DNA of 64,000 nucleotides, taken from positions 360,501-424,500 of the forward strand of contig CP054689.1 of assembly GCA_013348725.1 (NCBI GenBank). Direction: 5' to 3'. The notes under the pieces were generated by a model that was given only the letters and a program-made list of their open reading frames with translations, was not told the origin of the DNA and did no database searches. The stretch is from Ectothiorhodospiraceae bacterium 2226. GTDB lineage: Bacteria; Pseudomonadota; Gammaproteobacteria; GCA-013348725. Shown one piece after another: positions 1 to 64,000 of the stretch (position 1 is its first letter; each line of letters begins with the position of its first letter). The translations under genes were made by a program, and so were the position numbers.

Positions 1-2
1 TG

Positions 3-473
3 GTGCACGGCCTGCAGGCGCGCGGGCAGCACGACGAGGTGCGGCTGTGCGAGATGGTCGAGGCGATTAGCCACACGGCGGCGGAACTCACCGCGGCGCA
101 CGTACACCTGCCCGTGGAGGTGGATATCCTGCGTCGCATACAGATTGCGCCCGGCGAGTGCGTACCCATGGCGCTGATACTTAACGAACTGGTGATCAAC
201 GCCATCAAGCACGGCGGCGCGACCGGAGATGGCGTCCGGGTCTCGCTCCACAGAGACGGGAGCAGCGCGGAGGTGCAAGTGCACAACCCGCAGGGCACGC
301 TCCCGCCCGGATTCGACTTCGACGGGGGTGAACGCTTGGGCACCGGTCTGTCGCTCATCAAATCGCTGTTACCGCCGGAAGGTGCTTGGCTGGACGTCCG
401 CGCCGACCAAGGCGGTGTCACTGCGCGCCTGCGCTTGGCGCATCCGGTACTCGTGCAGGCACCCGCAAGCTGA
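3..473 (+). CDS. Sensor histidine kinase, C-terminal part (cut by window edge)
   Basis: This is the ATP-binding end of a two-component sensor kinase. The visible 156 residues contain an N-box (LILNELVINAIKHG, near residue 60) and a G2-like box (GTGLSLIK, near 115), as in HATPase_c domains of the HisKA_2/HWE class. The phosphoacceptor histidine and any sensor domain would lie upstream of the window, so the true start is not visible. The next gene runs convergently and ends about 115 bases away, so the partner regulator must be to the left. The signal sensed cannot be inferred. Confidence 0.75.
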   Translation: MHGLQARGQHDEVRLCEMVEAISHTAAELTAAHVHLPVEVDILRRIQIAPGECVPMALILNELVINAIKHGGATGDGVRVSLHRDGSSAEVQVHNPQGTLPPGFDFDGGERLGTGLSLIKSLLPPEGAWLDVRADQGGVTARLRLAHPVLVQAPAS

Positions 474-587
474 CCGCCTGCTACAGACTGCAGGAGCCGC
501 GCGCCTGAGGCCCGCGCCCCGATTCCCACACGGCCAAGGCGACGCCCTTAGCAGAAGGGAACTTCCACCTGCGCGTGGGCTACTCGA

Positions 588-3119
588 TCACGCGCTAGCC
601 GCGCGACGCCGGGTCGGCACGGATGGGGCCGCCGGGTCAGGCGGATCAGCCGGCGCATCGGGCGTGGCCTGCTTGGCGCCCGCCGCGCGGCGCAGGCGCA
701 ACGCATTCCCCACCACCAGCAGCGAGCTCGCGGTCATGCCGATGGCGGCCCCCCACGGCGGGATCAGGCCCGCCGCGGCGAGCGGCAGGGCCGTCACGTT
801 GTAGCCGGCCGCCCAGGCGAAATTCTGCACGATGATGCGCCGGGTGCGCTGCGCAATGCGCCTCGCCTCGAGCAGCGCCGAGAGGTCGCGTCCGAGCAGC
901 ACAAAATCGCTGCTCGTCTGCGCCAGTGCGGTCGCCTCGGCGGGCGACACCGACACGTCCGCCGCGGCAAGCGTGGGGGCGTCGTTCATCCCATCGCCCA
1001 CCATCAGCACGCGCGCGCCGCGGCGCTGTTCCGCGCGAATCCGGGCAAGCTTGTCCTGCGGCGTCATGCTCGCCTGCCAATCGGCGATGCCGACCTGCTC
1101 GGCCACGCGGCGCACGCTGCTCGGCGTGTCGCCGCTCAGGATTACGAAGCGGCGCACGCCCGCGGCACGAAGGCCGTGCAACAACGCGGGCACCTCGGGA
1201 CGCACCTCGTCGCGCACCGCGAACACCGCCTGCACGCCGGCCTCATCCGCAAGCACCAACGGCGTATCGCCGCGGGCGGCGCAGGCCTCCAGCGCGGCCT
1301 GGGCGGACGACGATAGGCGTGTCTGCCGCGCGATGTAGGGCGCGCTACCGAGCCACCAACGCCCGCCGTCGATCCGTGCGCTCACGCCCGCGCCGGGCGC
1401 GTGCGTCCAATCCCGCGCGGCGCTGGGGGTAATACATGCATGCCGAAAGGCGTCTGCCAAGGGATGACTGGATGTGGCCTCTAACGCCGCCGCATGACGG
1501 CGTGCCGTGGCGCCGTCCAAGCGCCCGAGGGGCCGCGTCTCCACCACCCGCGGGCGCCCGTGGGTGAGCGTGCCGGTCTTGTCGAACACCACCACCGTGC
1601 TGTGCGCGAGCGCCTCCAGCGCCCCCAGCCGCACCGGCAGGACGCCCGCCCGCGCGAACCGCCCCGCGCCCACCGCCAGCGCCACCGGCGCCGCCAGCGA
1701 GAAGGCGCACGGACAGGTGACGATCAACACCGCCAGGGTCGCGGGCAGCGCCACCGCCGGGTCGACCGACCACCAGTAAACCGCGGTCGCCGCCGCGACG
1801 AGCAACATGCCGGCGATGAACAGGCTTGCCGCGCGGCGCGCGAGGCGCCCTTCGCCGGACCGCGCGCGTAGCGCCTGGCGCAGCAGCGCATGGATCTCGC
1901 TGAGCACGGAGTCGCGCGTGGTACGCGTGACTTCCACCACCACGTCCTGGTCGCCGTTGCAGCTGCCGCCGATGACGCTCTCGCCCGGCCCGCGCAGCAC
2001 GGGCGTGGCCTCCCCGGTGACCAGGGCCTCATCGAAGCGACTCTGCCCCGCGACGATCACGCCGTCGGCCGGCACCACCTCGCCGGGGCGCACCCGCACG
2101 CGTTCCCCGGGGCGTAGCGCGGGCGCGGCGACTTCCGCCTCCGCGCCGTCCGGCTGCACGCGCCGCGCAGCGCGCGGCACCACGCGCGCGAGCCGATCCA
2201 CCTCGGCCGCGGCCGCGAGCCGCCCACGCAGTTCCAAGTGACGCGCAAGCAGCAGGAAGGCAATGAACATGGCGATGGAGTCGAAATACACCTCCTGATA
2301 CTGGTGCAGTGTCGCCCAGGCACTGCCCACAAATGCCAGTATCAGCGCGGTGGTCACCGGCACGTCCATACCCAGGCGCCGGTTGCGCAGGTCCTGCCAC
2401 GCGCCGTGGAAGAAATCCTGCGCCGGGTAGGCGAGCAAGGCGGCGGTAGCGAGTAACGCGGCGTAGCGGCCGGCCTCTACCCAGCCCGGCAGGTTACCCG
2501 CCGCGTCGGGCGCGCCCATCAGGTAGGTGGCGAGCGAGAACTTCATCACCAGCATGCTGAGCAGCCCCGCGAAGATGAGGCGCTCGGCGCTGCGGCGCTT
2601 GTGCTCCCGGGCAAGCTCGACGCGGTGCGCCGGGTCGTAGGGGTGGGCCACGTAGCCGAGGTCGGTGATGGCGCGCAGGATCTCGCTCAACTTGAGGCGC
2701 GCGGGGTCCCAGCGCACTTGCGCCCGGCCCGCGGTGTAGTCGAAATCCACCGCGAGGACCCCGGGCAAGCGGCGCAGGCGCTGCTCGTTGAGCCACAGGC
2801 AGGAGGCGCAGCGCACCTCTTCGAGCAACAGCTCCGCCTCACGCCATCCGGCGCCGGAGCGCACGAAGCTCGCCTGAACCTGGGGGTCGTCGTACAGCGC
2901 GAGGCGTGCGGTGAGCTCGCGCAACGCCGGACGCTCGGCGTTGGGCGCGCGCTGCTCGCGGTGATGGTAGTAGTCCTGCAGGCCCGCCTGCAGGATAGCG
3001 CGGCACACCTCGCGGCAGCCGGCGCAACAAAAGGCGCGCGGCGTCTCCCCCACCATCAACGTCGGCGCTCTGCCGCGCGCCAGCGCCGAACCGCAATGAA
3101 AACAGGTTTCGCTACGCAT
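588..3119 (-). CDS. ccoI: Copper-transporting P1B-type ATPase of the CcoI/FixI type
   Basis: This inner-membrane ATPase probably moves copper out of the cytoplasm to supply haem-copper oxidase assembly. The 843-residue protein starts with a Cys-rich metal-binding region (C6, C9, C31, C32, C35) typical of CcoI/FixI rather than CopA. An HMA-like domain with C104-A-S-C107 follows. The transport helix carries CPC at 469-471. TGE lies at 368-370, the phosphorylated DKTGT at 513-517, and GDGMNDAP further on. It is the last gene of the run and begins 8 bases after the dihaem cytochrome stop codon. Position behind ba3 oxidase genes fits a role in loading CuA/CuB. The C-terminal tail is Pro/Ala-rich and probably disordered. 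Export-type CopA is the alternative, less likely given the N-terminal Cys cluster. Confidence 0.9.
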   Translation of the reverse strand: MRSETCFHCGSALARGRAPTLMVGETPRAFCCAGCREVCRAILQAGLQDYYHHREQRAPNAERPALRELTARLALYDDPQVQASFVRSGAGWREAELLLEEVRCASCLWLNEQRLRRLPGVLAVDFDYTAGRAQVRWDPARLKLSEILRAITDLGYVAHPYDPAHRVELAREHKRRSAERLIFAGLLSMLVMKFSLATYLMGAPDAAGNLPGWVEAGRYAALLATAALLAYPAQDFFHGAWQDLRNRRLGMDVPVTTALILAFVGSAWATLHQYQEVYFDSIAMFIAFLLLARHLELRGRLAAAAEVDRLARVVPRAARRVQPDGAEAEVAAPALRPGERVRVRPGEVVPADGVIVAGQSRFDEALVTGEATPVLRGPGESVIGGSCNGDQDVVVEVTRTTRDSVLSEIHALLRQALRARSGEGRLARRAASLFIAGMLLVAAATAVYWWSVDPAVALPATLAVLIVTCPCAFSLAAPVALAVGAGRFARAGVLPVRLGALEALAHSTVVVFDKTGTLTHGRPRVVETRPLGRLDGATARRHAAALEATSSHPLADAFRHACITPSAARDWTHAPGAGVSARIDGGRWWLGSAPYIARQTRLSSSAQAALEACAARGDTPLVLADEAGVQAVFAVRDEVRPEVPALLHGLRAAGVRRFVILSGDTPSSVRRVAEQVGIADWQASMTPQDKLARIRAEQRRGARVLMVGDGMNDAPTLAAADVSVSPAEATALAQTSSDFVLLGRDLSALLEARRIAQRTRRIIVQNFAWAAGYNVTALPLAAAGLIPPWGAAIGMTASSLLVVGNALRLRRAAGAKQATPDAPADPPDPAAPSVPTRRRAASA

Positions 3120-3127
3120 GCCGAAGG

Positions 3128-3835
3128 TTATGGCTCCGTGCCGAGCCCCGCGTAGTAGCGCGCCAGCGCGTCGATCTCCTCGTCGGTTAGCTCGCTCGCG
3201 ATGACGCGCATCACGCCGTAGAGATCATTGGCGCGTGTTTCGTCGCGGTAGGCGCGCATGGTGGTCCGAAAGTACAGTTCCGGCTGTCCCGCGAGCGCGG
3301 CCTTGTCCACCGCACGACCCTGCCCCTGCGGCCCGTGGCAGACGGCGCAGGCGGGTATGAAGCGGGCGGCATCGCCGCGGCGCACCAACTGCAGGGCGAT
3401 GTCGTCCGGCGGCTCTGCGGTCTGCGGTGGCGGCAGAGGCTGCGCGGCGTACCACATAGCCATGTCCGCCATGTCCTGGATCTCCATCACCTCGGTCAAG
3501 GCGGTCATGATGGGGTGCACGCGGTTGCCGAGGTGATAATCGTGCAACTGCTTGAAGGTGTACTCGGGCAACTGGCCCGCCAAACTCGGAAAGTTGGGGC
3601 TGGGGCTCACGCCGGTGGCACCATGGCAGGACGCGCAGTCCTGGGCGAGTCGCTCACCGCGCTGTGCGTCGCCGCCGCGCACCAGCCGGCGCGTCTCGAC
3701 GGTCCACGCAACGCGTGTCGAGGGCTCGGCCTGCGGGTCCTCCAACGCCCCCTCCAGCCCCACCGGAGGCTGCGCCCCGGCGAGCGCCGTCAGCGAGAGT
3801 GCGATAGCCGCGATCAGCAGTAACTTGGCGCGCAT
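3128..3835 (-). CDS. Dihaem cytochrome c (cytochrome c4-like)
   Basis: This periplasmic electron carrier probably delivers electrons to the adjacent oxidase. The start is placed at ATG 3835, where a signal peptide begins (MRAKLLLIAAIALSLTALAG); the longer open frame upstream overlaps subunit I and has no coding character. The 235-residue protein has two haem c sites, C67-A-S-C-H71 and C163-A-V-C-H167, in two similar class I domains, as in cytochrome c4. It begins two bases after the oxidase subunit I stop codon, so the two are probably translated together. Its exact partner, flavocytochrome c or another donor, is inferred only from position. Confidence 0.85.
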   Translation of the reverse strand: MRAKLLLIAAIALSLTALAGAQPPVGLEGALEDPQAEPSTRVAWTVETRRLVRGGDAQRGERLAQDCASCHGATGVSPSPNFPSLAGQLPEYTFKQLHDYHLGNRVHPIMTALTEVMEIQDMADMAMWYAAQPLPPPQTAEPPDDIALQLVRRGDAARFIPACAVCHGPQGQGRAVDKAALAGQPELYFRTTMRAYRDETRANDLYGVMRVIASELTDEEIDALARYYAGLGTEP

Positions 3836-3837
3836 CG

Positions 3838-5457
3838 TCAAATCCCCCAGGGCGGCGAATCGTAGGTGTTCAGAATGAAGAACTGGGCGATCGGATAGCC
3901 GAATGCCGCGATCATGTAGAACACCAGTATCCAGTTCCACAACGTGAGGCCGTTGAGCACCCGCGGCACGCGCAGCACCGGATGCAACGGCTGCGCGTAG
4001 TGCAATTCGCGATCGGCCTCCACGCCGAAGGTGTAATGGCTGCGCAACAGGTTGTAGACGAACAGCAGCGCCGAGATCATCAGAATCAATCCACCGAACA
4101 CCATCACGACCTGATACGGATACCACTGCGCGGCTTGCGGGATCTCGTACACGATGGAGGAGATACGCCGCGGTTGGGCCATGAGGCCGACGATGTGCCA
4201 CGGCGTGGTGGTCACCACCATGCCGATGAACCACAGCCACAACTGCGTCAGCACCATCCGGTTCGAATGCAGCGGCCGGCCGGTCAGCTTGGGCCACATG
4301 TAGTAGGCGCCGGCCATGTACAGAATCACCGTGGTGCCGCCGAAGATGAGGTGGAAGTGCGCTGTCACCCAGGCGGTGTTATGCACCATGGCGTTCATCG
4401 CGTAGCTCGAATTGATGAAGCCGCCGAATCCTCCCAGGATCAAAAACAGGAAGGCGAAGACCGACGCGAGCACCACCGGGTTGCTGCGATCGAGCGACAG
4501 TATCCAGCCGAACAGACCGCGCCCCCCGCGCAACCGTCCCGCGATTTCCATGGAGGCCATAATGGTGAAGCCGGTGATCAATGTCGGCACCATCACGCCG
4601 AAGGTGCTGATGGTATGAAAAAGTTTGAAGCCGGCGCTGTGCTCCGGATCCATGAACAGGTGGTGGAACCCGACCGGAAGACTGAACACCAGCAGCATGA
4701 TGAACGCGACGCGCCCGAGTTCGTCGCTAAACAAGCGCCCGCCCGCCGCGCGCGGCAGAAAGGCGTAGAGCACGATGTAGGCCGGGATGAGCCAGAAGTA
4801 GACGATGGCGTGCAACGTCCAAGAGAACAGCGTGCGCGCGAGCCCTACATCGATGGTGTCGGTCCAGCCCAGCGACCAGGGAATCAGCTGAAACAGCATC
4901 TCGGCACCGACGCCGACACTGGTCCACAGCCACAGCGCCGCATTGACGCTCATGGCGAACATGGCCAGCGGCACAGGTTGGCCGGGATTGCCCCGTTTCC
5001 ACTGCACCATCATGGTGAGCATGATCACCGCCCATGCCCACGACCCCACCACCAGTAGCGTGGCGCCGATGTAATAGGCCGAGTGAGCCTGGTGCGGCGG
5101 ATAGAAGGTATAGAGCACCGAGGCCTGGCCCAGCACCAATGGAACGGCGGCGATCACGGTGCCGGCAAGCGCGACCCAGAAACCAAGCCACGCGAGCGGC
5201 TTGTTCCATAAGGGGCGTTGCAGGCTGGTCGTGGCGATGTAGTAGCCGAAGCCCATGATGAAAAAGGTGGTGAGCACATAGCCCATCAGGGTCCCGTGGG
5301 TGCTGATCGCCCCGAAATAGATCGCCTGCGACTGCACCTGAGGTGCGATGCCGCTCAGCGCGAGCACTTGATAGAAACCCAAGATCGCAGCCACGGCGAA
5401 TGCCGCGAAGGCCACCCACATATGGGTCAGGCTGAGTCGTTCCGCCTTGTCGAACAT
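3838..5457 (-). CDS. ba3-type (family B) cytochrome c oxidase subunit I
   Basis: This is the catalytic membrane subunit of a B-family haem-copper oxidase that reduces O2 to water. In the 539 residues the low-spin haem histidine is in STHGTLMGY (H54). The CuB/tyrosine motif is H216-A-I-V-Y220, equivalent to the GHPIVY motif of Thermus ba3. The CuB pair is H265-H266, and HFH in helix X supplies the remaining haem ligands. The short loops, and the HAIVYFWLIPAY motif in place of the A-family HPEVY, mark the B family. Subunit II and a small subunit lie upstream and a cytochrome c lies downstream. B-family enzymes generally have high oxygen affinity, which would suit microoxic sulfide oxidation (inference). 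Confidence 0.92.
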   Translation of the reverse strand: MFDKAERLSLTHMWVAFAAFAVAAILGFYQVLALSGIAPQVQSQAIYFGAISTHGTLMGYVLTTFFIMGFGYYIATTSLQRPLWNKPLAWLGFWVALAGTVIAAVPLVLGQASVLYTFYPPHQAHSAYYIGATLLVVGSWAWAVIMLTMMVQWKRGNPGQPVPLAMFAMSVNAALWLWTSVGVGAEMLFQLIPWSLGWTDTIDVGLARTLFSWTLHAIVYFWLIPAYIVLYAFLPRAAGGRLFSDELGRVAFIMLLVFSLPVGFHHLFMDPEHSAGFKLFHTISTFGVMVPTLITGFTIMASMEIAGRLRGGRGLFGWILSLDRSNPVVLASVFAFLFLILGGFGGFINSSYAMNAMVHNTAWVTAHFHLIFGGTTVILYMAGAYYMWPKLTGRPLHSNRMVLTQLWLWFIGMVVTTTPWHIVGLMAQPRRISSIVYEIPQAAQWYPYQVVMVFGGLILMISALLFVYNLLRSHYTFGVEADRELHYAQPLHPVLRVPRVLNGLTLWNWILVFYMIAAFGYPIAQFFILNTYDSPPWGI

Positions 5458-5497
5458 CGCATTCTCCCCTCCGGCCGGGCGGCGCCCGGGCCGCGCC

Positions 5498-6037
5498 TCA
5501 CTGACCCCGGTCGCCCGGCGGGTTCGGCCCCGCCTGCACCTGATCCGGCTGCCACTGGTCCTGCGGCACCACCACCAGACGGCTCCACATGTAGTCGTGC
5601 CCCAAACCGCAGTACTCGTTGCACAGGAACGGATAGGTGCCGGGGCGCGGGAACTCCGTAGTGACCTCCGAAACGAAGCCCGGCACGACCATGGTGTTCA
5701 TGTTGGTGCCGGCCACGTGCACGCCGTGCAGCACGTCGGGCGTCGCCCAGCGGAAGGTCACCGGCGTGTTGGCCGGCACTTCCACCCGCTGGGGATAGAA
5801 CGCATAGCGCGCGGCAACCATGGTCACCACCACGCGCCCATCCTCGGTGATCCGAGGCCCGAGCCGGTCCTCGGCGAATTCCTCGGACAGATGCAGCGAG
5901 GCCGAGTCGATGGTCTCGACGTTACTGGGCGGATGAATGTTGGCGCTGACGGCGGTAAACAGCACGACCGCCGAGGCGAATGCCACCAGAATCAGCGAGA
6001 CGTAGACCCAGGCCTTCTCGCGCGGATCGATATGCAT
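5498..6037 (-). CDS. ba3-type cytochrome c oxidase subunit II (CuA)
   Basis: This membrane-anchored subunit accepts electrons from cytochrome c. It has one N-terminal membrane helix (about residues 11-31) and a periplasmic cupredoxin domain. All CuA ligands are visible: H104 in DVLHGV, then C139, E141, C143, H147 and M150 in CNEYCGLGHDYM. At 179 residues with a single helix it matches B-family subunit II rather than the longer two-helix A-family form. It lies between the 49-residue small subunit (9-base gap) and subunit I (40-base gap). Confidence 0.92.
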   Translation of the reverse strand: MHIDPREKAWVYVSLILVAFASAVVLFTAVSANIHPPSNVETIDSASLHLSEEFAEDRLGPRITEDGRVVVTMVAARYAFYPQRVEVPANTPVTFRWATPDVLHGVHVAGTNMNTMVVPGFVSEVTTEFPRPGTYPFLCNEYCGLGHDYMWSRLVVVPQDQWQPDQVQAGPNPPGDRGQ

Positions 6038-6046
6038 GGCATCACC

Positions 6047-6196
6047 TCAGCTGACCGGCCCGCGCGCCAGGAACACACCAAAGTAAAAATACAGCCAGGC
6101 CAGCGTGAAGGCCCCTGCAAACAGCAGCATAATCACCAGGGTGCCCTTGGGCGCATCCGCGATTCGGCGTTTGTCTTCTTCGCTAAGCTCGTCCAT
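6047..6196 (-). CDS. Small single-helix subunit of the ba3 oxidase
   Basis: This 49-residue protein has a charged N-terminus (MDELSEEDKRR) and one membrane helix (about 20-42). It resembles the short IIa-type subunit encoded in B-family oxidase operons. The start at 6196 is chosen because GGAGGAG lies just upstream at normal spacing. An in-frame ATG at 6208 has no ribosome-binding site and would lie within 6 bases of the fccB stop. Such subunits stabilise the oxidase in Thermus. Function here is inferred from size and position only. Confidence 0.7.
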   Translation of the reverse strand: MDELSEEDKRRIADAPKGTLVIMLLFAGAFTLAWLYFYFGVFLARGPVS

Positions 6197-6213
6197 GAGC
6201 TCCTCCATCAGTT

Positions 6214-7497
6214 TCAGCCGAACGTGTCGGCGACGATGTTCTCGTACCAACTGCGCCAGAACACCGATTCGAGACGCCGCTGCGCCGGTGTGGCATCCAT
6301 CGGTGAGACGCCGCCGGCCCCTTCGACCGCGGTGATACCCTTATCCGTCAGTTCGTAGACGGCGGCGACGGAGATACCGTAGGTCGGACCCACCAAGCTG
6401 AAACAGGCGTTCATCAGCGACGGCAGGGTCGGTTCGTGCTCGGCCAGAATATCCAGCACCGCATGGGCGCATACCTTGGCCTGGGTGTTGGCCGAAACGC
6501 CCGACTTGGGCATCTCGCCCGCAATGCAGGAGTCGCCGATCACGTGGATGCCCGCCACGCGGGTGGACTCGAAGGTGCGTTGGTCGACCGGGCAGAAGCC
6601 CGTCTCGTCTGTCAGGCCCAAGGTGTGCGCCAGCATACCGGCCTGCTGCGGGGGGATAACATTCGCGACATCCGCCTGCTGGGCGCCGGCCGCGGTAACG
6701 ATGGTGCGTGTGTTCACCTCGATTCGCTCCACCGTCCCGCCTTGCGAGCCCGGCACCCACTCGATCATTCCCCGCGGGTAGAGCTCGTCCCAGCCCTGCA
6801 TGAACAACTCCTGCTTGGTGAAGCTGTCCTTGGGGTCGAGTATCAGCACCTTCCCACGCCGGTTGTAGGTGGCAAGATAGTTTGCAACCAGGCTCGCGCG
6901 CTCATACGGCCCCGGCGGGCACCGGAACGGGTTGTCGGGCGCCACCATCACGAACAGACCGCCGTCGCGCATCTCCTGGAGTTGACGGCGCAGGAGCTGG
7001 GTCTGCGGCCCCGCCTTCCAGGCATGCGGCATCACCTGGGCGGCCGCCGCATCGTAGCCTTCGAGGGCGTCCCAACGAAAATCGATTCCGGGCGCGAGGA
7101 TCAAACGGTCGTAAGGATGTTCGGCGCCGGTTTGGGTTACGACGCGTCGGCGCTCGGCGTCCACGTTCACCACCGAGTCGTGATGCACCGCGATGCCGAG
7201 CTCCTCCAGCGCGCGAAAATCGTGCACCAGGGTGTCGAAAGCGCGGTTGCCGCCGATGTAGTCATTGCTCATGGGGCACGTGACGTACTGGCGATCGCGT
7301 TCGATGAGCGACACTGAAATCTCTGGATCGAGCAATTTCAGGTAACGCGCCGCGGCCGCGCCGCCGAAGCCGCCACCGACGACCACGACCTGCGCCGAGG
7401 TGCGCGCTCGGGCGGCAGGCAGCCACCCACCGAATGCACCCACCAGACCCGCCGCCCCAGCAGCTTTGATGAACTCCCTGCGCGTGATGTCGATCAT
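6214..7497 (-). CDS. fccB: Flavocytochrome c sulfide dehydrogenase, flavoprotein subunit
   Basis: This periplasmic FAD protein oxidises sulfide to sulfur and passes electrons to its cytochrome subunit. The 427 residues open with a Tat-type signal (TRREFIK followed by a hydrophobic stretch). A Rossmann motif follows (VVVGGGFGGAAAA, 37-50). C74 in YVTCPMSN sits at the position of the cysteine that binds FAD covalently in Allochromatium FccB. C193 (RCPPGPYER) and C302 (GFCPVD) match the pair that forms the redox-active disulfide. The C-terminal FCSD flavin-binding region is complete. fccA is 21 bases upstream and the oxidase genes follow, so electrons could pass from sulfide to O2 through products of one cluster. 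Confidence 0.9.
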   Translation of the reverse strand: MIDITRREFIKAAGAAGLVGAFGGWLPAARARTSAQVVVVGGGFGGAAAARYLKLLDPEISVSLIERDRQYVTCPMSNDYIGGNRAFDTLVHDFRALEELGIAVHHDSVVNVDAERRRVVTQTGAEHPYDRLILAPGIDFRWDALEGYDAAAAQVMPHAWKAGPQTQLLRRQLQEMRDGGLFVMVAPDNPFRCPPGPYERASLVANYLATYNRRGKVLILDPKDSFTKQELFMQGWDELYPRGMIEWVPGSQGGTVERIEVNTRTIVTAAGAQQADVANVIPPQQAGMLAHTLGLTDETGFCPVDQRTFESTRVAGIHVIGDSCIAGEMPKSGVSANTQAKVCAHAVLDILAEHEPTLPSLMNACFSLVGPTYGISVAAVYELTDKGITAVEGAGGVSPMDATPAQRRLESVFWRSWYENIVADTFG

Positions 7498-7518
7498 GGC
7501 GCTCTCCGGGCGGAACGG

Positions 7519-7839
7519 CTAGCGCCGCTCCTGGGCTAGGAAGTAGCGGGCCATCAGCACGAAATCTTCATCCCGATAGCCGCGCGCGATGCGGTTCATG
7601 ATGGTGCCGGGCCGCGCGCCGCTCTTGAAGTCCTGCATGGCGCGCACGAAGACCTCCTCCGAAAGACCCTGCAGGGGCGGAATAGCCCCGGGACTGTAGC
7701 CGCCGGGGCCATGACAGCTATTGCAGGACTGGCTGAGTATGGCCGCGCGCCGCACCTCGTCCTCTTCTGCTGCGGCAAACGGGCCACTGAACAGCAGCAC
7801 CAACGTCAATAAAGTAGTAGCACACGATACTTTCTTCAT
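7519..7839 (-). CDS. fccA: Flavocytochrome c, cytochrome subunit
   Basis: This is a small periplasmic monohaem cytochrome c, the electron-accepting partner of FccB. The start at ATG 7839 begins a clear signal peptide (MKKVSCATTLLTLVLLFSG) and has a purine-rich site (CGAAGGG) ahead of it; the longer open frame is a read-back into the previous gene. The mature part has one haem site, CNSCH, and a likely methionine ligand in the GTIMNRIARGY region. At 106 residues it resembles the monohaem form of FccA known from green sulfur bacteria, not the dihaem subunit of Allochromatium. Confidence 0.85.
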   Translation of the reverse strand: MKKVSCATTLLTLVLLFSGPFAAAEEDEVRRAAILSQSCNSCHGPGGYSPGAIPPLQGLSEEVFVRAMQDFKSGARPGTIMNRIARGYRDEDFVLMARYFLAQERR

Positions 7840-7873
7840 CCCTTCGTCCTCACATTGAGGTTGCCCTTCCCGC

Positions 7874-9976
7874 CTAGCGGCGCGGCCGGAACCGATAGGT
7901 CTCCTTGCGCAGTTCCGACATGCCGTAGCCCTCGGCACAGGCCACCGCCTGCAGCACCGCGTCGCGCTCCAGGGTCACGAAGCCGCCGCTGGCGATCTCC
8001 GTGCCGCGCGTGCAGCTCGGAAGGTTCCCGTCGGTGGTGTAACGGATGGTGGCGCCCTCGGTGCGCGTGGTGAGGGTCACGTGCTGCGGCTCGCGGAAGG
8101 TGCCGCCACGCACGCTGAACGCCGGGCGTGCGGCGAGGTAGGGCGAAGACTGGAGGATGGTGCCGCCGTCGCCGACAACAATAAAGGTGCCATGAGCGAA
8201 CAGCGCGCCGAAAAGCCCATTGTCCGTGGGTATCGGGTGGCGGCGCCACTCGATGCCGTCGGATGAACTGTAGAGCAACGACGAATCGAAATAGCCGCTG
8301 CCCACGGCCAGAAAGGTGCCGTGGCTGTGGGTGACGCCGAGCAACCAGCCTTCCTCGAAGGAACTGTCCCGTTGCCAGTTGATACCGTCCTCGGAGACGG
8401 CCACGCCACCCGAGTACTGATCTTCCCTTCCCACCGCCACGAAGCGTCCGTCGGCATAGGTCACATCGTAGAACTCAAATTCGAAGGTGCCGGTGTCTCG
8501 AGGCGTCCAGCTGACGCCGTCGGTGGAGGTCACCACCGTGTTCCACCGCTCCGCCACCGCCACGAAGCGCCCCCCGCCGTAGGCGACTCCCCGCAGGTCT
8601 TCGCTCACGCCCGACGCGCGTGCGCGCCAGGTGCGCCCGTCGCGCGAGGTGATGATCTTCCCTTCCGCGCCCACCGCGACGTACAAGCCGTTGCCGTAGG
8701 TCACCCCGTACAGGCTTTGACTCGTGTCCGAGCGGCGCAGCGCCCAGCCGATGCCGTTGGGTGACGTGAGCACGGTGCCATTCTGGCCCACCGCCACGAA
8801 CCGACGCCCGGCGCTCACCACGTCGAACAGCGAGTTGCGGGTCCCGGCGTTGCGCTTCCGCCAGTCGACACCGTTCTCGGACGTGAGAATGGTGCCGCGT
8901 GACCCGACCGCCACTATTCGGTTGCCCTCGCGCGCAAGACCGTGCAGGTGTTGCTGGGTGACGCTGCTCGAGGCCAGCTGCCAAGGGCGTGCGTCGGCAG
9001 AGGAGACGATCGTGCCATACGCGCCCACCGCCGCATAACGACCGTCTCCGGCGGCGACATGGTACAGCCGCATGTCCGTGCCCGACCTGACACGCTGCCA
9101 CTCGCTGCCATCGCTGGAGGTGAGCAGGACGCCATTCTCGCCGACGGCCAGGAAGCGGTTGCCGTCATGGGTTATCCGGCGCAGCTGACTATCCACCGGC
9201 GAACGCACCGGGTTCCACTGCTGCGCGTCGCTCGAGCGCAGAATCGTGCCGTCCTCCCCCACCGCGACGTAGACGTTGTTCCCGAAGGCGACATCCCGCA
9301 ACGCGGCCGTCACGCCGCTGTTTGTGTGGTGCCATTCGGCGGCGTCGGGAGACGTGAGGACAGCGCCTCCGCCACCGACCGCCACGAAGCGCTCCCCATC
9401 GTAGGTAACCCCGAACAGCGTGGGCGAGCCGGCGCCCGGCGCGCCGACGGGAACGTCCATCGCGCTCCAGGTCGTGCCGTCGGCGGACGTCACGATGCGG
9501 TGACCGACCGCCACAAACGTGCCCGCACCGTAGGCGAGCCCGTAGGACTCGCCTAGCTCGTACCAGACCTGGCTCCAGTTAATGCCGTCGGTCGACACGA
9601 ACAGGTAATCCACAAACCAGCCCACGCTCGCCAGGTAAATGCCGTCGGCATAGATCACGTCCAGACACTGAGCACCACCCGGCCAGTTGAACGAGAGCTG
9701 CTCGGACGTCCACTCACGCCCGTCCGTGGAGGTAAGCGCAGTGCGCCCGGAGCCTAGCGCGAGAAAGCGCCCCTCCGCATGCACCAGGCATTGCAGTGTG
9801 TCGCCCTGCGGCAGCGGATTGCGCCAGTGCCACTCATCCAGCGGCGAGGTCCCCTGGGCCAAGGCCGGTCCGCCCCCGCCAAGCAGCAGGAGCGTCGCCA
9901 GCAAGAGAACCACGGTCTTGAGGGCGTCGCCGAGACCGCGTTCGGCTTGCTGCCTGGCTTGTTGTGCTTTGTTCAT
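7874..9976 (-). CDS. Secreted Asp-box (BNR-like) propeller protein with C-terminal chitobiase-like domain, copy 1
   Basis: This exported protein of about 700 residues has unknown function. The start at 9976 has GGAGGG at good spacing; ATGs further upstream lack a site. After a signal peptide ending near GPALAQ it contains 13 repeats of the Asp-box form S-x-D/N-G-x-x-W (for example TSTDGREW, TSPNGIGW, SSSDGIEW) at about 40-residue spacing, each followed by a strand like FVAVG. Such repeats fold as beta-propellers. The last 80 residues (ARPAFSVRGG onward, with IRYTTDGNLPS) resemble the chitobiase/hexosaminidase C-terminal domain. No catalytic residues are recognisable. It is followed by fccA after 34 bases and preceded by a paralogue after 26. 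Confidence 0.7.
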   Translation of the reverse strand: MNKAQQARQQAERGLGDALKTVVLLLATLLLLGGGGPALAQGTSPLDEWHWRNPLPQGDTLQCLVHAEGRFLALGSGRTALTSTDGREWTSEQLSFNWPGGAQCLDVIYADGIYLASVGWFVDYLFVSTDGINWSQVWYELGESYGLAYGAGTFVAVGHRIVTSADGTTWSAMDVPVGAPGAGSPTLFGVTYDGERFVAVGGGGAVLTSPDAAEWHHTNSGVTAALRDVAFGNNVYVAVGEDGTILRSSDAQQWNPVRSPVDSQLRRITHDGNRFLAVGENGVLLTSSDGSEWQRVRSGTDMRLYHVAAGDGRYAAVGAYGTIVSSADARPWQLASSSVTQQHLHGLAREGNRIVAVGSRGTILTSENGVDWRKRNAGTRNSLFDVVSAGRRFVAVGQNGTVLTSPNGIGWALRRSDTSQSLYGVTYGNGLYVAVGAEGKIITSRDGRTWRARASGVSEDLRGVAYGGGRFVAVAERWNTVVTSTDGVSWTPRDTGTFEFEFYDVTYADGRFVAVGREDQYSGGVAVSEDGINWQRDSSFEEGWLLGVTHSHGTFLAVGSGYFDSSLLYSSSDGIEWRRHPIPTDNGLFGALFAHGTFIVVGDGGTILQSSPYLAARPAFSVRGGTFREPQHVTLTTRTEGATIRYTTDGNLPSCTRGTEIASGGFVTLERDAVLQAVACAEGYGMSELRKETYRFRPRR
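7891..8091. repeat. Direct repeat copy A (3' end of propeller gene 1)
   Basis: These 201 bases read identical to 10017-10217 by direct comparison, and similarity continues with a few mismatches to about 8174. The block encodes the chitobiase-like C-terminal domain. Identity over this length, third codon positions included, contrasts with clear divergence in the middle of the two genes. Confidence 0.9.
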
Positions 9977-10002
9977 TTCGCCCTCCATGGCGTATGGCAT
10001 CT

Positions 10003-12126
10003 TCAACGTCCTCGAAACCGATAGGTCTCCTTGCGCAGTTCCGACATGCCGTAGCCCTCGGCACAGGCCACCGCCTGCAGCACCGCGTCGCGCTCCAGGG
10101 TCACGAAGCCGCCGCTGGCGATCTCCGTGCCGCGCGTGCAGCTCGGAAGGTTCCCGTCGGTGGTGTAACGGATGGTGGCGCCCTCGGTGCGCGTGGTGAG
10201 GGTCACGTGCTGCGGCTGCCGGAAGGTGCCGCCACGCACGCTGAATGCGGGGCGCGCGGCGAGGTAGGGCGAAGACTGGAGGATGGTGCCGCCCGAGCCC
10301 ACCGCGATGAAGGTGCCGTGGGCGAACAGGACATCATTAAGAGCATTGTCCACGCGCACGGCGTGACGCTGCCATTCCGTGCCATCCGATGAGCTGTAGA
10401 TCAGTGCGTCTTCGAAGAAGCCGGTGCCTACGGCGACGTAGATCCCGTGGCTGTGCGTCACGCCGCGCAACGCCCCATCCACAGTTGGAAGGACCGAGGC
10501 TTGCTGCCAATTCAGACCATCCTCCGACACCGCCACTTGGCCGAAAATGCTCTCGTCACCACCCACCGCAACGAAGCGCCCGTCCCCGTAGGTCACGTTG
10601 TAGAGTTCGATGCCTTCGACGCCCACATCGACCGGTGTCCAACGGCGGCCGTCGGTGGAGGTCAACACCGTCCTCCCCCCCGCCGTCGCGACGAAGCGTC
10701 CCCCGCCGAAGGCAACGCCCCATAGGCGTCCGCTGTGCCCCGAGTCGTGCGAGCTCCAGCGTCGACCGTCGCGGGAGGTGATGACGCGTCCCCCGTTCCC
10801 AACCGCTACATACACCCCATTGCCATAAGCCACGCCGTAGAGGTCCTGGCTCGTACCGGAACGCCGCGGTGCCCAGCCGATACCGTTGGGCGAGGTAAGC
10901 ACGGTACCCGCGTCCCCCACCGCCACGACCAGGCGTCCCGCGCGAATCACGTCGTGAAGCGCGTGCAACGTCCCCGAATTGCGCTTGCGCCACGCCGTCC
11001 CGTCCTCGGAAGTGAGGATGGTGCCGCGCGAGCCGACCGCCACGAGGCGACCGTCCGTCCGCACGAGGCCGAACAGCGCTCTGTTGGTGAAGGCCCGGGA
11101 GGCCAGTTGCCAACGCCGGGCATCGCTGGAGTAGAGGATCGTGCCGTACGCGCCCACCGTGAGGTAGCGTCCATCGCCGGCGACCACTTGATACAAGGTT
11201 ACGTCCGTGCCCGAGGAGACGCGCCGCCACGCGTGGCCGTCAGGCGAGGTGAGTACGGTGCCGTTGACTCCTATCGCCACAAATCCGTGACCGTCGTGAG
11301 CGACGTGACGCAACTGAACATCCACGGGCGACCGGACGCGAGTCCATTGTTGCGCGTCATGCGAACGCAGGATGGTGCCATTATTCCCCACAGCCACGTA
11401 AGCATTGCTGCCGAACGCGACGGCATGCAAGATTTCACTGACCCCGCTGTCCCGGTAGGTCCAGTCTATGGCATCCCGAGAAGTTAAGATGGCGCCGCCT
11501 CGGCCCACAGCGACGAACCGATCTCCGCCGAAGGTCGCGCCGTTGAGCAGGGCGTCGCCCTGGGACTGCGGGATCGACGGCCCGCCCGGCGGAAGCTCGT
11601 TCACGGCCCAGCTTGTGCCGTCCTGAGACGTCGCTATAGCTCGTCGCCCCACCGCCACGAATAAGCCCGCACCGAACGTCAGCCCGTGAAAGTCAGTGGG
11701 TAGTTCAGGACCTCCGGCGGTCCACTGCAAACCATCCGTAGAGACGTACGGGCGACCGTCCGAGAAGGCATCGGAGAACAGAGTGACGTAGCGGCCGTCG
11801 CCGTAGGCAAGATCATGACAGGTCGCCCCCGCCGCCCACCCGCCAACGAGTTCCTCCTCGGACCAGTCGCGCGCGTCGCTAGAAGTGAGCGCGGTGTGTG
11901 CTGTACCCAAGGCCAGGAACCGGCCCTCCGCGTGCAGCAGGCATTCCAAGGTATTCCCCTGCGGCAGCGGATTGCGCCAGTGCCATTCATCCAGCGGCGA
12001 GGACCCCTGGGCCAAGGCCGGTCCGCCACCGCCAAACAGCAGGAGCGTTGCCAGCAGAACGATCACCGTCTTCGCGGTAGTGCCGCGGCCGGCGCTCGCG
12101 GCGTACCGATGGTCTTCGTTATGCAT
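10003..12126 (-). CDS. Secreted Asp-box (BNR-like) propeller protein with C-terminal chitobiase-like domain, copy 2
   Basis: This is the tandem paralogue of the preceding entry, about 707 residues. The start at 12126 has the same GGAGGG ribosome-binding arrangement as copy 1. A signal peptide (VLLATLLLFGGGGPALAQ) precedes 13 Asp-box repeats (for example TSSDARDW, TSQDGTSW, SSSDGTEW) and the same C-terminal domain. The two proteins align repeat for repeat but differ at many positions in the propeller, so they may bind different ligands. It is probably the first gene of the minus-strand run that continues into fccAB and the oxidase, although a promoter inside the run cannot be excluded. Function is unknown. 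Confidence 0.7.
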   Translation of the reverse strand: MHNEDHRYAASAGRGTTAKTVIVLLATLLLFGGGGPALAQGSSPLDEWHWRNPLPQGNTLECLLHAEGRFLALGTAHTALTSSDARDWSEEELVGGWAAGATCHDLAYGDGRYVTLFSDAFSDGRPYVSTDGLQWTAGGPELPTDFHGLTFGAGLFVAVGRRAIATSQDGTSWAVNELPPGGPSIPQSQGDALLNGATFGGDRFVAVGRGGAILTSRDAIDWTYRDSGVSEILHAVAFGSNAYVAVGNNGTILRSHDAQQWTRVRSPVDVQLRHVAHDGHGFVAIGVNGTVLTSPDGHAWRRVSSGTDVTLYQVVAGDGRYLTVGAYGTILYSSDARRWQLASRAFTNRALFGLVRTDGRLVAVGSRGTILTSEDGTAWRKRNSGTLHALHDVIRAGRLVVAVGDAGTVLTSPNGIGWAPRRSGTSQDLYGVAYGNGVYVAVGNGGRVITSRDGRRWSSHDSGHSGRLWGVAFGGGRFVATAGGRTVLTSTDGRRWTPVDVGVEGIELYNVTYGDGRFVAVGGDESIFGQVAVSEDGLNWQQASVLPTVDGALRGVTHSHGIYVAVGTGFFEDALIYSSSDGTEWQRHAVRVDNALNDVLFAHGTFIAVGSGGTILQSSPYLAARPAFSVRGGTFRQPQHVTLTTRTEGATIRYTTDGNLPSCTRGTEIASGGFVTLERDAVLQAVACAEGYGMSELRKETYRFRGR
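10017..10217. repeat. Direct repeat copy B (3' end of propeller gene 2)
   Basis: This is the partner of the block at 7891-8091, identical over 201 bases at an offset of 2126. Signal-peptide-proximal DNA (about 9836-9905 against 11980-12060) is also very similar, so both ends of the genes are better conserved than their centres. Confidence 0.9.
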
Positions 12127-12448
12127 GTCGCCCTCCATGGCGTGCAGCGCGCATCAACGCGATCCGCTCCTTGGAAGCGAGAGGGTTGAGACGTGCGCCG
12201 CGCAAGACGGAACGAGGAAGGAACCGGGGGCGTACGGCGAGCCGCTCGCGTGCAGGGCACACGCTTTCAGAGGCGCAGTCGGCTCGTTGCGTCAGCGCTC
12301 GCCCAAACCGTCCCCCAGTGACGGCCGCGCGCGCGCTGCTGTCCCCCCTCCCCATGACCGCCCTCCGTGGCAGCTAGGAAAATCCCGAACAGCGATTAGA
12401 TTGGACCCTAGCATCTACTCGGAGGCTGTCAACGTGGAGCGGCGCCCG
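12127..12448. other. Intergenic region without recognisable gene
   Basis: About 320 bases lie between the start of propeller copy 2 and the end of lactate permease, both on the minus strand. Open frames here are short and lack ribosome-binding sites. The region should hold the promoter for the propeller/fcc/oxidase run, but no convincing -35/-10 pair stands out. Confidence 0.5.
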
Positions 12449-14128
12449 TCAGTTCGTGACTAGCCGGCTCAGCACCCAGCCGAGCGCGCCGAGCGAGAGC
12501 GCGTACAGTGCGGCGGGCAACAGATTACGACGCAGCACCAGCCCCTCGCGACCCGCGAGCCCCACCGCGGCGCAGGCGGCCACGATATTGAACACCGCGA
12601 TCATGTTGCCCACGGCGGCGCCGGTATTCTGCAAGCCGAGTATCAGCACGCCCGACACCCCGATGCGCTCGGCGGCCTCGAACTGGAACGCGGCGAACAT
12701 GACGTTCGACACCGTGGCCGAGCCCGACACGAAGGAGCCGAGGGCGCCGACGAACGGCGCCGCCACCGGCCACGCCGCGCCCACGGCGTCCGCGGCGGCG
12801 CCCGACAAGGTGAGCATCATGCCCTCCACCTCACGCGCGTTGACGTCGGACTGGATCATGATCTGCACCATCGCCACGGCGAACAGCAGCGCGAGCGTGG
12901 CGCCGCCGAGTTGCCGCAGCGTATTCCCCCAGGCCTGCGCCACCGCCCGCGCCGGCATGCGATAGAACAACGCCGCCAGCAACGCCACCACCATGAAGGG
13001 CACGATGCCGGGCAGGTACAGGTACGGCAGGCTGTAATCGATGCCGCTGCCAAGGATGTCGTTCCACTGCAGCGTGCGCGCCGCCAGCCAATCGCGCAGG
13101 CCGAGCGCAGGCAGGCGCGTCACAAGCAGCGCCAGCGCGATCACCGCATAGGGCAGCCACGCGCGCCACAGCGGCATCACGGGTTCGGTGTCGCGCGCCA
13201 CCTGCTCCGCGCCCACGCTACCCGACCACTCCCCCGGCCAACGATCACGCGGCGGGAAATCCCACACCGTGCGCGGCGTGAGGAAACCCCGCCGCGCCGC
13301 AAGGAGCACCAGCGGCAGCCCGATGAAGGCCCCCATCAACGCGGGAAACTCCGGCCCCAGCAGCGCGGCGGTGGCCAGATACGGCAGCGTAAAGGCGAGC
13401 CCTGCGAACAGCGCGAACGGCGCCGCCTGCAAGCCGTGGCGTAGCCCTCGCAGACCGCGCTCTCCGGGAGGGCCGAACCACGCGGTGAGCATGCAGATCG
13501 CCAGCAGCGGCACGAAGGTACCCACCACCGCGTGCGGCAAGGCGCTCCACAAGGTGACCTCGCGCAGAAAGTCCAGAAGCGCGAGTTCGGACGTGCCGGC
13601 CGCATCGTGGGCCACGACGGCCAAACCGCCGAGCACCGGCGTCCCCACCGCGCCGAAGCTCACCGCGGTGGAGTTCATGATCAGCGCGATCATCACCGCC
13701 GCAAGCGCCGGGAAACCGAGCACCACCAACAGCGGCGCCGCGAGCGCCGCCGGGGTGCCGAACCCGGCCGCGCCCTCGATGAACGAGCCGAACATCCAGC
13801 CGACGATGATCGCCTGCACACGACGGTCGGGCGAGATACCGTCGAAACCGTGACTGATGGCACGCATCGCGCCGCTGCCGCGCAGCGTGTTCAGCACCAG
13901 CACGGCCCCGAACACGATCAGCAGGATGTTGAGCGAAGAGAGAAAGCCGTACAGCGTGGCCGCCAGCAGGCGCATGGGTTCGACCGCCCACACGCTCCAG
14001 GCGATGGCCAGCGCAATCGCCCAACCGAGCGGCATCACACGCCGCGCGGGCCACGCGAAGGCGGCCATCATGAGGGCGACAAACGCGATCGGCAGCGCGG
14101 CCAACAGCGCGCCGTAGGACGGCCCCAT
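12449..14128 (-). CDS. lctP: L-lactate permease family transporter
   Basis: This inner-membrane symporter takes up lactate or a related 2-hydroxy acid with protons. The 559 residues form about 13-14 hydrophobic segments. Family-typical stretches are visible, including the [18 protein letters not shown] motif near residue 115-135 and a C-terminal [12 protein letters not shown] segment. Length matches the LctP/LldP family. It starts 6 bases after a 2-hydroxyacid dehydrogenase gene, so uptake and oxidation or reduction of a hydroxy acid are probably co-expressed. Glycolate is an alternative substrate. Confidence 0.9.
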
Positions 14129-14134
14129 GGTCGG

Positions 14135-15142
14135 CTACGCGGTGACTAGGTTCAGCGCACGTCCGCCCAGGAACGCGGCCACGTTCTGGGTGGAGGTTTC
14201 GACGATGCTATGAAAGGCCTCCGCGCTGTTATAGGCGTTGTGCGGCGTCAGCACCACATCGGGACGCGCCGCCAGCACTTGGTTACGCAGCAGCGTCGCC
14301 GCGTCGATACCGGCGGGCATCCCGTGCGGCAGCCAGGCGGGCGCCGTGAAGGTGGCCAACTCCTCCTCCAGCACGTCGAGGCCGGCCCCGCCCAACAGCC
14401 CCTCATCCAGCGCCCACAGCAGCGCCTCGGTGTCGACCACGGCGCCGCGCGCGGTATTGATCAGCAGCGCCCCGCGCTTGATGCGCTGCAGGTTGTCGCG
14501 ATTGATGAGGTGGTGGGTGGCGGGCACATACGGCACGTGCAGGCTCACCACGTCGCTCTGGCTGAGGAGGGTGTCGAGGGAATCGACATAGCGGAAGCCG
14601 TGCGCGTCAGCGTCCGCCAGCGGGCGCACGTCATAAGCGATCACCTCCATGCCGAAGCCCTTGGCGATGCGGATGGTGTTGCGGCCGATGCCGCCGGTGC
14701 CGACCACGCCCAAGGTCTTGCGGAACAAATCGAAGCCGCGCAGGCCGGTGCGGTCAAAGTCCAGACGCGTGGTGCGAGCGCGCGCCTGACACACCTTGCG
14801 GGACAAGTCGAGCATCAAGGCGAAGGCATGCTCGGCCACGGTGCGCTCGCCATAGGTCGGCACGTTGGCGACCTGTATGCCGCGCTCGCGACATGCGCGC
14901 AGATCGATATGATCCACACCGGTACTGCGCGCGGCCACGAACGCCAGTTTGGGCATGCGCTCGAGCAACGCGCGGTCCACCCGCGAGCTCACGAACACCG
15001 ACAATACCTCCGCGTCCTCGGCACCTTCGGGCAGCGCGCCGCTGTCCACGCAATCCTCGGTGAAGGCGATCTCCAACTCGGGCAGCGCCTCGCGCACCCA
15101 CGGCCGTTCCTCGGAACAGGCGTCCGCGTAGAGCAACTTCAT
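14135..15142 (-). CDS. NAD-dependent D-2-hydroxyacid dehydrogenase
   Basis: This cytoplasmic enzyme interconverts 2-keto acids and D-2-hydroxy acids with NAD. The 335-residue protein has the Rossmann motif GTGGIGRNT (about 147-155) followed by the acidic residue of IAYD, which favours NAD over NADP. Catalytic Arg (NTARGAVVD), Glu (LDVLEEE region) and His (LTPHNAYN) are all present. The overall layout is that of fermentative D-lactate dehydrogenase (LdhA-like). Coupling to the downstream lactate permease supports lactate as the substrate, which is inference. Confidence 0.85.
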   Translation of the reverse strand: MKLLYADACSEERPWVREALPELEIAFTEDCVDSGALPEGAEDAEVLSVFVSSRVDRALLERMPKLAFVAARSTGVDHIDLRACRERGIQVANVPTYGERTVAEHAFALMLDLSRKVCQARARTTRLDFDRTGLRGFDLFRKTLGVVGTGGIGRNTIRIAKGFGMEVIAYDVRPLADADAHGFRYVDSLDTLLSQSDVVSLHVPYVPATHHLINRDNLQRIKRGALLINTARGAVVDTEALLWALDEGLLGGAGLDVLEEELATFTAPAWLPHGMPAGIDAATLLRNQVLAARPDVVLTPHNAYNSAEAFHSIVETSTQNVAAFLGGRALNLVTA

Positions 15143-15211
15143 CCGTCTCCTCCGTGCGTTCGTTTGAGCGTCACTATACCGGTACGCGGCGCAATGGCGC
15201 TTCGATCGGCA

Positions 15212-15739
15212 TCAAGACGCGCGGGCGGCGCGCCGCCCGGCGCGTTCGACCAGCCAATGCAGCCCTTCGGCCGCGCCGGCCAACGCAAGGCCATATACGA
15301 GATGGGAGGCGAATCCGCGCAGGTGAGCGCTGGCTGGATAAGCCTCGCTGGGCGGTGTGATGCCCAGCGCGGGGTTGAGGGTCTCGTCGACGATGAGCGA
15401 CATGGAAGCGCCGGCCACGATGCCGGCGCCCAGCGGCCTCATGCGGCTGCGCCGGCGCAAGAATCCGTAGACCGAGCCCCATCCGAGTCCCAGCCCATAG
15501 TGGATGCAGCGCTTCATGAAACCCAGCCGCTCGGGGCGCGGCTCGATGCCGGCAGCGTCGCACACCAGGCGTGCCGCCTGCCGCGCACTGCTGCCCTCGG
15601 GTAGGCGCGGCTCGCGCGCGCGCGCGGATGGCGGCGTGGCGCGCCACAGCAACACCTGCGCCTGTTCGGTCACTTTGGTAGCGAGATAACCGGCGGCAAG
15701 CGCGATCGCCCAGTCCGTTCCGATATGGCTGCGTCCCAC
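15212..15739 (-). CDS. Conserved membrane protein of unknown function
   Basis: This protein of about 175 residues is predicted to have several membrane segments (DWAIALAAGYLATKV near the start, GIVAGASMSLIVDE, LVYGLALAGAAEGLHWLV near the end). The start is set at GTG 15739, because AGGAGG lies 5 bases upstream. The longer open frame runs back into the divergent porin gene without coding character. The general look, with paired Gly/Ala-rich helices, is similar to YagU/DUF1440-type proteins, but I cannot confirm that. It lies 69 bases upstream of the hydroxyacid dehydrogenase on the same strand. Confidence 0.6.
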   Translation of the reverse strand: MGRSHIGTDWAIALAAGYLATKVTEQAQVLLWRATPPSARAREPRLPEGSSARQAARLVCDAAGIEPRPERLGFMKRCIHYGLGLGWGSVYGFLRRRSRMRPLGAGIVAGASMSLIVDETLNPALGITPPSEAYPASAHLRGFASHLVYGLALAGAAEGLHWLVERAGRRAARAS

Positions 15740-15890
15740 CTCGGCCTCCTGTTTGTCTGGATTCAGTGAAGGTAGCCGCGTCGGCCACTCCGGGCAACGA
15801 CGGCCGCGCCCCGCACCCATGACCATCCGGCGGCGCGGGTTGCGACTGCTACGCTTCCAGGGGAACCCGACAGTTGCCTGGTCGAAATCC

Positions 15891-17039
15891 ATGAACGCAC
15901 GATGGCGCAAGCTGCCCACCGCAGTTCTGCTCGGCGCCGCGGCGGCTGGCCCCGCCTCTGCGGCGTCGGCCGCGGCGGCGGACGAGGGCATCGCGATCGG
16001 CGGGGCGGTGCGCTTCCAGTACAGCTACGAGCCCTTTGACCAGGGCAATCGGGAACGCCGTGGCGACATCGACTTCGATACCTTCCGCATCAACGTCGAC
16101 GGCACGCGGGACGAGATGGAGCTGGCGGCCGACTTCCGCCACTACGCCTACATGAACGTGGTGAAGTTCGGGTGGGTGGGCTATCGGCCCTGGGCGAACA
16201 CTCAGCTGCGCGCGGGCATCGTGCCGGTGCCGTTCGGTAACCGCCCGTTGACCTCGCACAACTTCTTCTTCAGCACCCATTACTACGTCGGCCTGGAGGA
16301 CGATCACGATCTGGGCGTTGCGGCGCGGGTCGAGCAAGGCCCATGGCGGCTCGATCTCGCATTGCTCAAGAACGACGAGCACGGCGGCGTGGACGGCTTC
16401 GTCAGCGATCGCACGCATCGTTACTCCTATGACGTGCTTGGTGTGCGAGCCCCGGCCGAAGGGCTGCATGACGCCCCCGGGCAGCCTCTTGGCGAGGCCA
16501 ACACCGCGGCGGCGCGTATCGCGCGGACCCTGGCCTGGGGGCCCGTGAGGCTCACGCCGTCGCTCTCGGGGCTGTACGGCGAGCTGCACGACCTCGACGC
16601 GCGCGCCGGTGACAGCCGCGCCTGGGCGCTGGCGGTCGATGCCGACTACGGGCGCTGGAACCTCAAGGCCCAGTTGAGCGACTACCGCCACCGCGTGAAC
16701 GACGCCCAGCTGCTCGCGGTCGGTGCCTATGCGTTCTACGACACGATTCCGGCGTCGGCGCGCATCGCCAGCGTCAACCTCGCGCGCAGCCTGCCGGTGA
16801 CATTCGGCCCGATCAGCGAGCTGCAGTTCTACAACAACTACAGCCTCCTGTACCGCAAATCAGGCGACCTGAACGATACCTGGAAGAACGTAACCGGGAT
16901 GCTGGTTCAGGCAGGACCCGTATCCACCTACATTGATTACATCGTCGCGCGTGACCACCCCTTCATCGGCGGATCGCTGGCGAGCGGCGCGGGCGAGCGT
17001 CACCGCCGCCTGAACATCAACGTCGGTTACTACTTCTGA
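15891..17039 (+). CDS. Porin-like outer-membrane beta-barrel protein
   Basis: This 382-residue protein begins with a signal peptide (from MNARWRKLPTAVLLG to about ASAA) and ends in ...NVGYYF, a terminal aromatic typical of outer-membrane barrels. The body consists of alternating strands rich in Tyr/Trp/Arg (for example FQYSYEPF, DFRHYAYMN, LQFYNNYSLLYR), like phosphate-selective or general carbon-source porins. The start at 15891 is the ATG that begins the signal sequence. It is 16 bases ahead of the BCCT carrier, so it may give osmolyte or substrate access across the outer membrane. Substrate is unknown. Confidence 0.75.
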   Translation: MNARWRKLPTAVLLGAAAAGPASAASAAAADEGIAIGGAVRFQYSYEPFDQGNRERRGDIDFDTFRINVDGTRDEMELAADFRHYAYMNVVKFGWVGYRPWANTQLRAGIVPVPFGNRPLTSHNFFFSTHYYVGLEDDHDLGVAARVEQGPWRLDLALLKNDEHGGVDGFVSDRTHRYSYDVLGVRAPAEGLHDAPGQPLGEANTAAARIARTLAWGPVRLTPSLSGLYGELHDLDARAGDSRAWALAVDADYGRWNLKAQLSDYRHRVNDAQLLAVGAYAFYDTIPASARIASVNLARSLPVTFGPISELQFYNNYSLLYRKSGDLNDTWKNVTGMLVQAGPVSTYIDYIVARDHPFIGGSLASGAGERHRRLNINVGYYF

Positions 17040-17055
17040 AGAGGACGCCAGCGCG

Positions 17056-19044
17056 ATGAGTAACGGCGACTCCGACCCACAACACGACACGCGCCGCGGC
17101 GCGATCAATCCGCCGGTGTTCTATAGCGCCGTGCTGCTGGTGGTGGTACTGGTGGCCTTCGCGATGCTTGCGCCGGAGCGCGCGGAGGTCCTGTTCGAGT
17201 CGGTGCAGAGCGGGATCAACGAGACCATGGGCTGGTTCTACCTGCTGGCCGTGGGCATCTTTCTCGGGTTCGTCATCGTGTTGGCCGCCAGCGGCTACGG
17301 GCGCATCAAGCTCGGACCCGACCATTCCGAACCCGAGTTCAGCTACCGTTCATGGTTCGCCATGCTGTTCTCCGCCGGCATGGGCATCGGCCTGATGTTC
17401 TTCAGCGTCGCGGAGCCGATCCTGCACTACGCCACGCCGCCGGTGGGCGAAGGCCGGACCGTGGACGCCGCGCGCGAGGCGATGCGCATCACCTTCTTCC
17501 ACTGGGGGCTGCACGCGTGGGCCATCTACGCGGTGGTCGCGCTGGTGCTCGCCTACTTCGCGTTTCGCCACAATCTGCCGTTGGCGATCCGCTCGGCGCT
17601 GTATCCGCTGATCGGCGAACGCATCCACGGACCCATCGGCCACGCGGTCGACGTTTTCGCCATCCTGGGCACCTTGTTCGGCGTCGCGACCTCACTGGGG
17701 CTCGGCTCCATGCAGATCAATGCGGGGCTGAACTACCTGTTCGGCGTGCCGTCGACGGTGGCCGTCCAACTCTTGCTGATCGCGCTGATCACCGGCCTTG
17801 CCTTGATATCCCTGCTGGCCGGGCTGCACAAAGGCATCCGGCGCCTCAGCGAGTTGAACCTCATCCTGGCGGTAGTGCTGCTGGTGTTCGTGCTGGCGGT
17901 CGGGCCCACGGTGTTTCTGCTGCACACCCTGGTGCAGAACACCGGCGGCTACCTCAGCGAGATCGTGTACAAGACCTTCAACCTGTACGTCTACCAACCG
18001 GGCGAGGACTGGATCGGCGGTTGGACGCTGTTCTACTGGGGCTGGTGGATCGCCTGGTCGCCGTTCGTCGGCATGTTCATCGCGCGCATCTCGCGCGGGC
18101 GCACGATACGCGAGTTCGTTCTCGGCGTTCTGCTGGTGCCCGTGGGCTTCACCTTCCTGTGGCTCACGGTGTTCGGCGACACCGCCATCCACTTCGTGCT
18201 GCGCCAGGGCGTCGAAGGCCTGATCGACGCGGTGCAGGCGGACGAGGCCGTGGCGCTGTTTCAGATGTTGCAGAACCTGCCGCTGGCCGCCGTCACGTCG
18301 CTCATCGCGACCCTGCTGGTGATAACCTTCTTCGTCACCTCGTCGGACTCGGGCTCGCTGGTGATCGACATCATCGCCTCCGGGGGGCGGCGCAACCGGC
18401 GCCAATGGACCCGCGTGTTCTGGGCGGTGAGCGAGGGCGTGGTGGCGGGTGTGCTACTCCTGGTGGGCGGGCTCACCGCATTGCAGACGGCAGCCATCGC
18501 GAGCGCGCTGCCCTTCTCGATCGTGATGCTGATCGCCGCCTACGGCCTGTACGCCGCCCTGCGCCTCGAGATGCTCAAGCGCGGCACGCTGCAACAGCAC
18601 GTAAGCTCCGCCCGCCACACGCGCGAGCCTCATTCCTGGCGCGAGCGCGTGCGCCGCATCGTGACCTTTCCCGGCGAGCGTGAGGTCAGGCGCTTCTTGC
18701 AGGAGACGGCCCGCCCCGCGCTCACGTCGGTGGCCGAGGAACTACGCAAAGCCGGCCTCGACGTGGCGGTGCGCACCGAGCCGGACCGCGAGCAGCTCGA
18801 GGTACACCTGGGCGGGGGCGGCGACTTCGTATACGGTGTGCGCCTGCACGGCTACGCACCGCCCGCGTTCATCCTCGATCAACTGGACGACGCGGCCGAA
18901 GAGCATCGTTACTTCCGTGCGGAGGTGTTCCTCAAGGAAGGCAGCCACAACTTCGACATCTACGGCTACAGCCGCGACGAGGTCATCGGCGATGTGCTCG
19001 ACCAGTACGAGCGGCACATGTACTTCCTGCACATGGCGCGCTAG
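17056..19044 (+). CDS. betT: BCCT family choline/glycine betaine transporter
   Basis: This inner-membrane sodium- or proton-coupled carrier imports quaternary-ammonium osmoprotectants. The 662 residues hold twelve membrane segments with the family motifs FSAGMGIGLMFFSVAEP (about 108-125) and WTLFYWGWWIAWSPFVGMFIARISRGRT (about 322-350), which contains the aromatic box. A cytoplasmic tail of about 150 residues follows, as in BetT-type carriers, where the tail takes part in osmotic regulation. The gene forms a likely operon with the upstream porin. Carnitine or ectoine cannot be excluded as the substrate. Confidence 0.9.
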   Translation: MSNGDSDPQHDTRRGAINPPVFYSAVLLVVVLVAFAMLAPERAEVLFESVQSGINETMGWFYLLAVGIFLGFVIVLAASGYGRIKLGPDHSEPEFSYRSWFAMLFSAGMGIGLMFFSVAEPILHYATPPVGEGRTVDAAREAMRITFFHWGLHAWAIYAVVALVLAYFAFRHNLPLAIRSALYPLIGERIHGPIGHAVDVFAILGTLFGVATSLGLGSMQINAGLNYLFGVPSTVAVQLLLIALITGLALISLLAGLHKGIRRLSELNLILAVVLLVFVLAVGPTVFLLHTLVQNTGGYLSEIVYKTFNLYVYQPGEDWIGGWTLFYWGWWIAWSPFVGMFIARISRGRTIREFVLGVLLVPVGFTFLWLTVFGDTAIHFVLRQGVEGLIDAVQADEAVALFQMLQNLPLAAVTSLIATLLVITFFVTSSDSGSLVIDIIASGGRRNRRQWTRVFWAVSEGVVAGVLLLVGGLTALQTAAIASALPFSIVMLIAAYGLYAALRLEMLKRGTLQQHVSSARHTREPHSWRERVRRIVTFPGEREVRRFLQETARPALTSVAEELRKAGLDVAVRTEPDREQLEVHLGGGGDFVYGVRLHGYAPPAFILDQLDDAAEEHRYFRAEVFLKEGSHNFDIYGYSRDEVIGDVLDQYERHMYFLHMAR

Positions 19045-19284
19045 CCCCCTTGTCAAACAGTCAGTTAGACAACGATTCCCGTGCCGCCGGCCGACCGCCT
19101 CCGCCCCCCGTTAGCCCCACAAAATAAAAGGTGGTATTCCCGAAACGCTTGGCCTATAGTGACAGTGCTGCAGATTGTGGCTTTGGAGATTTTGGTCTGG
19201 CCCTTCAGTAACATGGCTCGTACCCGCCCCATTTCATGACCTGCAAGCAACACCCAAGTAAATGTTTAGATTAGGTATACCGCA

Positions 19285-19488
19285 ATGGCGACAGGCACTG
19301 TGAAGTGGTTCAACGAGTCCAAGGGCTTCGGCTTCATCACCCAGGACGACGGTGGCGCGGACGTGTTCGTGCATTTCAGCGCGATCAACTCCTCGGGCTT
19401 CAAGACCCTGGCCGAGGGCCAGAAGGTGAGCTTCGACCTGCAGAATGGCCCCAAGGGCCCGCAGGCGGCGAACGTCACCGCCGTCTAA
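19285..19488 (+). CDS. cspA: CspA-family cold-shock protein
   Basis: This is a small single-domain RNA/DNA chaperone of 67 residues. RNP1 (KGFGFI, 13-18) and RNP2 (VFVHF, 30-34) are intact, and the protein begins [14 protein letters not shown] as most members do. About 240 bases separate it from the BCCT gene, enough for the long structured leader common to csp mRNAs, although no cold box could be confirmed. A strong terminator follows 30 bases after the stop. Confidence 0.95.
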
Positions 19489-19517
19489 GTTCGGCACCCT
19501 TGCCGGACTGAGACGTA

Positions 19518-19548
19518 AAGAACCCCGCCCCCCGGCGGGGTTCTTTTT
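19518..19548 (+). terminator. Rho-independent terminator after cspA
   Basis: A 13-bp stem (AAAGAACCCCGCC paired with GGCGGGGTTCTTT) around a short C-rich loop ends in a T-run. It lies between cspA and the convergent adk gene and, because the stem is flanked by A and T, may also stop minus-strand transcription. Confidence 0.9.
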
Positions 19549-19560
19549 GAGGCCAGCCGC

Positions 19561-20208
19561 TCAGGCCGCGACGCGCTGCTGGATGGCCGCCACCACATCG
19601 TCGCTGGAGGTGCTGCGCACCGTCAGCAGGCAGTCCTTTTTCGCGTAGTAGCCGGCCAGCGGCGCCGTCTTCTCGTTGTACACGTCCAGGCGCTTGGCGA
19701 TGGCCTCCTCGGTCTCGTCGTCACGCTGCACCACCTTCGCCCCGCACTTCTCGCACGTCCCATCCGCCTTGGGCGGCTTGGTCTTCACGTTGTAGATCTC
19801 CTGGCAATCGGCATTGGAACAGGTGCGGCGCGTCGTCAGCCGGTCCAGGATCACCTCGCGCGGCACGTCGATCTCCACGACGGCGTCCAGGCTGATGCCG
19901 AGTTCGGCGAGCAGGGCGTCCAAGGCCTCGGCCTGAGGGATGGTGCGCGGGAAGCCGTCCAGTAGGAAGCCCTTCGCACAATCGGGCTGCTGCAGGCGCT
20001 TGCCCATCATGTCCAGGATGAGCTGGTCGGGCACCAGCCCGCCGGCGTCCATGTACTCCTTCGCCTTCTTGCCCAGCTCGCTACCCGCGCGCACCTCGGC
20101 CCGCAGGATGTCGCCGGTGGAGATCTGCACCGAGCCGTCCAGCGCGGTGAGCAGCTTGGCCACAGTCCCCTTGCCGGCGCCGGGTGCCCCCAACAGTATC
20201 AGTCTCAT
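19561..20208 (-). CDS. adk: Adenylate kinase
   Basis: This cytoplasmic enzyme interconverts ATP + AMP and 2 ADP. The 215-residue protein starts with the P-loop GAPGAGKGT (8-16). AMP-binding residues are present in STGDILR and GFPRT. The LID contains a complete four-cysteine zinc site (CSNADC...CEKC), found in only part of the proteobacterial Adk proteins. It stands alone on the minus strand, convergent with cspA. Confidence 0.95.
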   Translation of the reverse strand: MRLILLGAPGAGKGTVAKLLTALDGSVQISTGDILRAEVRAGSELGKKAKEYMDAGGLVPDQLILDMMGKRLQQPDCAKGFLLDGFPRTIPQAEALDALLAELGISLDAVVEIDVPREVILDRLTTRRTCSNADCQEIYNVKTKPPKADGTCEKCGAKVVQRDDETEEAIAKRLDVYNEKTAPLAGYYAKKDCLLTVRSTSSDDVVAAIQQRVAA

Positions 20209-20394
20209 GCTGCCTCCTGTTCCTTCTTCTGGGTTGAGCCCCGCAAGCTACGCGGGAACCACCGATTGTGTGGTCCCCGCCGCGGGCCGCCAAGCCGAAA
20301 GGAACTGATGGAACACCAAGTTGAGCTAATGAGACGCTGCTGTCAGAGCGCGCGGCACACGTTCCGAGAACGCCAGGAAGGAGAGGTATTCAGA

Positions 20395-21534
20395 TCAACC
20401 CCGCCCCTCCTCGGCCTCCTCCTCGTCGAGCACCAAGGAGAACTTCTCCGATACCTCCTCGTCGTCCACGGATTTCTTCTTGGACAGCGTGATGCGCAGT
20501 TTTAGGTCTGTGGGCGAGTCGGCGTTGCCGAGGGCGAATTCCTCGGTGATCCGCCCCTGCTGCAAGAGCTTGAACAGCGCACCGTCGAAGGTCTGCATGC
20601 CGATATTCTCGCTCTTGGCCATGACCTCTTTGATGCTGTGGATCTCACCCTTCATGATCAGGTCCTGCACCAGCGGCGTGCCCAGCAACACCTCGATCGC
20701 GGCCACGCGCTTGCCGTCCACGGTCGGGACCAGGCGCTGGGAAACAAAACCCCTGAGGTTCAGGGACAGATCCATGAGCAGTTGGTGGCGGCGCTCCTCG
20801 GGGAAGAAGTTGATGATGCGATCCAGCGCCTGGTTGGCGCTGTTGGCGTGCAGCGTCGAGATGCACAAGTGGCCGGTCTCGGCGAAGGCCAGCGCGTGTT
20901 CCATGGTCTCGCGGTCGCGGATCTCGCCGATCAGGATCACATCGGGTGCTTGGCGCAGGGTGTTCTTGAGCGCGTCTTCGTAGCTGTCGGTATCCACCCC
21001 GACCTCGCGCTGGTTGACGATGCTCTTCTTGTGCGGGTGCACGAACTCCACCGGGTCCTCGATGGTGATGATGTGCCCCGCCGAGTTGGTGTTGCGGAAG
21101 TCGATCAGCGACGCCAGCGAGGTGGACTTGCCCGACCCCGTGCCGCCCACGAACAGCACCAGCCCGCGCTTCTCCATAATGAGCTTCTTCAAAACCTCGG
21201 GCAGCCCCAGATCCTCGAAGCGGGGGATCGCGGTCTTGACGTTGCGCACCACCATCGCAAGGGCGTTGCGCTGCCGGAAGATGTTGACGCGAAAGCGCCC
21301 CACCTTCGACACCGAGATGGCGAGATTCATCTCCGGCTTGCGCTCGAACTCCGCCTGCTGCTCCGGGCTCATCACCCCATAGGCGATGCGGCGCAGGTCC
21401 TCCGCCGTCAGCGTCAGATTGTCGATGGCACGGAGGGCGCCCTGGAACTTGGCGGCCGGCGGCGCACCGACGGTGAGATAAAGGTCCGAGCCGTCCTTGT
21501 GCACGAGCACCCGCAGATAATCCTGAAAATCCAT
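20395..21534 (-). CDS. pilU: Twitching motility ATPase PilU
   Basis: This hexameric cytoplasmic ATPase assists PilT in type IV pilus retraction. The 379-residue protein shows the PAS-like N-domain, Walker A GGTGSGKST (about 130-138), an Asp box, Walker B (VILIGEIRD) and His box (HLCISTLHANSANQ). The acidic C-terminal tail rich in Asp/Glu is typical of PilU rather than PilT. The start at 21534 has GGAGGGGG immediately upstream; the TTG five codons earlier is rejected. pilT is not beside it in this window. Confidence 0.9.
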   Translation of the reverse strand: MDFQDYLRVLVHKDGSDLYLTVGAPPAAKFQGALRAIDNLTLTAEDLRRIAYGVMSPEQQAEFERKPEMNLAISVSKVGRFRVNIFRQRNALAMVVRNVKTAIPRFEDLGLPEVLKKLIMEKRGLVLFVGGTGSGKSTSLASLIDFRNTNSAGHIITIEDPVEFVHPHKKSIVNQREVGVDTDSYEDALKNTLRQAPDVILIGEIRDRETMEHALAFAETGHLCISTLHANSANQALDRIINFFPEERRHQLLMDLSLNLRGFVSQRLVPTVDGKRVAAIEVLLGTPLVQDLIMKGEIHSIKEVMAKSENIGMQTFDGALFKLLQQGRITEEFALGNADSPTDLKLRITLSKKKSVDDEEVSEKFSLVLDEEEAEEGRG

Positions 21535-21711
21535 GCCCCCTCCGGTCAAGAAATGCGCAACAAGCCTCTACGGCCGCCGCGACGGGTTTCGATCCACCGC
21601 GACCGCCGCCGACGCACTGAGATGTCGGCCGCCACAACGAAAACTGAAGGGCTACCGACTGGTTCGCATTCCGGAGATGGCGGAAGTGGCCGAGTTGGCC
21701 GGGGCGCGGCG

Positions 21712-22137
21712 TCAGCGGCCCAGCAGGCCGAGCAGGGCCGGCTCGCGCTGCTGCACGAGGTCGTGCAAGGTGTAGCCGTCGAGCGTGGTGAGGAAGGCCC
21801 GCGCGGCCTCCTCCAATGCGCCCTTCAGGCGACACTGGGGCAGAATCGCGCAGCGCGGGGACGCACAGTCGATGATCTGCAGGCTGCCCTCCATGCGCCG
21901 CACCACCTCCCCCACCGTGATGCTGTCGGGGGGGCGCGCGAGACGGATCCCGCCGCCCTTGCCGCGGCTGGTGTGCAACAGCCCATGTCCGCCCAGCTCG
22001 TGCACCACCTTGACCAGGTGGTTGCGCGAGATGTCATAGGCCCCCGCGATGTCCGAAATGGTCGCCACGCGGTCGGGCTCCAGGGCCAGGTACATCAGGA
22101 CCCGCAGGGCGTAATCGGTATGTCGTGTCAGATGCAT
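21712..22137 (-). CDS. nsrR: Nitric-oxide-sensing Rrf2-family repressor NsrR
   Basis: This iron-sulfur transcriptional repressor is inactivated by NO. The 141-residue Rrf2 protein has an N-terminal winged helix (MHLTRHTDYALRVLMYLA) and cysteines C91, C96 and C102 in CASPRCAILPQC. Their positions and spacing equal those of E. coli NsrR, which separates it from IscR and RsrR types. It is transcribed divergently from the NO-reductase-like set. The 176-base gap contains a near-ideal NsrR palindrome (22270-22292), so it most likely controls that operon and possibly itself. Confidence 0.9.
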   Translation of the reverse strand: MHLTRHTDYALRVLMYLALEPDRVATISDIAGAYDISRNHLVKVVHELGGHGLLHTSRGKGGGIRLARPPDSITVGEVVRRMEGSLQIIDCASPRCAILPQCRLKGALEEAARAFLTTLDGYTLHDLVQQREPALLGLLGR

Positions 22138-22242
22138 GCGCTTTCCTGTGGACGCCCCATTCTAGCAGGAAGCCGAAACGCGCCGGGCCTGCCCATCCGT
22201 CGCGCAGCGCTCCACACTTGGCGGGCGCGAGCGGCCGCCGGT

Positions 22243-22292
22243 GCTTGACAGCGCTGCGGCCTCGGCCTGAAGATGCATCCGCTATACATCTT
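22243..22292 (+). promoter_or_regulatory. Candidate promoter -35 and NsrR operator upstream of the NO-reductase set
   Basis: TTGACA at 22243-22248 is followed by the inverted repeat AAGATGCAT-N5-ATACATCTT at 22270-22292. The half-sites are AAGATGCAT and, on the other strand, AAGATGTAT, agreeing with the known NsrR consensus of two AAGATGCAT-like arms with an 11-1-11 layout. The repeat covers where a -10 element would lie, so bound NsrR would block polymerase. It ends 21 bases before the norS-like start codon. Confidence 0.75.
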
Positions 22293-22313
22293 TAGTGATC
22301 CGAGGGGAACCCG

Positions 22314-22853
22314 ATGGAACAATCAATCGCGTGGCAGATCTCCCTGCTGCTGATCCTGCTGCTCGCGGCGGTCTATCTGTACGTCGTGCTCAACGCCCGC
22401 CACCAGGCGGACTACGCACCCATCCAGACCCGCGCCTATCGCCTGCGCGGCCGCTTGTTCGCCGCCTCGGCGGCGCTCGGCACCGGGCTGATGATCGGCA
22501 CCCTGGTCGATCTGCCGTACAGCGTGGCCGATCAAGTCACCGACCAAGCGGTGCGGGTGGACGCCACCGGGCATCAGTTCTACTGGGAGCTCAGCACCGA
22601 CACCGCGCCGGCCGGCCGCCCGGTCGTGTTCCACGTCACCAGTGCCGACGCCAACCACGGCTTCGCCATCTATGACCAGAGTATGCGTCTGGTGGCCCAG
22701 ACCCAGGCCATGCCCGGCTACACCAACCGCTTGGTGCATACCTTCGCCGAACCCGGCACCTACCGCATTCTGTGCCTGGAGTACTGCGGCATCGCCCACC
22801 ACGCGATGGACGCCACCTTCACCGTCACCGACGCCCCGCTCGCCGCTCGCTGA
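22314..22853 (+). CDS. norS: CuA-containing subunit II of an sNOR-type nitric oxide reductase
   Basis: This is the membrane-anchored electron-entry subunit. The 179 residues have two N-terminal helices (about 7-26 and 47-66) and a cupredoxin domain with a complete CuA set: H115, C154, E156, C158, H162 and M165 (CLEYCGIAHHAM). GAGGGG precedes the ATG. The order with the next three genes equals norS-norY-senC-orf1 of nitrifying bacteria. The NsrR operator upstream points to NO reduction or detoxification rather than O2 respiration. An unusual cytochrome oxidase is the alternative. Confidence 0.7.
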   Translation: MEQSIAWQISLLLILLLAAVYLYVVLNARHQADYAPIQTRAYRLRGRLFAASAALGTGLMIGTLVDLPYSVADQVTDQAVRVDATGHQFYWELSTDTAPAGRPVVFHVTSADANHGFAIYDQSMRLVAQTQAMPGYTNRLVHTFAEPGTYRILCLEYCGIAHHAMDATFTVTDAPLAAR

Positions 22854-22867
22854 TCCGGAGACCGAAC

Positions 22868-24337
22868 ATGACCACACAATCCGCCGCCGACGGGCATCTG
22901 ACGCCCGCCGCCCGCAACACCGTGCTCGCCTACCTGGCCGTCGCCGGGGTGGTGCTGCTGCTCATGATGCTGTTTGGCCTGGCCATGCGCCTGGGCCAGG
23001 CGCAGCTGCTGCCGCTCGGGCTGGAACGCTTCTATCAGGTGCTCACCGCCCACGGCGCCGGCATGGTCGGGATCGCCGCGATCGGCTCCGCCGCCGTGAT
23101 GTGGTACTTCCTCGCGCGCTATGTGCGCCTGTCCACCGCCATATTCGCGCTCAACCTCGGCCTGTTTCTGGTCGGCGCGGTCGCGATCCTGGGTAGCATC
23201 TTCTTCGGCGGCTTCGCCGGCGCCTGGACCTTCCTCTACCCGCTGCCCGCCAATTCCATGGGGCTGTGGTCGGCGCACGCGGCGGCGTTGTTCATGGGCG
23301 GCCTGCTGCTGATCGGTACCGGCTTTCTGATCCTGCACCTGGATATCGCGCGCGCCATCCTCGCCGCCTACGGCAGCCTGCCGCGCGCGCTGGGCTGGCC
23401 GCAGCTGTTCGGAGGCGACACCTCGGAGCCGCCGCCCGCGGCGGTGGTGGCGAGCACCATGGTCCTGATCGTCAACATCCTCGGTATCACCGCCGGCGCG
23501 GCCATCCTGGTAATGACGCTGGTCAACCTCTACGTGCCGGCCTTCACCATCGACCCGCTGCTGGCCAAGAACCTGATCTACTTCTTCGGCCATGTGTTCG
23601 TGAACGCCACTATTTATATGGCGGTGATCGCGGTGTACGAGATCCTGCCGCGCTACGCGAATCGCAGCTGGAAGCCCAACCGCGTGTTCCTGGCTGCCTG
23701 GACCGCCTCCACGGTGATGGTGATGATCGTCTACCCACACCACCTGCTGATGGACTTCAACATGCCGGTGTGGGCGCACGCCATGGGGCAGATCATCTCC
23801 TTCACCAGCGGCCTTCCCGTGCTGCTCGTGACGGCCTACGGCGCCCTGATGATCGTGCACCGCGCCAATATGCGCTGGGACCTGACCTCGGGGCTGCTGT
23901 TCCTCGGCACCTTCGGCTGGGCCGCGGGCGTGATCCCCGCCATCATCGACGCGCTCATCCCGATCAATAGGGTGATGCACAACACCCTGTGGGTGCCGGG
24001 ACACTTCCACTTCTACCTGTTGCTCGGGGTGGGTGCGATGATCTTCGGCTTCATGTACTGGATGACCAAGGGCGAGCGCCCCGCGCCGGACAGCAACACC
24101 GACCGCCTGGCCTTCTGGGGCTTCCTGCTCGGCGGCCTGGGCTTCGTGTTCACCTTCCTGTACTCGGGGCGCCACAGCATCCCGCGCCGCTATGCCGAAC
24201 ATGCCGCCGAATGGGTCCCGTACAGCCAGATCGGCGCGCTCTTCGCCGCGCTCGTCGTGATCGCGGTGGCGGTGTTCGTGCTGCGCTTCCTGTGTTCGCT
24301 CGGCTGCACCCGCAGCGCGCCGCCGCGGGCCGCCTGA
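22868..24337 (+). CDS. norY: Haem-copper catalytic subunit of an sNOR-type nitric oxide reductase
   Basis: This 489-residue multi-helix haem-copper protein retains the metal ligands: H62 for the low-spin haem (TAHGAGMV), H242 and H291-H292 for the non-haem metal, and H379/H381 (GHFHF) in helix X. The helix VI motif is H242-V-F-V-N246, whereas the ba3 oxidase in this same window has H216-A-I-V-Y220. The tyrosine essential for O2 chemistry is therefore replaced by Asn, as expected for a NO reductase. The start at 22868 lies 14 bases after norS. The stop overlaps the senC start (TGATG). Inference to NO reductase rests on the operon layout, the missing Tyr and the NsrR control. Confidence 0.7.
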   Translation: MTTQSAADGHLTPAARNTVLAYLAVAGVVLLLMMLFGLAMRLGQAQLLPLGLERFYQVLTAHGAGMVGIAAIGSAAVMWYFLARYVRLSTAIFALNLGLFLVGAVAILGSIFFGGFAGAWTFLYPLPANSMGLWSAHAAALFMGGLLLIGTGFLILHLDIARAILAAYGSLPRALGWPQLFGGDTSEPPPAAVVASTMVLIVNILGITAGAAILVMTLVNLYVPAFTIDPLLAKNLIYFFGHVFVNATIYMAVIAVYEILPRYANRSWKPNRVFLAAWTASTVMVMIVYPHHLLMDFNMPVWAHAMGQIISFTSGLPVLLVTAYGALMIVHRANMRWDLTSGLLFLGTFGWAAGVIPAIIDALIPINRVMHNTLWVPGHFHFYLLLGVGAMIFGFMYWMTKGERPAPDSNTDRLAFWGFLLGGLGFVFTFLYSGRHSIPRRYAEHAAEWVPYSQIGALFAALVVIAVAVFVLRFLCSLGCTRSAPPRAA

Positions 24338-24945
24338 TGCGCACGGCACTCGCCGCGCTGTTGATCCTGGCCGCGGGCGTGCCGGCACTGTGGGGGGCCA
24401 CGGACGGCCTCCGCGCCTTCACCGCCGAGGAGGCACGCCGGCTGGCGGTACGCGAGGCCCCACGTCCCCTGCCGCCGCTCGCGCTGCAAGGCCGAGAGGG
24501 TGCCGACTGGGCGCTGACGGATTGGGCGGGGCGCACCGTGGTGGTGAACTTCATCTACACCCGCTGTCCGACGGTGTGCAACGACCTCGGCGATGCCATG
24601 CAGCGCCTGCAGGCGCGGCTGGAGGACGATGGTCCCGGCCGGCTCGGCGGGAAGGTGATGCTGCTCAGCATCAGCTTCGATCCGTACCGCGACACCCCGC
24701 GCATGCTCACGGGCTACGCCGAGCGGTTCGGGGCCGGGCCGCACTGGCAGGTAGCCCGGCCGCGCGAGGCGGCCGAGCTGCCCGCGGTGCTGCGCGCCTT
24801 CGGCATCACCGTGATTCCCGACGGCTACGGCGGCTATGAGCACAACGCCGCACTGCACGTCGTGGATCGGGCCGGCCGGTTGGCCTACATCACCGACCTC
24901 GAGGACGTCGACGGGGTGGTACGGGTATTGGAGGCGATGCTGTGA
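24337..24945 (+). CDS. senC: SCO1/SenC copper chaperone
   Basis: This periplasmic thioredoxin-fold protein inserts copper into CuA centres. The 202-residue protein has a signal sequence (MRTALAALLILAAG), the copper-binding C-x3-C motif TRCPTVC (about 76-82) and the distal His in EHNAALHVVD. SISFDPYRDTP is also characteristic. It is translationally coupled at both ends, sharing one base with the norY stop and four with orf1. The likely client is the CuA of the norS-like subunit. Confidence 0.9.
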   Translation: MRTALAALLILAAGVPALWGATDGLRAFTAEEARRLAVREAPRPLPPLALQGREGADWALTDWAGRTVVVNFIYTRCPTVCNDLGDAMQRLQARLEDDGPGRLGGKVMLLSISFDPYRDTPRMLTGYAERFGAGPHWQVARPREAAELPAVLRAFGITVIPDGYGGYEHNAALHVVDRAGRLAYITDLEDVDGVVRVLEAML

Positions 24946-25553
24946 GTTATCCGGCCGCGGCCGGTCTGGGCCTGCTGGCGGCGCTGGCGCTGCCGCCGCT
25001 GCGCGCGGGCCTCGAAGGCATCATGTGGACCCACATGCTGGTGCAGATTCCCCTGCTGATCGTGGCCGGCGCCCTGCTCGGTAGCGCGCTGCCGGCGCGC
25101 TGGCGCGCGGCGCTCGCGCCTTGGGACCGCGCGGGCGTCGCGGGGCTGCTGCTTGCCCTGTTCGCCCTCGCCTGGTGGATGCTGCCCCGGCACCTCGATG
25201 CCGCGCTCGAATCGGCGGCGGTGGACGCCGCCAAGTTTGCCAGCCTCGCGCTGCTGGTCGGGCTGCCCCTGCGCCTGTCCTGGCCACGCGTGCCCTTCGT
25301 GCTGCGCGGCGTGGTGGCGAGCAAGCTGGTCGCCATGCTGGCGGTGATGGGTTGGCTGTACCTGGTGGCCCCGCTGCGGGTATGTAACAACTACCTGGTC
25401 AGCGACCAGGAGACCCTGGGGCGCCTGCTGCTATTGGCCGCGCTCGGCCTGGGGCTGGCCCTCGCGCTGCGGGCCTTCACGCTCGACGGGCGCACCTCAC
25501 AGGCCCACCAGCACGCTGTAACCCAGCCCCAGGGCGCCGCACACGCCGATTAG
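24942..25553 (+). CDS. Membrane protein, orf1 of the sNOR set
   Basis: This 203-residue hydrophobic protein has about five or six membrane segments (for example THMLVQIPLLIVAGALLGS near residue 30). The GTG start overlaps the senC stop by four bases. The C-terminus is hydrophilic with several His (QAHQHAVTQ). It occupies the place of orf1 in norSY-senC-orf1 clusters, whose role is not established. Metal delivery or assembly is a guess from context. Its last 57 bases overlap chrA on the opposite strand. Confidence 0.7.
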   Translation: MSYPAAAGLGLLAALALPPLRAGLEGIMWTHMLVQIPLLIVAGALLGSALPARWRAALAPWDRAGVAGLLLALFALAWWMLPRHLDAALESAAVDAAKFASLALLVGLPLRLSWPRVPFVLRGVVASKLVAMLAVMGWLYLVAPLRVCNNYLVSDQETLGRLLLLAALGLGLALALRAFTLDGRTSQAHQHAVTQPQGAAHAD

Positions 25554-26867
25554 CGGAATAATGCCGAGCTTGAAGCGGAACAAGCCCACGAAGGCCGCCA
25601 CCGCCACCAGCAGCGAGAACACATCGAAGCGCCCGTCCAGCCCCTGCGGCCACAACACGTGGTAGCCGAAGAACACGGCGAGATTGAAGATCACCCCCAC
25701 CACGGCGGCGGTGATGCCGGTCAGCGGGGCGGTGAAGCTGATATTGCCGTGGGTGGATTCCACCAGCGGACCGCCGCCCAGGATGAACAGGAACGAGGGC
25801 AGGAAGGTGAAGAAGGTCGCCACCGTGGCCGCCAAGGCGCCGGCCAGGAACAGCTGATCCGGGCCGAAGATCGCTTGGCTCCACGCCCCGATGAAGCCCA
25901 CGATGGCCACGATCATGATCAGCGGCCCCGGCGTGGTCTCGCCGAGCGCCAGGCCGTCCATCATCTGGTGCGGCGTGACCCACTGGTAGTACTCCACGCC
26001 GCCCTGGTACACGTAGGGCAGTACCGCGTAGGCCCCACCGAATGTGAGCAGCGCCGCCTTGGTGAAGAACCAGCCGACCTGCGTCAGCATCCCCTGCCAC
26101 CCAAACAGCGCGGTGAGCACCGCCATCGCCAACAGCCAGAGCCCCAACCCCACGACGAGGATGCGTACCAGGCGCCGCCAGGTGAAACGCGCGTGCGCCG
26201 GCGTCGGCGTGTGGTCGTCGAGGATCGCCGGCCCGTAGCGTTGGGCGCCGCCGCCCGCGTGCCCCCCGCCCAAGGCGAACGTGGCCGGCGCAAGACGTCC
26301 GCCGATGAACCCGATCAGCGCCGCCACACCCACGATCAGCGGGAACGGTATACCGAAGGCGAACATCGCGACAAAGGCCGCCGCGGCTATGCCCCATAAG
26401 GGGACGTTGGCCAGCGCGCGCGAGCCGATGCGGTAGGCGGCAAACAGCACGATGGCCACCACCGCGGGCTTGATGCCGTACAAAATGCCCGCCACGGCCG
26501 GTACATCGCCCCAGCGCAGGTAGATCCAGCTCAGCACGATCAGTAGCACCAGCGAAGGCAGCACGAACAACACCCCGGCCAAGATCGCGCCCCAGGTGCG
26601 GTGCAGCAACCAGCCGATGTAGGTGGCGAGCTGCTGGGCCTCGGGTCCGGGCAGCAGCATGCAATAGTTGAGCGCGTGCAAGAAGCGCCGCTCCGAGATC
26701 CAGCGCCGCTGCTCCACCAGATCGTAATGCATGATCGAGATCTGGCCCGCCGGCCCGCCGAAGCTGATGAAGCCCAGGCGCAACCAGTACCAGAAAGCCT
26801 CACGCCAACTCACTCGGCGCACCGGCGCGTCAGCCGCGTCACCGGCAAGCGCGTTGTCGCTGCTCAT
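25497..26867 (-). CDS. chrA: Chromate transporter ChrA
   Basis: This inner-membrane protein of the CHR superfamily exports chromate. The 456 residues comprise two homologous halves. The N-half carries GFISFGGPAGQISIMHYDLV and LPGPEAQQLATYIGW (about 32-85). The C-half carries the equivalent LTFGGAYAVLPYVYQ and LGETTPGPLIMIVAIVGF stretches. The start overlaps the chrB stop (ATGA-type, 4 bases), so the pair is one operon. Sulfate/chromate specificity cannot be read from sequence. Confidence 0.9.
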   Translation of the reverse strand: MSSDNALAGDAADAPVRRVSWREAFWYWLRLGFISFGGPAGQISIMHYDLVEQRRWISERRFLHALNYCMLLPGPEAQQLATYIGWLLHRTWGAILAGVLFVLPSLVLLIVLSWIYLRWGDVPAVAGILYGIKPAVVAIVLFAAYRIGSRALANVPLWGIAAAAFVAMFAFGIPFPLIVGVAALIGFIGGRLAPATFALGGGHAGGGAQRYGPAILDDHTPTPAHARFTWRRLVRILVVGLGLWLLAMAVLTALFGWQGMLTQVGWFFTKAALLTFGGAYAVLPYVYQGGVEYYQWVTPHQMMDGLALGETTPGPLIMIVAIVGFIGAWSQAIFGPDQLFLAGALAATVATFFTFLPSFLFILGGGPLVESTHGNISFTAPLTGITAAVVGVIFNLAVFFGYHVLWPQGLDGRFDVFSLLVAVAAFVGLFRFKLGIIPLIGVCGALGLGYSVLVGL

Positions 26868-27820
26868 GCATCGTTCTCCTCTTGCCTTGCCAGGGCCGCC
26901 GCCAAGCCGCCCGCCAAGGCATCAAAAATCACCAGCGCCTCGCCCAGCAGCGCGTCGTCGTCCGCATGACGCTCACGCGCGCCACGCAGCATCGCCTCCA
27001 GACCGGGCGCCTCGGGCGATGGCACGCCGCCGACGTCGAGGTAGTGCACCAGCTGCGCCAGGCGCGCCAGCACCGGCTCGCGCTCCAGCCCAAAGCTCGC
27101 CGCCAGCACCTCGAAAGTGACGCGGTTACCCACGTGGGTGAACTCGGCACCGTCGAAATCGAAGCCGACGGCACCGGCCGCTAAGTCGGCCGGTGCCGCG
27201 AGCCAAAGGAAACGCGCCTCGGGATCTATGTGGCGCCGAATGAGCCACGCGCTCGCCAGGCGATCGATCCACGGTCGACGGCGTGTCGCCCACAGGCGTG
27301 CGCGATAGTCCGCGCGCCGACGCGCTTCGATGGCGCCGCCCAGCGCGCGAGGCTCCCCCGCGGCGCCCTCAACAGCGGCCTCCAGCCGCGCCAGCAGTGC
27401 CCGCGCCCGCGCGCGCTCGGCGCCAGGGAAGTAGTCGATCGCCTCGATGCGCGCGAGCTCACGCGCCCGCTTGGCCAGCTCACGCGCCGCGGCGCCCGGC
27501 GATTTGGCCTCCAGCTCCGCCGCGCGCGCAGTCGTTTGGCGGCTCCACGCGGCATAGTCGTTTGCGCGATCGAACAGCTGGCGGAAGGCCCCAGCCTGCG
27601 CCGCGTCGGCCTGCACATCCAACACCTGGGCGCCGCCGCCGGCCGCCGTCACTTCAGCCGCCTGTTCAACGAGAAACTCCCGCAGTCCCGCTTTCTGAGG
27701 CAGGAGGTACACGCCGTCGCGCAGCACCGCGCAGCCGCGCGCGCGTAGCCCGCGCCAGACGCGCATGCGCGCCGTGGCCTGCGCCGACGGGAGTGCGAGG
27801 ATCAAAAGGTGCCAGTCCAT
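26864..27820 (-). CDS. chrB: Chromate resistance protein ChrB
   Basis: This 318-residue protein has the usual ChrB layout. The N-terminal domain (MDWHLLILALPS, RVWRGLRARGCAVLRDGVYLLP) acts as a chromate-responsive regulator in characterised homologues. The C-terminal domain carries RRRPWIDRLASAWLIRRHIDPEARFLW and the VTFEVLAASFGL stretch. It precedes chrA with overlapping start and stop. The divergent pentahaem lipoprotein gene begins 137 bases away, so a ChrB-controlled promoter region may be shared, but no operator was recognised. Confidence 0.9.
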   Translation of the reverse strand: MDWHLLILALPSAQATARMRVWRGLRARGCAVLRDGVYLLPQKAGLREFLVEQAAEVTAAGGGAQVLDVQADAAQAGAFRQLFDRANDYAAWSRQTTARAAELEAKSPGAAARELAKRARELARIEAIDYFPGAERARARALLARLEAAVEGAAGEPRALGGAIEARRRADYRARLWATRRRPWIDRLASAWLIRRHIDPEARFLWLAAPADLAAGAVGFDFDGAEFTHVGNRVTFEVLAASFGLEREPVLARLAQLVHYLDVGGVPSPEAPGLEAMLRGARERHADDDALLGEALVIFDALAGGLAAALARQEENDA

Positions 27821-27957
27821 AGGGCGTAGAGATTACTACCTTATGTGTCTCGAACGCTACTTCACGCGTGCAGCTAGTTCCCCTCCGGCCGCCAGTTGGG
27901 ACACACGCCACGTCCGCTTGCAATTCAGCCTCTTACACTTGCCGGCTCCCTTGAAAC

Positions 27958-30087
27958 ATGGATGCCATCATGTCGCACGGCCTCGCTCGCGTACTCAATC
28001 TGTCGCTAGTGCTCATCGCTCTAGCCTCCCTCGCCCTGGTGCTGGCCGGCTGTGGTGGCGGCTCGAACGCGGGCAGCAACGGCGAGGCCACGACCCCCGC
28101 CCCCGATGGCGAGGTCGAGGCGAACGCCGCGCTGAGGGTCGAAGACGTGTCAGTCGCCGCGGGCGATCAGGAAGCGTGGTTCACGGTTTGGCGTACGGAT
28201 GTGGAGCGCAAAGCAATCCTTCGCTACGCGACGGCGGACGGTTCAGCCGTGGCCGGCACCGACTACCAGACGGTGCAGGGTGCGCTGGAATTCGCCGCCG
28301 GCGAAAGCGCCAAGCACGTGGTGGTGAAGCTCCTCGGCAAGCCTGAGGAGCGGGTGGACTTCTCCTTGGTTCTCGCCGACCAAGAAGGAACAGAGCAGGC
28401 GGTCGGCCGGGCCCGCATCGTGCCCCTGTTGGGCGAGGCGGCGTTCGATCCCAACTGGGCGGACACCGGCGCCTTCAGCAACGCCAACAGTTGCGCCGCC
28501 TGCCACACCGCCAATGGACAGGTGATGACGCACGCCGGCCAAGACGTCAGCCCGCCGGACATGTGGAAGCACAGCATGATGGGGCAGAGTCTGACCGACC
28601 CCTACTTCCAGGCAGCGCTGGCGGAGGAAACCCACGTGTTCCCGCACCTCGCCGGCAAGATCGAGGACACCTGCCTCACCTGCCACGCACCGATGGGCCG
28701 CACCCACGCGCACCAGACGGGCGTCGGGCTCGACAGCGACGGCCACTACCGCCTGGAGACGGCGCTGCAGCAGATGCATGCGCGCGAGGGCGTAAGCTGC
28801 ACCGCCTGTCACCAGATCCGGGACGACGGCAAACTCGGCACCGCGGCCTCCTTCACCGGCCAGTACAGCCTCGGCACCGGGGAGATCTACGGGCCCTACC
28901 CCGAGCCGCGCGCCGGCGCCATGCAAAACAGGACCCAGTACACCCCCGTGTACAGCCCCCATATGCGCGATTCGGCCATGTGCGCCACCTGCCACACCTT
29001 GTTCACGCCGGTGATCGATATCGCCACCCTGCAGCCCACCGGCAAGAGCTTTCCCGAGCAGACGCCCTATCTCGAGTGGCGCAACAGCGTGTACGGCCCC
29101 GGACGCAGCGCGGAAAGGTCGTGCCAGGCCTGCCACATGGCCGAGCCCCACGACGGCTACGCGACGCAGATCGCCACTCGCCCGGACGGCGGCACCATCG
29201 CCAACCTGCCCGTGCGCAGCCCGTTTCACGCCCACACCTTCACCGGCGGCAACGCCCATACCCTGGAGCTGTTGAAGGCCTATCGCGACGTGCTGGGTAT
29301 CGCCGACAGCACCACCGAGGCCGGCTTCGAGGCGGCCATCGCCCGCACGCGCGACCTGCTGGCCAAGGAGACGGCAGACCTGGAGATCGGCATCATCGGC
29401 ACCGATGACGACGGGCGCCTCGCCATCCCCGTCACGATCACCAACCGCACCGGTCACAAGCTGCCGACCGCCTATCCCTCGCGCCGGGTATGGCTGCACC
29501 TAGAGGTGACCGACCGTGACGGACAGCTGGTGTTCGAGTCCGGGCGCCCGGACGCGGCGGGGCGACTGTCGGTGGACGCCGATCACTTACACCCGCAGTG
29601 CCTGGCGCCGAAGAAGGACGCGCCGGTGGCGGGCTGTTACGAACCGCACCACGAGGTGATCGAGGACCCCGCGCAGGTCGCCATCTACGAATCGGTGCTG
29701 GGGGACGTGAACGGCAACATCACCTATGTACTGCTGCACGCCGCGGAGTATCTGAAGGACAACCGCATCCCGCCGCGCGGCTTCGACCGCAGCGCCGTCC
29801 CGGCGGACGGCACGACCGGCATCTTCGGTCGTGCCGCCCACGATCCCGACTTCAACCAGGACTCCACGGGCGAGGGCAGCGGGACCGACACGGTGCACTA
29901 CCGCGTGGAGACGGGCGACGCCCAGGGGCCGTTCACGGTGCAGGCGCGCCTGCTCTATCAGGCGGTGCGCCCCACCTTCGTCGAAGCCCTGCACGCGGAC
30001 GACCCGCGGGTGGACCGTTACAAGCACATGGTGCAGAAGATCCCGCCGTCGGTGGAGGAACTGGCCGAGACGCAGGCGGTGTACTGA
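27958..30087 (+). CDS. Pentahaem cytochrome c lipoprotein with Calx-beta-like domain
   Basis: This exported 709-residue protein has a lipobox (LVLAGC, C32), so it is probably membrane-anchored in the periplasm or at the cell surface. Residues about 55-155 look like a Calx-beta domain (ATADGSAVAGTDYQ followed by GALEFAAGES). Five haem c motifs follow: CAACH 179-183, CLTCH 239-243, CTACH 281-285, CATCH 342-346 and CQACH 389-393. The region after about 460 has no haem motif but carries NRTGHKLPTAYPSRRVWLH, seen in a family of multihaem proteins of unknown role. The start at 27958 is the first ATG; ATG 27970 is an alternative. It may exchange electrons with external acceptors or nitrogen/sulfur compounds, but no function can be assigned. 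Confidence 0.75.
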   Translation: MDAIMSHGLARVLNLSLVLIALASLALVLAGCGGGSNAGSNGEATTPAPDGEVEANAALRVEDVSVAAGDQEAWFTVWRTDVERKAILRYATADGSAVAGTDYQTVQGALEFAAGESAKHVVVKLLGKPEERVDFSLVLADQEGTEQAVGRARIVPLLGEAAFDPNWADTGAFSNANSCAACHTANGQVMTHAGQDVSPPDMWKHSMMGQSLTDPYFQAALAEETHVFPHLAGKIEDTCLTCHAPMGRTHAHQTGVGLDSDGHYRLETALQQMHAREGVSCTACHQIRDDGKLGTAASFTGQYSLGTGEIYGPYPEPRAGAMQNRTQYTPVYSPHMRDSAMCATCHTLFTPVIDIATLQPTGKSFPEQTPYLEWRNSVYGPGRSAERSCQACHMAEPHDGYATQIATRPDGGTIANLPVRSPFHAHTFTGGNAHTLELLKAYRDVLGIADSTTEAGFEAAIARTRDLLAKETADLEIGIIGTDDDGRLAIPVTITNRTGHKLPTAYPSRRVWLHLEVTDRDGQLVFESGRPDAAGRLSVDADHLHPQCLAPKKDAPVAGCYEPHHEVIEDPAQVAIYESVLGDVNGNITYVLLHAAEYLKDNRIPPRGFDRSAVPADGTTGIFGRAAHDPDFNQDSTGEGSGTDTVHYRVETGDAQGPFTVQARLLYQAVRPTFVEALHADDPRVDRYKHMVQKIPPSVEELAETQAVY

Positions 30088-30250
30088 GCGCGGGTTAGGG
30101 AAGCGCCGATCAATTCAGGGCTTCCCGCGGTACACGGAGGTGCCGCCGTGATCGACCGCTGCACGCCGTCGCTCGCGAAGCAAAGTGAAAACCGCGTTCT
30201 CGCTTTGCGTGGTCTGATAAATCCAGGATGGATGTATTCAGACCTCCCCC

Positions 30251-33200
30251 TTAGTCGTCGTCCTGCGCCAGCAGGCTGGCGTTGCCGCCGACGGCGGCGG
30301 TGTTCACGCTGACGGTGCGCTCGGTGGCGAAGCGCAGCAGGTAATGCGGGCCCCCGGCCTTCGGCCCGGTGCCCGACAGGCCCTCGCCGCCGAAGGGCTG
30401 GGCGCCCACCACCGCGCCGATCATGTTGCGGTTGACGTACACGTTGCCGACCCGCGCGCGGCGCCGGATGTAGTCGACGGTGGCGTCGATGCGGCTGTGG
30501 ATGCCGAGCGTCAGGCCGTAGCCGGTGGCGTTGATGGCCTCCACCAGGTCATCGAGCCGTTCGGCCGCATACGCCAGCACATGGAGCACCGGCCCGAACA
30601 CCTCGGTGTGCAGGCGCTCCAGGCCGTCGAGCTCGACCAGCGTGGGCGCAAAGTAGCTGCCCGCGCGTGCGGCCTCCGGTAGGGGCAGGCTGTGCACGGC
30701 CAGGCCCGCAGCGCGCATCGCCTGCACGTGGCCGGCCAGCGTCTGCGCCGCCCCGGCATCGATCACCGGCCCGACGTCGGTGGCAAAGAGCGCCGGGTCG
30801 CCCACCCTCAGTTCCGCCATCGCCCCCTTCAAGAGTTCCAGCACGCGCGGCGCGATCTCCTGCTGCACGCACAGCACCCGCAGCGCCGAGCAGCGTTGGC
30901 CCGCGCTGTTGAAGGCCGAGTGCAGCACGTCCGTCACCACCTGCTCGGGCAGGGCTGAGGAATCCACGATCATGGCGTTCTGCCCGCCCGTCTCGGCGAT
31001 CAGCGGCACCAACGGTCCCGGCCGGGCGGCCAGGCGCTGTTGCAACCCACGCGCCACCTCGGTGGAGCCGGTGAAGGCGATGCCGGCGAGGCGCGGGTCG
31101 CAGACGAGCGCCTCCAGCGCGGCGCCCGGCGCGGGCACAAACTGCAGCGCCTCGGCGGGGAACTCGGCCGCCAGCATGATTTCCACCGCGCGCGCGGCCA
31201 CCAGCGGGGTGTGACTGGCGGGCTTCGCCAGCACCGGGTTGCCCGCGGCGAGCGCCGCGGCCACCTGACCCACAAAGATCGCTAGCGGGAAGTTCCACGG
31301 GCTGATGCACAGGAACACGCCGCGCCCGTGTAGTTGCAGGAAGTTACTCTCGCCCGCGGGGCCGGGTAGCGGCTGCGGACTCTGGAACCGGCGCCGCGCC
31401 TGGGCCGCGTAATAGCGACAGAAGTCGGCCGCCTCGCGCACCTCCGCCAAGGCGTCCGGGAGGGTCTTGCCGGCCTCACGCACGCACAGCGCCATGAGCT
31501 CCGCCCGATGCGCCTCCAGGGCGTCGGCCGCCTGCTCCAGCCAGCGCGCACGCCGTTCGGCCGAGACTTGCTCGAAGTCGCGTGCCGCGCCCTGGGCGAG
31601 CGCGAGCGCCTCTTCGATGAGCGCCGCGTCCGCCTGCACCACATCGCCGACCGGACGGGAATGGTCGCACGGCTCCACCCGCGCCTTCGCGGCTCCCTCC
31701 CGCGCGCGGCCGCCCACGATGGGCGCGGCGCGCCAGCGATGCTCCGCCCACGGAGCGAGCTCCGCCGCCAGCGCGCTCACGGTGCGCACATCGCCGAAAT
31801 CGAGGCCGCGCGAGTTCTTACGTTCGGGGCGGAACAGGTCGGGCGGCGCCGCGAGCCGCGCGCTGGGCCGATAGGGCGTGGTGACCAACTCGTGCACCGG
31901 GTCCACCACCACCTGCTCGATCGGCCGCGCGGCCTCCCCCAGCCGGTGCACGAACGAGGTGTTGGCGCCGTTCTCGAGCAGGCGCCGCACCAGGTAAGGC
32001 AGCAACTCGCGATGCCCGCCCACCGGGGCGTAGATCCGGCAGGGTGGAGCGTCGGGCCGCTGCTCGGTAAGGGCCTCGTAGAGCGCCTCCCCCATGCCGT
32101 GCAGGCGCTGAAACTCCACCCGCCGCCCGGACGCAATGTTCAGCACGTAAGCGACGCTGTAGGCATTGTGGGTGGCAAACTGCGGATGGAAGGCATCCTC
32201 CGCCTCGACCAGCAGGCGCGCGCAGGCCAGCCACGAGACGTCGGTGGCCAGCTTGCGCGTATACACCGGAAAGCCGTCCAAGCCGCGCTCCTGCGCCCAC
32301 TTGATCTCCGAGTCCCAGTACGCGCCCTTGACCAGGCGCACCGGCATCCGGCGCCCGGCCCCGCGCGCCAGCGCCGCGAGCCACTCCAACACCGCCGGAG
32401 CTCGCTTCTGGTAGGCCTGTACCGCAAGGCCGAGCCCCTCCCAGCCGGCCAACGCGGGATCGGCGTAGGCCTGCTCGAACAGATCGAGCGACAGGTCCAG
32501 GCGCTCCGCTTCCTCGGCGTCCCAGGTCAGCTGCACGCCCTTGGCGCGCGCCAGCTGGGCAAGCGACTGCAGACGGGGGCCGAGTTCGGCCAACACGCGT
32601 CCATGCTGGGCATAGGCATAGCGCGGGTGCAGCGCCGAGAGCTTGACCGAGACGCCGGGCATGGCGAGCGGGTCGTCGGCGGCCGCCGGCGGCGCGCCCT
32701 CACCCGCCCGCGCGATCGCCTCCTGATAGGCGCGCATGTAACGCTCCACATCGGTGGCGGTGAGGGCAGCCTCGCCCAGCATGTCGTAGGAATAGCGGGT
32801 GTCCGGCCGACGCGCGCCGCGCTGCAGCGCCTCGGCCATGTCGCGCCCCAGTACAAACTGGCGCGCCAGGATGCGCATGGCCTGCTGCAAAGCCACCCGC
32901 ACCAGCGGCTCGCCGCCGCGCGCCAAGACCCGGCCCAATACGGCCTGCACCGAGGCGCTGTCCGGCGCGGGACGGCTGAGCCGGCCGGTCAGCATCAAGG
33001 CCCAGGTGGAGGCGTTCACAAACAGCGAGCGGCCGGCGCCGAGGTGGCGGTCCCACTGGCCGCGCGCGAGTTTCTCCTTGATCAGGCGGTCGGCGGTCGC
33101 TCGGTCGGGGATGCGCAGCAACGCCTCCGCGAGGCACATCATCACCACGCCTTCTTCAGAGGAGAGGTCGTACTCGTGCAGAAAGGCGTCCAATCCGCCC

Positions 33201-33397
33201 TGGCGCGCCTGGTGCTGCTGCGCAGCACGCGCCAGTTCGCGTGCCCGCTGCAAGACCTCGCGGGCCGCTTGCGGAGGGAGTTCAGCGCGCGGCAGCAGGC
33301 CGGCCACGGCCACGGCCTCTTCGAGACGCGCGCGATGGGCCACCGCGGCACGCAGCGGCGGCAGCTCTGTGACGGGTGCGGCAAAGCGGCCAGTCAT
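30251..33397 (-). CDS. putA: Bifunctional proline dehydrogenase / P5C dehydrogenase PutA
   Basis: This enzyme oxidises proline to glutamate in two steps with channelling between domains. The protein of 1048 residues begins with the arm and proline dehydrogenase barrel (WDAEEAERLDLSLDLFEQ, RLVKGAYWD, FATHNAYS) and continues with an aldehyde dehydrogenase domain carrying the catalytic Glu (ETGGQN) and Cys (GQRCSA). It lacks the N-terminal ribbon-helix-helix of E. coli PutA and so is the non-regulatory short form. The start at 33397 has GGGG six bases upstream and begins MTGRFAAP. Electrons go to FAD and quinone, and to NAD. It is divergent from the GGDEF gene. Confidence 0.93.
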   Translation of the reverse strand: MTGRFAAPVTELPPLRAAVAHRARLEEAVAVAGLLPRAELPPQAAREVLQRARELARAAQQHQARQGGLDAFLHEYDLSSEEGVVMMCLAEALLRIPDRATADRLIKEKLARGQWDRHLGAGRSLFVNASTWALMLTGRLSRPAPDSASVQAVLGRVLARGGEPLVRVALQQAMRILARQFVLGRDMAEALQRGARRPDTRYSYDMLGEAALTATDVERYMRAYQEAIARAGEGAPPAAADDPLAMPGVSVKLSALHPRYAYAQHGRVLAELGPRLQSLAQLARAKGVQLTWDAEEAERLDLSLDLFEQAYADPALAGWEGLGLAVQAYQKRAPAVLEWLAALARGAGRRMPVRLVKGAYWDSEIKWAQERGLDGFPVYTRKLATDVSWLACARLLVEAEDAFHPQFATHNAYSVAYVLNIASGRRVEFQRLHGMGEALYEALTEQRPDAPPCRIYAPVGGHRELLPYLVRRLLENGANTSFVHRLGEAARPIEQVVVDPVHELVTTPYRPSARLAAPPDLFRPERKNSRGLDFGDVRTVSALAAELAPWAEHRWRAAPIVGGRAREGAAKARVEPCDHSRPVGDVVQADAALIEEALALAQGAARDFEQVSAERRARWLEQAADALEAHRAELMALCVREAGKTLPDALAEVREAADFCRYYAAQARRRFQSPQPLPGPAGESNFLQLHGRGVFLCISPWNFPLAIFVGQVAAALAAGNPVLAKPASHTPLVAARAVEIMLAAEFPAEALQFVPAPGAALEALVCDPRLAGIAFTGSTEVARGLQQRLAARPGPLVPLIAETGGQNAMIVDSSALPEQVVTDVLHSAFNSAGQRCSALRVLCVQQEIAPRVLELLKGAMAELRVGDPALFATDVGPVIDAGAAQTLAGHVQAMRAAGLAVHSLPLPEAARAGSYFAPTLVELDGLERLHTEVFGPVLHVLAYAAERLDDLVEAINATGYGLTLGIHSRIDATVDYIRRRARVGNVYVNRNMIGAVVGAQPFGGEGLSGTGPKAGGPHYLLRFATERTVSVNTAAVGGNASLLAQDDD

Positions 33398-33526
33398 AAT
33401 CGCCCCACCATAGCCCAGGCGTCGGGGCACTGCTATACGTTCTCAGGGGGAATCAGCGACGCATTGTCGCCGGGTTGCACTCGGCGGGCCGCCTGCCGCG
33501 TGCCCGCCGTTCTCGTTGGAGCACGG

Positions 33527-35680
33527 ATGAGCAAACGCGCAACCGTTGAACTGCTGGACGACTTGTTAGCGCAGGGGGCCGTCGACGATGTCGCGCGTGC
33601 GCACCTGGGCACGGCGCTGGGTGTAGCCGGAATCGGCCTGGCGGAAATCGGCCCGCAGGGGCGCTGGCGGCGAGTCAGCCGGCGCTTCTGCGAGCTGCTC
33701 GGGCAGCAGCCGAGTGCGCTCGCCAAGCTGACGCCCGTGGAGGTGCTGTGGCCGCACGAGCCCGGCACGCACCACCTGGACGAGTTGCTCGATGGGCGCG
33801 TCGCCAAGGTTCAGACCGAGATCACCCTGCAGCGCGAAGCCGGTCCCGTGCACCTTTCATTGACCTTGGTGGCAACCGGCCCCGACCGTGCAGCGCGTCC
33901 GGCCGCCATCCACGCCGTGCTGCGCGACATCGGGGAGCGCATCCGGGCGCAGCACGCGGCGCGCCGCACCGATGCCGAGCTCAAGTTGCTGCTCGACGGC
34001 ACCACCGCCTACGGCATCCTGCTGCTCGACCCGGACGGACGTATCCTGCGCTGCAGCAAGGGCGCGGCGCAGATGCTTGGGCGCTCCGCCCAAAGCCTGA
34101 TCGGTCAGCCCGCGTACATCCTGTTCACCGACGAGGACCGCGCCTCGGGTCGGCTCGAGCAGGAGCTGCGCACGGCGCGCAGCGAGGGCGTGGCCGCCGA
34201 CGACCGCTGGCACATGCGCGCCGACGGCACCCGGTTCTGGGCCAGCGGTGCGGTGTCGCCGTTGTATGACGCCGAAGGTCGGCTGCGCGGCTACTCCAAG
34301 ATCATGCGTGACTTGACCCAGGCGCGGCTCGCGCAGGAAGAGGCGGCCTACCTCGCGAACCACGACGCGCTGACCGGCCTGCCCAACCGCACGCAGCTCA
34401 GCAACCGCCTGCACGAGGCCCTCGCCCGCGCCCAGCGCAGCGGCGACATCGTCGCTTTGCTGCTGCTAGACCTGGATCATTTCAAGCCCATCAACGACAC
34501 GTTCGGCCATTACACCGGCGATCTGCTGCTCAAGCAGGTCGCCCAGCGCCTGCTTACGCAGACGCGCGAAACGGACATGGTGGCGCGCCTGGGCGGCGAC
34601 GAGTTCGTGGTGGTACAGACCTCGGAGGGCGATCGCCGCGCGGTGGAGAGCCTGGCGCTCAAGCTTGGGGCCGCCCTGGCCGAGCCCTACGACGTGGAAG
34701 GACGCGTGCTGCACTGCACCGCCAGCATTGGGGTGACGCTGCATCCCGCCGATGCCGACGACCCGGTGCAGATGCTCAAGAACGCCGACCTCGCGCTCTA
34801 CAAGGCGAAGAGCGATCCGAGCCGCCGCCACGCTTTCTATACCCGCGAGATGAACCACGGCAGCGAGCGGCGCCGTGAGCTCGGCGAGCGGCTGCGCCGG
34901 GCCTTCGAGGGCGGCCAGTTCCGGGTTTACTATCAGCCGCAGATCGACCTCGAGGAATGGAAGCTGGCGGGTGTCGAAGCTTTGCTGCGCTGGGACGGCC
35001 CCGACGCCCCGCTGCCCTATGCGCGTGACTTCATCAGCATCGCCGAAGAAACCGGGCTGATCCTGCCGCTCGGCGAATGGGCGCTGGAGACGGCGTGCAC
35101 GCAGAGCAAGGCGTGGCAGCGCAGCGGCCTTCCGCCGATCCGCATGTCGGTGAACATGTCGGGCCGCCAGTTCGTCGACCTGCGCCTGATCGAGCGCATC
35201 CGCGCCGTGCTGGACGCCAACGAATTGGACTACGACTGCCTGAAGCTGGAGATCAACGAGCGACCGCTGACGCGCGATGCACGGGCGCGCACCGCCGTGT
35301 TGAAACTCCAGGAGATGGGCGTGCAGGTCGCGCTGGACAACTACGGCGCCGGCCTCACTAGCCTCCGCGCCCTGAAGGAGCTGCGTATCGACCAGGTCAA
35401 GCTCGCGCAGAGCGTGGTGCGTCACCTGCCCCATAGCCCGGCCGACGCGGCGATCGCCGCCGGCGTGATTCGTCTGGCCAACGACCTGGACATCGAGGTC
35501 ATGGCCGAGGGCGTGGAGACCGCCGATCAGCTCGCCTTCTTGCGCGATCAGGGTTGTCGCAAGGCGCAGGGCTTTCTGTTCGCCCCGCCCATGCTGCCCG
35601 ATGACCTCGTGCTGCTGATGCGCGACCACGGCTGGACGCGCATCAATCCGCCCAACGGCACAAGCTTACACCCCACGTAG
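33527..35680 (+). CDS. PAS-GGDEF-EAL protein with intact cyclase and degenerate phosphodiesterase site
   Basis: This cyclic-di-GMP signalling protein of 717 residues starts at ATG 33527 with GGAG upstream. The long open frame before it is only the antisense of putA. Two PAS-like regions (about 30-140 and 150-265) precede a GGDEF domain with active site RLGGDEF and an I-site RETD five residues ahead, so it should make c-di-GMP with product inhibition. The EAL domain keeps EALLRW, SVNMS, EINE and AEGVET. However, the DDFGTGYSS loop is DNYGAGLTS and the LKID motif is VKLA. Two metal-site aspartates are therefore missing, and phosphodiesterase activity is doubtful. No membrane segment is evident. 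Confidence 0.88.
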   Translation: MSKRATVELLDDLLAQGAVDDVARAHLGTALGVAGIGLAEIGPQGRWRRVSRRFCELLGQQPSALAKLTPVEVLWPHEPGTHHLDELLDGRVAKVQTEITLQREAGPVHLSLTLVATGPDRAARPAAIHAVLRDIGERIRAQHAARRTDAELKLLLDGTTAYGILLLDPDGRILRCSKGAAQMLGRSAQSLIGQPAYILFTDEDRASGRLEQELRTARSEGVAADDRWHMRADGTRFWASGAVSPLYDAEGRLRGYSKIMRDLTQARLAQEEAAYLANHDALTGLPNRTQLSNRLHEALARAQRSGDIVALLLLDLDHFKPINDTFGHYTGDLLLKQVAQRLLTQTRETDMVARLGGDEFVVVQTSEGDRRAVESLALKLGAALAEPYDVEGRVLHCTASIGVTLHPADADDPVQMLKNADLALYKAKSDPSRRHAFYTREMNHGSERRRELGERLRRAFEGGQFRVYYQPQIDLEEWKLAGVEALLRWDGPDAPLPYARDFISIAEETGLILPLGEWALETACTQSKAWQRSGLPPIRMSVNMSGRQFVDLRLIERIRAVLDANELDYDCLKLEINERPLTRDARARTAVLKLQEMGVQVALDNYGAGLTSLRALKELRIDQVKLAQSVVRHLPHSPADAAIAAGVIRLANDLDIEVMAEGVETADQLAFLRDQGCRKAQGFLFAPPMLPDDLVLLMRDHGWTRINPPNGTSLHPT

Positions 35681-37141
35681 ATCGAGGCGGCGCACGAACT
35701 CGCCGAGGATGATGCGGTAGAGCTCGTCCTTCAGCACCGAATCCTCCACGCCGAGTTCGATGTTCGGATTGTCGTTGATCTCGATGACGTACACCCCGCG
35801 CGCGTTCTGCTTCACATCCACGCCGTACAAGCCGTCGCCGATCAAATTGGCCGCCTTTAGCGCCGCCTTGACCACGGTCGGCGGCGCGTCTTCCACCGCG
35901 AAGGCCTTGTAGCCGCCCTCGACGAACTTGCCGCCGGGCTTGTGGTTCACAATCTGCCAGTGCTGCTTGGACATGAAGTACTGGCAGGCGAAGATCGGCT
36001 TGCGGTTCAGGATGCCGATGCGCCAATCGTACTCGGTGTACAGAAATTCCTGCGCCAGGATCAGGTCCGAGTCCTTAAACAGCTTGGCGGTCAGGGTCTC
36101 CACCTCGCGGCGGTTGTCGGCCTTGAACACCCCCAGCGAGAACGACCCGTCCGGGATCTTGAGCACCGCCGGATAGCCGATCTCGCTGTCGATCAGGTGC
36201 GCGTTGGCCTTGCTCAGGATAAGCGTCTTGGGCGCCGGCACGCGGTGCGCCTTGAGCAGTTCGGCGAGATAGACCTTGTTGGTGCAACGCAGAATGGAGT
36301 TGGGATCGTCCATCACCACCATGCCCTCGCTCTCTGCCTTCTTGGCGAAGCGGTAGGTGTAGTGGTTGAGGCGCGTGGTCTCGCGGATAAACAGCGCGTC
36401 GTACTCGGCGAGGCGCGCGAAGTCCTTCTTCTCGACGATCTCGACGCCGAGGCCCATGCCCTTGCCGACCTTGATGAACTGGCGCAGCGTACGCTTGTCC
36501 GACGGCGCCAGCTTCTCCTCCGGATTGAACAGAATCGCCATGTCGTAGCGCGCCACGCTCGGCGTGCGCGGGCGCTTCCAAGGCTTGTGCAGATAGGTGC
36601 TGAGCGCGTCGCAGAACAGCGCCTCCTGCTCGACGGTGACGCCGTTCAGGTGCACCGGCTTGATCGCAGCAATCTGCCAGCGGCCGCGTTCCAGGCGAAA
36701 CTCCACCTTCATCAGCGGACAACGGAACATGTCGAAGATCTGCCGCGCCAGGTCCTGCAGGCGCTCCTCGGCGCAGCGGCCGAAGAAGATGGTCAGCTCG
36801 TGCGGACTGGTCGCGGCGGGCTTGTGGCGGCCCGCGCCCAGGCTCTTCTGCACCAGGTCGTCCAACGCGCCGGTGTTCAGGCTGTAGATCCAACGGCTCG
36901 ACAAGTCCAAGGTGGTGCGCACCGACGGAATCGCCTTATGCCGGCGCGCCTCGGCCAGCAGCGAACAGTAGTATCCGGTACTGAGATAGCGGTAGTTGCG
37001 GCACAGATTGACGACGCGGATGTCCTGGAGTTTGGCATAACTCGGATCGGTCAGGTAATCACGCGCCGATACCACCGTGACGCCGGGAAAATGAGACTTC
37101 CAATCGCCGAGGTTCTCGACAACGACAAGATACGTGGCCAC
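35666..37141 (-). CDS. RimK-like ATP-grasp ligase with RLAN N-terminal domain
   Basis: This predicted cytoplasmic peptide-bond ligase is 491 residues long. The first 200 residues form the RimK-like ATP-grasp N-terminal (RLAN) domain (VVVENLGDWKSHFPG, VNLCRNYRYLSTGYYCSLLAEARRHKAIP). Residues about 285-485 are the ATP-grasp fold with KIPDGSFSLGV, EFLYTEYDWRIG and the metal-binding VYVIEINDNPNIE. It follows the GNAT/C39 gene after 7 bases. Computational surveys of amidoligases predict that such pairs build or modify a peptide-like product; the substrate is unknown. It is not RimK proper, which lacks the large N-terminal domain. Confidence 0.85.
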   Translation of the reverse strand: MATYLVVVENLGDWKSHFPGVTVVSARDYLTDPSYAKLQDIRVVNLCRNYRYLSTGYYCSLLAEARRHKAIPSVRTTLDLSSRWIYSLNTGALDDLVQKSLGAGRHKPAATSPHELTIFFGRCAEERLQDLARQIFDMFRCPLMKVEFRLERGRWQIAAIKPVHLNGVTVEQEALFCDALSTYLHKPWKRPRTPSVARYDMAILFNPEEKLAPSDKRTLRQFIKVGKGMGLGVEIVEKKDFARLAEYDALFIRETTRLNHYTYRFAKKAESEGMVVMDDPNSILRCTNKVYLAELLKAHRVPAPKTLILSKANAHLIDSEIGYPAVLKIPDGSFSLGVFKADNRREVETLTAKLFKDSDLILAQEFLYTEYDWRIGILNRKPIFACQYFMSKQHWQIVNHKPGGKFVEGGYKAFAVEDAPPTVVKAALKAANLIGDGLYGVDVKQNARGVYVIEINDNPNIELGVEDSVLKDELYRIILGEFVRRLDLRGV

Positions 37142-37148
37142 GTTGCTC

Positions 37149-38279
37149 CTAATGCGCGCCCGTGCCGGCCGACGTTGCCGCGGCGGCCGCGCGCTTCTTG
37201 ACGATGATCACCGCGCGCTGGCCGGCCTTGCCGTAGCGGGCCATGCGCTCGAACTCCTTGAGCGGGATCGGCATGTTGATGCTGTCCACCACCGACTTGT
37301 CGTTTTCGAAATCGACCAGCGGGTCGTGCACGTAGATGTACCCTTCGTCGAAACCGGTCACCACCACCCAATGGGGAAACTTCTCGTTGTAGATCCGGTA
37401 GGAGCTGATCAACACGAGCGGGATACCGCCTTCCTCATAACGGCGCTTCATCTCGGCGAAGCTCAGGCTCCCATAGTGCAGCGGGATGGGCAGCGACTGG
37501 ATCTCCTCGACGAAATCCTCCTGCACCAGCCGAATCACCTCCTTCTTCTCGTCGCTGCGCACCGAGTCCACGAACAGCGCACTCTCGTCCTTGACGAACA
37601 CCTCCACGTCGAACCCCCGATGGTAGGCCGACAGCGCCAGCCCGTAGGGACCGCAACCGCCGTGCCCGGCGGTCATGAACACGGTGGTGGACTCGCGCCA
37701 GATGCGCAGCTCGAGCTTACGTCCCACCGGCAGGTCCGGGTCCAGCGTCTGCATGGCCATCAGCAGTGCAGCCGGTCCGCAGGTGAAATCCAGCGTCTGC
37801 TGGTAGAACGGAACCCGCACCTGATCTGGGCTCAGGCGCGGCGCGAGCCCCTTCTCGAAACGCACCGCATCCATGTGGTCCTCGTAGTAGTCCTCGATCT
37901 GCTCGAACGGGCGATAGCCCGCGCGCTCGAAGAACGCGCTGCCCACCGGATCGTCGCGCCGCGCCTCGACCCGCAGCGAAATGCAGTCTTCAACGCGCGC
38001 CGCCTCCTCGGCCGCCTCGCGCAGTGCACTGCCGATGCCGCGCCGGCGCGCGTCGGGGTCCACCGCCAGCGAATACAGCCGCGCGTGCGACGTCCCGGCA
38101 TGGAACAGCACGATGGCATAGCCGAGCAGCCGCCCCTCCTCCTCGTAAACCAGGGTGTGGGCGTTGGCCTCGCTTAGCAGGTACTTGAAGTTGCGCAGGG
38201 AAAGGGCGTCCGTATCGAAGCTGCGCAGTTCGATGCGCAGCAACGCCTCGGCATCCTGGAGGATGGCGTCACGGATCAT
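37149..38279 (-). CDS. GNAT acetyltransferase fused to C39-like cysteine peptidase
   Basis: This 376-residue two-domain protein starts at ATG 38279, where the RimI-like GNAT fold begins (MIRDAILQDAEALLRIE). The acetyl-CoA loop is DPDARRRGIGSALR (74-87). From about 155 a papain-like C39 peptidase domain follows, with Gln and Cys in QQTLDFTCGPA (C167), His in HWVVVTGF (H303) and Asp in VHDP (D319), so both activities appear intact. No membrane segment or ABC domain is present, so it is not a bacteriocin exporter. The ATP-grasp gene is directly downstream. The pair recurs in proteobacteria and is expected to acylate and trim a peptide or protein; no target is visible nearby. Confidence 0.85.
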   Translation of the reverse strand: MIRDAILQDAEALLRIELRSFDTDALSLRNFKYLLSEANAHTLVYEEEGRLLGYAIVLFHAGTSHARLYSLAVDPDARRRGIGSALREAAEEAARVEDCISLRVEARRDDPVGSAFFERAGYRPFEQIEDYYEDHMDAVRFEKGLAPRLSPDQVRVPFYQQTLDFTCGPAALLMAMQTLDPDLPVGRKLELRIWRESTTVFMTAGHGGCGPYGLALSAYHRGFDVEVFVKDESALFVDSVRSDEKKEVIRLVQEDFVEEIQSLPIPLHYGSLSFAEMKRRYEEGGIPLVLISSYRIYNEKFPHWVVVTGFDEGYIYVHDPLVDFENDKSVVDSINMPIPLKEFERMARYGKAGQRAVIIVKKRAAAAATSAGTGAH

Positions 38280-38357
38280 GGTCGGGGTCCGCCAAATCGA
38301 TGGCGTATCATACACCGAGCATCGCCAGAACCGGTGCGCCACGCGCGCCGGCTGGAC

Positions 38358-38386
38358 AAAAAAAAGCGGGGCCGCAGCCCCGCTTT
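38358..38386 (-). terminator. Rho-independent terminator after the hdrB-like gene
   Basis: On the minus strand the stem GCGGGGC/GCCCCGC, extended by AAA/TTT, with loop TGCG ends in a run of eight T. It lies 23 bases past the hdrB-like stop and separates that gene from the GNAT/ATP-grasp pair. Confidence 0.9.
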
Positions 38387-38408
38387 GGATCGAGCGCCCC
38401 GTCGGCGG

Positions 38409-39779
38409 CTAGGCGCGTCCGCCTAGCGCCAATTCGGGGTTATAGAGATACTCGATGTTGCCGGCCTCGACCTCCTTGAGGTAGGCCTCGAAGTTCTTCT
38501 TGGCCTCGGTCCAGCTGATGCCCATCTTCTCCACCAGCTCCTCGCACGGCGAGGCGTGCCACTGCAGCTGCACGATCTTGAACGGATCGGCACCGCAGGC
38601 CAGCGCCGCGAACTGCACGTCGGCCATGATCGGCACCGAGAAGTTCTGCTCGTGCGCGCGCCCGATCCACTGGTTCTTGTCCATGGTGGTGATGCAGCCG
38701 GTGTCGATACCGAGCATCACGTCCGCATTGGCCTCTTCACGCGCCACGCGGATCTTGCGGTCCATGGTGAACGAGCGGGTGAACTCGCGCTCGGAGATGA
38801 TGTGGCGGAAGCCAAACCCGCAGCAGTCGTACCAGGTGGAGTAGTCGATCAGCTGCGAGCCCAGCGCCTGCGCCACCGAGGAGCCCACCGCGGTGCGGTT
38901 GCCGCCCAGCACCGTGGGGTCGTAGATCGCATCCTCGTGCACCATCTTGTAGTAGTGACACGCGGCGTGCATGGTCACGCGGATGTTGGACACGTCGATG
39001 GTCTGCAGCTCGGAGGCGATGCGGTTGCGCATCACGTGCACCCACTCGGAATAGTGGATGATCTCCTCGGGGATCACGAGCTTGCCGTCCACCAGGCGAC
39101 CCAGCTTGCCCAGGATCTTCTTGACCTTCTCGCGCAGCTCGGCGGACTCGACCAGGTACTTGCGGATCTCCTTGTAGTTACCGAAGGAGGTGCCGCAGTG
39201 CACCAGCGGGAAGAAGTGACCGAGCTCGTGGCCGTGCTGCTTGCCCGACACATAGGCCTGGTGGAAGTTGCGCAGGAACACCGCCGCCAGCGACTCGACG
39301 TTGCCGATGCCCGAGCCGTGGTAGTTCCACGCCGTGCAGGAGGTCTGGTCGGTCTCGTCCAGGTAGTCCTTGCCCGGCACGAAGTCGAACTTGTTCATGA
39401 ACCACATCAGCGACGCCGGGTAGCCCGGGATGTTGCCGCACTGCCCGCAGCTCTTGTGGTGCCACAGCTGCTTGGTCGGGACCTTCTTGTCCCAGCCGAA
39501 CAGGGTCTTGACGTTGATGGGCTCGTGCTGGTCGGTGATCCGGTGGACGATGATCTCGCCCTCCTTCTCGAGCTCCCACATGTGCTCACGGATGTCGTCC
39601 ATCCGCTCGCCGAGATCGATGGTGCGACGGTCCACGTGCTTGCGCACCCAGTCGGTCGCGCGCGTGGCCTCCTCGGCCGACAGGTTGGCGTCCTGGAAGA
39701 AGGAGCCGTGGCCGGCAATGCCGCCGCCGTCCTGCGGAGTTCCTTGCGGGTTTCCGTTGCCGTTGCCCGTCGTGCTCAT
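38409..39779 (-). CDS. hdrB: Heterodisulfide reductase subunit B-like (CCG-domain) protein
   Basis: This 456-residue protein resembles HdrB, particularly the B-type subunits of the sulfur-oxidising sHdr complex. Cysteine-rich motifs include KSCGQCGNIPG, TSCTAWNYHG, MHAACHYYK, WYDCCGFGF, DTGCITTMDK and LACGADP, probably binding non-cubane Fe-S clusters as CCG domains do. The start at 39779 is fixed by GGAGGTGA upstream; the ATG seven codons earlier is in poor context. A flexible Gly/Asn-rich N-terminus (STTGNGNGNPQ) is unusual. It is bounded by a terminator and a divergent gene, so it is monocistronic without HdrA, HdrC or lipoate-binding partners here. Role in sulfur or disulfide metabolism is inferred. 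Confidence 0.7.
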   Translation of the reverse strand: MSTTGNGNGNPQGTPQDGGGIAGHGSFFQDANLSAEEATRATDWVRKHVDRRTIDLGERMDDIREHMWELEKEGEIIVHRITDQHEPINVKTLFGWDKKVPTKQLWHHKSCGQCGNIPGYPASLMWFMNKFDFVPGKDYLDETDQTSCTAWNYHGSGIGNVESLAAVFLRNFHQAYVSGKQHGHELGHFFPLVHCGTSFGNYKEIRKYLVESAELREKVKKILGKLGRLVDGKLVIPEEIIHYSEWVHVMRNRIASELQTIDVSNIRVTMHAACHYYKMVHEDAIYDPTVLGGNRTAVGSSVAQALGSQLIDYSTWYDCCGFGFRHIISEREFTRSFTMDRKIRVAREEANADVMLGIDTGCITTMDKNQWIGRAHEQNFSVPIMADVQFAALACGADPFKIVQLQWHASPCEELVEKMGISWTEAKKNFEAYLKEVEAGNIEYLYNPELALGGRA

Positions 39780-39855
39780 ACCGTCACCTCCGTTGCTCAT
39801 TACTGCCGGGCACCAAAAACCCGACCAATGCGCTCAAGTATGACCCCGCGAGGGG

Positions 39856-39876
39856 GCGGGAGTCAAATCCTCCCGC
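39856..39876. promoter_or_regulatory. Inverted repeat in the leader of the hdrB-like gene
   Basis: GCGGGAG and CTCCCGC flank a 7-base centre about 77 bases upstream of the hdrB-like start. An AT-rich stretch at about 39909-39940, exceptional in this GC-rich window, lies just beyond and may be the divergent promoter region for hdrB and the VOC gene. TTGAT at 39911 is a perfect left half of an FNR site, but the right half (ATGAT) is poor. No T-run follows the hairpin, so it is not a terminator. Confidence 0.35.
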
Positions 39877-40002
39877 GGGCCAGGCAAGCTACCACACACA
39901 CCACATCCGATTGATATTAATGATCTTCTTTTAATATGCAGATGAGCTGCATCTTTTTGTGGTCGTGGGCCGCGAGCGTCCTGGACCGCTATAGTAGACG
40001 GC

Positions 40003-40416
40003 ATGCAACCGACCCTGACACACATCGCTCTGCACGTGCAGGACCTGGACGCCTGCGTCAGCTTCTATATGCGGTTCTGCGGCATGCATGTGACGCACGA
40101 GCGGCGCAGCGGCGACAAGCGCATCGTGTGGCTGAGCGAACCGGGCCGCGAGCGCGAGCTGATCTTCGTGCTAATGCCGGGCGGCCCGGGCCACACCCAG
40201 GGCGCGCGTGATTACAGCCACGTGGGTTTCGCCCTCGCGAACCGCGCTCAAGTCGACCGCGTTGCCGACCAAGCGCGCGAGGCCGGACTGCTGGTGTGGG
40301 CGCCGCGCGAGGAACCGTATCCCGTGGGTTATTACTGCGGCGTGCGCGACCCCGACGGTAACGTGATCGAGTTCAGCTACGGCCAGCCGCTAGGTCCCGG
40401 CGCGCCGGACGCGTAG
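40003..40416 (+). CDS. VOC (glyoxalase/bleomycin-resistance fold) family protein
   Basis: This 137-residue metalloenzyme-like protein has the paired beta-alpha-beta-beta-beta modules. HIALHVQDLDACVSFY opens the first module, DYSHVGFAL the second, and VRDPDGNVIEFSYG ends it. His and Glu metal-ligand positions (THIALHV, IEFSY) are retained. Glyoxalase I activity is possible, but the family is broad and the substrate cannot be told. The gene is divergent from hdrB, and its end overlaps the DUF3579 gene on the other strand by 27 bases. Confidence 0.8.
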   Translation: MQPTLTHIALHVQDLDACVSFYMRFCGMHVTHERRSGDKRIVWLSEPGRERELIFVLMPGGPGHTQGARDYSHVGFALANRAQVDRVADQAREAGLLVWAPREEPYPVGYYCGVRDPDGNVIEFSYGQPLGPGAPDA

Positions 40417-40746
40417 CGGCTCCGGACGCCGCGCCCCGGCAGGATCGGCCGCCGTGGCGGTCGCCTCGTCCAGACCCTCAACCACCAGATCGTTACCCCG
40501 CGCAAAGGCGAGCAGGTGCGCGAAGCCGAGCGGTTTCTCCACGGCATAGCGCTTGTCCACCACCAGGCTCTTCACGCCGTCCAGCGTACGCAACTGCACA
40601 TAGGGGTGGTAGCGAATGCGCCCGCCGACGAAGGTCCCGCTCTGCGTGCTCAACCGCTCCGCCCAGTCGCTAGGACGAAAACGCCGTCCGGCGTGGGTCA
40701 GCCCGCGGATGATGATGTGGCCGTCCGTGTCACTGGTATTCGCCAT
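40390..40746 (-). CDS. DUF3579 family protein
   Basis: This is a small cytoplasmic protein of 118 residues. The stretch HIIIRGLTHAGRRFRPSDWAERL, then RIRYHPYVQLRTLDGVKSLVVDKR and FAHLLAFARGNDLVVE are the conserved features of DUF3579, found in beta- and gammaproteobacteria. The start at 40746 (MANTSDTDGH) is chosen because family similarity begins right after it. The longer frame upstream overlaps the divergent neighbour. Function is unknown. Confidence 0.8.
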   Translation of the reverse strand: MANTSDTDGHIIIRGLTHAGRRFRPSDWAERLSTQSGTFVGGRIRYHPYVQLRTLDGVKSLVVDKRYAVEKPLGFAHLLAFARGNDLVVEGLDEATATAADPAGARRPEPLRVRRAGT

Positions 40747-40902
40747 GATCCGATCCGTCGCTGGGGCATAGGCGAGGGTCCACCCTTTCTTGCTCCGACC
40801 ATGACACCGCCCAGCAGTTCGTCGCGACGCGCATCGGAGTCGCCGGACAGCCGGGCGGCGCGTGCTAGAATGCCGGGTTTTTGACCGGAGCCGCACGCGA
40901 CC

Positions 40903-41349
40903 ATGGCCGACTTCACCGCAACTCTCGCCGCGCAGGCGCGCGCCCCGCGCGTCAGCCTTACCCCGGAACTGGACGCCGCCCTGGCGGAACTGGACGCCGC
41001 GCTGCAAGCGCTGGCTAACGAACTGCAAGTGGAGTATCACGGCCCCGGCGTGGGCGTTGAAGGCGAGCGCGGCGTGTACCGACTGGCGGTCCGTGCGCAC
41101 CAGGAAGGCTATAGCGACCCGCAGTGGAGCCTGCGCGTATGCGATGCGTTACCCAATGCGGGTTGGCGCGTCGCCTGGGCGATCCAGAACGTGGCCCGCT
41201 TGCGCAAGGCCGCGGTGGTGCAGTCGCTACCGGCGTTCTTTGCCGGTTATCTCGCCGCTGTGGGCGAGGCCGGGCGCGCCGACACTCCGGCCGGCCGGCG
41301 GCTGGCGGCCCTGGCGGAGGCCTTCGGCCAGACCGACACCGTCCACTGA
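40903..41349 (+). CDS. Conserved hypothetical protein
   Basis: This 148-residue soluble protein of unknown function starts MADFTATLAAQ. It is rich in Ala, with a helical N-terminus (LDAALAELDAALQALANEL), a central more conserved-looking region (PQWSLRVCDALPNAGWRVAWAIQNVARL) and a helical end. No signal peptide or motif was recognised. The ribosome-binding site is weak. It is convergent with the DUF1249 gene, 7 bases apart, and divergent from DUF3579. Confidence 0.65.
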   Translation: MADFTATLAAQARAPRVSLTPELDAALAELDAALQALANELQVEYHGPGVGVEGERGVYRLAVRAHQEGYSDPQWSLRVCDALPNAGWRVAWAIQNVARLRKAAVVQSLPAFFAGYLAAVGEAGRADTPAGRRLAALAEAFGQTDTVH

Positions 41350-41356
41350 ACGCGGG

Positions 41357-41800
41357 TCACGCGTTGGCGCAGTCGAGGTCGTCGAAGCGGGCCTGCTGAC
41401 GCAGGCAGTAGCCGAGGAAGTCCCGCAACAGCTGGTTGATCTGGCGCTTCTCGTCGCGGTGCAGCATGTGCGGGTTGGGCAGCGGGTAGCGCGGCTTGAT
41501 GCGTCCGAGGTGCTGGTAGCCGAGCGTCTCCGCCACCTGCGCATCGTGATACAGACGCACCTTGAGACGCATGTCGGTCAAGTAACGCCCCCGTTTCGGA
41601 AACCGATGGGTGAGCGAGACGGTGGTGGTGTACTTGCAGCGCTCAAGCACCGTCACCCGCACGTGGGTGCCGTTACGCAGCGCCGCCCCCGCGCGACCCT
41701 GCCGACGCAGGTCCGGCAGCATGGCCATGAGCTGGTCGTAGTTGTACTCGTAAAGCGGCATGAGACTGATCATGCGCGCATTGCTCACCCAAACACTCAT
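41357..41800 (-). CDS. DUF1249 (YqiB-like) family protein
   Basis: This 147-residue cytoplasmic protein is similar to E. coli YqiB. Conserved stretches include YEYNYDQLMAMLPDL, VTVLERCKYTTTVSLTH, VRLYHDAQVAETLGYQ, KPRYPLPNPHMLHRDEKRQINQ and FLGYCL. The family is widespread in Gammaproteobacteria and has no established biochemical role. ATG 41800 is used as the start; an in-frame ATG nine codons later is possible. Confidence 0.85.
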   Translation of the reverse strand: MSVWVSNARMISLMPLYEYNYDQLMAMLPDLRRQGRAGAALRNGTHVRVTVLERCKYTTTVSLTHRFPKRGRYLTDMRLKVRLYHDAQVAETLGYQHLGRIKPRYPLPNPHMLHRDEKRQINQLLRDFLGYCLRQQARFDDLDCANA

Positions 41801-41946
41801 TCAGTTCCCTGTTCCTTCGGCGACCGTGCTCGCCTTCTGAACGCCATCGTAGTGTCATGGCTCGATCGTAAGCTGCGATTTGGTACCTGAAACGGCAGAT
41901 CCGGCGACCTTCCCGCACGTCGACCTGCGCCAACGGCTCTCATTTG

Positions 41947-41971
41947 TATAATACCGCCTTTTTTTGGCGGT
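41947..41971 (+). promoter_or_regulatory. Consensus -10 box and hairpin at the start of the KdtA-like gene
   Basis: TATAAT at 41947-41952 is a perfect -10 element. No good -35 is present at normal spacing, but TG lies just upstream. Overlapping the expected transcription start is the hairpin ACCGCC-T7-GGCGGT (41953-41971), ending 7 bases before the ATG at 41979. The message would begin inside or at this hairpin, which would sit on the ribosome-binding region. Confidence 0.5.
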
Positions 41972-41978
41972 GCAGATC

Positions 41979-43046
41979 ATGTCCCTACTCGACCTGCTGG
42001 GCCTGCATAGGTTCCCCGCCGCGGCGCGCGGTGCCACGCTGGTGGTGGCCGACAGCGCTACTCTCGCGCACGCTCGCGGTTTGCTGCAGGCACTGACCGA
42101 GCGCCTCGGGCCGTTGGCCGTGGCGCTGGCCGACGCCGGCGAGGCACCGGCGCAGCTGCCGTGGCCGGTGCTGCGTCTTCCCGCGCAAGGCGTGGGGCGC
42201 TGGCACCGGCGTCTCGCTGCCCCACGGGTCATCGCACTGGGCGCCTGCGCCGGTCGCCCGGACGTGCTCGAGGGCGCCGACGCGTGCAGCTGGGTCAACG
42301 CGCAGACGAACCACGCGGCCCTCGCCGGCTGTCGGCTGGTGACGGTCGCCGACGCCCAGGCGGCCGAACGCATCCCCGGCGCAAAGCTCACCGGCGATCC
42401 GCTGGTCGAGTTGACGGGGCTGCCCGCGGCTGCTGTCGACGAAGCGCTGTGCGAGCGTTTCCGCGATCAGCGTGCGGCGGGACGTTGGGTGGGGTATTTC
42501 GCCGCCACCGGGGAGGACGAGGAGCCGGTGGCCTACGGCAGCTTCTTTCAACTCGCGCGCCGCAAGATGGGCCTGCTGGTGCTCGCGCCGGCCGACCCCG
42601 CGCGCTATGAGCCGGTCTACCGCGAGGCGATCAAGTACCGCCTGCCCACCAACCGGCACAACCGTCTCAGCACCTCCTATGTACCGATCAAGACGCGGGT
42701 GTATTACGTGGAGGATGCCGAGGTCATGGCGGGCTTGTATGGCTGCGCGGACTACGTCGTGGTGGGCGGCACCGTGAGCGAGGCGGCGCGCAACGCGCCG
42801 GATGTGCTAACCCCCTTGGCATTGGGACGCGCGACGATCGTCGGGCCCGCGCGCCACGACGCCCTGATCGGCGCCGCCGTGCGGGCGGGCGCGGTCGCCG
42901 CCGCCACGACACCGGAGGAGATGGTCGATCACGCCGCCGCGTGGATACTCGACCCTGCGGCAGCGCAGGCCCAGGGCGAGCGCGGACGTGCGTGGCTGCA
43001 CGCGCAGGTGGGTGCACGCGAACGGGTGCTGGCGCTACTGAACTGA
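41979..43046 (+). CDS. KdtA-like (GT30-type) glycosyltransferase family protein
   Basis: This 355-residue protein resembles the second half of Kdo transferases. SWVNAQTN, VTVADAQAAERIPGAKLTGDPL, then a C-domain with YYVEDAEVMAGLYGCADYVVVGGTVSE and RATIVGPARHDALIGAAVRAGAV match the acceptor/donor-domain pattern of KdtA. It lacks the N-terminal membrane anchor and some standard motifs (GGHNPLEP reads EAARNAPD), so it is a divergent homologue rather than WaaA itself. The start at ATG 41979 replaces a TTG five codons earlier. It may act in surface glycan synthesis; acceptor unknown. It is convergent with fleQ. Confidence 0.55.
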   Translation: MSLLDLLGLHRFPAAARGATLVVADSATLAHARGLLQALTERLGPLAVALADAGEAPAQLPWPVLRLPAQGVGRWHRRLAAPRVIALGACAGRPDVLEGADACSWVNAQTNHAALAGCRLVTVADAQAAERIPGAKLTGDPLVELTGLPAAAVDEALCERFRDQRAAGRWVGYFAATGEDEEPVAYGSFFQLARRKMGLLVLAPADPARYEPVYREAIKYRLPTNRHNRLSTSYVPIKTRVYYVEDAEVMAGLYGCADYVVVGGTVSEAARNAPDVLTPLALGRATIVGPARHDALIGAAVRAGAVAAATTPEEMVDHAAAWILDPAAAQAQGERGRAWLHAQVGARERVLALLN

Positions 43047-43091
43047 GGGGGCTGCCGGCGGCGCGATGCCCGCAGCGCGCCGGCGCGGGAG

Positions 43092-44513
43092 CTACTCGCC
43101 GACGAGGCGTCCGCCCGGCCGCGTCAGGCCGTACTTACGCATCTTCTCGACCAGGGTGGTGCGGCGCATCTTGAGCCGCTGCGCGGCATGGGCCACCACC
43201 CCGCCGGTCTCCTCCAGCGCCTGCTCGATCAGATTGCACTCCAGGGCACCGAGGTGCTGCTTGAGGTCCAAGCCCTCCTCCGGCAGACGCGGTAACGAGC
43301 GCGTGTCGACCGGCAGCGACGCCGGCTGCGGATGTATACCGTGCAGCACACTGTCGCCCACGTGGCGCCGGAACTTCTCGGGCAGATCCAACACGTCGAC
43401 CACGCTGTTCGGATACATGATCACCAGACGCTCGATCAGGTTGGCCAGCTCGCGCACGTTACCGGGCCAGCGGTAACGGCACAGGGCGTCGATCGCCGCC
43501 GGGCTGAGGCGCACGGAGCCACGCTTGCCGTGCTCCAGGCGGGCATTCAGTTCGTTGATCAAGACCGGGATATCCTCCACGCGTTCGCGCAGTGGCGGCA
43601 TCTCGATGGGGAACACGTTGAGGCGGTAATAGAGGTCTTCGCGGAAATAGCCCTCGCGGATCTGGTCCTCGAGGTCGCGGTGGGTCGCGGCGATGATGCG
43701 CACGTCGGTGGACAGGGTCTTGTTGCTGCCCACGCGCTCGAACGCCCGCTCCTGGATCACGCGCAGCAGCTTCACCTGCATGGCGAGCGGCATATCGCCG
43801 ATTTCGTCCAGGAACAGCGTGCCGCCGTCGGCCATCTCGAAGCGGCCCTGGCGCGCCGTGAACGCGCCGGTAAAGGCCCCCTTCTCGTGCCCGAACAACT
43901 CGCTCTCCAGGAGCTCCGGCGGAATCGCACCGCAGTTGACCGGCACGAAGGGCTTGTCGCGGCGGCGCGAATGGTAGTGCAGGTTGCGGGCCACTACCTC
44001 TTTGCCGGTACCTGACTCGCCAAGGATCAACACGTTGGCGTCGGAGTCGGCCACTTGTTCGATCAGGCGACAAACGCGCGCGATAACCTGGCTGGTCCCC
44101 ACCAGGTTGCGGAACAGCTCCGGCGCCCGATTCGAACCCTGAAACTTGACGTGTTCACGGTAGCGCTGCGCGCGGCGCAGCTGCTGCAGCAGGGGCTGAT
44201 ACTTGAGCGGCCACTCGAGCTCGCCCAGCGCGTCGGCCGCCACCTCCGGATGAGCCTCCTCGTCCGGCTCCTGCAGGATCAATACCGGTACCTGGGCATC
44301 CCACTCGCGCAGCGCGCGCAGCACGTCACGCTGGCGATTCACGCCGCCGCACTGACCCAGCACCACCACCTGGACCTCGTCCAGCTCCTGCGCGCGCGCG
44401 CGCCAGGCCTCAACGTCCGTCGTCACGAGGTGGTAATCCAAAAACCCGAAGATGATCTGCAGGTGCTCGCGGCGGGAGGTAGCCCCGTCGATAAGAAGAA
44501 CCACGTCGGTCAT
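43092..44513 (-). CDS. fleQ: Sigma-54-dependent flagellar master regulator FleQ
   Basis: This enhancer-binding protein activates flagellar genes with sigma-54 and in Pseudomonas responds to c-di-GMP. The 473 residues comprise an N-terminal FleQ/receiver-like domain without a clear phosphoacceptor Asp (1-120). The AAA+ domain has Walker A GESGTGKE, the sigma-54 contact GAFTGA, and DEIGDMP. A C-terminal Fis-type helix-turn-helix ([27 protein letters not shown]) follows. It is divergent from flgM with 239 bases between. Confidence 0.9.
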
Positions 44514-44670
44514 TGTTCGATCCCGCTGACCTTATTGATAGAGGAAGGACGTGCAGCCCGTGGCCGATAGTAACGGCCGTTCAGCGACGATGTCAAAATG
44601 TTGTCGTAAAAGCTGATTGCCCTTCACAAAACCGCCCCGGCAGGCACGGTGCGCGGGTATTAGTGCGCGC

Positions 44671-44699
44671 TAAAGCCGTGCGACATGACGCCGCTATAA
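44671..44699 (+). promoter_or_regulatory. Candidate sigma-28 (FliA) promoter for flgM
   Basis: TAAAG at 44671-44675 and CGCTATAA at 44692-44699, spaced by 16 bases, resemble the FliA consensus TAAAG-N15-GCCGATAA (first box perfect, second 5 of 8). The position, about 50 bases before the flgM start, and the fact that flgM is often a class-3 gene support it; the match is not exact. Confidence 0.4.
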
Positions 44700-44752
44700 G
44701 CACGAAGTCGCCGGGCATGGACCCGCGCCTCAAAATCATAAGGAGCGACGCC

Positions 44753-45061
44753 ATGGCCTCCAAACAGAACCAGGCGATACCCTTCCCTCGTGCCCGCAAC
44801 GAGCGGCGCGACCGCCTTGATAACCGAGGTCTCCGGCTCGACGATCCGCCGCACGACAGCGCCTGTCCGCCGCGCAGCGAGGCACTGGAACGGGCACCGT
44901 TGATCGATACCGTCTGTGTCGAGCGGCTACAGAAGGCGATCAACGCCGGCACGTACGGCTTCGACGCCACACGCGTGGCGTCCAAACTGGTCAAGTTCGA
45001 ACGCCAACTCATTGACAACGCCGGCCGTCGGAACAAGCGCGCGGGCACCCGCCGGGCTTGA
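44753..45061 (+). CDS. flgM: Anti-sigma-28 factor FlgM
   Basis: This small cytoplasmic protein binds FliA (sigma-28) until the flagellar hook is complete. The 102-residue protein starts at ATG 44753 with AAGGAG seven bases upstream. The N-terminal half is polar and charged with low complexity (ARNERRDRLDNRG), as expected for the disordered part of FlgM. The C-terminal half IDTVCVERLQKAINAGTYGFDATRVASKLVKFERQL matches the sigma-binding domain (consensus VxxIRxAIxxGxYxxDxxxIAxKLxxFE). Adjacency to fleQ strengthens the call. Confidence 0.85.
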   Translation: MASKQNQAIPFPRARNERRDRLDNRGLRLDDPPHDSACPPRSEALERAPLIDTVCVERLQKAINAGTYGFDATRVASKLVKFERQLIDNAGRRNKRAGTRRA

Positions 45062-45152
45062 GGAAACGCCGCCCGCGGGACTGGCGCGGCACAAAAGCAG
45101 CATGTAGAATGGCGCACTTCACGGCGGCCCGGCCGCCGAAGAAACACCACTT

Positions 45153-45228
<76 letters not shown>

Positions 45229-45240
45229 AGAACACACCAA

Positions 45241-45267
45241 GGCCAGAGCAGATGCTCTGGCCTTTTT
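45241..45267 (+). terminator. Rho-independent terminator after tRNA-Ala
   Basis: A perfect 9-bp stem GGCCAGAGC/GCTCTGGCC with loop AGAT is followed by five T, 12 bases after the tRNA 3' end. Confidence 0.93.
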
Positions 45268-45378
45268 GTTTGTCCACGCCTAAGTACTTGCCGCCGCTAT
45301 CTCCCCCGCTACCCCGGGTTGAACCCGCCCCACCGGACGACTAGCTTCCTAGCAACAACAACAGGAGTTTCGGGGGGC

Positions 45379-45882
45379 ATGGTCCGCACAGTTCTCTCAT
45401 TCACGGTGCTGTCCGTCTTTGCGCTGACACCCGCCAACTATGCACCGATGGCAGCGCCGCCGACCATCGATCTGGCGCCGTTCCGAGCCGCTTTGGTGAC
45501 CTTCATGACTTGGGGCGACCGGGCGGAGCCCGCCGATTGCAACATCAAGCTGGCGCGCTCGGTGGAGCTCGGGGAGCGGGCCAAGCGGTATCTGGAGGGG
45601 ACACTCCAGTGCGTGTCCACGGCCGGGCTACGCTCGCCCTGGTACTGGGGCGGGAACCGATGCGACCCGCGCAAGCCGGAGCACATCGTCGCGTGGAACG
45701 AGGAGCACCGGAGGCTGCTCGACAGCGGAGACTGGATGTGCGGCGCGGACGAGGGCGTGGACCATTCGCTGCATGCCGAGTCGGCGCGCACCATGCTGGA
45801 CTATCAGATCCCGCTCGCCGACCTCATCGGCCACCTCGACAGTGCCGAGCGCGGCGAAGGGCCGTTGGCGCAGAGCAGGTAG
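45379..45882 (+). CDS. Secreted protein of unknown function
   Basis: This 167-residue protein has an N-terminal signal peptide (MVRTVLSFTVLSVFALTPANYA). The start at 45379 follows AGGAG. The mature part contains four cysteines (ADCNI, LQCVS, NRCDP, WMCGA), which could form two disulfides, and acidic stretches. Nothing matches a family known to me. It sits between two tRNA genes and begins the group of small exported proteins that continues to 51116. Confidence 0.6.
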   Translation: MVRTVLSFTVLSVFALTPANYAPMAAPPTIDLAPFRAALVTFMTWGDRAEPADCNIKLARSVELGERAKRYLEGTLQCVSTAGLRSPWYWGGNRCDPRKPEHIVAWNEEHRRLLDSGDWMCGADEGVDHSLHAESARTMLDYQIPLADLIGHLDSAERGEGPLAQSR

Positions 45883-46040
45883 CGGACGAGCCAGTCGCCC
45901 GACTGGAGGCCACCCGTTCGTCGCATCGCGCGGGTGGGAGTCGATGCGCCTGCGCGCCGTCCAGAATCGATAGGACGTAGCAGCCCCCTGCCGTCGCACC
46001 TTTTGACCTTCCGCCCCCTCAGGTATCATCGGTCGCCGTT

Positions 46041-46117
46041 GCCCCGGTAGCTCAGCTGGATAGAGCGTCCCCCTCCTAAGGGGAAGGTCACACGTTCGAA
46101 TCGTGTCCGGGGCGCCA
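46041..46117 (+). tRNA. tRNA-Arg (anticodon CCT)
   Basis: This 77-base cloverleaf has acceptor GCCCCGG/CCGGGGC, discriminator G and encoded CCA. D-arm is GCTC...GAGC, the anticodon stem TCCCC/GGGGA with loop CTCCTAA, T-arm ACACG-TTCGAAT-CGTGT. It reads AGG. No repeat of its 3' end was found downstream that would mark an integrated element. Confidence 0.95.
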
Positions 46118-46248
46118 TTTCGCCCCCTGCTTCTCCTCAGCTCAGGCGCATGCTAACGTGCCACTACCCCTCCGGATGAGGGCCGGCATCATGCCGCGCG
46201 GCCAGGCACCCGGCGCCCTCCAACAACGATCAGAACGAGGGGTAATCC

Positions 46249-46413
46249 ATGACCCATCTCAAGGCCGCGATCCGCGCGTTGTCTCCGCTGGCCGCACCGA
46301 TCGCCGCGGGCGCGCAATGGCTTACGCTCGAAGACGACTACACGGGCATCACCGTGATCAACGCCGCGGTTGGACGCGAAGCAGGTAGTATCTTCAAGGA
46401 ACGCGGCCTATAG
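46249..46413 (+). CDS. Short ORF, possible truncated paralogue of the next gene
   Basis: This 54-codon frame (starts MTHLKAAIRALSP, ends FKERGL) has GAGGGG 6 bases upstream of the ATG. Its middle part AQWLTLEDDYTGITVINA aligns with ADWYTLEEQVDAITLIEG of the protein encoded 18 bases downstream, so the two are related. It stops where the neighbour continues. Either it is a real small secreted protein or the remnant of a duplicated copy. Confidence 0.4.
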   Translation: MTHLKAAIRALSPLAAPIAAGAQWLTLEDDYTGITVINAAVGREAGSIFKERGL

Positions 46414-46430
46414 CCGGCCGAGCGCCCACC

Positions 46431-46916
46431 ATGCGCCCTCTTCTGCTCCTGCTGGCAACGCTGCCGCTGGTGGCGCCCGCCGATTGGTACACGCTCGAGG
46501 AACAGGTCGACGCGATCACGCTGATCGAGGGCCGTTCGCAGCCGCTCGCGGAGAACCTGATGCGCGCGCATACGATCGGCTTCATCTATGGGCCGGAGAC
46601 TTACCGCGGCGTGGCGCGGCCCAATCCCGAACGCTACCAGCTCACCCGCACGGTGTGGCACGTGGACTGCGCGCGCGCCCACGTCGAAATCGAATCCCGC
46701 ACCACCCAGGAACGTCCGCTGGGCCCCGCGCGGCCCGTGCGCAGTGCCGCGCCGGCGGCGCTCGCCGCGGCCGTGCACGCACACGCCTGCGACGGTCCCC
46801 GAGGCACTCCCTGGCGCGATCCCGACCAGGCCCGACTCGCCAAATGGCAGGCCCTGATGGCCGCCACGTATCCGTGGATACCGGCGCAAACGCCGATGCC
46901 GGCCCCTGCGGAGTAA
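46431..46916 (+). CDS. Secreted protein of unknown function
   Basis: This 161-residue protein has a short signal peptide (MRPLLLLLATLPLVAPA). The mature sequence has GFIYGPETYRGVARPNPERYQ and two cysteines (HVDCARA, HACDG). No family was recognised. The 54-codon frame just before it shares its N-terminal motif. Context is other small exported proteins on both strands. Confidence 0.55.
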   Translation: MRPLLLLLATLPLVAPADWYTLEEQVDAITLIEGRSQPLAENLMRAHTIGFIYGPETYRGVARPNPERYQLTRTVWHVDCARAHVEIESRTTQERPLGPARPVRSAAPAALAAAVHAHACDGPRGTPWRDPDQARLAKWQALMAATYPWIPAQTPMPAPAE

Positions 46917-47059
46917 AGGAGAATTTCGCATGCGGTCAATGATAAGACGGGGGCGGAACTCGTCCGCGCCGTGCCCTGCGGCAACCGCACCGGCGACTAC
47001 CTGTGCACGGCGCGACATCCTGCCCATCGATTAGCGCGTGAACGAACTGGGGAACGAGA

Positions 47060-47479
47060 ATGAGAAAGTACGCCGCCTTGGTGCTCGTCCTAGCGCTCGG
47101 CGCGCCGGGATGCGCGAGCGTCGACAGCCAGGGTTATCGCGCCGTGAACACCCTGCCCGATGCCTTTCGCGGCACCTGCGCCGGCGCGGCATTCAAGAAG
47201 CCCGGCGAGGCGCTCCAGATGCGACGGTTTCATGAAGTGAAGCCGTTCGCGAGGTTCTCGGCGAGCCACATCGAGTACGACGGGAAGGTGTATCGCTATG
47301 ACCGCGTCCACTCGCGCCGCAGCGCGAACGGCATGCCCGAGGTTTTTCTACGGCCCAGCGGGACCCATGCGATGGCCCTCACCGCCTGGGACGCGGAGGT
47401 CAAGAACTACACCCTGAGGGTGCAACACCGAGAGACCAACGCCCTCATCTTCACGGTGAACTGTATCAACCTGCGGTGA
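47060..47479 (+). CDS. Small lipoprotein of unknown function
   Basis: This 139-residue protein has a lipoprotein-type signal (VLALGAPGC, Cys at 18). The mature part has further cysteines at the start and end (GTCAGA and VNCINLR), likely a disulfide, and a strand-rich body (HIEYDGKVYRYDRVH). No known family was recognised. It stands alone on the plus strand. Confidence 0.6.
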   Translation: MRKYAALVLVLALGAPGCASVDSQGYRAVNTLPDAFRGTCAGAAFKKPGEALQMRRFHEVKPFARFSASHIEYDGKVYRYDRVHSRRSANGMPEVFLRPSGTHAMALTAWDAEVKNYTLRVQHRETNALIFTVNCINLR

Positions 47480-47747
47480 GTTTCGCCGCGCGCTACGCCG
47501 CTGCTACAACAAAGCTGCGCGCATCAGCAGTCGCTACGGGGTCGATTCCGCCCGCCCTCTAACCTAGCGATGACGACGGACTATGATCGCCTACGTGGGA
47601 AGAGCGTTTGGCCTGCCTGCACGCTGGCACCGGCTTCGCTCCCCTTCAGCATTCATCGATCCCGCCAAACCTTCGTTCTCACTCCTGGCGTCGCAGGTTC
47701 CACGCACTGGTTCGCCCGCCTCGAAGGCGGCCGCAAGCCGGTTTTTC

Positions 47748-48356
47748 CTATGGGCGGTATACGTCTTGCCGGAAAGCAGCTGGCATCGAATCCCGTACCA
47801 GGCCACGCGGGAGCTTGTCGTGCGAGACGCGGGTGAGTCGTGCCGTGGCTCCGCCGGAGGACCACTCGATTACCACACCTTTCGCCTTGCTCCAGTCCCC
47901 GCCGAGGCCGTCGGCCGCCGCTAATGCGTGCATCACGCGCTGGAGCGTCATCCATTCCTCGTCGGTGAGATTCATCTCGGCATGGCTTGTGACACAGAAC
48001 TCGCCGACATTCTCCCCGTCGACTTCATAACGTACGGTCGAGCAGCGATAGCCGCCTACGGTCTTTGCGCTGCCAGGCCTGGGGACATAGCGGTGGTTGT
48101 ACCGCGCCTCGCGGCGCTCGTGGATCTGCTGGATGGTGGAGGCCGTCAACGTGGTGTACTGGCGCGCGTCCATGTCCACCACGTGCAGCTCGTCTCCGAT
48201 CAGGTAGATCGGCGGATTCTCCGGCGCCGACACCAGCGCATTCTGGCCGCTGATGTGGATCTTCATTGTGCCGTCAAACTCGGCGTACTCGAACGTGACA
48301 TCGGCGTGGACGGGCGAGAAGAGCATCAGGCTCAAGGCAGCGAACACGTAGCGCAT
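47748..48356 (-). CDS. Secreted protein of unknown function (DUF4412-like)
   Basis: This 202-residue protein has a signal peptide (MRYVFAALSLMLFSPVHA); the start at 48356 is the ATG that opens it. The pattern FDGTMKIHISGQNALVSAP ... YLIGDELHVVDMDARQYTTL followed by a Cys-containing YRCSTVRYEV and EFCVTSH resembles DUF4412-type periplasmic proteins. That assignment is tentative. The next gene on the same strand is another exported protein. Confidence 0.6.
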   Translation of the reverse strand: MRYVFAALSLMLFSPVHADVTFEYAEFDGTMKIHISGQNALVSAPENPPIYLIGDELHVVDMDARQYTTLTASTIQQIHERREARYNHRYVPRPGSAKTVGGYRCSTVRYEVDGENVGEFCVTSHAEMNLTDEEWMTLQRVMHALAAADGLGGDWSKAKGVVIEWSSGGATARLTRVSHDKLPRGLVRDSMPAAFRQDVYRP

Positions 48357-48522
48357 GGGGTTTCCTCTTAGTTCATTCCGGCAGCGGGATGGCCCGGGAT
48401 CCAACGGACGTTAACGGTCGCCGGCCTCTGCCCGGCGAGGACTGGCTCACGTTCGACCGTCCGAGCGCGGCGAGCCATGTGAACGGTGGTCGACAAAGGG
48501 ATACCGGCCCACGAACACGCCA

Positions 48523-49137
48523 TCACCACATCGGCTCCTCCGCTAGGCTGCACGCACCGCGCCGGTAGCGTGCGATCTGCTCCTCCATGGCGCGACGCGC
48601 GGCTGGCAGGGCTTCGGGCGTGTAGCGGAACGTCACGCCATAGGTCGGTTCACCACCGCGGGGCTGCTTGCGCTTGATGCGGATGACCACCTGCTCGCCG
48701 CCCTGCATTGCCTCCTGCAGACGCTTGATGGAGGCCTTGCTGCCGACAAAATCCTCCTCGGGATACAGCGAACTGCCCTGGCGGTAGCGCGAGAGGGTCG
48801 CCATCACCGCGCCGCCCAGACGGAACTCCGCGCCATCGTAGTCATCCCCCAGGCCTTCCATGTGAAACCGGGAGCTGTTCCAGCCGCGGGGATCCACCGT
48901 GGTTACCAATCTGATCGTGAAGGGATGCTCCCCCCACACCGCCTTCTCGCTCACCACGGCGTTGATGAAGTTGTCCTTGTACTCGTCCGGGTCGTGGTTC
49001 AGCACCTGCCAGTAGCGGTCGCTGCCCAGCGTACCGCTGTCCACCTCGCAAAGCGGCTGTGCCTGAACGCCGGCCACGGGCAACAGCATCAGGACAAACA
49101 CAACCGGACCCACTACGAAGGAACGCGCGTACTTCAT
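48523..49137 (-). CDS. Secreted protein of unknown function
   Basis: This 204-residue protein starts at ATG 49137 with a signal peptide (MKYARSFVVGPVVFVLMLLPVAGVQA); an ATG five codons upstream is also possible. The mature protein has two cysteines (PLCEVD and GACSLAEE) near its ends, a charged centre and KRKQPRGGEPTYGVTFRY. No family was recognised. It lies 32 bases after the Sel1 gene and could be its operon partner. Confidence 0.6.
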   Translation of the reverse strand: MKYARSFVVGPVVFVLMLLPVAGVQAQPLCEVDSGTLGSDRYWQVLNHDPDEYKDNFINAVVSEKAVWGEHPFTIRLVTTVDPRGWNSSRFHMEGLGDDYDGAEFRLGGAVMATLSRYRQGSSLYPEEDFVGSKASIKRLQEAMQGGEQVVIRIKRKQPRGGEPTYGVTFRYTPEALPAARRAMEEQIARYRRGACSLAEEPMW

Positions 49138-49169
49138 GTCACTTGTTCTCATCGCCCCCCCCCACTGAT

Positions 49170-51116
49170 TCAGTTACGGCGCATATCCGACAAGGCCTCT
49201 TGCGCCAGCGGGTAGCCCTGGCGCGCGGAGCGGCCCAGCCAAATTCTGCCTTGCGCCTCGTCCCGCGCCACGCCGTGGCCGTTGAAGTACAAGACTGCCA
49301 CGTCGTACTGCGCGCCCGCGTGCCCCTGCCGGGCGGCCTCGAGCAGCCAGCGGTGCGCCTGCGCGTAGTCCTGCGGTACGCCATCGCCATGCACATACCA
49401 CAGCCCTAAACCGTGCTGCGCATCAGCGTGACCGCCTTCCGCGGAGCGGCGCACCAGCGCCCGGGCGCGCGCCTCATCCTTCGCCACGCCTTCGCCGTTC
49501 GCGTAGAAGTACGCGAGGTGATACTGGGCCTCCGCATGGTCCTGCTCGGCGGCCTCGGCGACCAGCCGCACGGCCTCGGCGAGGTCCTTGGTCACGCCTT
49601 CGCCGTTGTAATGCAGTATTCCCAACGCGAACTGGGCGTCGACATAGCCTTGTGCCGCCGCCTTGGCGAACCACGCGGCGGCCTGCGTCATGGACTGCTC
49701 GACGCCATCGCCGCGCGCATGGTCGAGCCCCCACTCGTACTGCGCCTGCGCGTGGCCCTGCTCGGCCGCCTTGCGCTGCCACGCGAGACCCTCGACGGGA
49801 TCGCGCGGCACACCCTCGCCGTTGAAGTACAGGACGCCGAGGCTATAGCTCGCACGCGCATAGCCCTGCTCCGCCGCCTTGCGGTACCACTCGGCCGCGT
49901 GCGCGTGATCCTTGGGGACGCCGTTCCCGCCGTAATACAGGTTCGCGAGGGCATCCTGCGCGGACGCGTGGCCCTGCTCCGCCGCCTTGCGATACCACTC
50001 GGCCGCCTGCGCCCGATCCTGCGCGACGCCCCGACCGTCGTGATACATAACCGCTAGATTGTTCTGCGCCGTGGCGTGCCCCAGTTCAGCGGCTTTGCGG
50101 TACCAGTTGACCGCCTGTTGGTCGTCCTGCGCCACGCCTAGCCCATCAAAGTAGATGTTGCCCAAGTCGAGCTGCGCACCGACAAAGCCCTGCTCGGCAG
50201 CCTTGCGGAACCACATCACTGCTTCCGCTTCGTTGCGCGCCGTCCCTTCGCCCCGCAACAGGATTACCCCCAACATACGCTGTGCCGAGGCGGAACCGCC
50301 CTCCGCCGCGCGGCGATACCAAGCCACCGCCTGCGCGTGGTCCTGCGCCACGCCGCGGCCGCTCCGATACCACTCGCCCAGTGTCTCCTGCGCGAACTGC
50401 ATGCCGTTGTCGGCCAGCGTGTGCCACCAGATCGCAGCCTGCGCGTCGTCGCGCGGCACATTCTCGTCGCCTACGGAATGACCGAAGGCCAACAGCAATC
50501 GCGCCGTGTGGTGCCCTTGCTCGGCGGCGCGGCGCAACCACTGCAGCCCCTGCGCCTTGTCCTGCGCCACGCCTTCGCCGGCGAAATAGAGATCGCTCAG
50601 GCGCTTCTGTGCCTCCGCATACCCCTGCTCTGCCGCCTTGCGGTGCCACTCGGCCGCCTGCACCTTGTCCTGTGCCACGCCCAGGCCAAGGTCGTAAACC
50701 GCGCCCAGTTGGTACTGAGCCGTGTCCAAGCCCTGCGCGGCGGCCTTGTGCAGCCAAGCGGCTCCTTGGACGGGGTCCTCCGAGACACCCCTGCCGTCGT
50801 AGTAGGCACCCGCCAGCGCAAGCTGCGACTCGGCGTGCCCCTGCACAGCGCCCTTGCGCCACCAGCCCACCGCCGCCTCGAGGTCGGCCGGCGAGGGCTC
50901 TCCCATGCTGTAGACCACGCCGAGCAAGTACTGCGCCTGCACCTCGCCCGCGCCCGCGCGGTGCTCGATCTGCGCGCGCGCCGCCGCATCGCCCTCCCCC
51001 GCGGCGTTCGCCAGGCGCTCGAGTTCGTCGGCCGCGCCCGCATGCGCGAAGGAGCCCGCCGTGAGCAACAGCACGACGGTCCAGGCCAACAGCGTTCCTG
51101 TAGTGCGCTTCAGCAT
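49170..51116 (-). CDS. Exported Sel1-repeat protein (16 repeats)
   Basis: This 648-residue solenoid protein begins with a signal peptide (MLKRTTGTLLAWTVVLLLTAGSFAHA), and the start at 51116 is chosen for it. The rest is a chain of 16 Sel1 (TPR-like) repeats of 36 residues with the form A-x-WYRKAAEQGHA-x-AQ-x-x-LG-x-x-Y-x-x-G-x-GV-x-x-D. Such proteins act as scaffolds, for example in envelope or secretion complexes. The high repeat number and periplasmic location are visible; partners are unknown. The adjacent exported protein (48523-49137) is a candidate. Confidence 0.85.
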   Translation of the reverse strand: MLKRTTGTLLAWTVVLLLTAGSFAHAGAADELERLANAAGEGDAAARAQIEHRAGAGEVQAQYLLGVVYSMGEPSPADLEAAVGWWRKGAVQGHAESQLALAGAYYDGRGVSEDPVQGAAWLHKAAAQGLDTAQYQLGAVYDLGLGVAQDKVQAAEWHRKAAEQGYAEAQKRLSDLYFAGEGVAQDKAQGLQWLRRAAEQGHHTARLLLAFGHSVGDENVPRDDAQAAIWWHTLADNGMQFAQETLGEWYRSGRGVAQDHAQAVAWYRRAAEGGSASAQRMLGVILLRGEGTARNEAEAVMWFRKAAEQGFVGAQLDLGNIYFDGLGVAQDDQQAVNWYRKAAELGHATAQNNLAVMYHDGRGVAQDRAQAAEWYRKAAEQGHASAQDALANLYYGGNGVPKDHAHAAEWYRKAAEQGYARASYSLGVLYFNGEGVPRDPVEGLAWQRKAAEQGHAQAQYEWGLDHARGDGVEQSMTQAAAWFAKAAAQGYVDAQFALGILHYNGEGVTKDLAEAVRLVAEAAEQDHAEAQYHLAYFYANGEGVAKDEARARALVRRSAEGGHADAQHGLGLWYVHGDGVPQDYAQAHRWLLEAARQGHAGAQYDVAVLYFNGHGVARDEAQGRIWLGRSARQGYPLAQEALSDMRRN

Positions 51117-51223
51117 GCTTGGATACCCGCTCGGTTTGTTGTTGTGTCGCCGGACCGGAGCCGGCGCCTTATCGTATTTGGTCTTGTCGGCCGGGTCATA
51201 CCCGATATTGAGTATGCCGGCCG

Positions 51224-53020
51224 CTACGCCCTGGCCGCGGGACCCCACAGCCGCTGCGCCAGGCCCGAGGCACGCCGCGTATGTCGCGCGACGGCGGCTT
51301 CGAGCAACTGGGGAGGCGCGTAAACGTCGATGTGCTCTCGCGCGCGGGTGATCGCGGTATACAGCAACTCGCGGGTGAGCAGCGGGCCGTCCTGGTCGGG
51401 CAACACCAGCGCCACGCGGTCGAACTCCGAGCCCTGGCTCTTGTGCACGGTCATGGCGTAGGCCGTCTCATGCGGCGGCAGGCGCGCGGGCAGGACGCCG
51501 CGCACGCCTCGATCAGCGGGGAAGTAAACACGCAAATGCCCGTCGGGCTCCGACCACGTCACACCGATGTCGCCGTTGAACAAGCCCTGGTCGTAATCGT
51601 TACGCGTGATCATCACCGGGCGCCCGGCGTACCACAGGCCGGTGCCGCGCAGCAGCCCGGCGCCGCCAAGGGCGGCACGCACCGTCTCGTTCAGCGCGTG
51701 AAGGCCGCGCGGCCCCTCCCGCACCGCGCACAACACACGAAAGCGCGCAAAGGCATCCAGGGCTTCGGCGGGCAGCGCCGCGCGCAGGTAGGCGCGGTAA
51801 CCTTCGACTGCCAGCGCCGCCAACTCGGGCGGCGGTGCGTCCAGCAGCGCCGCGCTAACCGCCGCCGCGTCGCCTTGCTGCACAGCGGCGGCCGCCCGCC
51901 CTACGCGGCTCGCGCCGGTGAAGCGATGGCTGGTGCGCAGCAGTACCAAGCTGTCGCGCAGTGCAGGTGCGTCCGCGGCGCCGGGCACTGGGCAGCCGAC
52001 CTCGCCCAGCGCCGCCGCGAGCGGTTCCGATACCGCCTCTCCCGCGCCCTGCCACACGTCGGCCAGCACCACCCCCGCCTCCACCGAAGCGAGCTGATCC
52101 TTATCGCCCAGCAGCACCAAACGTGCCTCGGGCGGCAGCGCCGCCAACAGGCGCGCCATCAGTGGCAGGTCGATCATGGAGGCCTCGTCCACCACCAGCA
52201 CGTCGAGGTGCAGCGGGTTGCCCGCGTGATAGCGCGCCGGGCGCCCGCCGCCCGTCAGACCCAGCAGGCGGTGCAGGGTGAGCGCCACCTCGGGGATTTG
52301 CGCCAGCGCGGGGGCTGGGCAATCGAGGCGCGCGCGCGCCGCGCGTACCGCCTCGGCCAGACGCGCGGCGGCCTTGCCGGTGGGTGCGGCCATAGCCATG
52401 CGCAGGCGCCGCGGCGCGTGCTCGGCGAGCAGCGCGAGGATCGCCGTGGCGGTGGTGGTCTTACCGGTGCCGGGCCCGCCGGCGATGACCGTGAGCGGGC
52501 GCAGCGCCGCGACCGCCGCGGCCACGCGCTGCCAGTCGGGCGTCTCCCGAGCGGCCGGGAACAGGCGCTCCAGGCTCGCGCGCAAGGCGGCAGACTCGGC
52601 CACCGGCCGCCACGCGGCGGCACGCGCGCGCAGCGCCTCGGCCACCGCGCGCTCGTACACGAAGTACCGCGCCAGGTACAGGCGATCGGCGCCGTCCAGG
52701 ATCAGCGGGCGGGCGGCTGCGTCCGCCTCCTCGGCGCGCGCCACCAAGCCGCTGTCCAGCAGCGCCGCGCGCCAATCCTCGAGCGCGGGCGCGGGCGGCG
52801 CGTCCGGCCACAGTGCCCGTCCCGCCACTACGCGCAGATCGGCGCAGGCGTCCCCCGCGCCTAAGCGCTGGCTGACCAGCGCGGTCGCCAGCATCAAGGC
52901 CGCACTGGGCGCGGGCGCGAGCGCGGCGAACTGGCGCGCGAGATGAAAATCGAGATCGCGCAGCGCGCCCTGTTGCCAGGCACCGTGCAATAGGCGCTCC
53001 GCCGCACTCAGTTCACTCAT
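51224..53020 (-). CDS. recD: Exodeoxyribonuclease V alpha subunit RecD
   Basis: This is the fast 5'-3' helicase of the RecBCD complex in double-strand break repair. The 598 residues include Walker A GGPGTGKTT (about 180-188), VVDEASMIDLPL (motif II) and the C-terminal AMTVHKSQGSEFDRV and LYTAITRAREH motifs of superfamily 1 helicases. It overlaps the recB stop by 4 bases, indicating coupled translation. Length equals that of E. coli RecD. Confidence 0.95.
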   Translation of the reverse strand: MSELSAAERLLHGAWQQGALRDLDFHLARQFAALAPAPSAALMLATALVSQRLGAGDACADLRVVAGRALWPDAPPAPALEDWRAALLDSGLVARAEEADAAARPLILDGADRLYLARYFVYERAVAEALRARAAAWRPVAESAALRASLERLFPAARETPDWQRVAAAVAALRPLTVIAGGPGTGKTTTATAILALLAEHAPRRLRMAMAAPTGKAAARLAEAVRAARARLDCPAPALAQIPEVALTLHRLLGLTGGGRPARYHAGNPLHLDVLVVDEASMIDLPLMARLLAALPPEARLVLLGDKDQLASVEAGVVLADVWQGAGEAVSEPLAAALGEVGCPVPGAADAPALRDSLVLLRTSHRFTGASRVGRAAAAVQQGDAAAVSAALLDAPPPELAALAVEGYRAYLRAALPAEALDAFARFRVLCAVREGPRGLHALNETVRAALGGAGLLRGTGLWYAGRPVMITRNDYDQGLFNGDIGVTWSEPDGHLRVYFPADRGVRGVLPARLPPHETAYAMTVHKSQGSEFDRVALVLPDQDGPLLTRELLYTAITRAREHIDVYAPPQLLEAAVARHTRRASGLAQRLWGPAARA

Positions 53021-56000
53021 GCGCCCCCCCCGCGCAGCAGTGCGTCCAGCTCCGTCACGACCTCGAACGGCGGGCGCGCGTCGAACACGCCCTGTCCGGG
53101 CGGCGCGTCGGCCTGCATGCCGCGCAGGAACAGGTAATACACGCCGCCCATGTGCCGGTCGTAGTCATAGCCCGGCACGCGCTGCGCGAGGTAGCGGTGC
53201 AGCGCCACGGTGTACAGCAGGTACTGCGCGTCGTAGCGGTGCTGCGCTACGGCGGCGGCCAGCGCGGGGCGTGCATAGGCGGCCGCGTCCACGCCCAGGT
53301 AGTTCGACTTGTAGTCGATGACGTAGAAACGCTGCTCGCGCTCCACCACCAGATCGATGAAGCCGCGCATCATGCCCTCCAGCGCGGCGGGCGGCAGTGG
53401 TGGCAACTCGCAGGGTTCCGCCCAGGCGCGGCGCAGACAAACGTCGAGACGCTCGGCGCGTAGCGGCGCGAGCGGAAAATAGAACTCGATCTCGGGCCGG
53501 CGGGCCTCCGGCGGCACGGCGGCCAGGCACAGCCCCCCGGCGTTCAACGGGGCGTCCAGCGGCGCGTGCAACACGTCGTGCACCAGGCGCTCCACCACGC
53601 CCTGCCATTGGCGCGCGTAGCCGTAGCGTGCCAGCACGCGCGCGAGTTCCGGCGCGCGCTCGTGCGGCTCCGATTGGAAATCCAGCCCCTCCAGCACCGC
53701 ATGCAGACACGTGCCCGCCTGCGCGCCGCGCGGAAAGGCATGGATGTCGCGCGGCGCGTCCGCGGCAGGCAGCGGCGCCGCGGTGTGCGCCGCCTCCAGG
53801 CGCGCGACCAGATTCGAGTAGCTCTCGATGCGCCAGCCGTGGGCGATGCTGCCGCCGAAGCGGCGCGCGGCGAGTTCGGGCGGGTGCTTCGGCGCGAGCG
53901 GCGCGCGGTCCGTGTGCTCCGGCAGCGGCGCGAGCCGCACGTGGCCCTGCTGCGCGAGGCGCTCCCACGGCGTCCACCAGTCCTCGGGCGCGAGGACCTT
54001 CACCGCCTCGGCCACGCTCTGTCCCTCCCGCGCCGCGTCCTGATACAGCAGATACGCGAGTGCCGAGTCATGCGCGCCGTTCACCGGCCCCCAGGCGAGG
54101 TAGCAGGTGTACTTGGCGCGCGTGAGCGCCACGTACAAGAGGCGCAGGCTCTCGGCCAGGGCCTCGCGCGCGGCCAGCGCGCGGTGCGTCTCATCGCTGC
54201 CGTCGAGGTCCAGCGTCAGCGCGCCGTGCGCGTCGTGGAACAGCAGCGGCTCGTTCTTGCGCAGCGTCTTGCCGTGCCAAGGGAAGGGCAGGAACACGAC
54301 CGGGTACTCCAGGCCCTTGCTGCTGTGGATGGTGACGATGTGCACCAGGCCCTCGTCACTCTCCAGGCGCAGCATCTGCTCGTCGGCCGCGGTCTGATCG
54401 CGCTGCTGCATGAGCCAACGCAGCAGCGCCGCGGGCGGGCGTGTGCGCGCCGCCTCCTGCAGCAGCTCGCCCAGTTGCAGCAGATTGGTCAGGCGCCGCT
54501 CGCCGCCCAGCACGCCGAGCAGGCGGGGGGCCACGTCCAACTCGCGCAGCAGACCGCGGAACATGGCCATGAAGCCGCGCGTGCGCCACTGCTCGTGATA
54601 GCGCTGAAAGCGCGCCAGCCACACCTCCCAGGCGCGCTCGTCCTCGGCGAGCGCGGCGAGCGCGGGCACATCCACGCCCAACAGGCGCGTGAGCAGCGCC
54701 CCACGCAGCGCGCCCTCCTCGGCCGGATGGGCGAGTGCGTACAGCACGCGGCCCAGTTCCTCGGCTTCTTCGGTGGCGTACACCGAGTCTTGTCCCGTGT
54801 ACACGCTGCGCACGCCGCACGCGCGCAACGCCCCTTGTACCAGCGCGGCATGGCGCCGGGTTGGCACCAGCACCGCGAGGTCGGCCGCGCGCAGCGGCGC
54901 CTCGCCGAGTTGCGCGCGGCCCTGGCCACTCGCGGCCAGCAGGCGCGCGATTTCGCCGGCCACGGCCTCGGCCACCGCCGCCTCGGCCGCGCCCTTGGTC
55001 AGCGCCTCGCCCGCCAACTGCCACACCTGCAGGGGCGCGGGCGGCGCGCCCTCCACCCGCAGCGGCGCGGCGTCGGCCTCGCCCGCCGCCTCCACCGGCT
55101 GGAAGGCGATGGCCGGCTCGTAGATGAACGGCGCGCGCGCCGAGCCGAACAGCGTGTTCAATGCGTCCACCAGCGCCGAGGTGGAGCGCCAGTTGCGCGT
55201 GAGCGTATAGCGTCCCTCCTCGGGCGCGTCGGCCCGCGCGCTCATGTAGGTAAAGATGTCGCCGCCGCGAAAGCTGTAAATGGCCTGCTTGGGGTCGCCG
55301 ATCATGAACAGCCCGCCCTGCTCGGACGGGCCGTAGACGCGTTGGAAGATGCCGTACTGCACGGCATCGGTGTCCTGGAACTCGTCGATCAGGGCGACCG
55401 GGTGACGCGCGCGGATGCCGCGCGCGAGCTCCGCGGCGCGCGGCCCGTGCAGGGCGTCGTGGAGTTCGCGCAGCAGATCGTCGTAGGCTAGGCGCCTGGC
55501 CGCACGGCGGCGCTCGCGCAGGGTCTCGGCCGCATAGCGCAACGCCTCGTGCAGCACCACCGCGGACAGGCGCTCGACGCCCTCGCACAGCGCTTCCCAG
55601 GCGGCGAAGAAGTCGTGCTCGGGCGGCGCGTGGCCCTTCTTGAAGCCGGTGGCGATCTTGGCAGGCAGGTAGCGCTTGCCGCACTCGGGCACCGCGAGCA
55701 CGAGGCGGCCCTGCGCGAAGTAGGCGTGCAACTCGTCGAGGTCCGCGGCGAGCCTGCGGTACTTGTTGCCGTTCCAACCGGGATAGGCCTTCAACACCTC
55801 GCCCAGCGGCTCGCCGCCGTTGGCCCACAACGTGGCGGCGCGCCGCCACCGCGCATCCAGCGCCTGCAAGGCGGCGTCGATGGAATTCCACGCGGGCGGC
55901 GGCGCGAGGCGCGCCTGCGCTACGCGCCCGACTAGCGCGCGCAGCGCGTCCCACAGCCCGGCCGGCTCGCCCCAGCGATGGAGCACGAACTCGGCCAGCG

Positions 56001-56496
56001 CCGGCGGCGCGCCGTGAAAACGCGTGCGCCAGAAATCCTGCATCACCTGTAGCCCGGCGGCGGCGTCCTCGCCCTCGAACTCCAGGTCGAACAGCATGCC
56101 GCTCTCGAAGGCGTGATCCTGCAGCACGCGCTGGCAGAAACCGTGGATGGTGTAGATGACCGCCTCGTCCATGCGCAGCAGCGCCGACTCCAGGCGCGAA
56201 CGCAGCGCCTGCGCATCACCCGCGCGCGCCAGCACGGCGCGCAGCGTGTCGTCGGGCTCGCCCTGCCCGTCCAGCGCCAGACGCGCGTCGCGCAGGCGGC
56301 TGCGGATGCGCCCGCGCAGTTCGGCGGTGGCCGCCTTGGTGAAGGTCACCACCAGGATCTGCGCCGGGTCCAAGCCCGCCTCCAGCACCAGGCGCAGGTA
56401 CAGCGCTGCGAGGGTGTAGGTCTTACCCGTGCCGGCGCTGGCCTCGATCAGGCAGGGGCCGTGCAGCGCGAGCGTAGCGGAATCAAGCGGGCGCAT
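53017..56496 (-). CDS. recB: Exodeoxyribonuclease V beta subunit RecB
   Basis: This helicase-nuclease unwinds DNA 3'-5' and loads RecA. The protein of 1159 residues starts at ATG 56496 (MRPLDSATLALHG) with Walker A ASAGTGKTYTL. VTFTKAATAELRGR, LIDEFQDTDAVQY and VHIVTIHSSKGLEYPVV are the helicase motifs. The C-terminal nuclease has the D-x-K signature in RFYVIDYKSNYLG. It overlaps recC by 14 bases. The protease gene ptr, which separates recC and recB in E. coli, is absent. Confidence 0.95.
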   Translation of the reverse strand: MRPLDSATLALHGPCLIEASAGTGKTYTLAALYLRLVLEAGLDPAQILVVTFTKAATAELRGRIRSRLRDARLALDGQGEPDDTLRAVLARAGDAQALRSRLESALLRMDEAVIYTIHGFCQRVLQDHAFESGMLFDLEFEGEDAAAGLQVMQDFWRTRFHGAPPALAEFVLHRWGEPAGLWDALRALVGRVAQARLAPPPAWNSIDAALQALDARWRRAATLWANGGEPLGEVLKAYPGWNGNKYRRLAADLDELHAYFAQGRLVLAVPECGKRYLPAKIATGFKKGHAPPEHDFFAAWEALCEGVERLSAVVLHEALRYAAETLRERRRAARRLAYDDLLRELHDALHGPRAAELARGIRARHPVALIDEFQDTDAVQYGIFQRVYGPSEQGGLFMIGDPKQAIYSFRGGDIFTYMSARADAPEEGRYTLTRNWRSTSALVDALNTLFGSARAPFIYEPAIAFQPVEAAGEADAAPLRVEGAPPAPLQVWQLAGEALTKGAAEAAVAEAVAGEIARLLAASGQGRAQLGEAPLRAADLAVLVPTRRHAALVQGALRACGVRSVYTGQDSVYATEEAEELGRVLYALAHPAEEGALRGALLTRLLGVDVPALAALAEDERAWEVWLARFQRYHEQWRTRGFMAMFRGLLRELDVAPRLLGVLGGERRLTNLLQLGELLQEAARTRPPAALLRWLMQQRDQTAADEQMLRLESDEGLVHIVTIHSSKGLEYPVVFLPFPWHGKTLRKNEPLLFHDAHGALTLDLDGSDETHRALAAREALAESLRLLYVALTRAKYTCYLAWGPVNGAHDSALAYLLYQDAAREGQSVAEAVKVLAPEDWWTPWERLAQQGHVRLAPLPEHTDRAPLAPKHPPELAARRFGGSIAHGWRIESYSNLVARLEAAHTAAPLPAADAPRDIHAFPRGAQAGTCLHAVLEGLDFQSEPHERAPELARVLARYGYARQWQGVVERLVHDVLHAPLDAPLNAGGLCLAAVPPEARRPEIEFYFPLAPLRAERLDVCLRRAWAEPCELPPLPPAALEGMMRGFIDLVVEREQRFYVIDYKSNYLGVDAAAYARPALAAAVAQHRYDAQYLLYTVALHRYLAQRVPGYDYDRHMGGVYYLFLRGMQADAPPGQGVFDARPPFEVVTELDALLRGGGA

Positions 56497-59400
56497 CGTG
56501 ACCCTCCAGGTGCTGCGCGTCCAAGAGCCGGCCGCACACCGTCTCCGCGAGCTCCAGGAAACGCGCCGCGTCCACCAGATCGCGCTCGCCCCACAACAGG
56601 CGCCGCCAGGCATCGCGCGTGTCCATGCCGTTGCGCGCCGACTTCAGGGCGGCGGCGCGGCGCGCGTCCTGCGGCGATTTGTCGCCCTTGCGCAGCGTCT
56701 CCAGCGCGGCGAGCGCGGCCTCCGGTTCGAAGGGGAGCGGCGCGCTCAGCCCCTCGCGGTACAGCGCGAGCAAGCCGGCGAGCACAGCCTGCGCGTCCGT
56801 GCAGGTCTCCAAACTCAGCGTCTCCTCGCGGCCAACGTAGAAGCTCGCATCCGCCACGCCCGCCGCGTTCAGCGCGAGGTGACGCAGCCACAGCTCCAGC
56901 CTGTCCTGCGCCCGCAGCTTGCCGCTGCGGTACAGCACCAGGCCGTGCGCGCCGATGCCGGTCAACCAGCCGGTGAGGCGCACGCCGTCCAGGGTCAGAT
57001 CCAGTTCCACCCGCTGCGGCATCGCCGGCAGCAGGGGACGCAGCACCTCGGCCTGCGCGCGCGCCACGCGCGCCAGCGTCTCGAACTCGACCGCCCCGAA
57101 TGCGCCACTCGGCAAGCGCCCCGCGGCGTGCATGCGTTCCGCCAGCGCCTCGGCGGGCTCGTCGCGCAGGAAGGCCTCCACCAGATCGCGGCGCAGGCCG
57201 TAACCGTCCAGGCCGCCGACGGCGAACGGTTCGGCATCCTCCAGCGCGGCCTCCTCGCGCGGCAGGCGCACGCCCAGGCGCTGCTCCAGGAAGGCGCGCG
57301 CGGGGTTCCTGAACAGCGCCACCAGCGCCTCCAGGTCCACCTCGGCCAGCGCCGGCTCGGGCAGCGACGAGGACATCCGCGGCGGCGGCTCGGTGGGGCC
57401 GCGCGCCAGCGCCTGTGCGGCCGGCAGCCATTCCTCGGCATACGAGACGGGCGGTGCACCGTCGCCGTAACAGCGTGTGCTGAACGGCTGCAGCGGATGT
57501 TCGCTGACCAGACACGTGCGGGCGTCTTTGCCCCAACCTACCGCGACATAGTCCAACAACTCGCTCACCAGCACCGAGGGCGGACGCTCGCTGTTGTCGC
57601 GCGCGTCGCGCCCCACGTAGCTCAGGTGCAGGTGTTCGCGCGCCGAGAGCAGCGCCTCCAGGAACAGGTAGCGGTCCTCCTCGCGCGGGCTGGGGTCGCC
57701 TCGGCGCGGGGTCTCGGCCATGAGATCGAAGCTCGGTGGGCGCGCGCGGCGCGGGTAGGCCTCGTCGTCCAGGCCGAGCAGGCATACCACGCGAAACGGG
57801 ACGGCGCGCATGGGCACCAGGGTGCAGAAGGTCACGCCGCCGGAGAGAAAGCCGCCCGGCCCCGCCGGAGTCGCGAGTTGACGCTCCAGATGCTCGCGCA
57901 GCACCTCCACCGTCACCGGCAGCTCGTAGCCGGCACCCGTGGTCTGCTTCACCCACGCGTCCAGCGCGTCGCGCACCGCCTGCACGGCAGCGGCTTCGTC
58001 CTCCTCCTCGGCCTCGAAAAAGCCATCGAGCAGCGCGTTCACCGTCTCCTGCCAGGCCACGGGCGCCAGCGGCTGGGCGAAGCGGGTGGCAAAGCTCTGC
58101 AGGCGCGCCACCAGGGTCTGCAGGCGTCCCAGCGCTTCGGCCTCGCCGCCCTCGATGCCCGCGCAGGGCAGCACGCCCTGCACCAGCGCCGCGCTCGCCT
58201 CGGGCATGGCGTAGCCCAGGAACAGGCGGCGCAGGCCGAAGGCCCAGGTGTTGGCCTCCTCGGCGGGCAGCCCGGCGGCGGCGCGCTGCGCGCCGTCCAG
58301 GCCGTGGCGCACGCCGCTGTCGCGCACCCATTGGTGCAGCAGCGGCAGATCGCGCTCGGCGAGCCCGAAGCGCCGCAGCAGGGACGGCGTCTCCAACAGC
58401 TCGGCCACGCGCCCGGCCTCGAAGCGCCAGCTCGGCAGGGTCAACAGCTCCAGCGCCACCGCCACCAGCGGGTGCAGCTCACGCGGGCCGCGGTCGGCGA
58501 GGCTCCAGGGGATGTGGCGCGGCGGCGGGGCATTGCCGAAAACGGCCTCGACGTACGGGGCATACAACGCCACGTCGGGTGTCATCACCACCACGTCGCG
58601 CGGCGTGAGTCCCGGCAGGGCCTCGAACAGCGCCAGCAGCCGGTCGTGCAGCACCTCCACCTCGCGCAGCGGGCTGTGGCAGACATGCACGCGCAGCGTG
58701 TCGTCGGCCTCGGCGAGGCGCCGCTCACCGGGGGCTGGGGTGGTGAGTGCCAGGATGTCGCGCTGGAGGGTCGGCAGCAGGGTCCCGCCCGCGGGGGCGA
58801 CGAAGTGCTCGTGCTCCTCGCCCGCGTAGTCGTGCAGCTGCTCCAGGAAGGCGCGTCCCAGGCCGCCCCAGGAGGCCAACAGCGGGTTACCGACCTCCAT
58901 ATAGGAGGCGAACAGGTCGCCCTGACGCTCCTGCACCCGCGCGCGGGTGCGCGGCGTGACGATGTCGCCCCAGTAGGCGGTACACGGATTGAGCACGAAC
59001 ACCTGCACATCTGCGCGCTCGGCCACCGCGGCCAGCACGTCCAGGTACGCCGGCGCCAGTGCCGACAAACCGAACACGCTCACGCGCGACGGCAGGCCCT
59101 TGCTACCGAGGCCGGCCGCCCGCTTGCGGTCCGCGTAGCGCTGCAGCAAGTGCCCCCGGTGCGTGCGCCCCTCGGCCAACGCGCGCCACAGCGGCGCCTG
59201 CCAGGGGTCCTCGGACGCTCCGCCCCGCTCCCACGCGTGCAGCCAGTCGGGCCGGTACACCGAGTAGCGGTCGAACACGTCCGCGATACGGCGGCTGAGT
59301 TGATACAGCTTGAGCGGCCGGTCGCGCCCCTCCAGGTACCCGCGCAGGGTCTCGAATCCGGGCGTCTCCACCCAGTCGGGCAGTACGGCCATGCAGCGCC

Positions 59401-59674
59401 ACAGGAGGGTCTCGCGGTCCAGCACGGGCCCGCTCGGCGGCGCGTCCAGTTGCGCCTGCAGCACCCGCCATACGAAAGCGGCCGGCAGCACGAACTCCAG
59501 ATTGGCCGCCACGCCCGTGCGCTCGGCCAACTGCAGCGCCACCCAACGCCCCATGCCTTGACTGGCGGTCACCACCAACTCGGGCGTCAGGGCGCCCTGC
59601 GGGGGTTCGGCCAAGCGTTGCATCAGGCCCGCCAGCAAGTCTTCCGCTCGGTTGCTGTGATGGATGTGGAGCAT
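56483..59674 (-). CDS. recC: Exodeoxyribonuclease V gamma subunit RecC
   Basis: This non-catalytic subunit of RecBCD scans for Chi. The protein of 1063 residues starts at ATG 59674 with MLHIHHSNRAEDLLAGL, the usual RecC beginning; a longer frame upstream has no site. SQGMGRWVALQLAE and VVVMTPDVALYAPYVEAVF are typical of its inactive helicase fold. It opens the recC-recB-recD operon. Because E. coli-type Chi recognition residues cannot be judged by eye, the Chi sequence of this organism remains open. Confidence 0.93.
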   Translation of the reverse strand: MLHIHHSNRAEDLLAGLMQRLAEPPQGALTPELVVTASQGMGRWVALQLAERTGVAANLEFVLPAAFVWRVLQAQLDAPPSGPVLDRETLLWRCMAVLPDWVETPGFETLRGYLEGRDRPLKLYQLSRRIADVFDRYSVYRPDWLHAWERGGASEDPWQAPLWRALAEGRTHRGHLLQRYADRKRAAGLGSKGLPSRVSVFGLSALAPAYLDVLAAVAERADVQVFVLNPCTAYWGDIVTPRTRARVQERQGDLFASYMEVGNPLLASWGGLGRAFLEQLHDYAGEEHEHFVAPAGGTLLPTLQRDILALTTPAPGERRLAEADDTLRVHVCHSPLREVEVLHDRLLALFEALPGLTPRDVVVMTPDVALYAPYVEAVFGNAPPPRHIPWSLADRGPRELHPLVAVALELLTLPSWRFEAGRVAELLETPSLLRRFGLAERDLPLLHQWVRDSGVRHGLDGAQRAAAGLPAEEANTWAFGLRRLFLGYAMPEASAALVQGVLPCAGIEGGEAEALGRLQTLVARLQSFATRFAQPLAPVAWQETVNALLDGFFEAEEEDEAAAVQAVRDALDAWVKQTTGAGYELPVTVEVLREHLERQLATPAGPGGFLSGGVTFCTLVPMRAVPFRVVCLLGLDDEAYPRRARPPSFDLMAETPRRGDPSPREEDRYLFLEALLSAREHLHLSYVGRDARDNSERPPSVLVSELLDYVAVGWGKDARTCLVSEHPLQPFSTRCYGDGAPPVSYAEEWLPAAQALARGPTEPPPRMSSSLPEPALAEVDLEALVALFRNPARAFLEQRLGVRLPREEAALEDAEPFAVGGLDGYGLRRDLVEAFLRDEPAEALAERMHAAGRLPSGAFGAVEFETLARVARAQAEVLRPLLPAMPQRVELDLTLDGVRLTGWLTGIGAHGLVLYRSGKLRAQDRLELWLRHLALNAAGVADASFYVGREETLSLETCTDAQAVLAGLLALYREGLSAPLPFEPEAALAALETLRKGDKSPQDARRAAALKSARNGMDTRDAWRRLLWGERDLVDAARFLELAETVCGRLLDAQHLEGHDAPA

Positions 59675-59839
59675 GGTCTGCCGCCGAAGAGAGCCTCGTA
59701 CTCTACCAGAGCGCCGCGACCACTCGCGTCGCAAGCCACGCCCCGGTCCGCACCACGGTAAAACGTGCACTTAGCTGATAAGGGTAAACCCCTACAACCC
59801 TAGATAAACAACCCCATTTCAAGGTGATAGGGTTTTTCG

Positions 59840-59968
59840 TCAAATGGACCTGCGCAGGAGTCACCCCTTCGGCGCGAGCGCACGGAGGTGCGCCGACTAA
59901 GGATGGTCGGCGCCATGGAAGGCGACCGAATCTCGGTCGCCCGCCGCTATTTGCGGCGGGCGATTTTT
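59840..59968 (+). ncRNA. Candidate RsmY/RsmZ (CsrB-class) small RNA
   Basis: A transcript of about 125 bases on the plus strand would contain five GGA motifs (59846, 59857, 59884, 59901, 59917). Four have the CsrA/RsmA context ANGGA. CACGGAGGT at 59881-59889 matches the high-affinity consensus CANGGANGU exactly and sits in the loop of GCGCAC/GTGCGC. AAGGATG lies in the loop of GCCGAC/GTCGGC (59893-59910). The RNA would end at a strong terminator. No protein gene lies on this strand from 46431-47479 to the window end, so the terminator has no other owner. Promoter and exact 5' end were not determined. Confidence 0.6.
59937..59968 (+). terminator. Rho-independent terminator of the candidate sRNA
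   Basis: An 11-bp perfect stem TCGCCCGCCGC/GCGGCGGGCGA with loop TATTT is followed by five T. A second perfect hairpin GGCGACCGA/TCGGTCGCC (59921-59941) shares 5 bases with the 5' arm, so the two compete. The T-run is on the plus strand only. Confidence 0.9.
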
Positions 59969-60069
59969 CATTTCAGCATGCCGACTTCCCTTTGGGGCCG
60001 CGAGAGACCCTTCGCGCGCCCTTCCCTCGTCAACCCTCTCGCGAGCGGCCACTCCGCGCCGCTGAACGA

Positions 60070-62313
60070 TCAGGCCAAGCTGAGCCGCTCGGCGCGCTGG
60101 TAGCCCTTAGGCAGCTTGCGCCCCCGCTGGCCGCGTTCACCGCGATACTCGGCCAGTTCGTCGGCCTTGAGGACCTTGTGCTGCTTGCCGGCATGCACGG
60201 CCACCGCGCCCCCGGCGGGAACGGCAATGACCGCGGCGACCCGCTCTTCGCCGCTCTTCAGGCGCGGCCCGGGTATCGCGATGATCTTGTTGCCCTTGCC
60301 CTTGGCGAGCTGCGGCAACTCGGCCACCGGGAAGGCGAGCAAATGACCGGCGGTGGTCACCGCCACCAGCTGCGCGCCTTCGCCCGGCACCAGTGTCGGC
60401 GCGAGCGGTTGGGCCCCGGCCGGCACACTGAGCACGGCCTTGCCGGCCTTGTTGCGGCCGTGCAGGTCGCCGGCGCGTACCACGAAGCCATACCCGGCAT
60501 CCGAGGCGAGCACGTACAGATTGTCGGGGTCACCGATCAATAGGCCCGTGAAGCGGGCGCCGTCCGGGGGGGCCAAGCGCCCGGTGAGCGGCTCGCCCTG
60601 CCCGCGCGCGGAGGGCAGCGTGTGGGCGCCGAGGCTGTAAGCGCGGCCGGTGGAGTCCAGGAACACGGCAAGCTGGTTGCTGCGCCCCAGGGCGCTGGCG
60701 AGGTAGGCGTCGCCGGCCTTGTATTGCAGCGCCGCGGGCTCGATGTCGTGACCCTTGGCGGCGCGCACCCAGCCCTTCTCGGACAGCACCACGGTGACCG
60801 GCTCGGCGCTGATGAGCGCGGTCTCGTCCAGGGCCTGCGCGGCGCTGCGCGCGACCAGCGGCGAGCGGCGCGCGTCGCCGTACTTCTCGGCGTCGGCCTC
60901 GAGCTCGTCGCGGATGAGCTTGTTGAGGCGTGCGCGCGAACCCAGCGTCTTCTCCAGCGCGTCGCGCTCCTTGGCAAGGTCCTTCTGCTCGCCGCGGATC
61001 TTCATTTCTTCGAGCTTGGCGAGGTGGCGCAGGCGCAGTTCGAGGATGGCCTCGGCCTGCGTGTCGGTGAGGCCGAAGCGCGCCATGAGCACGGGCTTGG
61101 GCTCGTCCTCGCGGCGGATGATGGCGATGACCTCGTCGATGTTGAGGAACGCGATCAACAGGCCGTCGAGGATGTGCAGGCGGTCGCGTACTTTCTGCAG
61201 GCGCCACTCCAGGCGCCGGCGCACGGTGTCGGTGCGGAAGGCGAGCCACTCGCTCAGCATCTGCTGCAGGTTCTTCACCTGCGGGCGGCCGTTCAGACCG
61301 ATGACGTTGAGGTTGACCCGGTAGCTGCGCTCGAGGTCCGTGGTGGCGAACAGGTGCGCCATGAGCTGCTCGACATCCACGCGGTTAGAGCGCGGCACGA
61401 TGACCAGCCGCGTGGGATTCTCGTGATCGGACTCGTCGCGCAGGTCCTCCACCAGCGGCAGCTTCTTCGCGTTCATCTGCTGCGCGATCTGCTCCAGCAC
61501 GCGCGCGCCGGAGGTCTGGTGCGGCAGCGCGGTGATGATGATGTCGCCGTCCTCGCGCTCGTAGCGCGCGCGCATGCGGATCGAACCCGTACCCGTCTCG
61601 TACATACGAATGAGATCGGCGCGCGGCGTGATCACCTCGGCCTCGGTGGGATAGTCCGGGCCCTGGATGTGCGCGCAGAGCTCCGCCACCGTGGCCTTGG
61701 GGTTCTCGAGCAGGTGCACGCAGGCCGCCACCACCTCGCGCAGGTTGTGCGGCGGGATGTCGGTGGCCATACCGACCGCGATACCGGTGGTGCCGTTCAG
61801 CAGCACGTGCGGCACGCGCGCGGGGAGCATGGCGGGCTCCTCCAGCGTGCCGTCGAAGTTCGGGATCCAGTCCACCGTGCCCTGGCCGAGCTCCGACAAC
61901 AGCAGGTCGGTGAAGGACGCCAGGCGCGCCTCGGTGTAGCGCATCGCGGCGAAGGACTTGGGGTCGTCCGGCGAGCCCCAGTTGCCCTGCCCGTCCACCA
62001 GCGGGTAGCGGAACGAGAAGGACTGCGCCATCAGCACCATGGCCTCGTAGCAGGCGCTGTCGCCGTGCGGGTGGAACTTGCCCAGCACGTCGCCCACGGT
62101 GCGCGCGGACTTCTTGTATTTGTTGCCGGCGCGCAGTCCGAGGTCGGACATGGCGTACACGATGCGCCGCTGCACGGGCTTCAGGCCATCGCCGATATGC
62201 GGCAGCGCGCGGTCGAGGATGACGTACATGGAGTAGTCCAGGTACGCCTTCTCGGTGAAGGCGGACAGCGGCAGGCGCTCGGCGCCCTCGCGGGTGAGGT
62301 CGGTCACTGACAT
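60070..62313 (-). CDS. parC: DNA topoisomerase IV subunit A
   Basis: This DNA-cleaving subunit of topoisomerase IV decatenates chromosomes. The protein of 747 residues starts at ATG 62313 ([10 protein letters not shown]), 5 bases after the parE stop. The active-site tyrosine is in [10 protein letters not shown]. The quinolone-determining loop reads [12 protein letters not shown] with the sensitive Ser and Glu at the E. coli S80/E84 positions. The C-terminal domain is a five- to six-bladed wheel as in ParC, without the GyrA box. Confidence 0.95.
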
Positions 62314-62318
62314 GGGGG

Positions 62319-64000
<1,682 letters not shown>

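Follow-up and report, generated by a model that had tools for sequence, protein, structure and literature searches.

A probable pair of duplicated, secreted binding proteins with short Asp-box propellers beside the flavocytochrome c genes of Ectothiorhodospiraceae bacterium 2226

Do proteins encoded immediately ahead of the genes of a flavocytochrome c sulfide dehydrogenase serve this enzyme, or is their position an accident of the chromosome? This question is raised by a stretch of 64,000 nucleotides (hereafter the window; contig CP054689.1, positions 360,501 to 424,500) from the gammaproteobacterium Ectothiorhodospiraceae bacterium 2226, in which two adjacent genes, here called A and B, precede fccA and fccB (Table 1). 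A preliminary description of this DNA had presented their products as exported proteins devoid of recognisable catalytic residues, each carrying 13 Asp-box repeats and a C-terminal domain of carbohydrate-enzyme type, and had proposed that they bind a polysaccharide or a mineral or sulfur surface, or that they act in assembly like Ycf48; it mentioned no described link between this architecture and flavocytochrome c.

A and B share the same architecture and are 67% identical overall when aligned. Their open reading frames share four bases if the first start codons are used. The likelier starts, judged by eye, are the ATG at 12126 for A, which is also the end coordinate given in the preliminary description, and the ATG at 9976 for B, each located directly after a GGAGGG. 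Around these codons, the leader sequences of the two genes are nearly identical by eye, and both proteins begin with what looks, by the same criterion, like a signal peptide. The motif SxD[GA]xxW or SxNGxxW occurs exactly 13 times in A and 13 times in B, usually at a spacing of 39 residues; in 2,000 shuffled versions of each sequence, the motifs averaged 0.07–0.10 and never numbered more than 2. It corresponds to the 7-residue short Asp-box, given by Quistgaard and Thirup in 2009 as S/t-X-D/n-X-X-X-W/f/y (PMC2716378, excerpt). No canonical 8-residue Asp-box was found in either protein with the pattern SxDxGxxW, which is looser than SxDxGxTW.

The tails of both proteins match CHB_HEX_C_1 (PF13290) well above the gathering cut-off of 22 bits (41.9 bits for A and 41.5 for B). 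Pfam detects no glycosidase domain in A or B up to E = 1, and a motif scan found no RIP or FRIP motif in A, B or their two paralogues, C and D. The FRIP motif is a feature of GH33 sialidases; A and B, with neither RIP nor FRIP, were not assigned to this family. Membership of the Sortilin/Vps10 family (PF15902, no match in the whole genome) and of the BamI family of Bacteroidota (NCBIfam NF053688, only 39.8 and 34.4 bits for a cut-off of 370) was likewise rejected. The number of repeats and the nature of the C-terminal domain were thus correctly recognised in the preliminary description, the repeats being of the short form, and its proposals of export, of a binding role and of a lack of recognisable catalytic residues agree with these data.

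Table 1. Features of the propeller genes, of their neighbours and of their paralogues. Positions are those of the window unless a genome coordinate (G000, contig C1) is given.
Feature	Position	Strand	Description and basis
Propeller protein A	10003-12138	-	711 aa; leader/signal peptide, tandem s-Asp-box propellers, CHB_HEX_C_1 tail (ORF, motif, Pfam, AlphaFold2)
Putative first seven-bladed propeller of A	11089-11949	-	Residues 64-350, seven s-Asp-boxes at 86-337; from motifs, model and structure comparison
Putative second seven-bladed propeller of A	10264-11088	-	Residues 351-625, six boxes; from model and structure comparison
CHB_HEX_C_1 tail of A	10039-10236	-	Residues 635-700; Pfam
Gene conversion tract	10016-10217	-	202 nt within the tail of A that match B exactly; A/B nucleotide comparison
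Propeller protein B	7874-10006	-	710 aa; architecture as in A (ORF, motif, Pfam, alignment)
CHB_HEX_C_1 tail of B	7913-8110	-	Residues 633-698; Pfam
fccA	7519-7839	-	Monohaem cytochrome c subunit; neighbour (Pfam, position)
fccB	6214-7497	-	Flavoprotein subunit of flavocytochrome c sulfide dehydrogenase; neighbour; FCSD_central and FCSD-flav_bind (Pfam)
Small ORF between fccB and cox2	6208..6047	-	Read by eye
cox2	5498-6037	-	Oxidase module co-directional with fccAB
cox1	3838-5457	-	Oxidase module co-directional with fccAB
Cytochrome c	3128-4297	-	Oxidase module co-directional with fccAB
copA	588-3119	-	Copper-type P-type ATPase; after cytochrome c, co-directional with fccAB
Paralogue C	G000:C1:1606605-1608365		37%; without CHB_HEX_C_1 tail
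Paralogue D	C1:347192-349036		33%; without CHB_HEX_C_1 tail

The stop codon of B (7874) is separated from the ATG of fccA (7839) by 34 nt, as first described, and the two genes lie on the same strand, which suggests that A and B are co-transcribed with fccAB. FccA displays one CxxCH by inspection, its match to the cytochrome c family of Pfam being sub-threshold (17.6 bits vs 27). Furthermore, all the genes of the row A-B-fccA-fccB-cox2-cox1-cyc-copA are read in one direction. A scan of positions 5400-12700 gave no promoter-like site and terminators at the level of shuffled sequences; it has no bearing on the existence of an operon.

Such an organisation favours the view that A and B serve sulfide oxidation as co-regulated partners. 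They would be extracellular proteins, expressed from a message common with fccAB and the oxidase genes, that keep elemental sulfur, polysulfide or a mineral surface close to the cell. It also has a precedent, since a gene encoding a BNR-domain protein lies beside fccAB in Thioalkalivibrio thiocyanoxidans and is co-induced with it on thiocyanate (logFC of 3.0 for the BNR gene and 5.8-6.9 for the fcc genes; PMC5744179, excerpt).

However, the comparison with other genomes argues against such a partnership. Asp-box propellers were sought with two profile HMMs (E <= 1e-3, filters off), both of which recover A and B as a control, and with a motif count at 102 other fccB loci (101 in other genomes and the second fccB of this genome), which were taken roughly by falling similarity from among the stronger listed matches, and for which the upstream DNA had a median length of 8.1 kb and reached at least 3 kb in 88 cases. 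None of the 102 carries a propeller near fccB. Conversely, none of 78 loci encoding relatives of A and B carries FccA, FccB, Cox1 or Cox2 beside the propeller gene, in flanks of up to 8 kb that are often shorter at contig ends. At the scale of whole genomes, FCSD is found in 114 of the 369 genomes of the class and propellers (E <= 1e-10) in at least 74; both occur together in 24 genomes for 22.9 expected (p = 0.78), or in 23 for 22.4 expected without the genome studied here, the propeller counts being lower bounds because three candidates per genome were scored, so that even paralogue D was missed. The 369 genomes are those of the class; none of the genomes compared is of the same family or order, all 55 others in one set sharing the class only.

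The fcc genes also keep company with the oxidase genes where there is no propeller. Close relatives of cox1 are present in 15 of the 369 genomes, and two loci from two genomes of one other genus (L241 and L242), the only ones among the 102 with a Cox1 match above 60%, display the order cox2-cox1-cyc-copA-fccA-fccB with no propeller; the fcc-oxidase association therefore recurs independently of A and B. In addition, paralogues C and D are located away from the fcc genes. The A/B-fcc arrangement is thus absent from all other fcc loci examined, and a functional link to flavocytochrome c is not supported; of the two observations that the preliminary description had named as refuting it, the first, a lack of co-occurrence in other genomes, corresponds to what was found here. 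As the neighbourhood is not found in the related bacteria checked, it looks accidental. A role in sulfide oxidation is accordingly judged unlikely, though it is kept among the readings because of the short gap and the Thioalkalivibrio precedent.

In a more elaborate version, fcc clusters would have acquired extracellular Asp-box propellers on separate occasions, here and in Thioalkalivibrio, for handling sulfur on the outside of the cell: A and B would retain the polysulfide or elemental sulfur that FccAB produces and would be encoded on one message with a complete electron chain from sulfide to oxygen. This appears very unlikely. The BNR protein of Thioalkalivibrio may be related to A and B, or it may be short and resemble Ycf48; if it is of the same kind as A and B, the link with sulfur would be reopened. 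A motif search for TatA and for Tat signals revealed no clear case of a thiocyanate-type tatA-fcc cluster among the 102 fcc loci; a TatA-like protein is encoded a few kb from fccB at one of them (L298). In the literature searched for flavocytochrome c sulfide dehydrogenase together with a propeller, the propeller found was thiocyanate dehydrogenase.

The second fccB of the genome (G000:C1:2470811-2472082, locus L186) encodes a protein 52% identical to that of the window and has its own fccA, with no propeller or cox genes nearby.

The preliminary description had called for a structure prediction. An AlphaFold2 model of protein A alone, based on an alignment of 31 sequences, has a mean pLDDT of 82.7, with values mostly over 90 in the propeller region (about residues 50-625) and mostly under 50 in the leader and the tail, so that the fold of the tail is taken from Pfam. 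In the modelled blades, the Asp-box lies between strands 3 and 4, as in the blade with strands at 403-408 and 413-416, a box at 416-422 and the following strand at 423-425. Among the matches listed, single seven-bladed propellers align with A over about 275 residues spread over 46-626 (Z about 28-32), the designed seven-bladed propeller 7bie aligns to residues 351-625 alone, and the alignment with a homologue of AIP1, a double propeller, covers 540 residues at 6.2 A. The best Foldseek matches among those listed include tandem WD40 proteins and GH74 enzymes (6p2m, E 8e-18; 5jwz).

Taken with the motifs, the model suggests that A consists of two seven-bladed propellers in tandem, i.e. 14 blades, with the N-terminal strand WHWRNP (residues 52-56) probably completing the last blade of the second propeller. 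A single ring of 14 blades had also been considered, as 13 boxes and a closing strand would make 14 blades; the structure comparison favours two rings of seven. The 14 blades of a WD40-type WRAP protein are likewise arranged as two seven-bladed rings (PMC9218822, excerpt), and no report of a 14-bladed beta-propeller was found in a literature search.

Among natural proteins of solved structure, the sequence search found relatives only in the Ycf48 family (Ycf48/HCF136; 5ojp and 2xbg, E 1e-13). This proximity, together with the adjacent genes for redox enzymes, is what speaks for A and B being periplasmic, Ycf48-like assembly factors whose propeller would dock on an assembling subunit of flavocytochrome c or of the neighbouring cytochrome oxidase. 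However, neither protein matches the Ycf48 model of NCBIfam (PRK13684, cut-off of 326 bits) at E <= 0.01, paralogue C reaching 36.3 bits. Ycf48, a photosystem II assembly protein, has one propeller of seven blades (PMC10403576, excerpt), whereas A is modelled with two propellers totalling 14 blades and both A and B carry a chitobiase-type tail. Moreover, no propeller is found near fccB at the 101 loci of other genomes, and the paralogues of A and B bear tags resembling those of surface sorting. The Ycf48-type assembly idea put forward earlier is therefore not supported as membership, and a role of this kind in the assembly of redox enzymes seems highly doubtful.

A and B belong to a widespread bacterial family of short-Asp-box tandem propellers with W-x-W-R-N-P-like N-termini, 78 loci of which were found in Verrucomicrobia/Opitutae, Thermus, Chloroflexi, Bacteroidota, Spirochaetes and others. 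These proteins resemble A and B over the propeller region of about 600 residues, with 27-48% identity over the best segments, and the 34 relatives that were trimmed carry 8-17 short Asp-boxes each; they differ from A and B by various other C-terminal domains. Indeed, a BLAST search with the tail (E <= 0.01) found an A/B-like tail on the propeller gene at none of the 78 loci. Another CHB_HEX_C query gave one weak tail match, located away from the propeller gene, in L149, and a YTTDG motif occurs in a long frame in L081. A propeller and a CHB_HEX_C domain also share a frame in G021 and G169, two genomes from a single genus. Neither genome has an FCSD match, and in both the gene sits among unrelated genes that look, by eye, like housekeeping genes. 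A search of plasmids with B gave 31 records, mostly from Thermus, all under 60% identity.

More largely, A and B share with Asp-box beta-propellers the fold, as seen in the model of A, and an S/T-x-D/N-...-W hairpin that recurs from blade to blade between strands 3 and 4, and differ from them by motifs that are all of the short form without glycine; this form was named from five-bladed propellers and carbohydrate-binding modules (PMC2716378, excerpt). With GH74 xyloglucanases, they share uninterrupted Asp-box blades arranged, in the model of A, as two seven-bladed propellers; they differ from these enzymes by their minimal loops and short Asp-boxes, without any GH74 match or recognised catalytic feature. 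That A and B could be glycoside hydrolases of this type is the least likely of all the readings: the chitobiase-type tail and the Foldseek matches to GH74 structures point that way, but besides the lack of any Pfam glycosidase up to E = 1, the F510_1955 glycosylhydrolase model of NCBIfam gives only 61.9 and 51.8 bits for a cut-off of 175, and the middle blades are minimal, with 39 residues and a two-residue loop 2-3, which is where the known glycosidases of the Asp-box type have catalytic residues (PMC2716378, excerpt).

The comparison of A with B informs about their history. The pair results from a tandem duplication, and the various parts of the genes have diverged very unequally. The blades display a dS of 1.1-1.5 with a dN of about 0.3, and are therefore old and constrained; purifying selection acts on them. 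Residues 24-64 show a dS of 0.40 and a dN of 0.06, and the tail a dS of only 0.12 and a dN of 0.03. The tail has been homogenised by gene conversion (Table 1), which probably occurred near the leader as well.

Within blades 4-12, A and B differ at 29 of the 42 positions of loops 2-3 and 4-1 vs 67 of the 246 positions of the strands and core (Fisher p = 5e-7); relative to the bottom loops and the variable positions of the Asp-boxes (24/54), the contrast is weak (p = 0.023). The classes and faces of the loops were derived from the sequence register and the literature, and the comparison involves one pair of sequences. In this register, loops 2-3 and 4-1 would form the top face, which is called the functional face of Asp-box propellers (PMC2716378, excerpt). 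As the faces are set by register and as loops change faster than the rest in most proteins, the divergence of the loops is taken as a hint that the ligands of A and B may differ.

The paralogues provide clues about location. C lies 1.2 Mb and D about 19 kb from A and B, both in other gene contexts. A search of the whole genome for the C-terminal tag JDVT-CTERM (E <= 0.01, cut-off of 27 bits) gave five matches, four of them over the cut-off: an S8 protease (39.5 bits), two CHB_HEX_C-domain proteins (36.8 and 33.7), D (28.0) and, under the cut-off, C (22.1). With hmmscan on whole proteins, D (22.2) and C (16.4) are both under the cut-off. The genome also encodes MrtJ (125 bits, cut-off of 75) and the type II secretion protein GspD (593 bits, cut-off of 351). 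Myxococcus proteins with the related MYXO-CTERM tag become anchored at the cell surface through type II secretion (PMC11980579, excerpt). The genome thus resembles the MrtJ/JDVT-CTERM sorting system (PMC11980579, excerpt) by its mrtJ beside the gene of a JDVT-CTERM S8 protease and by the similar ends of C and D; A and B differ in that neither bears the tag. A surface or extracellular location of A and B is for this reason proposed by analogy with C and D, and, as both domain types of the tagged set are present in A and B and the tag is not, they may be released or attached in another way.

On the whole, the tags of the paralogues, MrtJ, GspD and the unconserved link to fcc lead us to read A and B, with reasonable though far from full confidence, as two secreted members of a broad family, a pair produced by duplication that has a binding role and no enzymatic one and that lies near the fcc genes by chance or is at most co-regulated with them. 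Their leader would direct export through Sec, and type II secretion, the likely route of the JDVT-CTERM-like C and D, would then take them across the outer membrane. Together, the propellers of each protein would form a rigid scaffold whose top-face loops may bind a polysaccharide, a surface or an extracellular protein, A and B presumably having different targets, and the chitobiase-type Ig-like tail could provide a second contact or act as a spacer. Their position at the head of the fcc-oxidase row would be accidental, or would at most give co-expression in lithotrophic growth, and flavocytochrome c would not need them.

A single adjacency is a poor guide to function, and in the sample examined these propellers do not travel with fcc. 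The pair makes a large group of exported propellers easier to study: as tagged (C and D) and untagged (A and B) members occur in one genome, and as the divergence between A and B is strongest at a small number of loop positions, a direct comparison of location and of ligand is possible.

Several other genes deserve mention. The JDVT-CTERM S8 protease gene is followed by mrtJ (G000:C1:2346626-2348589; L229:6627-8590), which is the published two-gene sorting neighbourhood. Two adjacent genes (G000:C1:1322267-1326571; L037:7268-11572) encode JDVT-CTERM proteins with CHB_HEX_C, one of which has a long Asn/Asp/Gly-rich repeat. In the window itself, a chromate transporter adjoins ChrB-like genes (25497-27820, reverse strand), and positions 27958-30087 (forward strand) encode a Calx-beta domain protein with a match to outer-membrane cytochromes of the MtrC/MtrF type.

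Follow-up and report, generated by a model that had tools for sequence, protein, structure and literature searches.

A Predicted CsrA/RsmA-Titrating Small RNA with ANGGAX Hexaloops in the parC-recC Intergenic Gap

The gap between parC and recC very probably encodes a regulatory RNA of about 125 bases with hairpin loops that would sequester CsrA. Here, we report the anatomy and setting of this predicted CsrA/RsmA-titrating small RNA (sRNA; ~125 to 130 nt; positions 59841 to 59969, plus strand), called from its GGA hexaloops, a terminator without a gene of its own, the high AT content upstream, and an RsmY alignment that runs end to end from 59844. On the strength of these sequence features, we consider such an RNA, with high though not full confidence, the best explanation of the segment, and, although the case is convincing, the RNA would be an ordinary addition to the known group that includes RsmY, RsmZ, and CsrB. 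The initial annotation had already read the segment as a CsrA-titrating RNA; that reading gained support, since the hexaloop anatomy is stronger than was claimed and the genome has both CsrA and a GacA orthologue.

Results

The window, i.e., the whole 64,000-base stretch analyzed, comprises bases 360501 to 424500 of a genome assembled as one contig (2,956,257 bases). The parC-recC gap spans ~396 bp between the start codon of recC (59674) and the stop codon of parC (60070), both on the minus strand. The recC gene (exonuclease V gamma; 56483 to 59674, minus strand; Pfam PF04257, E value 1.8e-90) is divergent from the predicted RNA, and parC (60070 to 62319, minus strand) is convergent with it. 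No plausible plus-strand protein gene was found in the gap, so that the terminator, described earlier as having no protein gene to serve, is indeed an orphan on the plus strand. This intrinsic terminator (CGCCCGCCGC-UAUUU-GCGGCGGGCGAUUUUU; 59938 to 59969, plus strand) is strong, with a 13-pair stem-loop and a T run spanning 59935 to 59969, and the 5′ end of the RNA would lie at about 59840 to 59844. An 18-codon open reading frame, from ATGGACCTGCGC... to TAA (59844 to 59900; MDLRRSHPFGASARRCAD), begins exactly at that presumed 5′ end, which would suit a CsrA-regulated or attenuated leader with the terminator as its attenuator; the frame has no Shine-Dalgarno sequence, however, and the downstream plus strand is antisense to parC, leaving no gene to attenuate, so we regard a leader as extremely improbable.

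Five GGA motifs start within 74 bases of the plus strand (59846, 59857, 59884, 59901, and 59917). All except 59857 are ANGGA (4/5), with none on the minus strand of this stretch. Both counts agree with those first given for the recC-parC gap, as does an exact motif match noted there (CACGGAGGT around 59884, equal to CANGGANGU). A published criterion for sRNAs of this type is at least two ANGGA motifs plus a terminator (PMC5568370). Related loci (80 parC loci, 1.38 million strand-bases) and shuffles served as background for chance tests. At least four ANGGA motifs were present in 1/1,000 dinucleotide shuffles, and summed ANGGA accessibility as high as that observed was reached in 0/1,000. In the 95 nt before each terminator, the other terminators among the 15 in the window had one ANGGA at most, and four were never reached at the 310 terminators of the 80 gammaproteobacterial parC loci. 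The plain GGA count (5 in 130) is not rare, with many 130-nt windows of the 64 kb holding at least five; it is the ANGGA and hexaloop context, not GGA count alone, that stands out.

Within ~40 bases, stems of at least 4 bp are capped directly by three ANGGAX hexaloops, at 59882 (ACGGAG), 59899 (AAGGAU), and 59915 (AUGGAA), and a single-stranded AUGGAC at 59844 precedes them. For RsmE, measurements identify this arrangement, an ANGGAX loop with a stem immediately beneath it, as the preferred, high-affinity site (PMC4005645). Where two GGAs had been placed in hairpin loops, with folding proposed as the check, three were found, those at 59884, 59901, and 59917 each lying in an ANGGAX hexaloop; their mean unpaired probabilities ranged from 0.79 to 0.93 (0.93, 0.79, and 0.92, respectively, with the terminator left out of the fold). 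In the same terminator-less fold, the 5′ single-stranded GGA at 59846 had an unpaired probability of 0.80, and the one at 59857, the sole hidden GGA, a value of 0.09. The fold energy was −67.4 kcal/mol (z = −3.75). Across 20,000 shuffles, the maximum was one hexaloop, and none had two or more (versus three observed). The 1.38 million strand-bases of the 80 related loci contained 75 single hexaloops (~1 per 18,000 strand-bases), one pair within 40 nt, and no triple.

The first predicted CsrA site (GCGC-ACGGAG-GUGC; 59878 to 59891, plus strand) can be drawn as a 4-bp stem with a hexaloop or as a 6-bp stem with a GGAG tetraloop. The second (GCGCCGACU-AAGGAU-GGUCGGCGC; 59890 to 59913, plus strand), with a 9-bp stem and an ANGGAX hexaloop, is predicted to be the strongest, and the third (CGCC-AUGGAA-GGCG; 59911 to 59924, plus strand) has a hexaloop on a 3- to 4-bp stem whose bases are shared with the stem of the second. 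A GGA-free hairpin (GGCGACCGA-AUC-UCGGUCGCC; 59921 to 59941, plus strand) follows, adjoining the terminator and competing for its last bases. Because the three sites share stem bases, they cannot all form together at full stem length. Alternative full-length folds also partly hide 59884, while the middle and last sites were accessible in every fold tried. Together, these constraints suggest that two to three high-affinity sites would be usable simultaneously.

The 5′ module (AUGGACCUGCGCAGGA; 59844 to 59859, plus strand) joins the single-stranded AUGGAC to an occluded GCAGGA and aligns to RsmY model positions 1 to 17; it occurs once in the window and recurs where a genuine RsmY in another genome begins (L111; 81.5 bits). 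Immediately upstream lies an AT-rich presumed promoter region (59756 to 59842, plus strand; 56% AT versus 32% for the window; top 0.05% of 87-nt windows). No consensus sigma-70 match was found upstream of the RNA; from a weak TAAACA-N17-TAGGGT with extended TG, transcription would begin at about 59840. We rejected TAAA...GCTGATAA as a sigma-28-like promoter, since its spacing does not fit the consensus. The weakness of the promoter and the failure to detect conservation could mean that there is no RNA gene here, the hairpins being chance products of GC-rich sequence and the terminator either a relic or a device for antisense read-through over recC. The shuffle and terminator controls and the marked AT-rich island argue against this, and no relatives were near enough for conservation to be expected; we consider it very improbable.

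A GacA-type upstream box had also been proposed as a check, and none was recognized near the RNA (TGTAAG-N6-CTTACA, up to 3 mismatches). A poor GacA-box-like inverted repeat, GGTAAA-N7-CTTAGC (59757 to 59775, plus strand), is present ~75 bp before the presumed start, with 4 of 12 positions off and a spacer of 7. The rsmY box of Pseudomonas aeruginosa is at −75 (PMC4950607), and the likeness to it is too weak to count. RsmW, an RsmY/Z-type RNA of P. aeruginosa with 3 of its 7 GGAs on outer loops, shows no GacA activation (PMC4950607), and a GacA box is thus not obligatory.

In Rfam scans with gathering as well as permissive thresholds, nothing rose above cut-off, which bears out the expectation that covariance searches would miss this RNA. 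The RsmY model (RF00195) aligned end to end (1 to 121) from AUGGAC..GCGCAGGA at 59844, with a score of 22.2 bits (cut-off, 57); as this is below cut-off and within the range of terminator hairpins elsewhere, we treat it as a lead and not as RsmY membership, and the RNA cannot be filed in that family. Across the class, RsmY matches exceeded the cut-off in one genome only, and the others resembled terminator noise. The RsmX model (RF02144) gave 19.6 bits (cut-off, 56), and the RsmZ model (RF00166) does not select this locus within the genome, its best place being 2256772 to 2256881 (28.1 bits; cut-off, 44). The top Rfam score in the stretch was Spot_42 (29.5 bits), which would fit an sRNA acting by base pairing (Hfq/ProQ type, e.g., Spot 42-like), with incidental GGA loops. 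The cut-off, however, is 80, far above that score, and the alignment leaves out the middle of the model and draws its bits from the GC-rich 3′ hairpins, so that Spot_42 identity was rejected as a terminator-driven match; since the GGA hexaloops are also far beyond chance, base pairing is an improbable mode of action.

The relatives drawn share only the class with this bacterium, none belonging to its genus, family, or order, and the best identities in the genome collection were ~72 to 73% for ParC and 55% for RecC. BLAST of 59780 to 59975 against 55 other class-level genomes gave short chance matches only. A single-sequence covariance model (R1) found no homologue in 368 other genomes of the class plus 38 genomes of parC relatives, and none of the R1 matches inspected had at least four ANGGA motifs. 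Downstream of parC, relatives had no counterpart to the RNA, and the region upstream of recC, compared in 29 relatives none closer than class, held nothing similar. Over such distances, alignment is difficult even for known Rsm RNAs, and the absence of a homologue is therefore weak evidence either way.

The genome has one intact CsrA, behind lysC (91.5 bits). A GacA/UvrY orthologue (47% identity over 211 residues; L087, G000:C1:114216-114848, minus strand) lies upstream of a uracil-DNA glycosylase-like gene (udg), followed by uvrC. Neither the GacS/BarA sensor domain sCache_4 (PF09984) nor a GacS/BarA-type Hpt hybrid kinase was found in the genome, and the classical kinase is thus missing or unrecognizable. 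Hpt domains were found only in one 1,841-residue open reading frame, whose size and three Hpt domains make a ChpA/PilL-type protein more likely. The GacA orthologue is apparently kinase-less in this genome, and Gac control of the window RNA is not supported. FleQ, FlgM, PilU, and a diguanylate cyclase had been cited in favor of the RNA; we set these aside, since their presence is no evidence for it.

Discussion

Under the preferred reading, an sRNA gene at ~59841 to 59969 (plus strand) would be transcribed independently, and its product would sequester CsrA through the GGA loops. Each CsrA dimer offers two surfaces for RNA binding, so a single RNA might hold one to two dimers, perhaps more. 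Accumulation of the RNA would strip CsrA off mRNA leaders and relieve repression, as with RsmY, RsmZ, and CsrB; this scheme also presumes that some signal regulates the RNA and that the GacA orthologue controls it.

By function, the window RNA should work like RsmY/RsmZ. It shares with Pseudomonas RsmY a length of ~120 nt, the 5′ module A-Y-GGAC-N-GCGCAGG, several ANGGA motifs in loops and single strands, and a 3′ terminator. Unlike RsmY, it buries the GGA of its first hairpin, which is longer, and it has shorter linkers, another genomic place, and no GacA box. Serial GGA hairpins followed by a terminator are common to RsmZ/PrrB and RsmX as well. The same titration mechanism is proposed for CsrB/CsrC of enterobacteria and vibrios, which are much longer and have many more sites. 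RsmW derives from a 3′ untranslated region (3′UTR), whereas the window RNA is free-standing, between genes.

CsrA sponges outpace covariance models, and for this reason lineages outside well-studied genera are mostly without annotated sponges. It is conceivable, if on balance unlikely, that in this isolated lineage, with a GacA orthologue and no canonical GacS, a CsrA sponge arose independently or diverged beyond recognition and titration became wired to a non-Gac input. For a genome with CsrA, GacA, and no recognizable GacS, the candidate offers a testable entry to CsrA switching. The results also suggest that ANGGAX hexaloops on stems before terminators are a sharper search criterion than ANGGA count.

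Two or more Rsm-type RNAs per genome are usual. A second candidate in this genome, at the best place of the RsmZ model, begins directly after the stop codon of clpB and extends to a terminator (L091:1508-1610; G000:C1:2256779-2256881, plus strand); it has seven GGAs in 85 nt, two of them UCAGGGACG. Its GGA count was reached by 84/5,000 shuffles, which makes it less secure than the window RNA. From its sequence, it looks like a 3′UTR-derived, RsmW-like CsrA sponge, closer to RsmW in origin than the window RNA is. Also in this genome, the leader of an mltD-like gene for a membrane-bound lytic transglycosylase (L100:1500-1630; G000:C1:261267-261397, plus strand; ATG at L100:1630) contains a GAGGATG hairpin, CTAGGGACG, and a CCAGGGACTGG hairpin, and is a probable CsrA-regulated mRNA leader.

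Further candidates were seen in other genomes. A CsrB-like RNA candidate lies beside a purU-like gene in a groundwater gammaproteobacterium (L169:1365-1615; G371:C10, contig series JACPFT), where a long GGA-rich stretch (GCCAGGATGGC, CCAGGGACG, CAGGGACGATGG, and others) has a terminator at its end. The metagenome-assembled genome MC-11 (G375) has two related terminator RNAs (L183 and L171) with ACCACCAGGGATGGTGG or CACACGGATGCGGGAAGTGTG hairpins; a GCAGGAG...CATCCATCCATGGA part is common to both, and the two are possible paralogous CsrA sponges.
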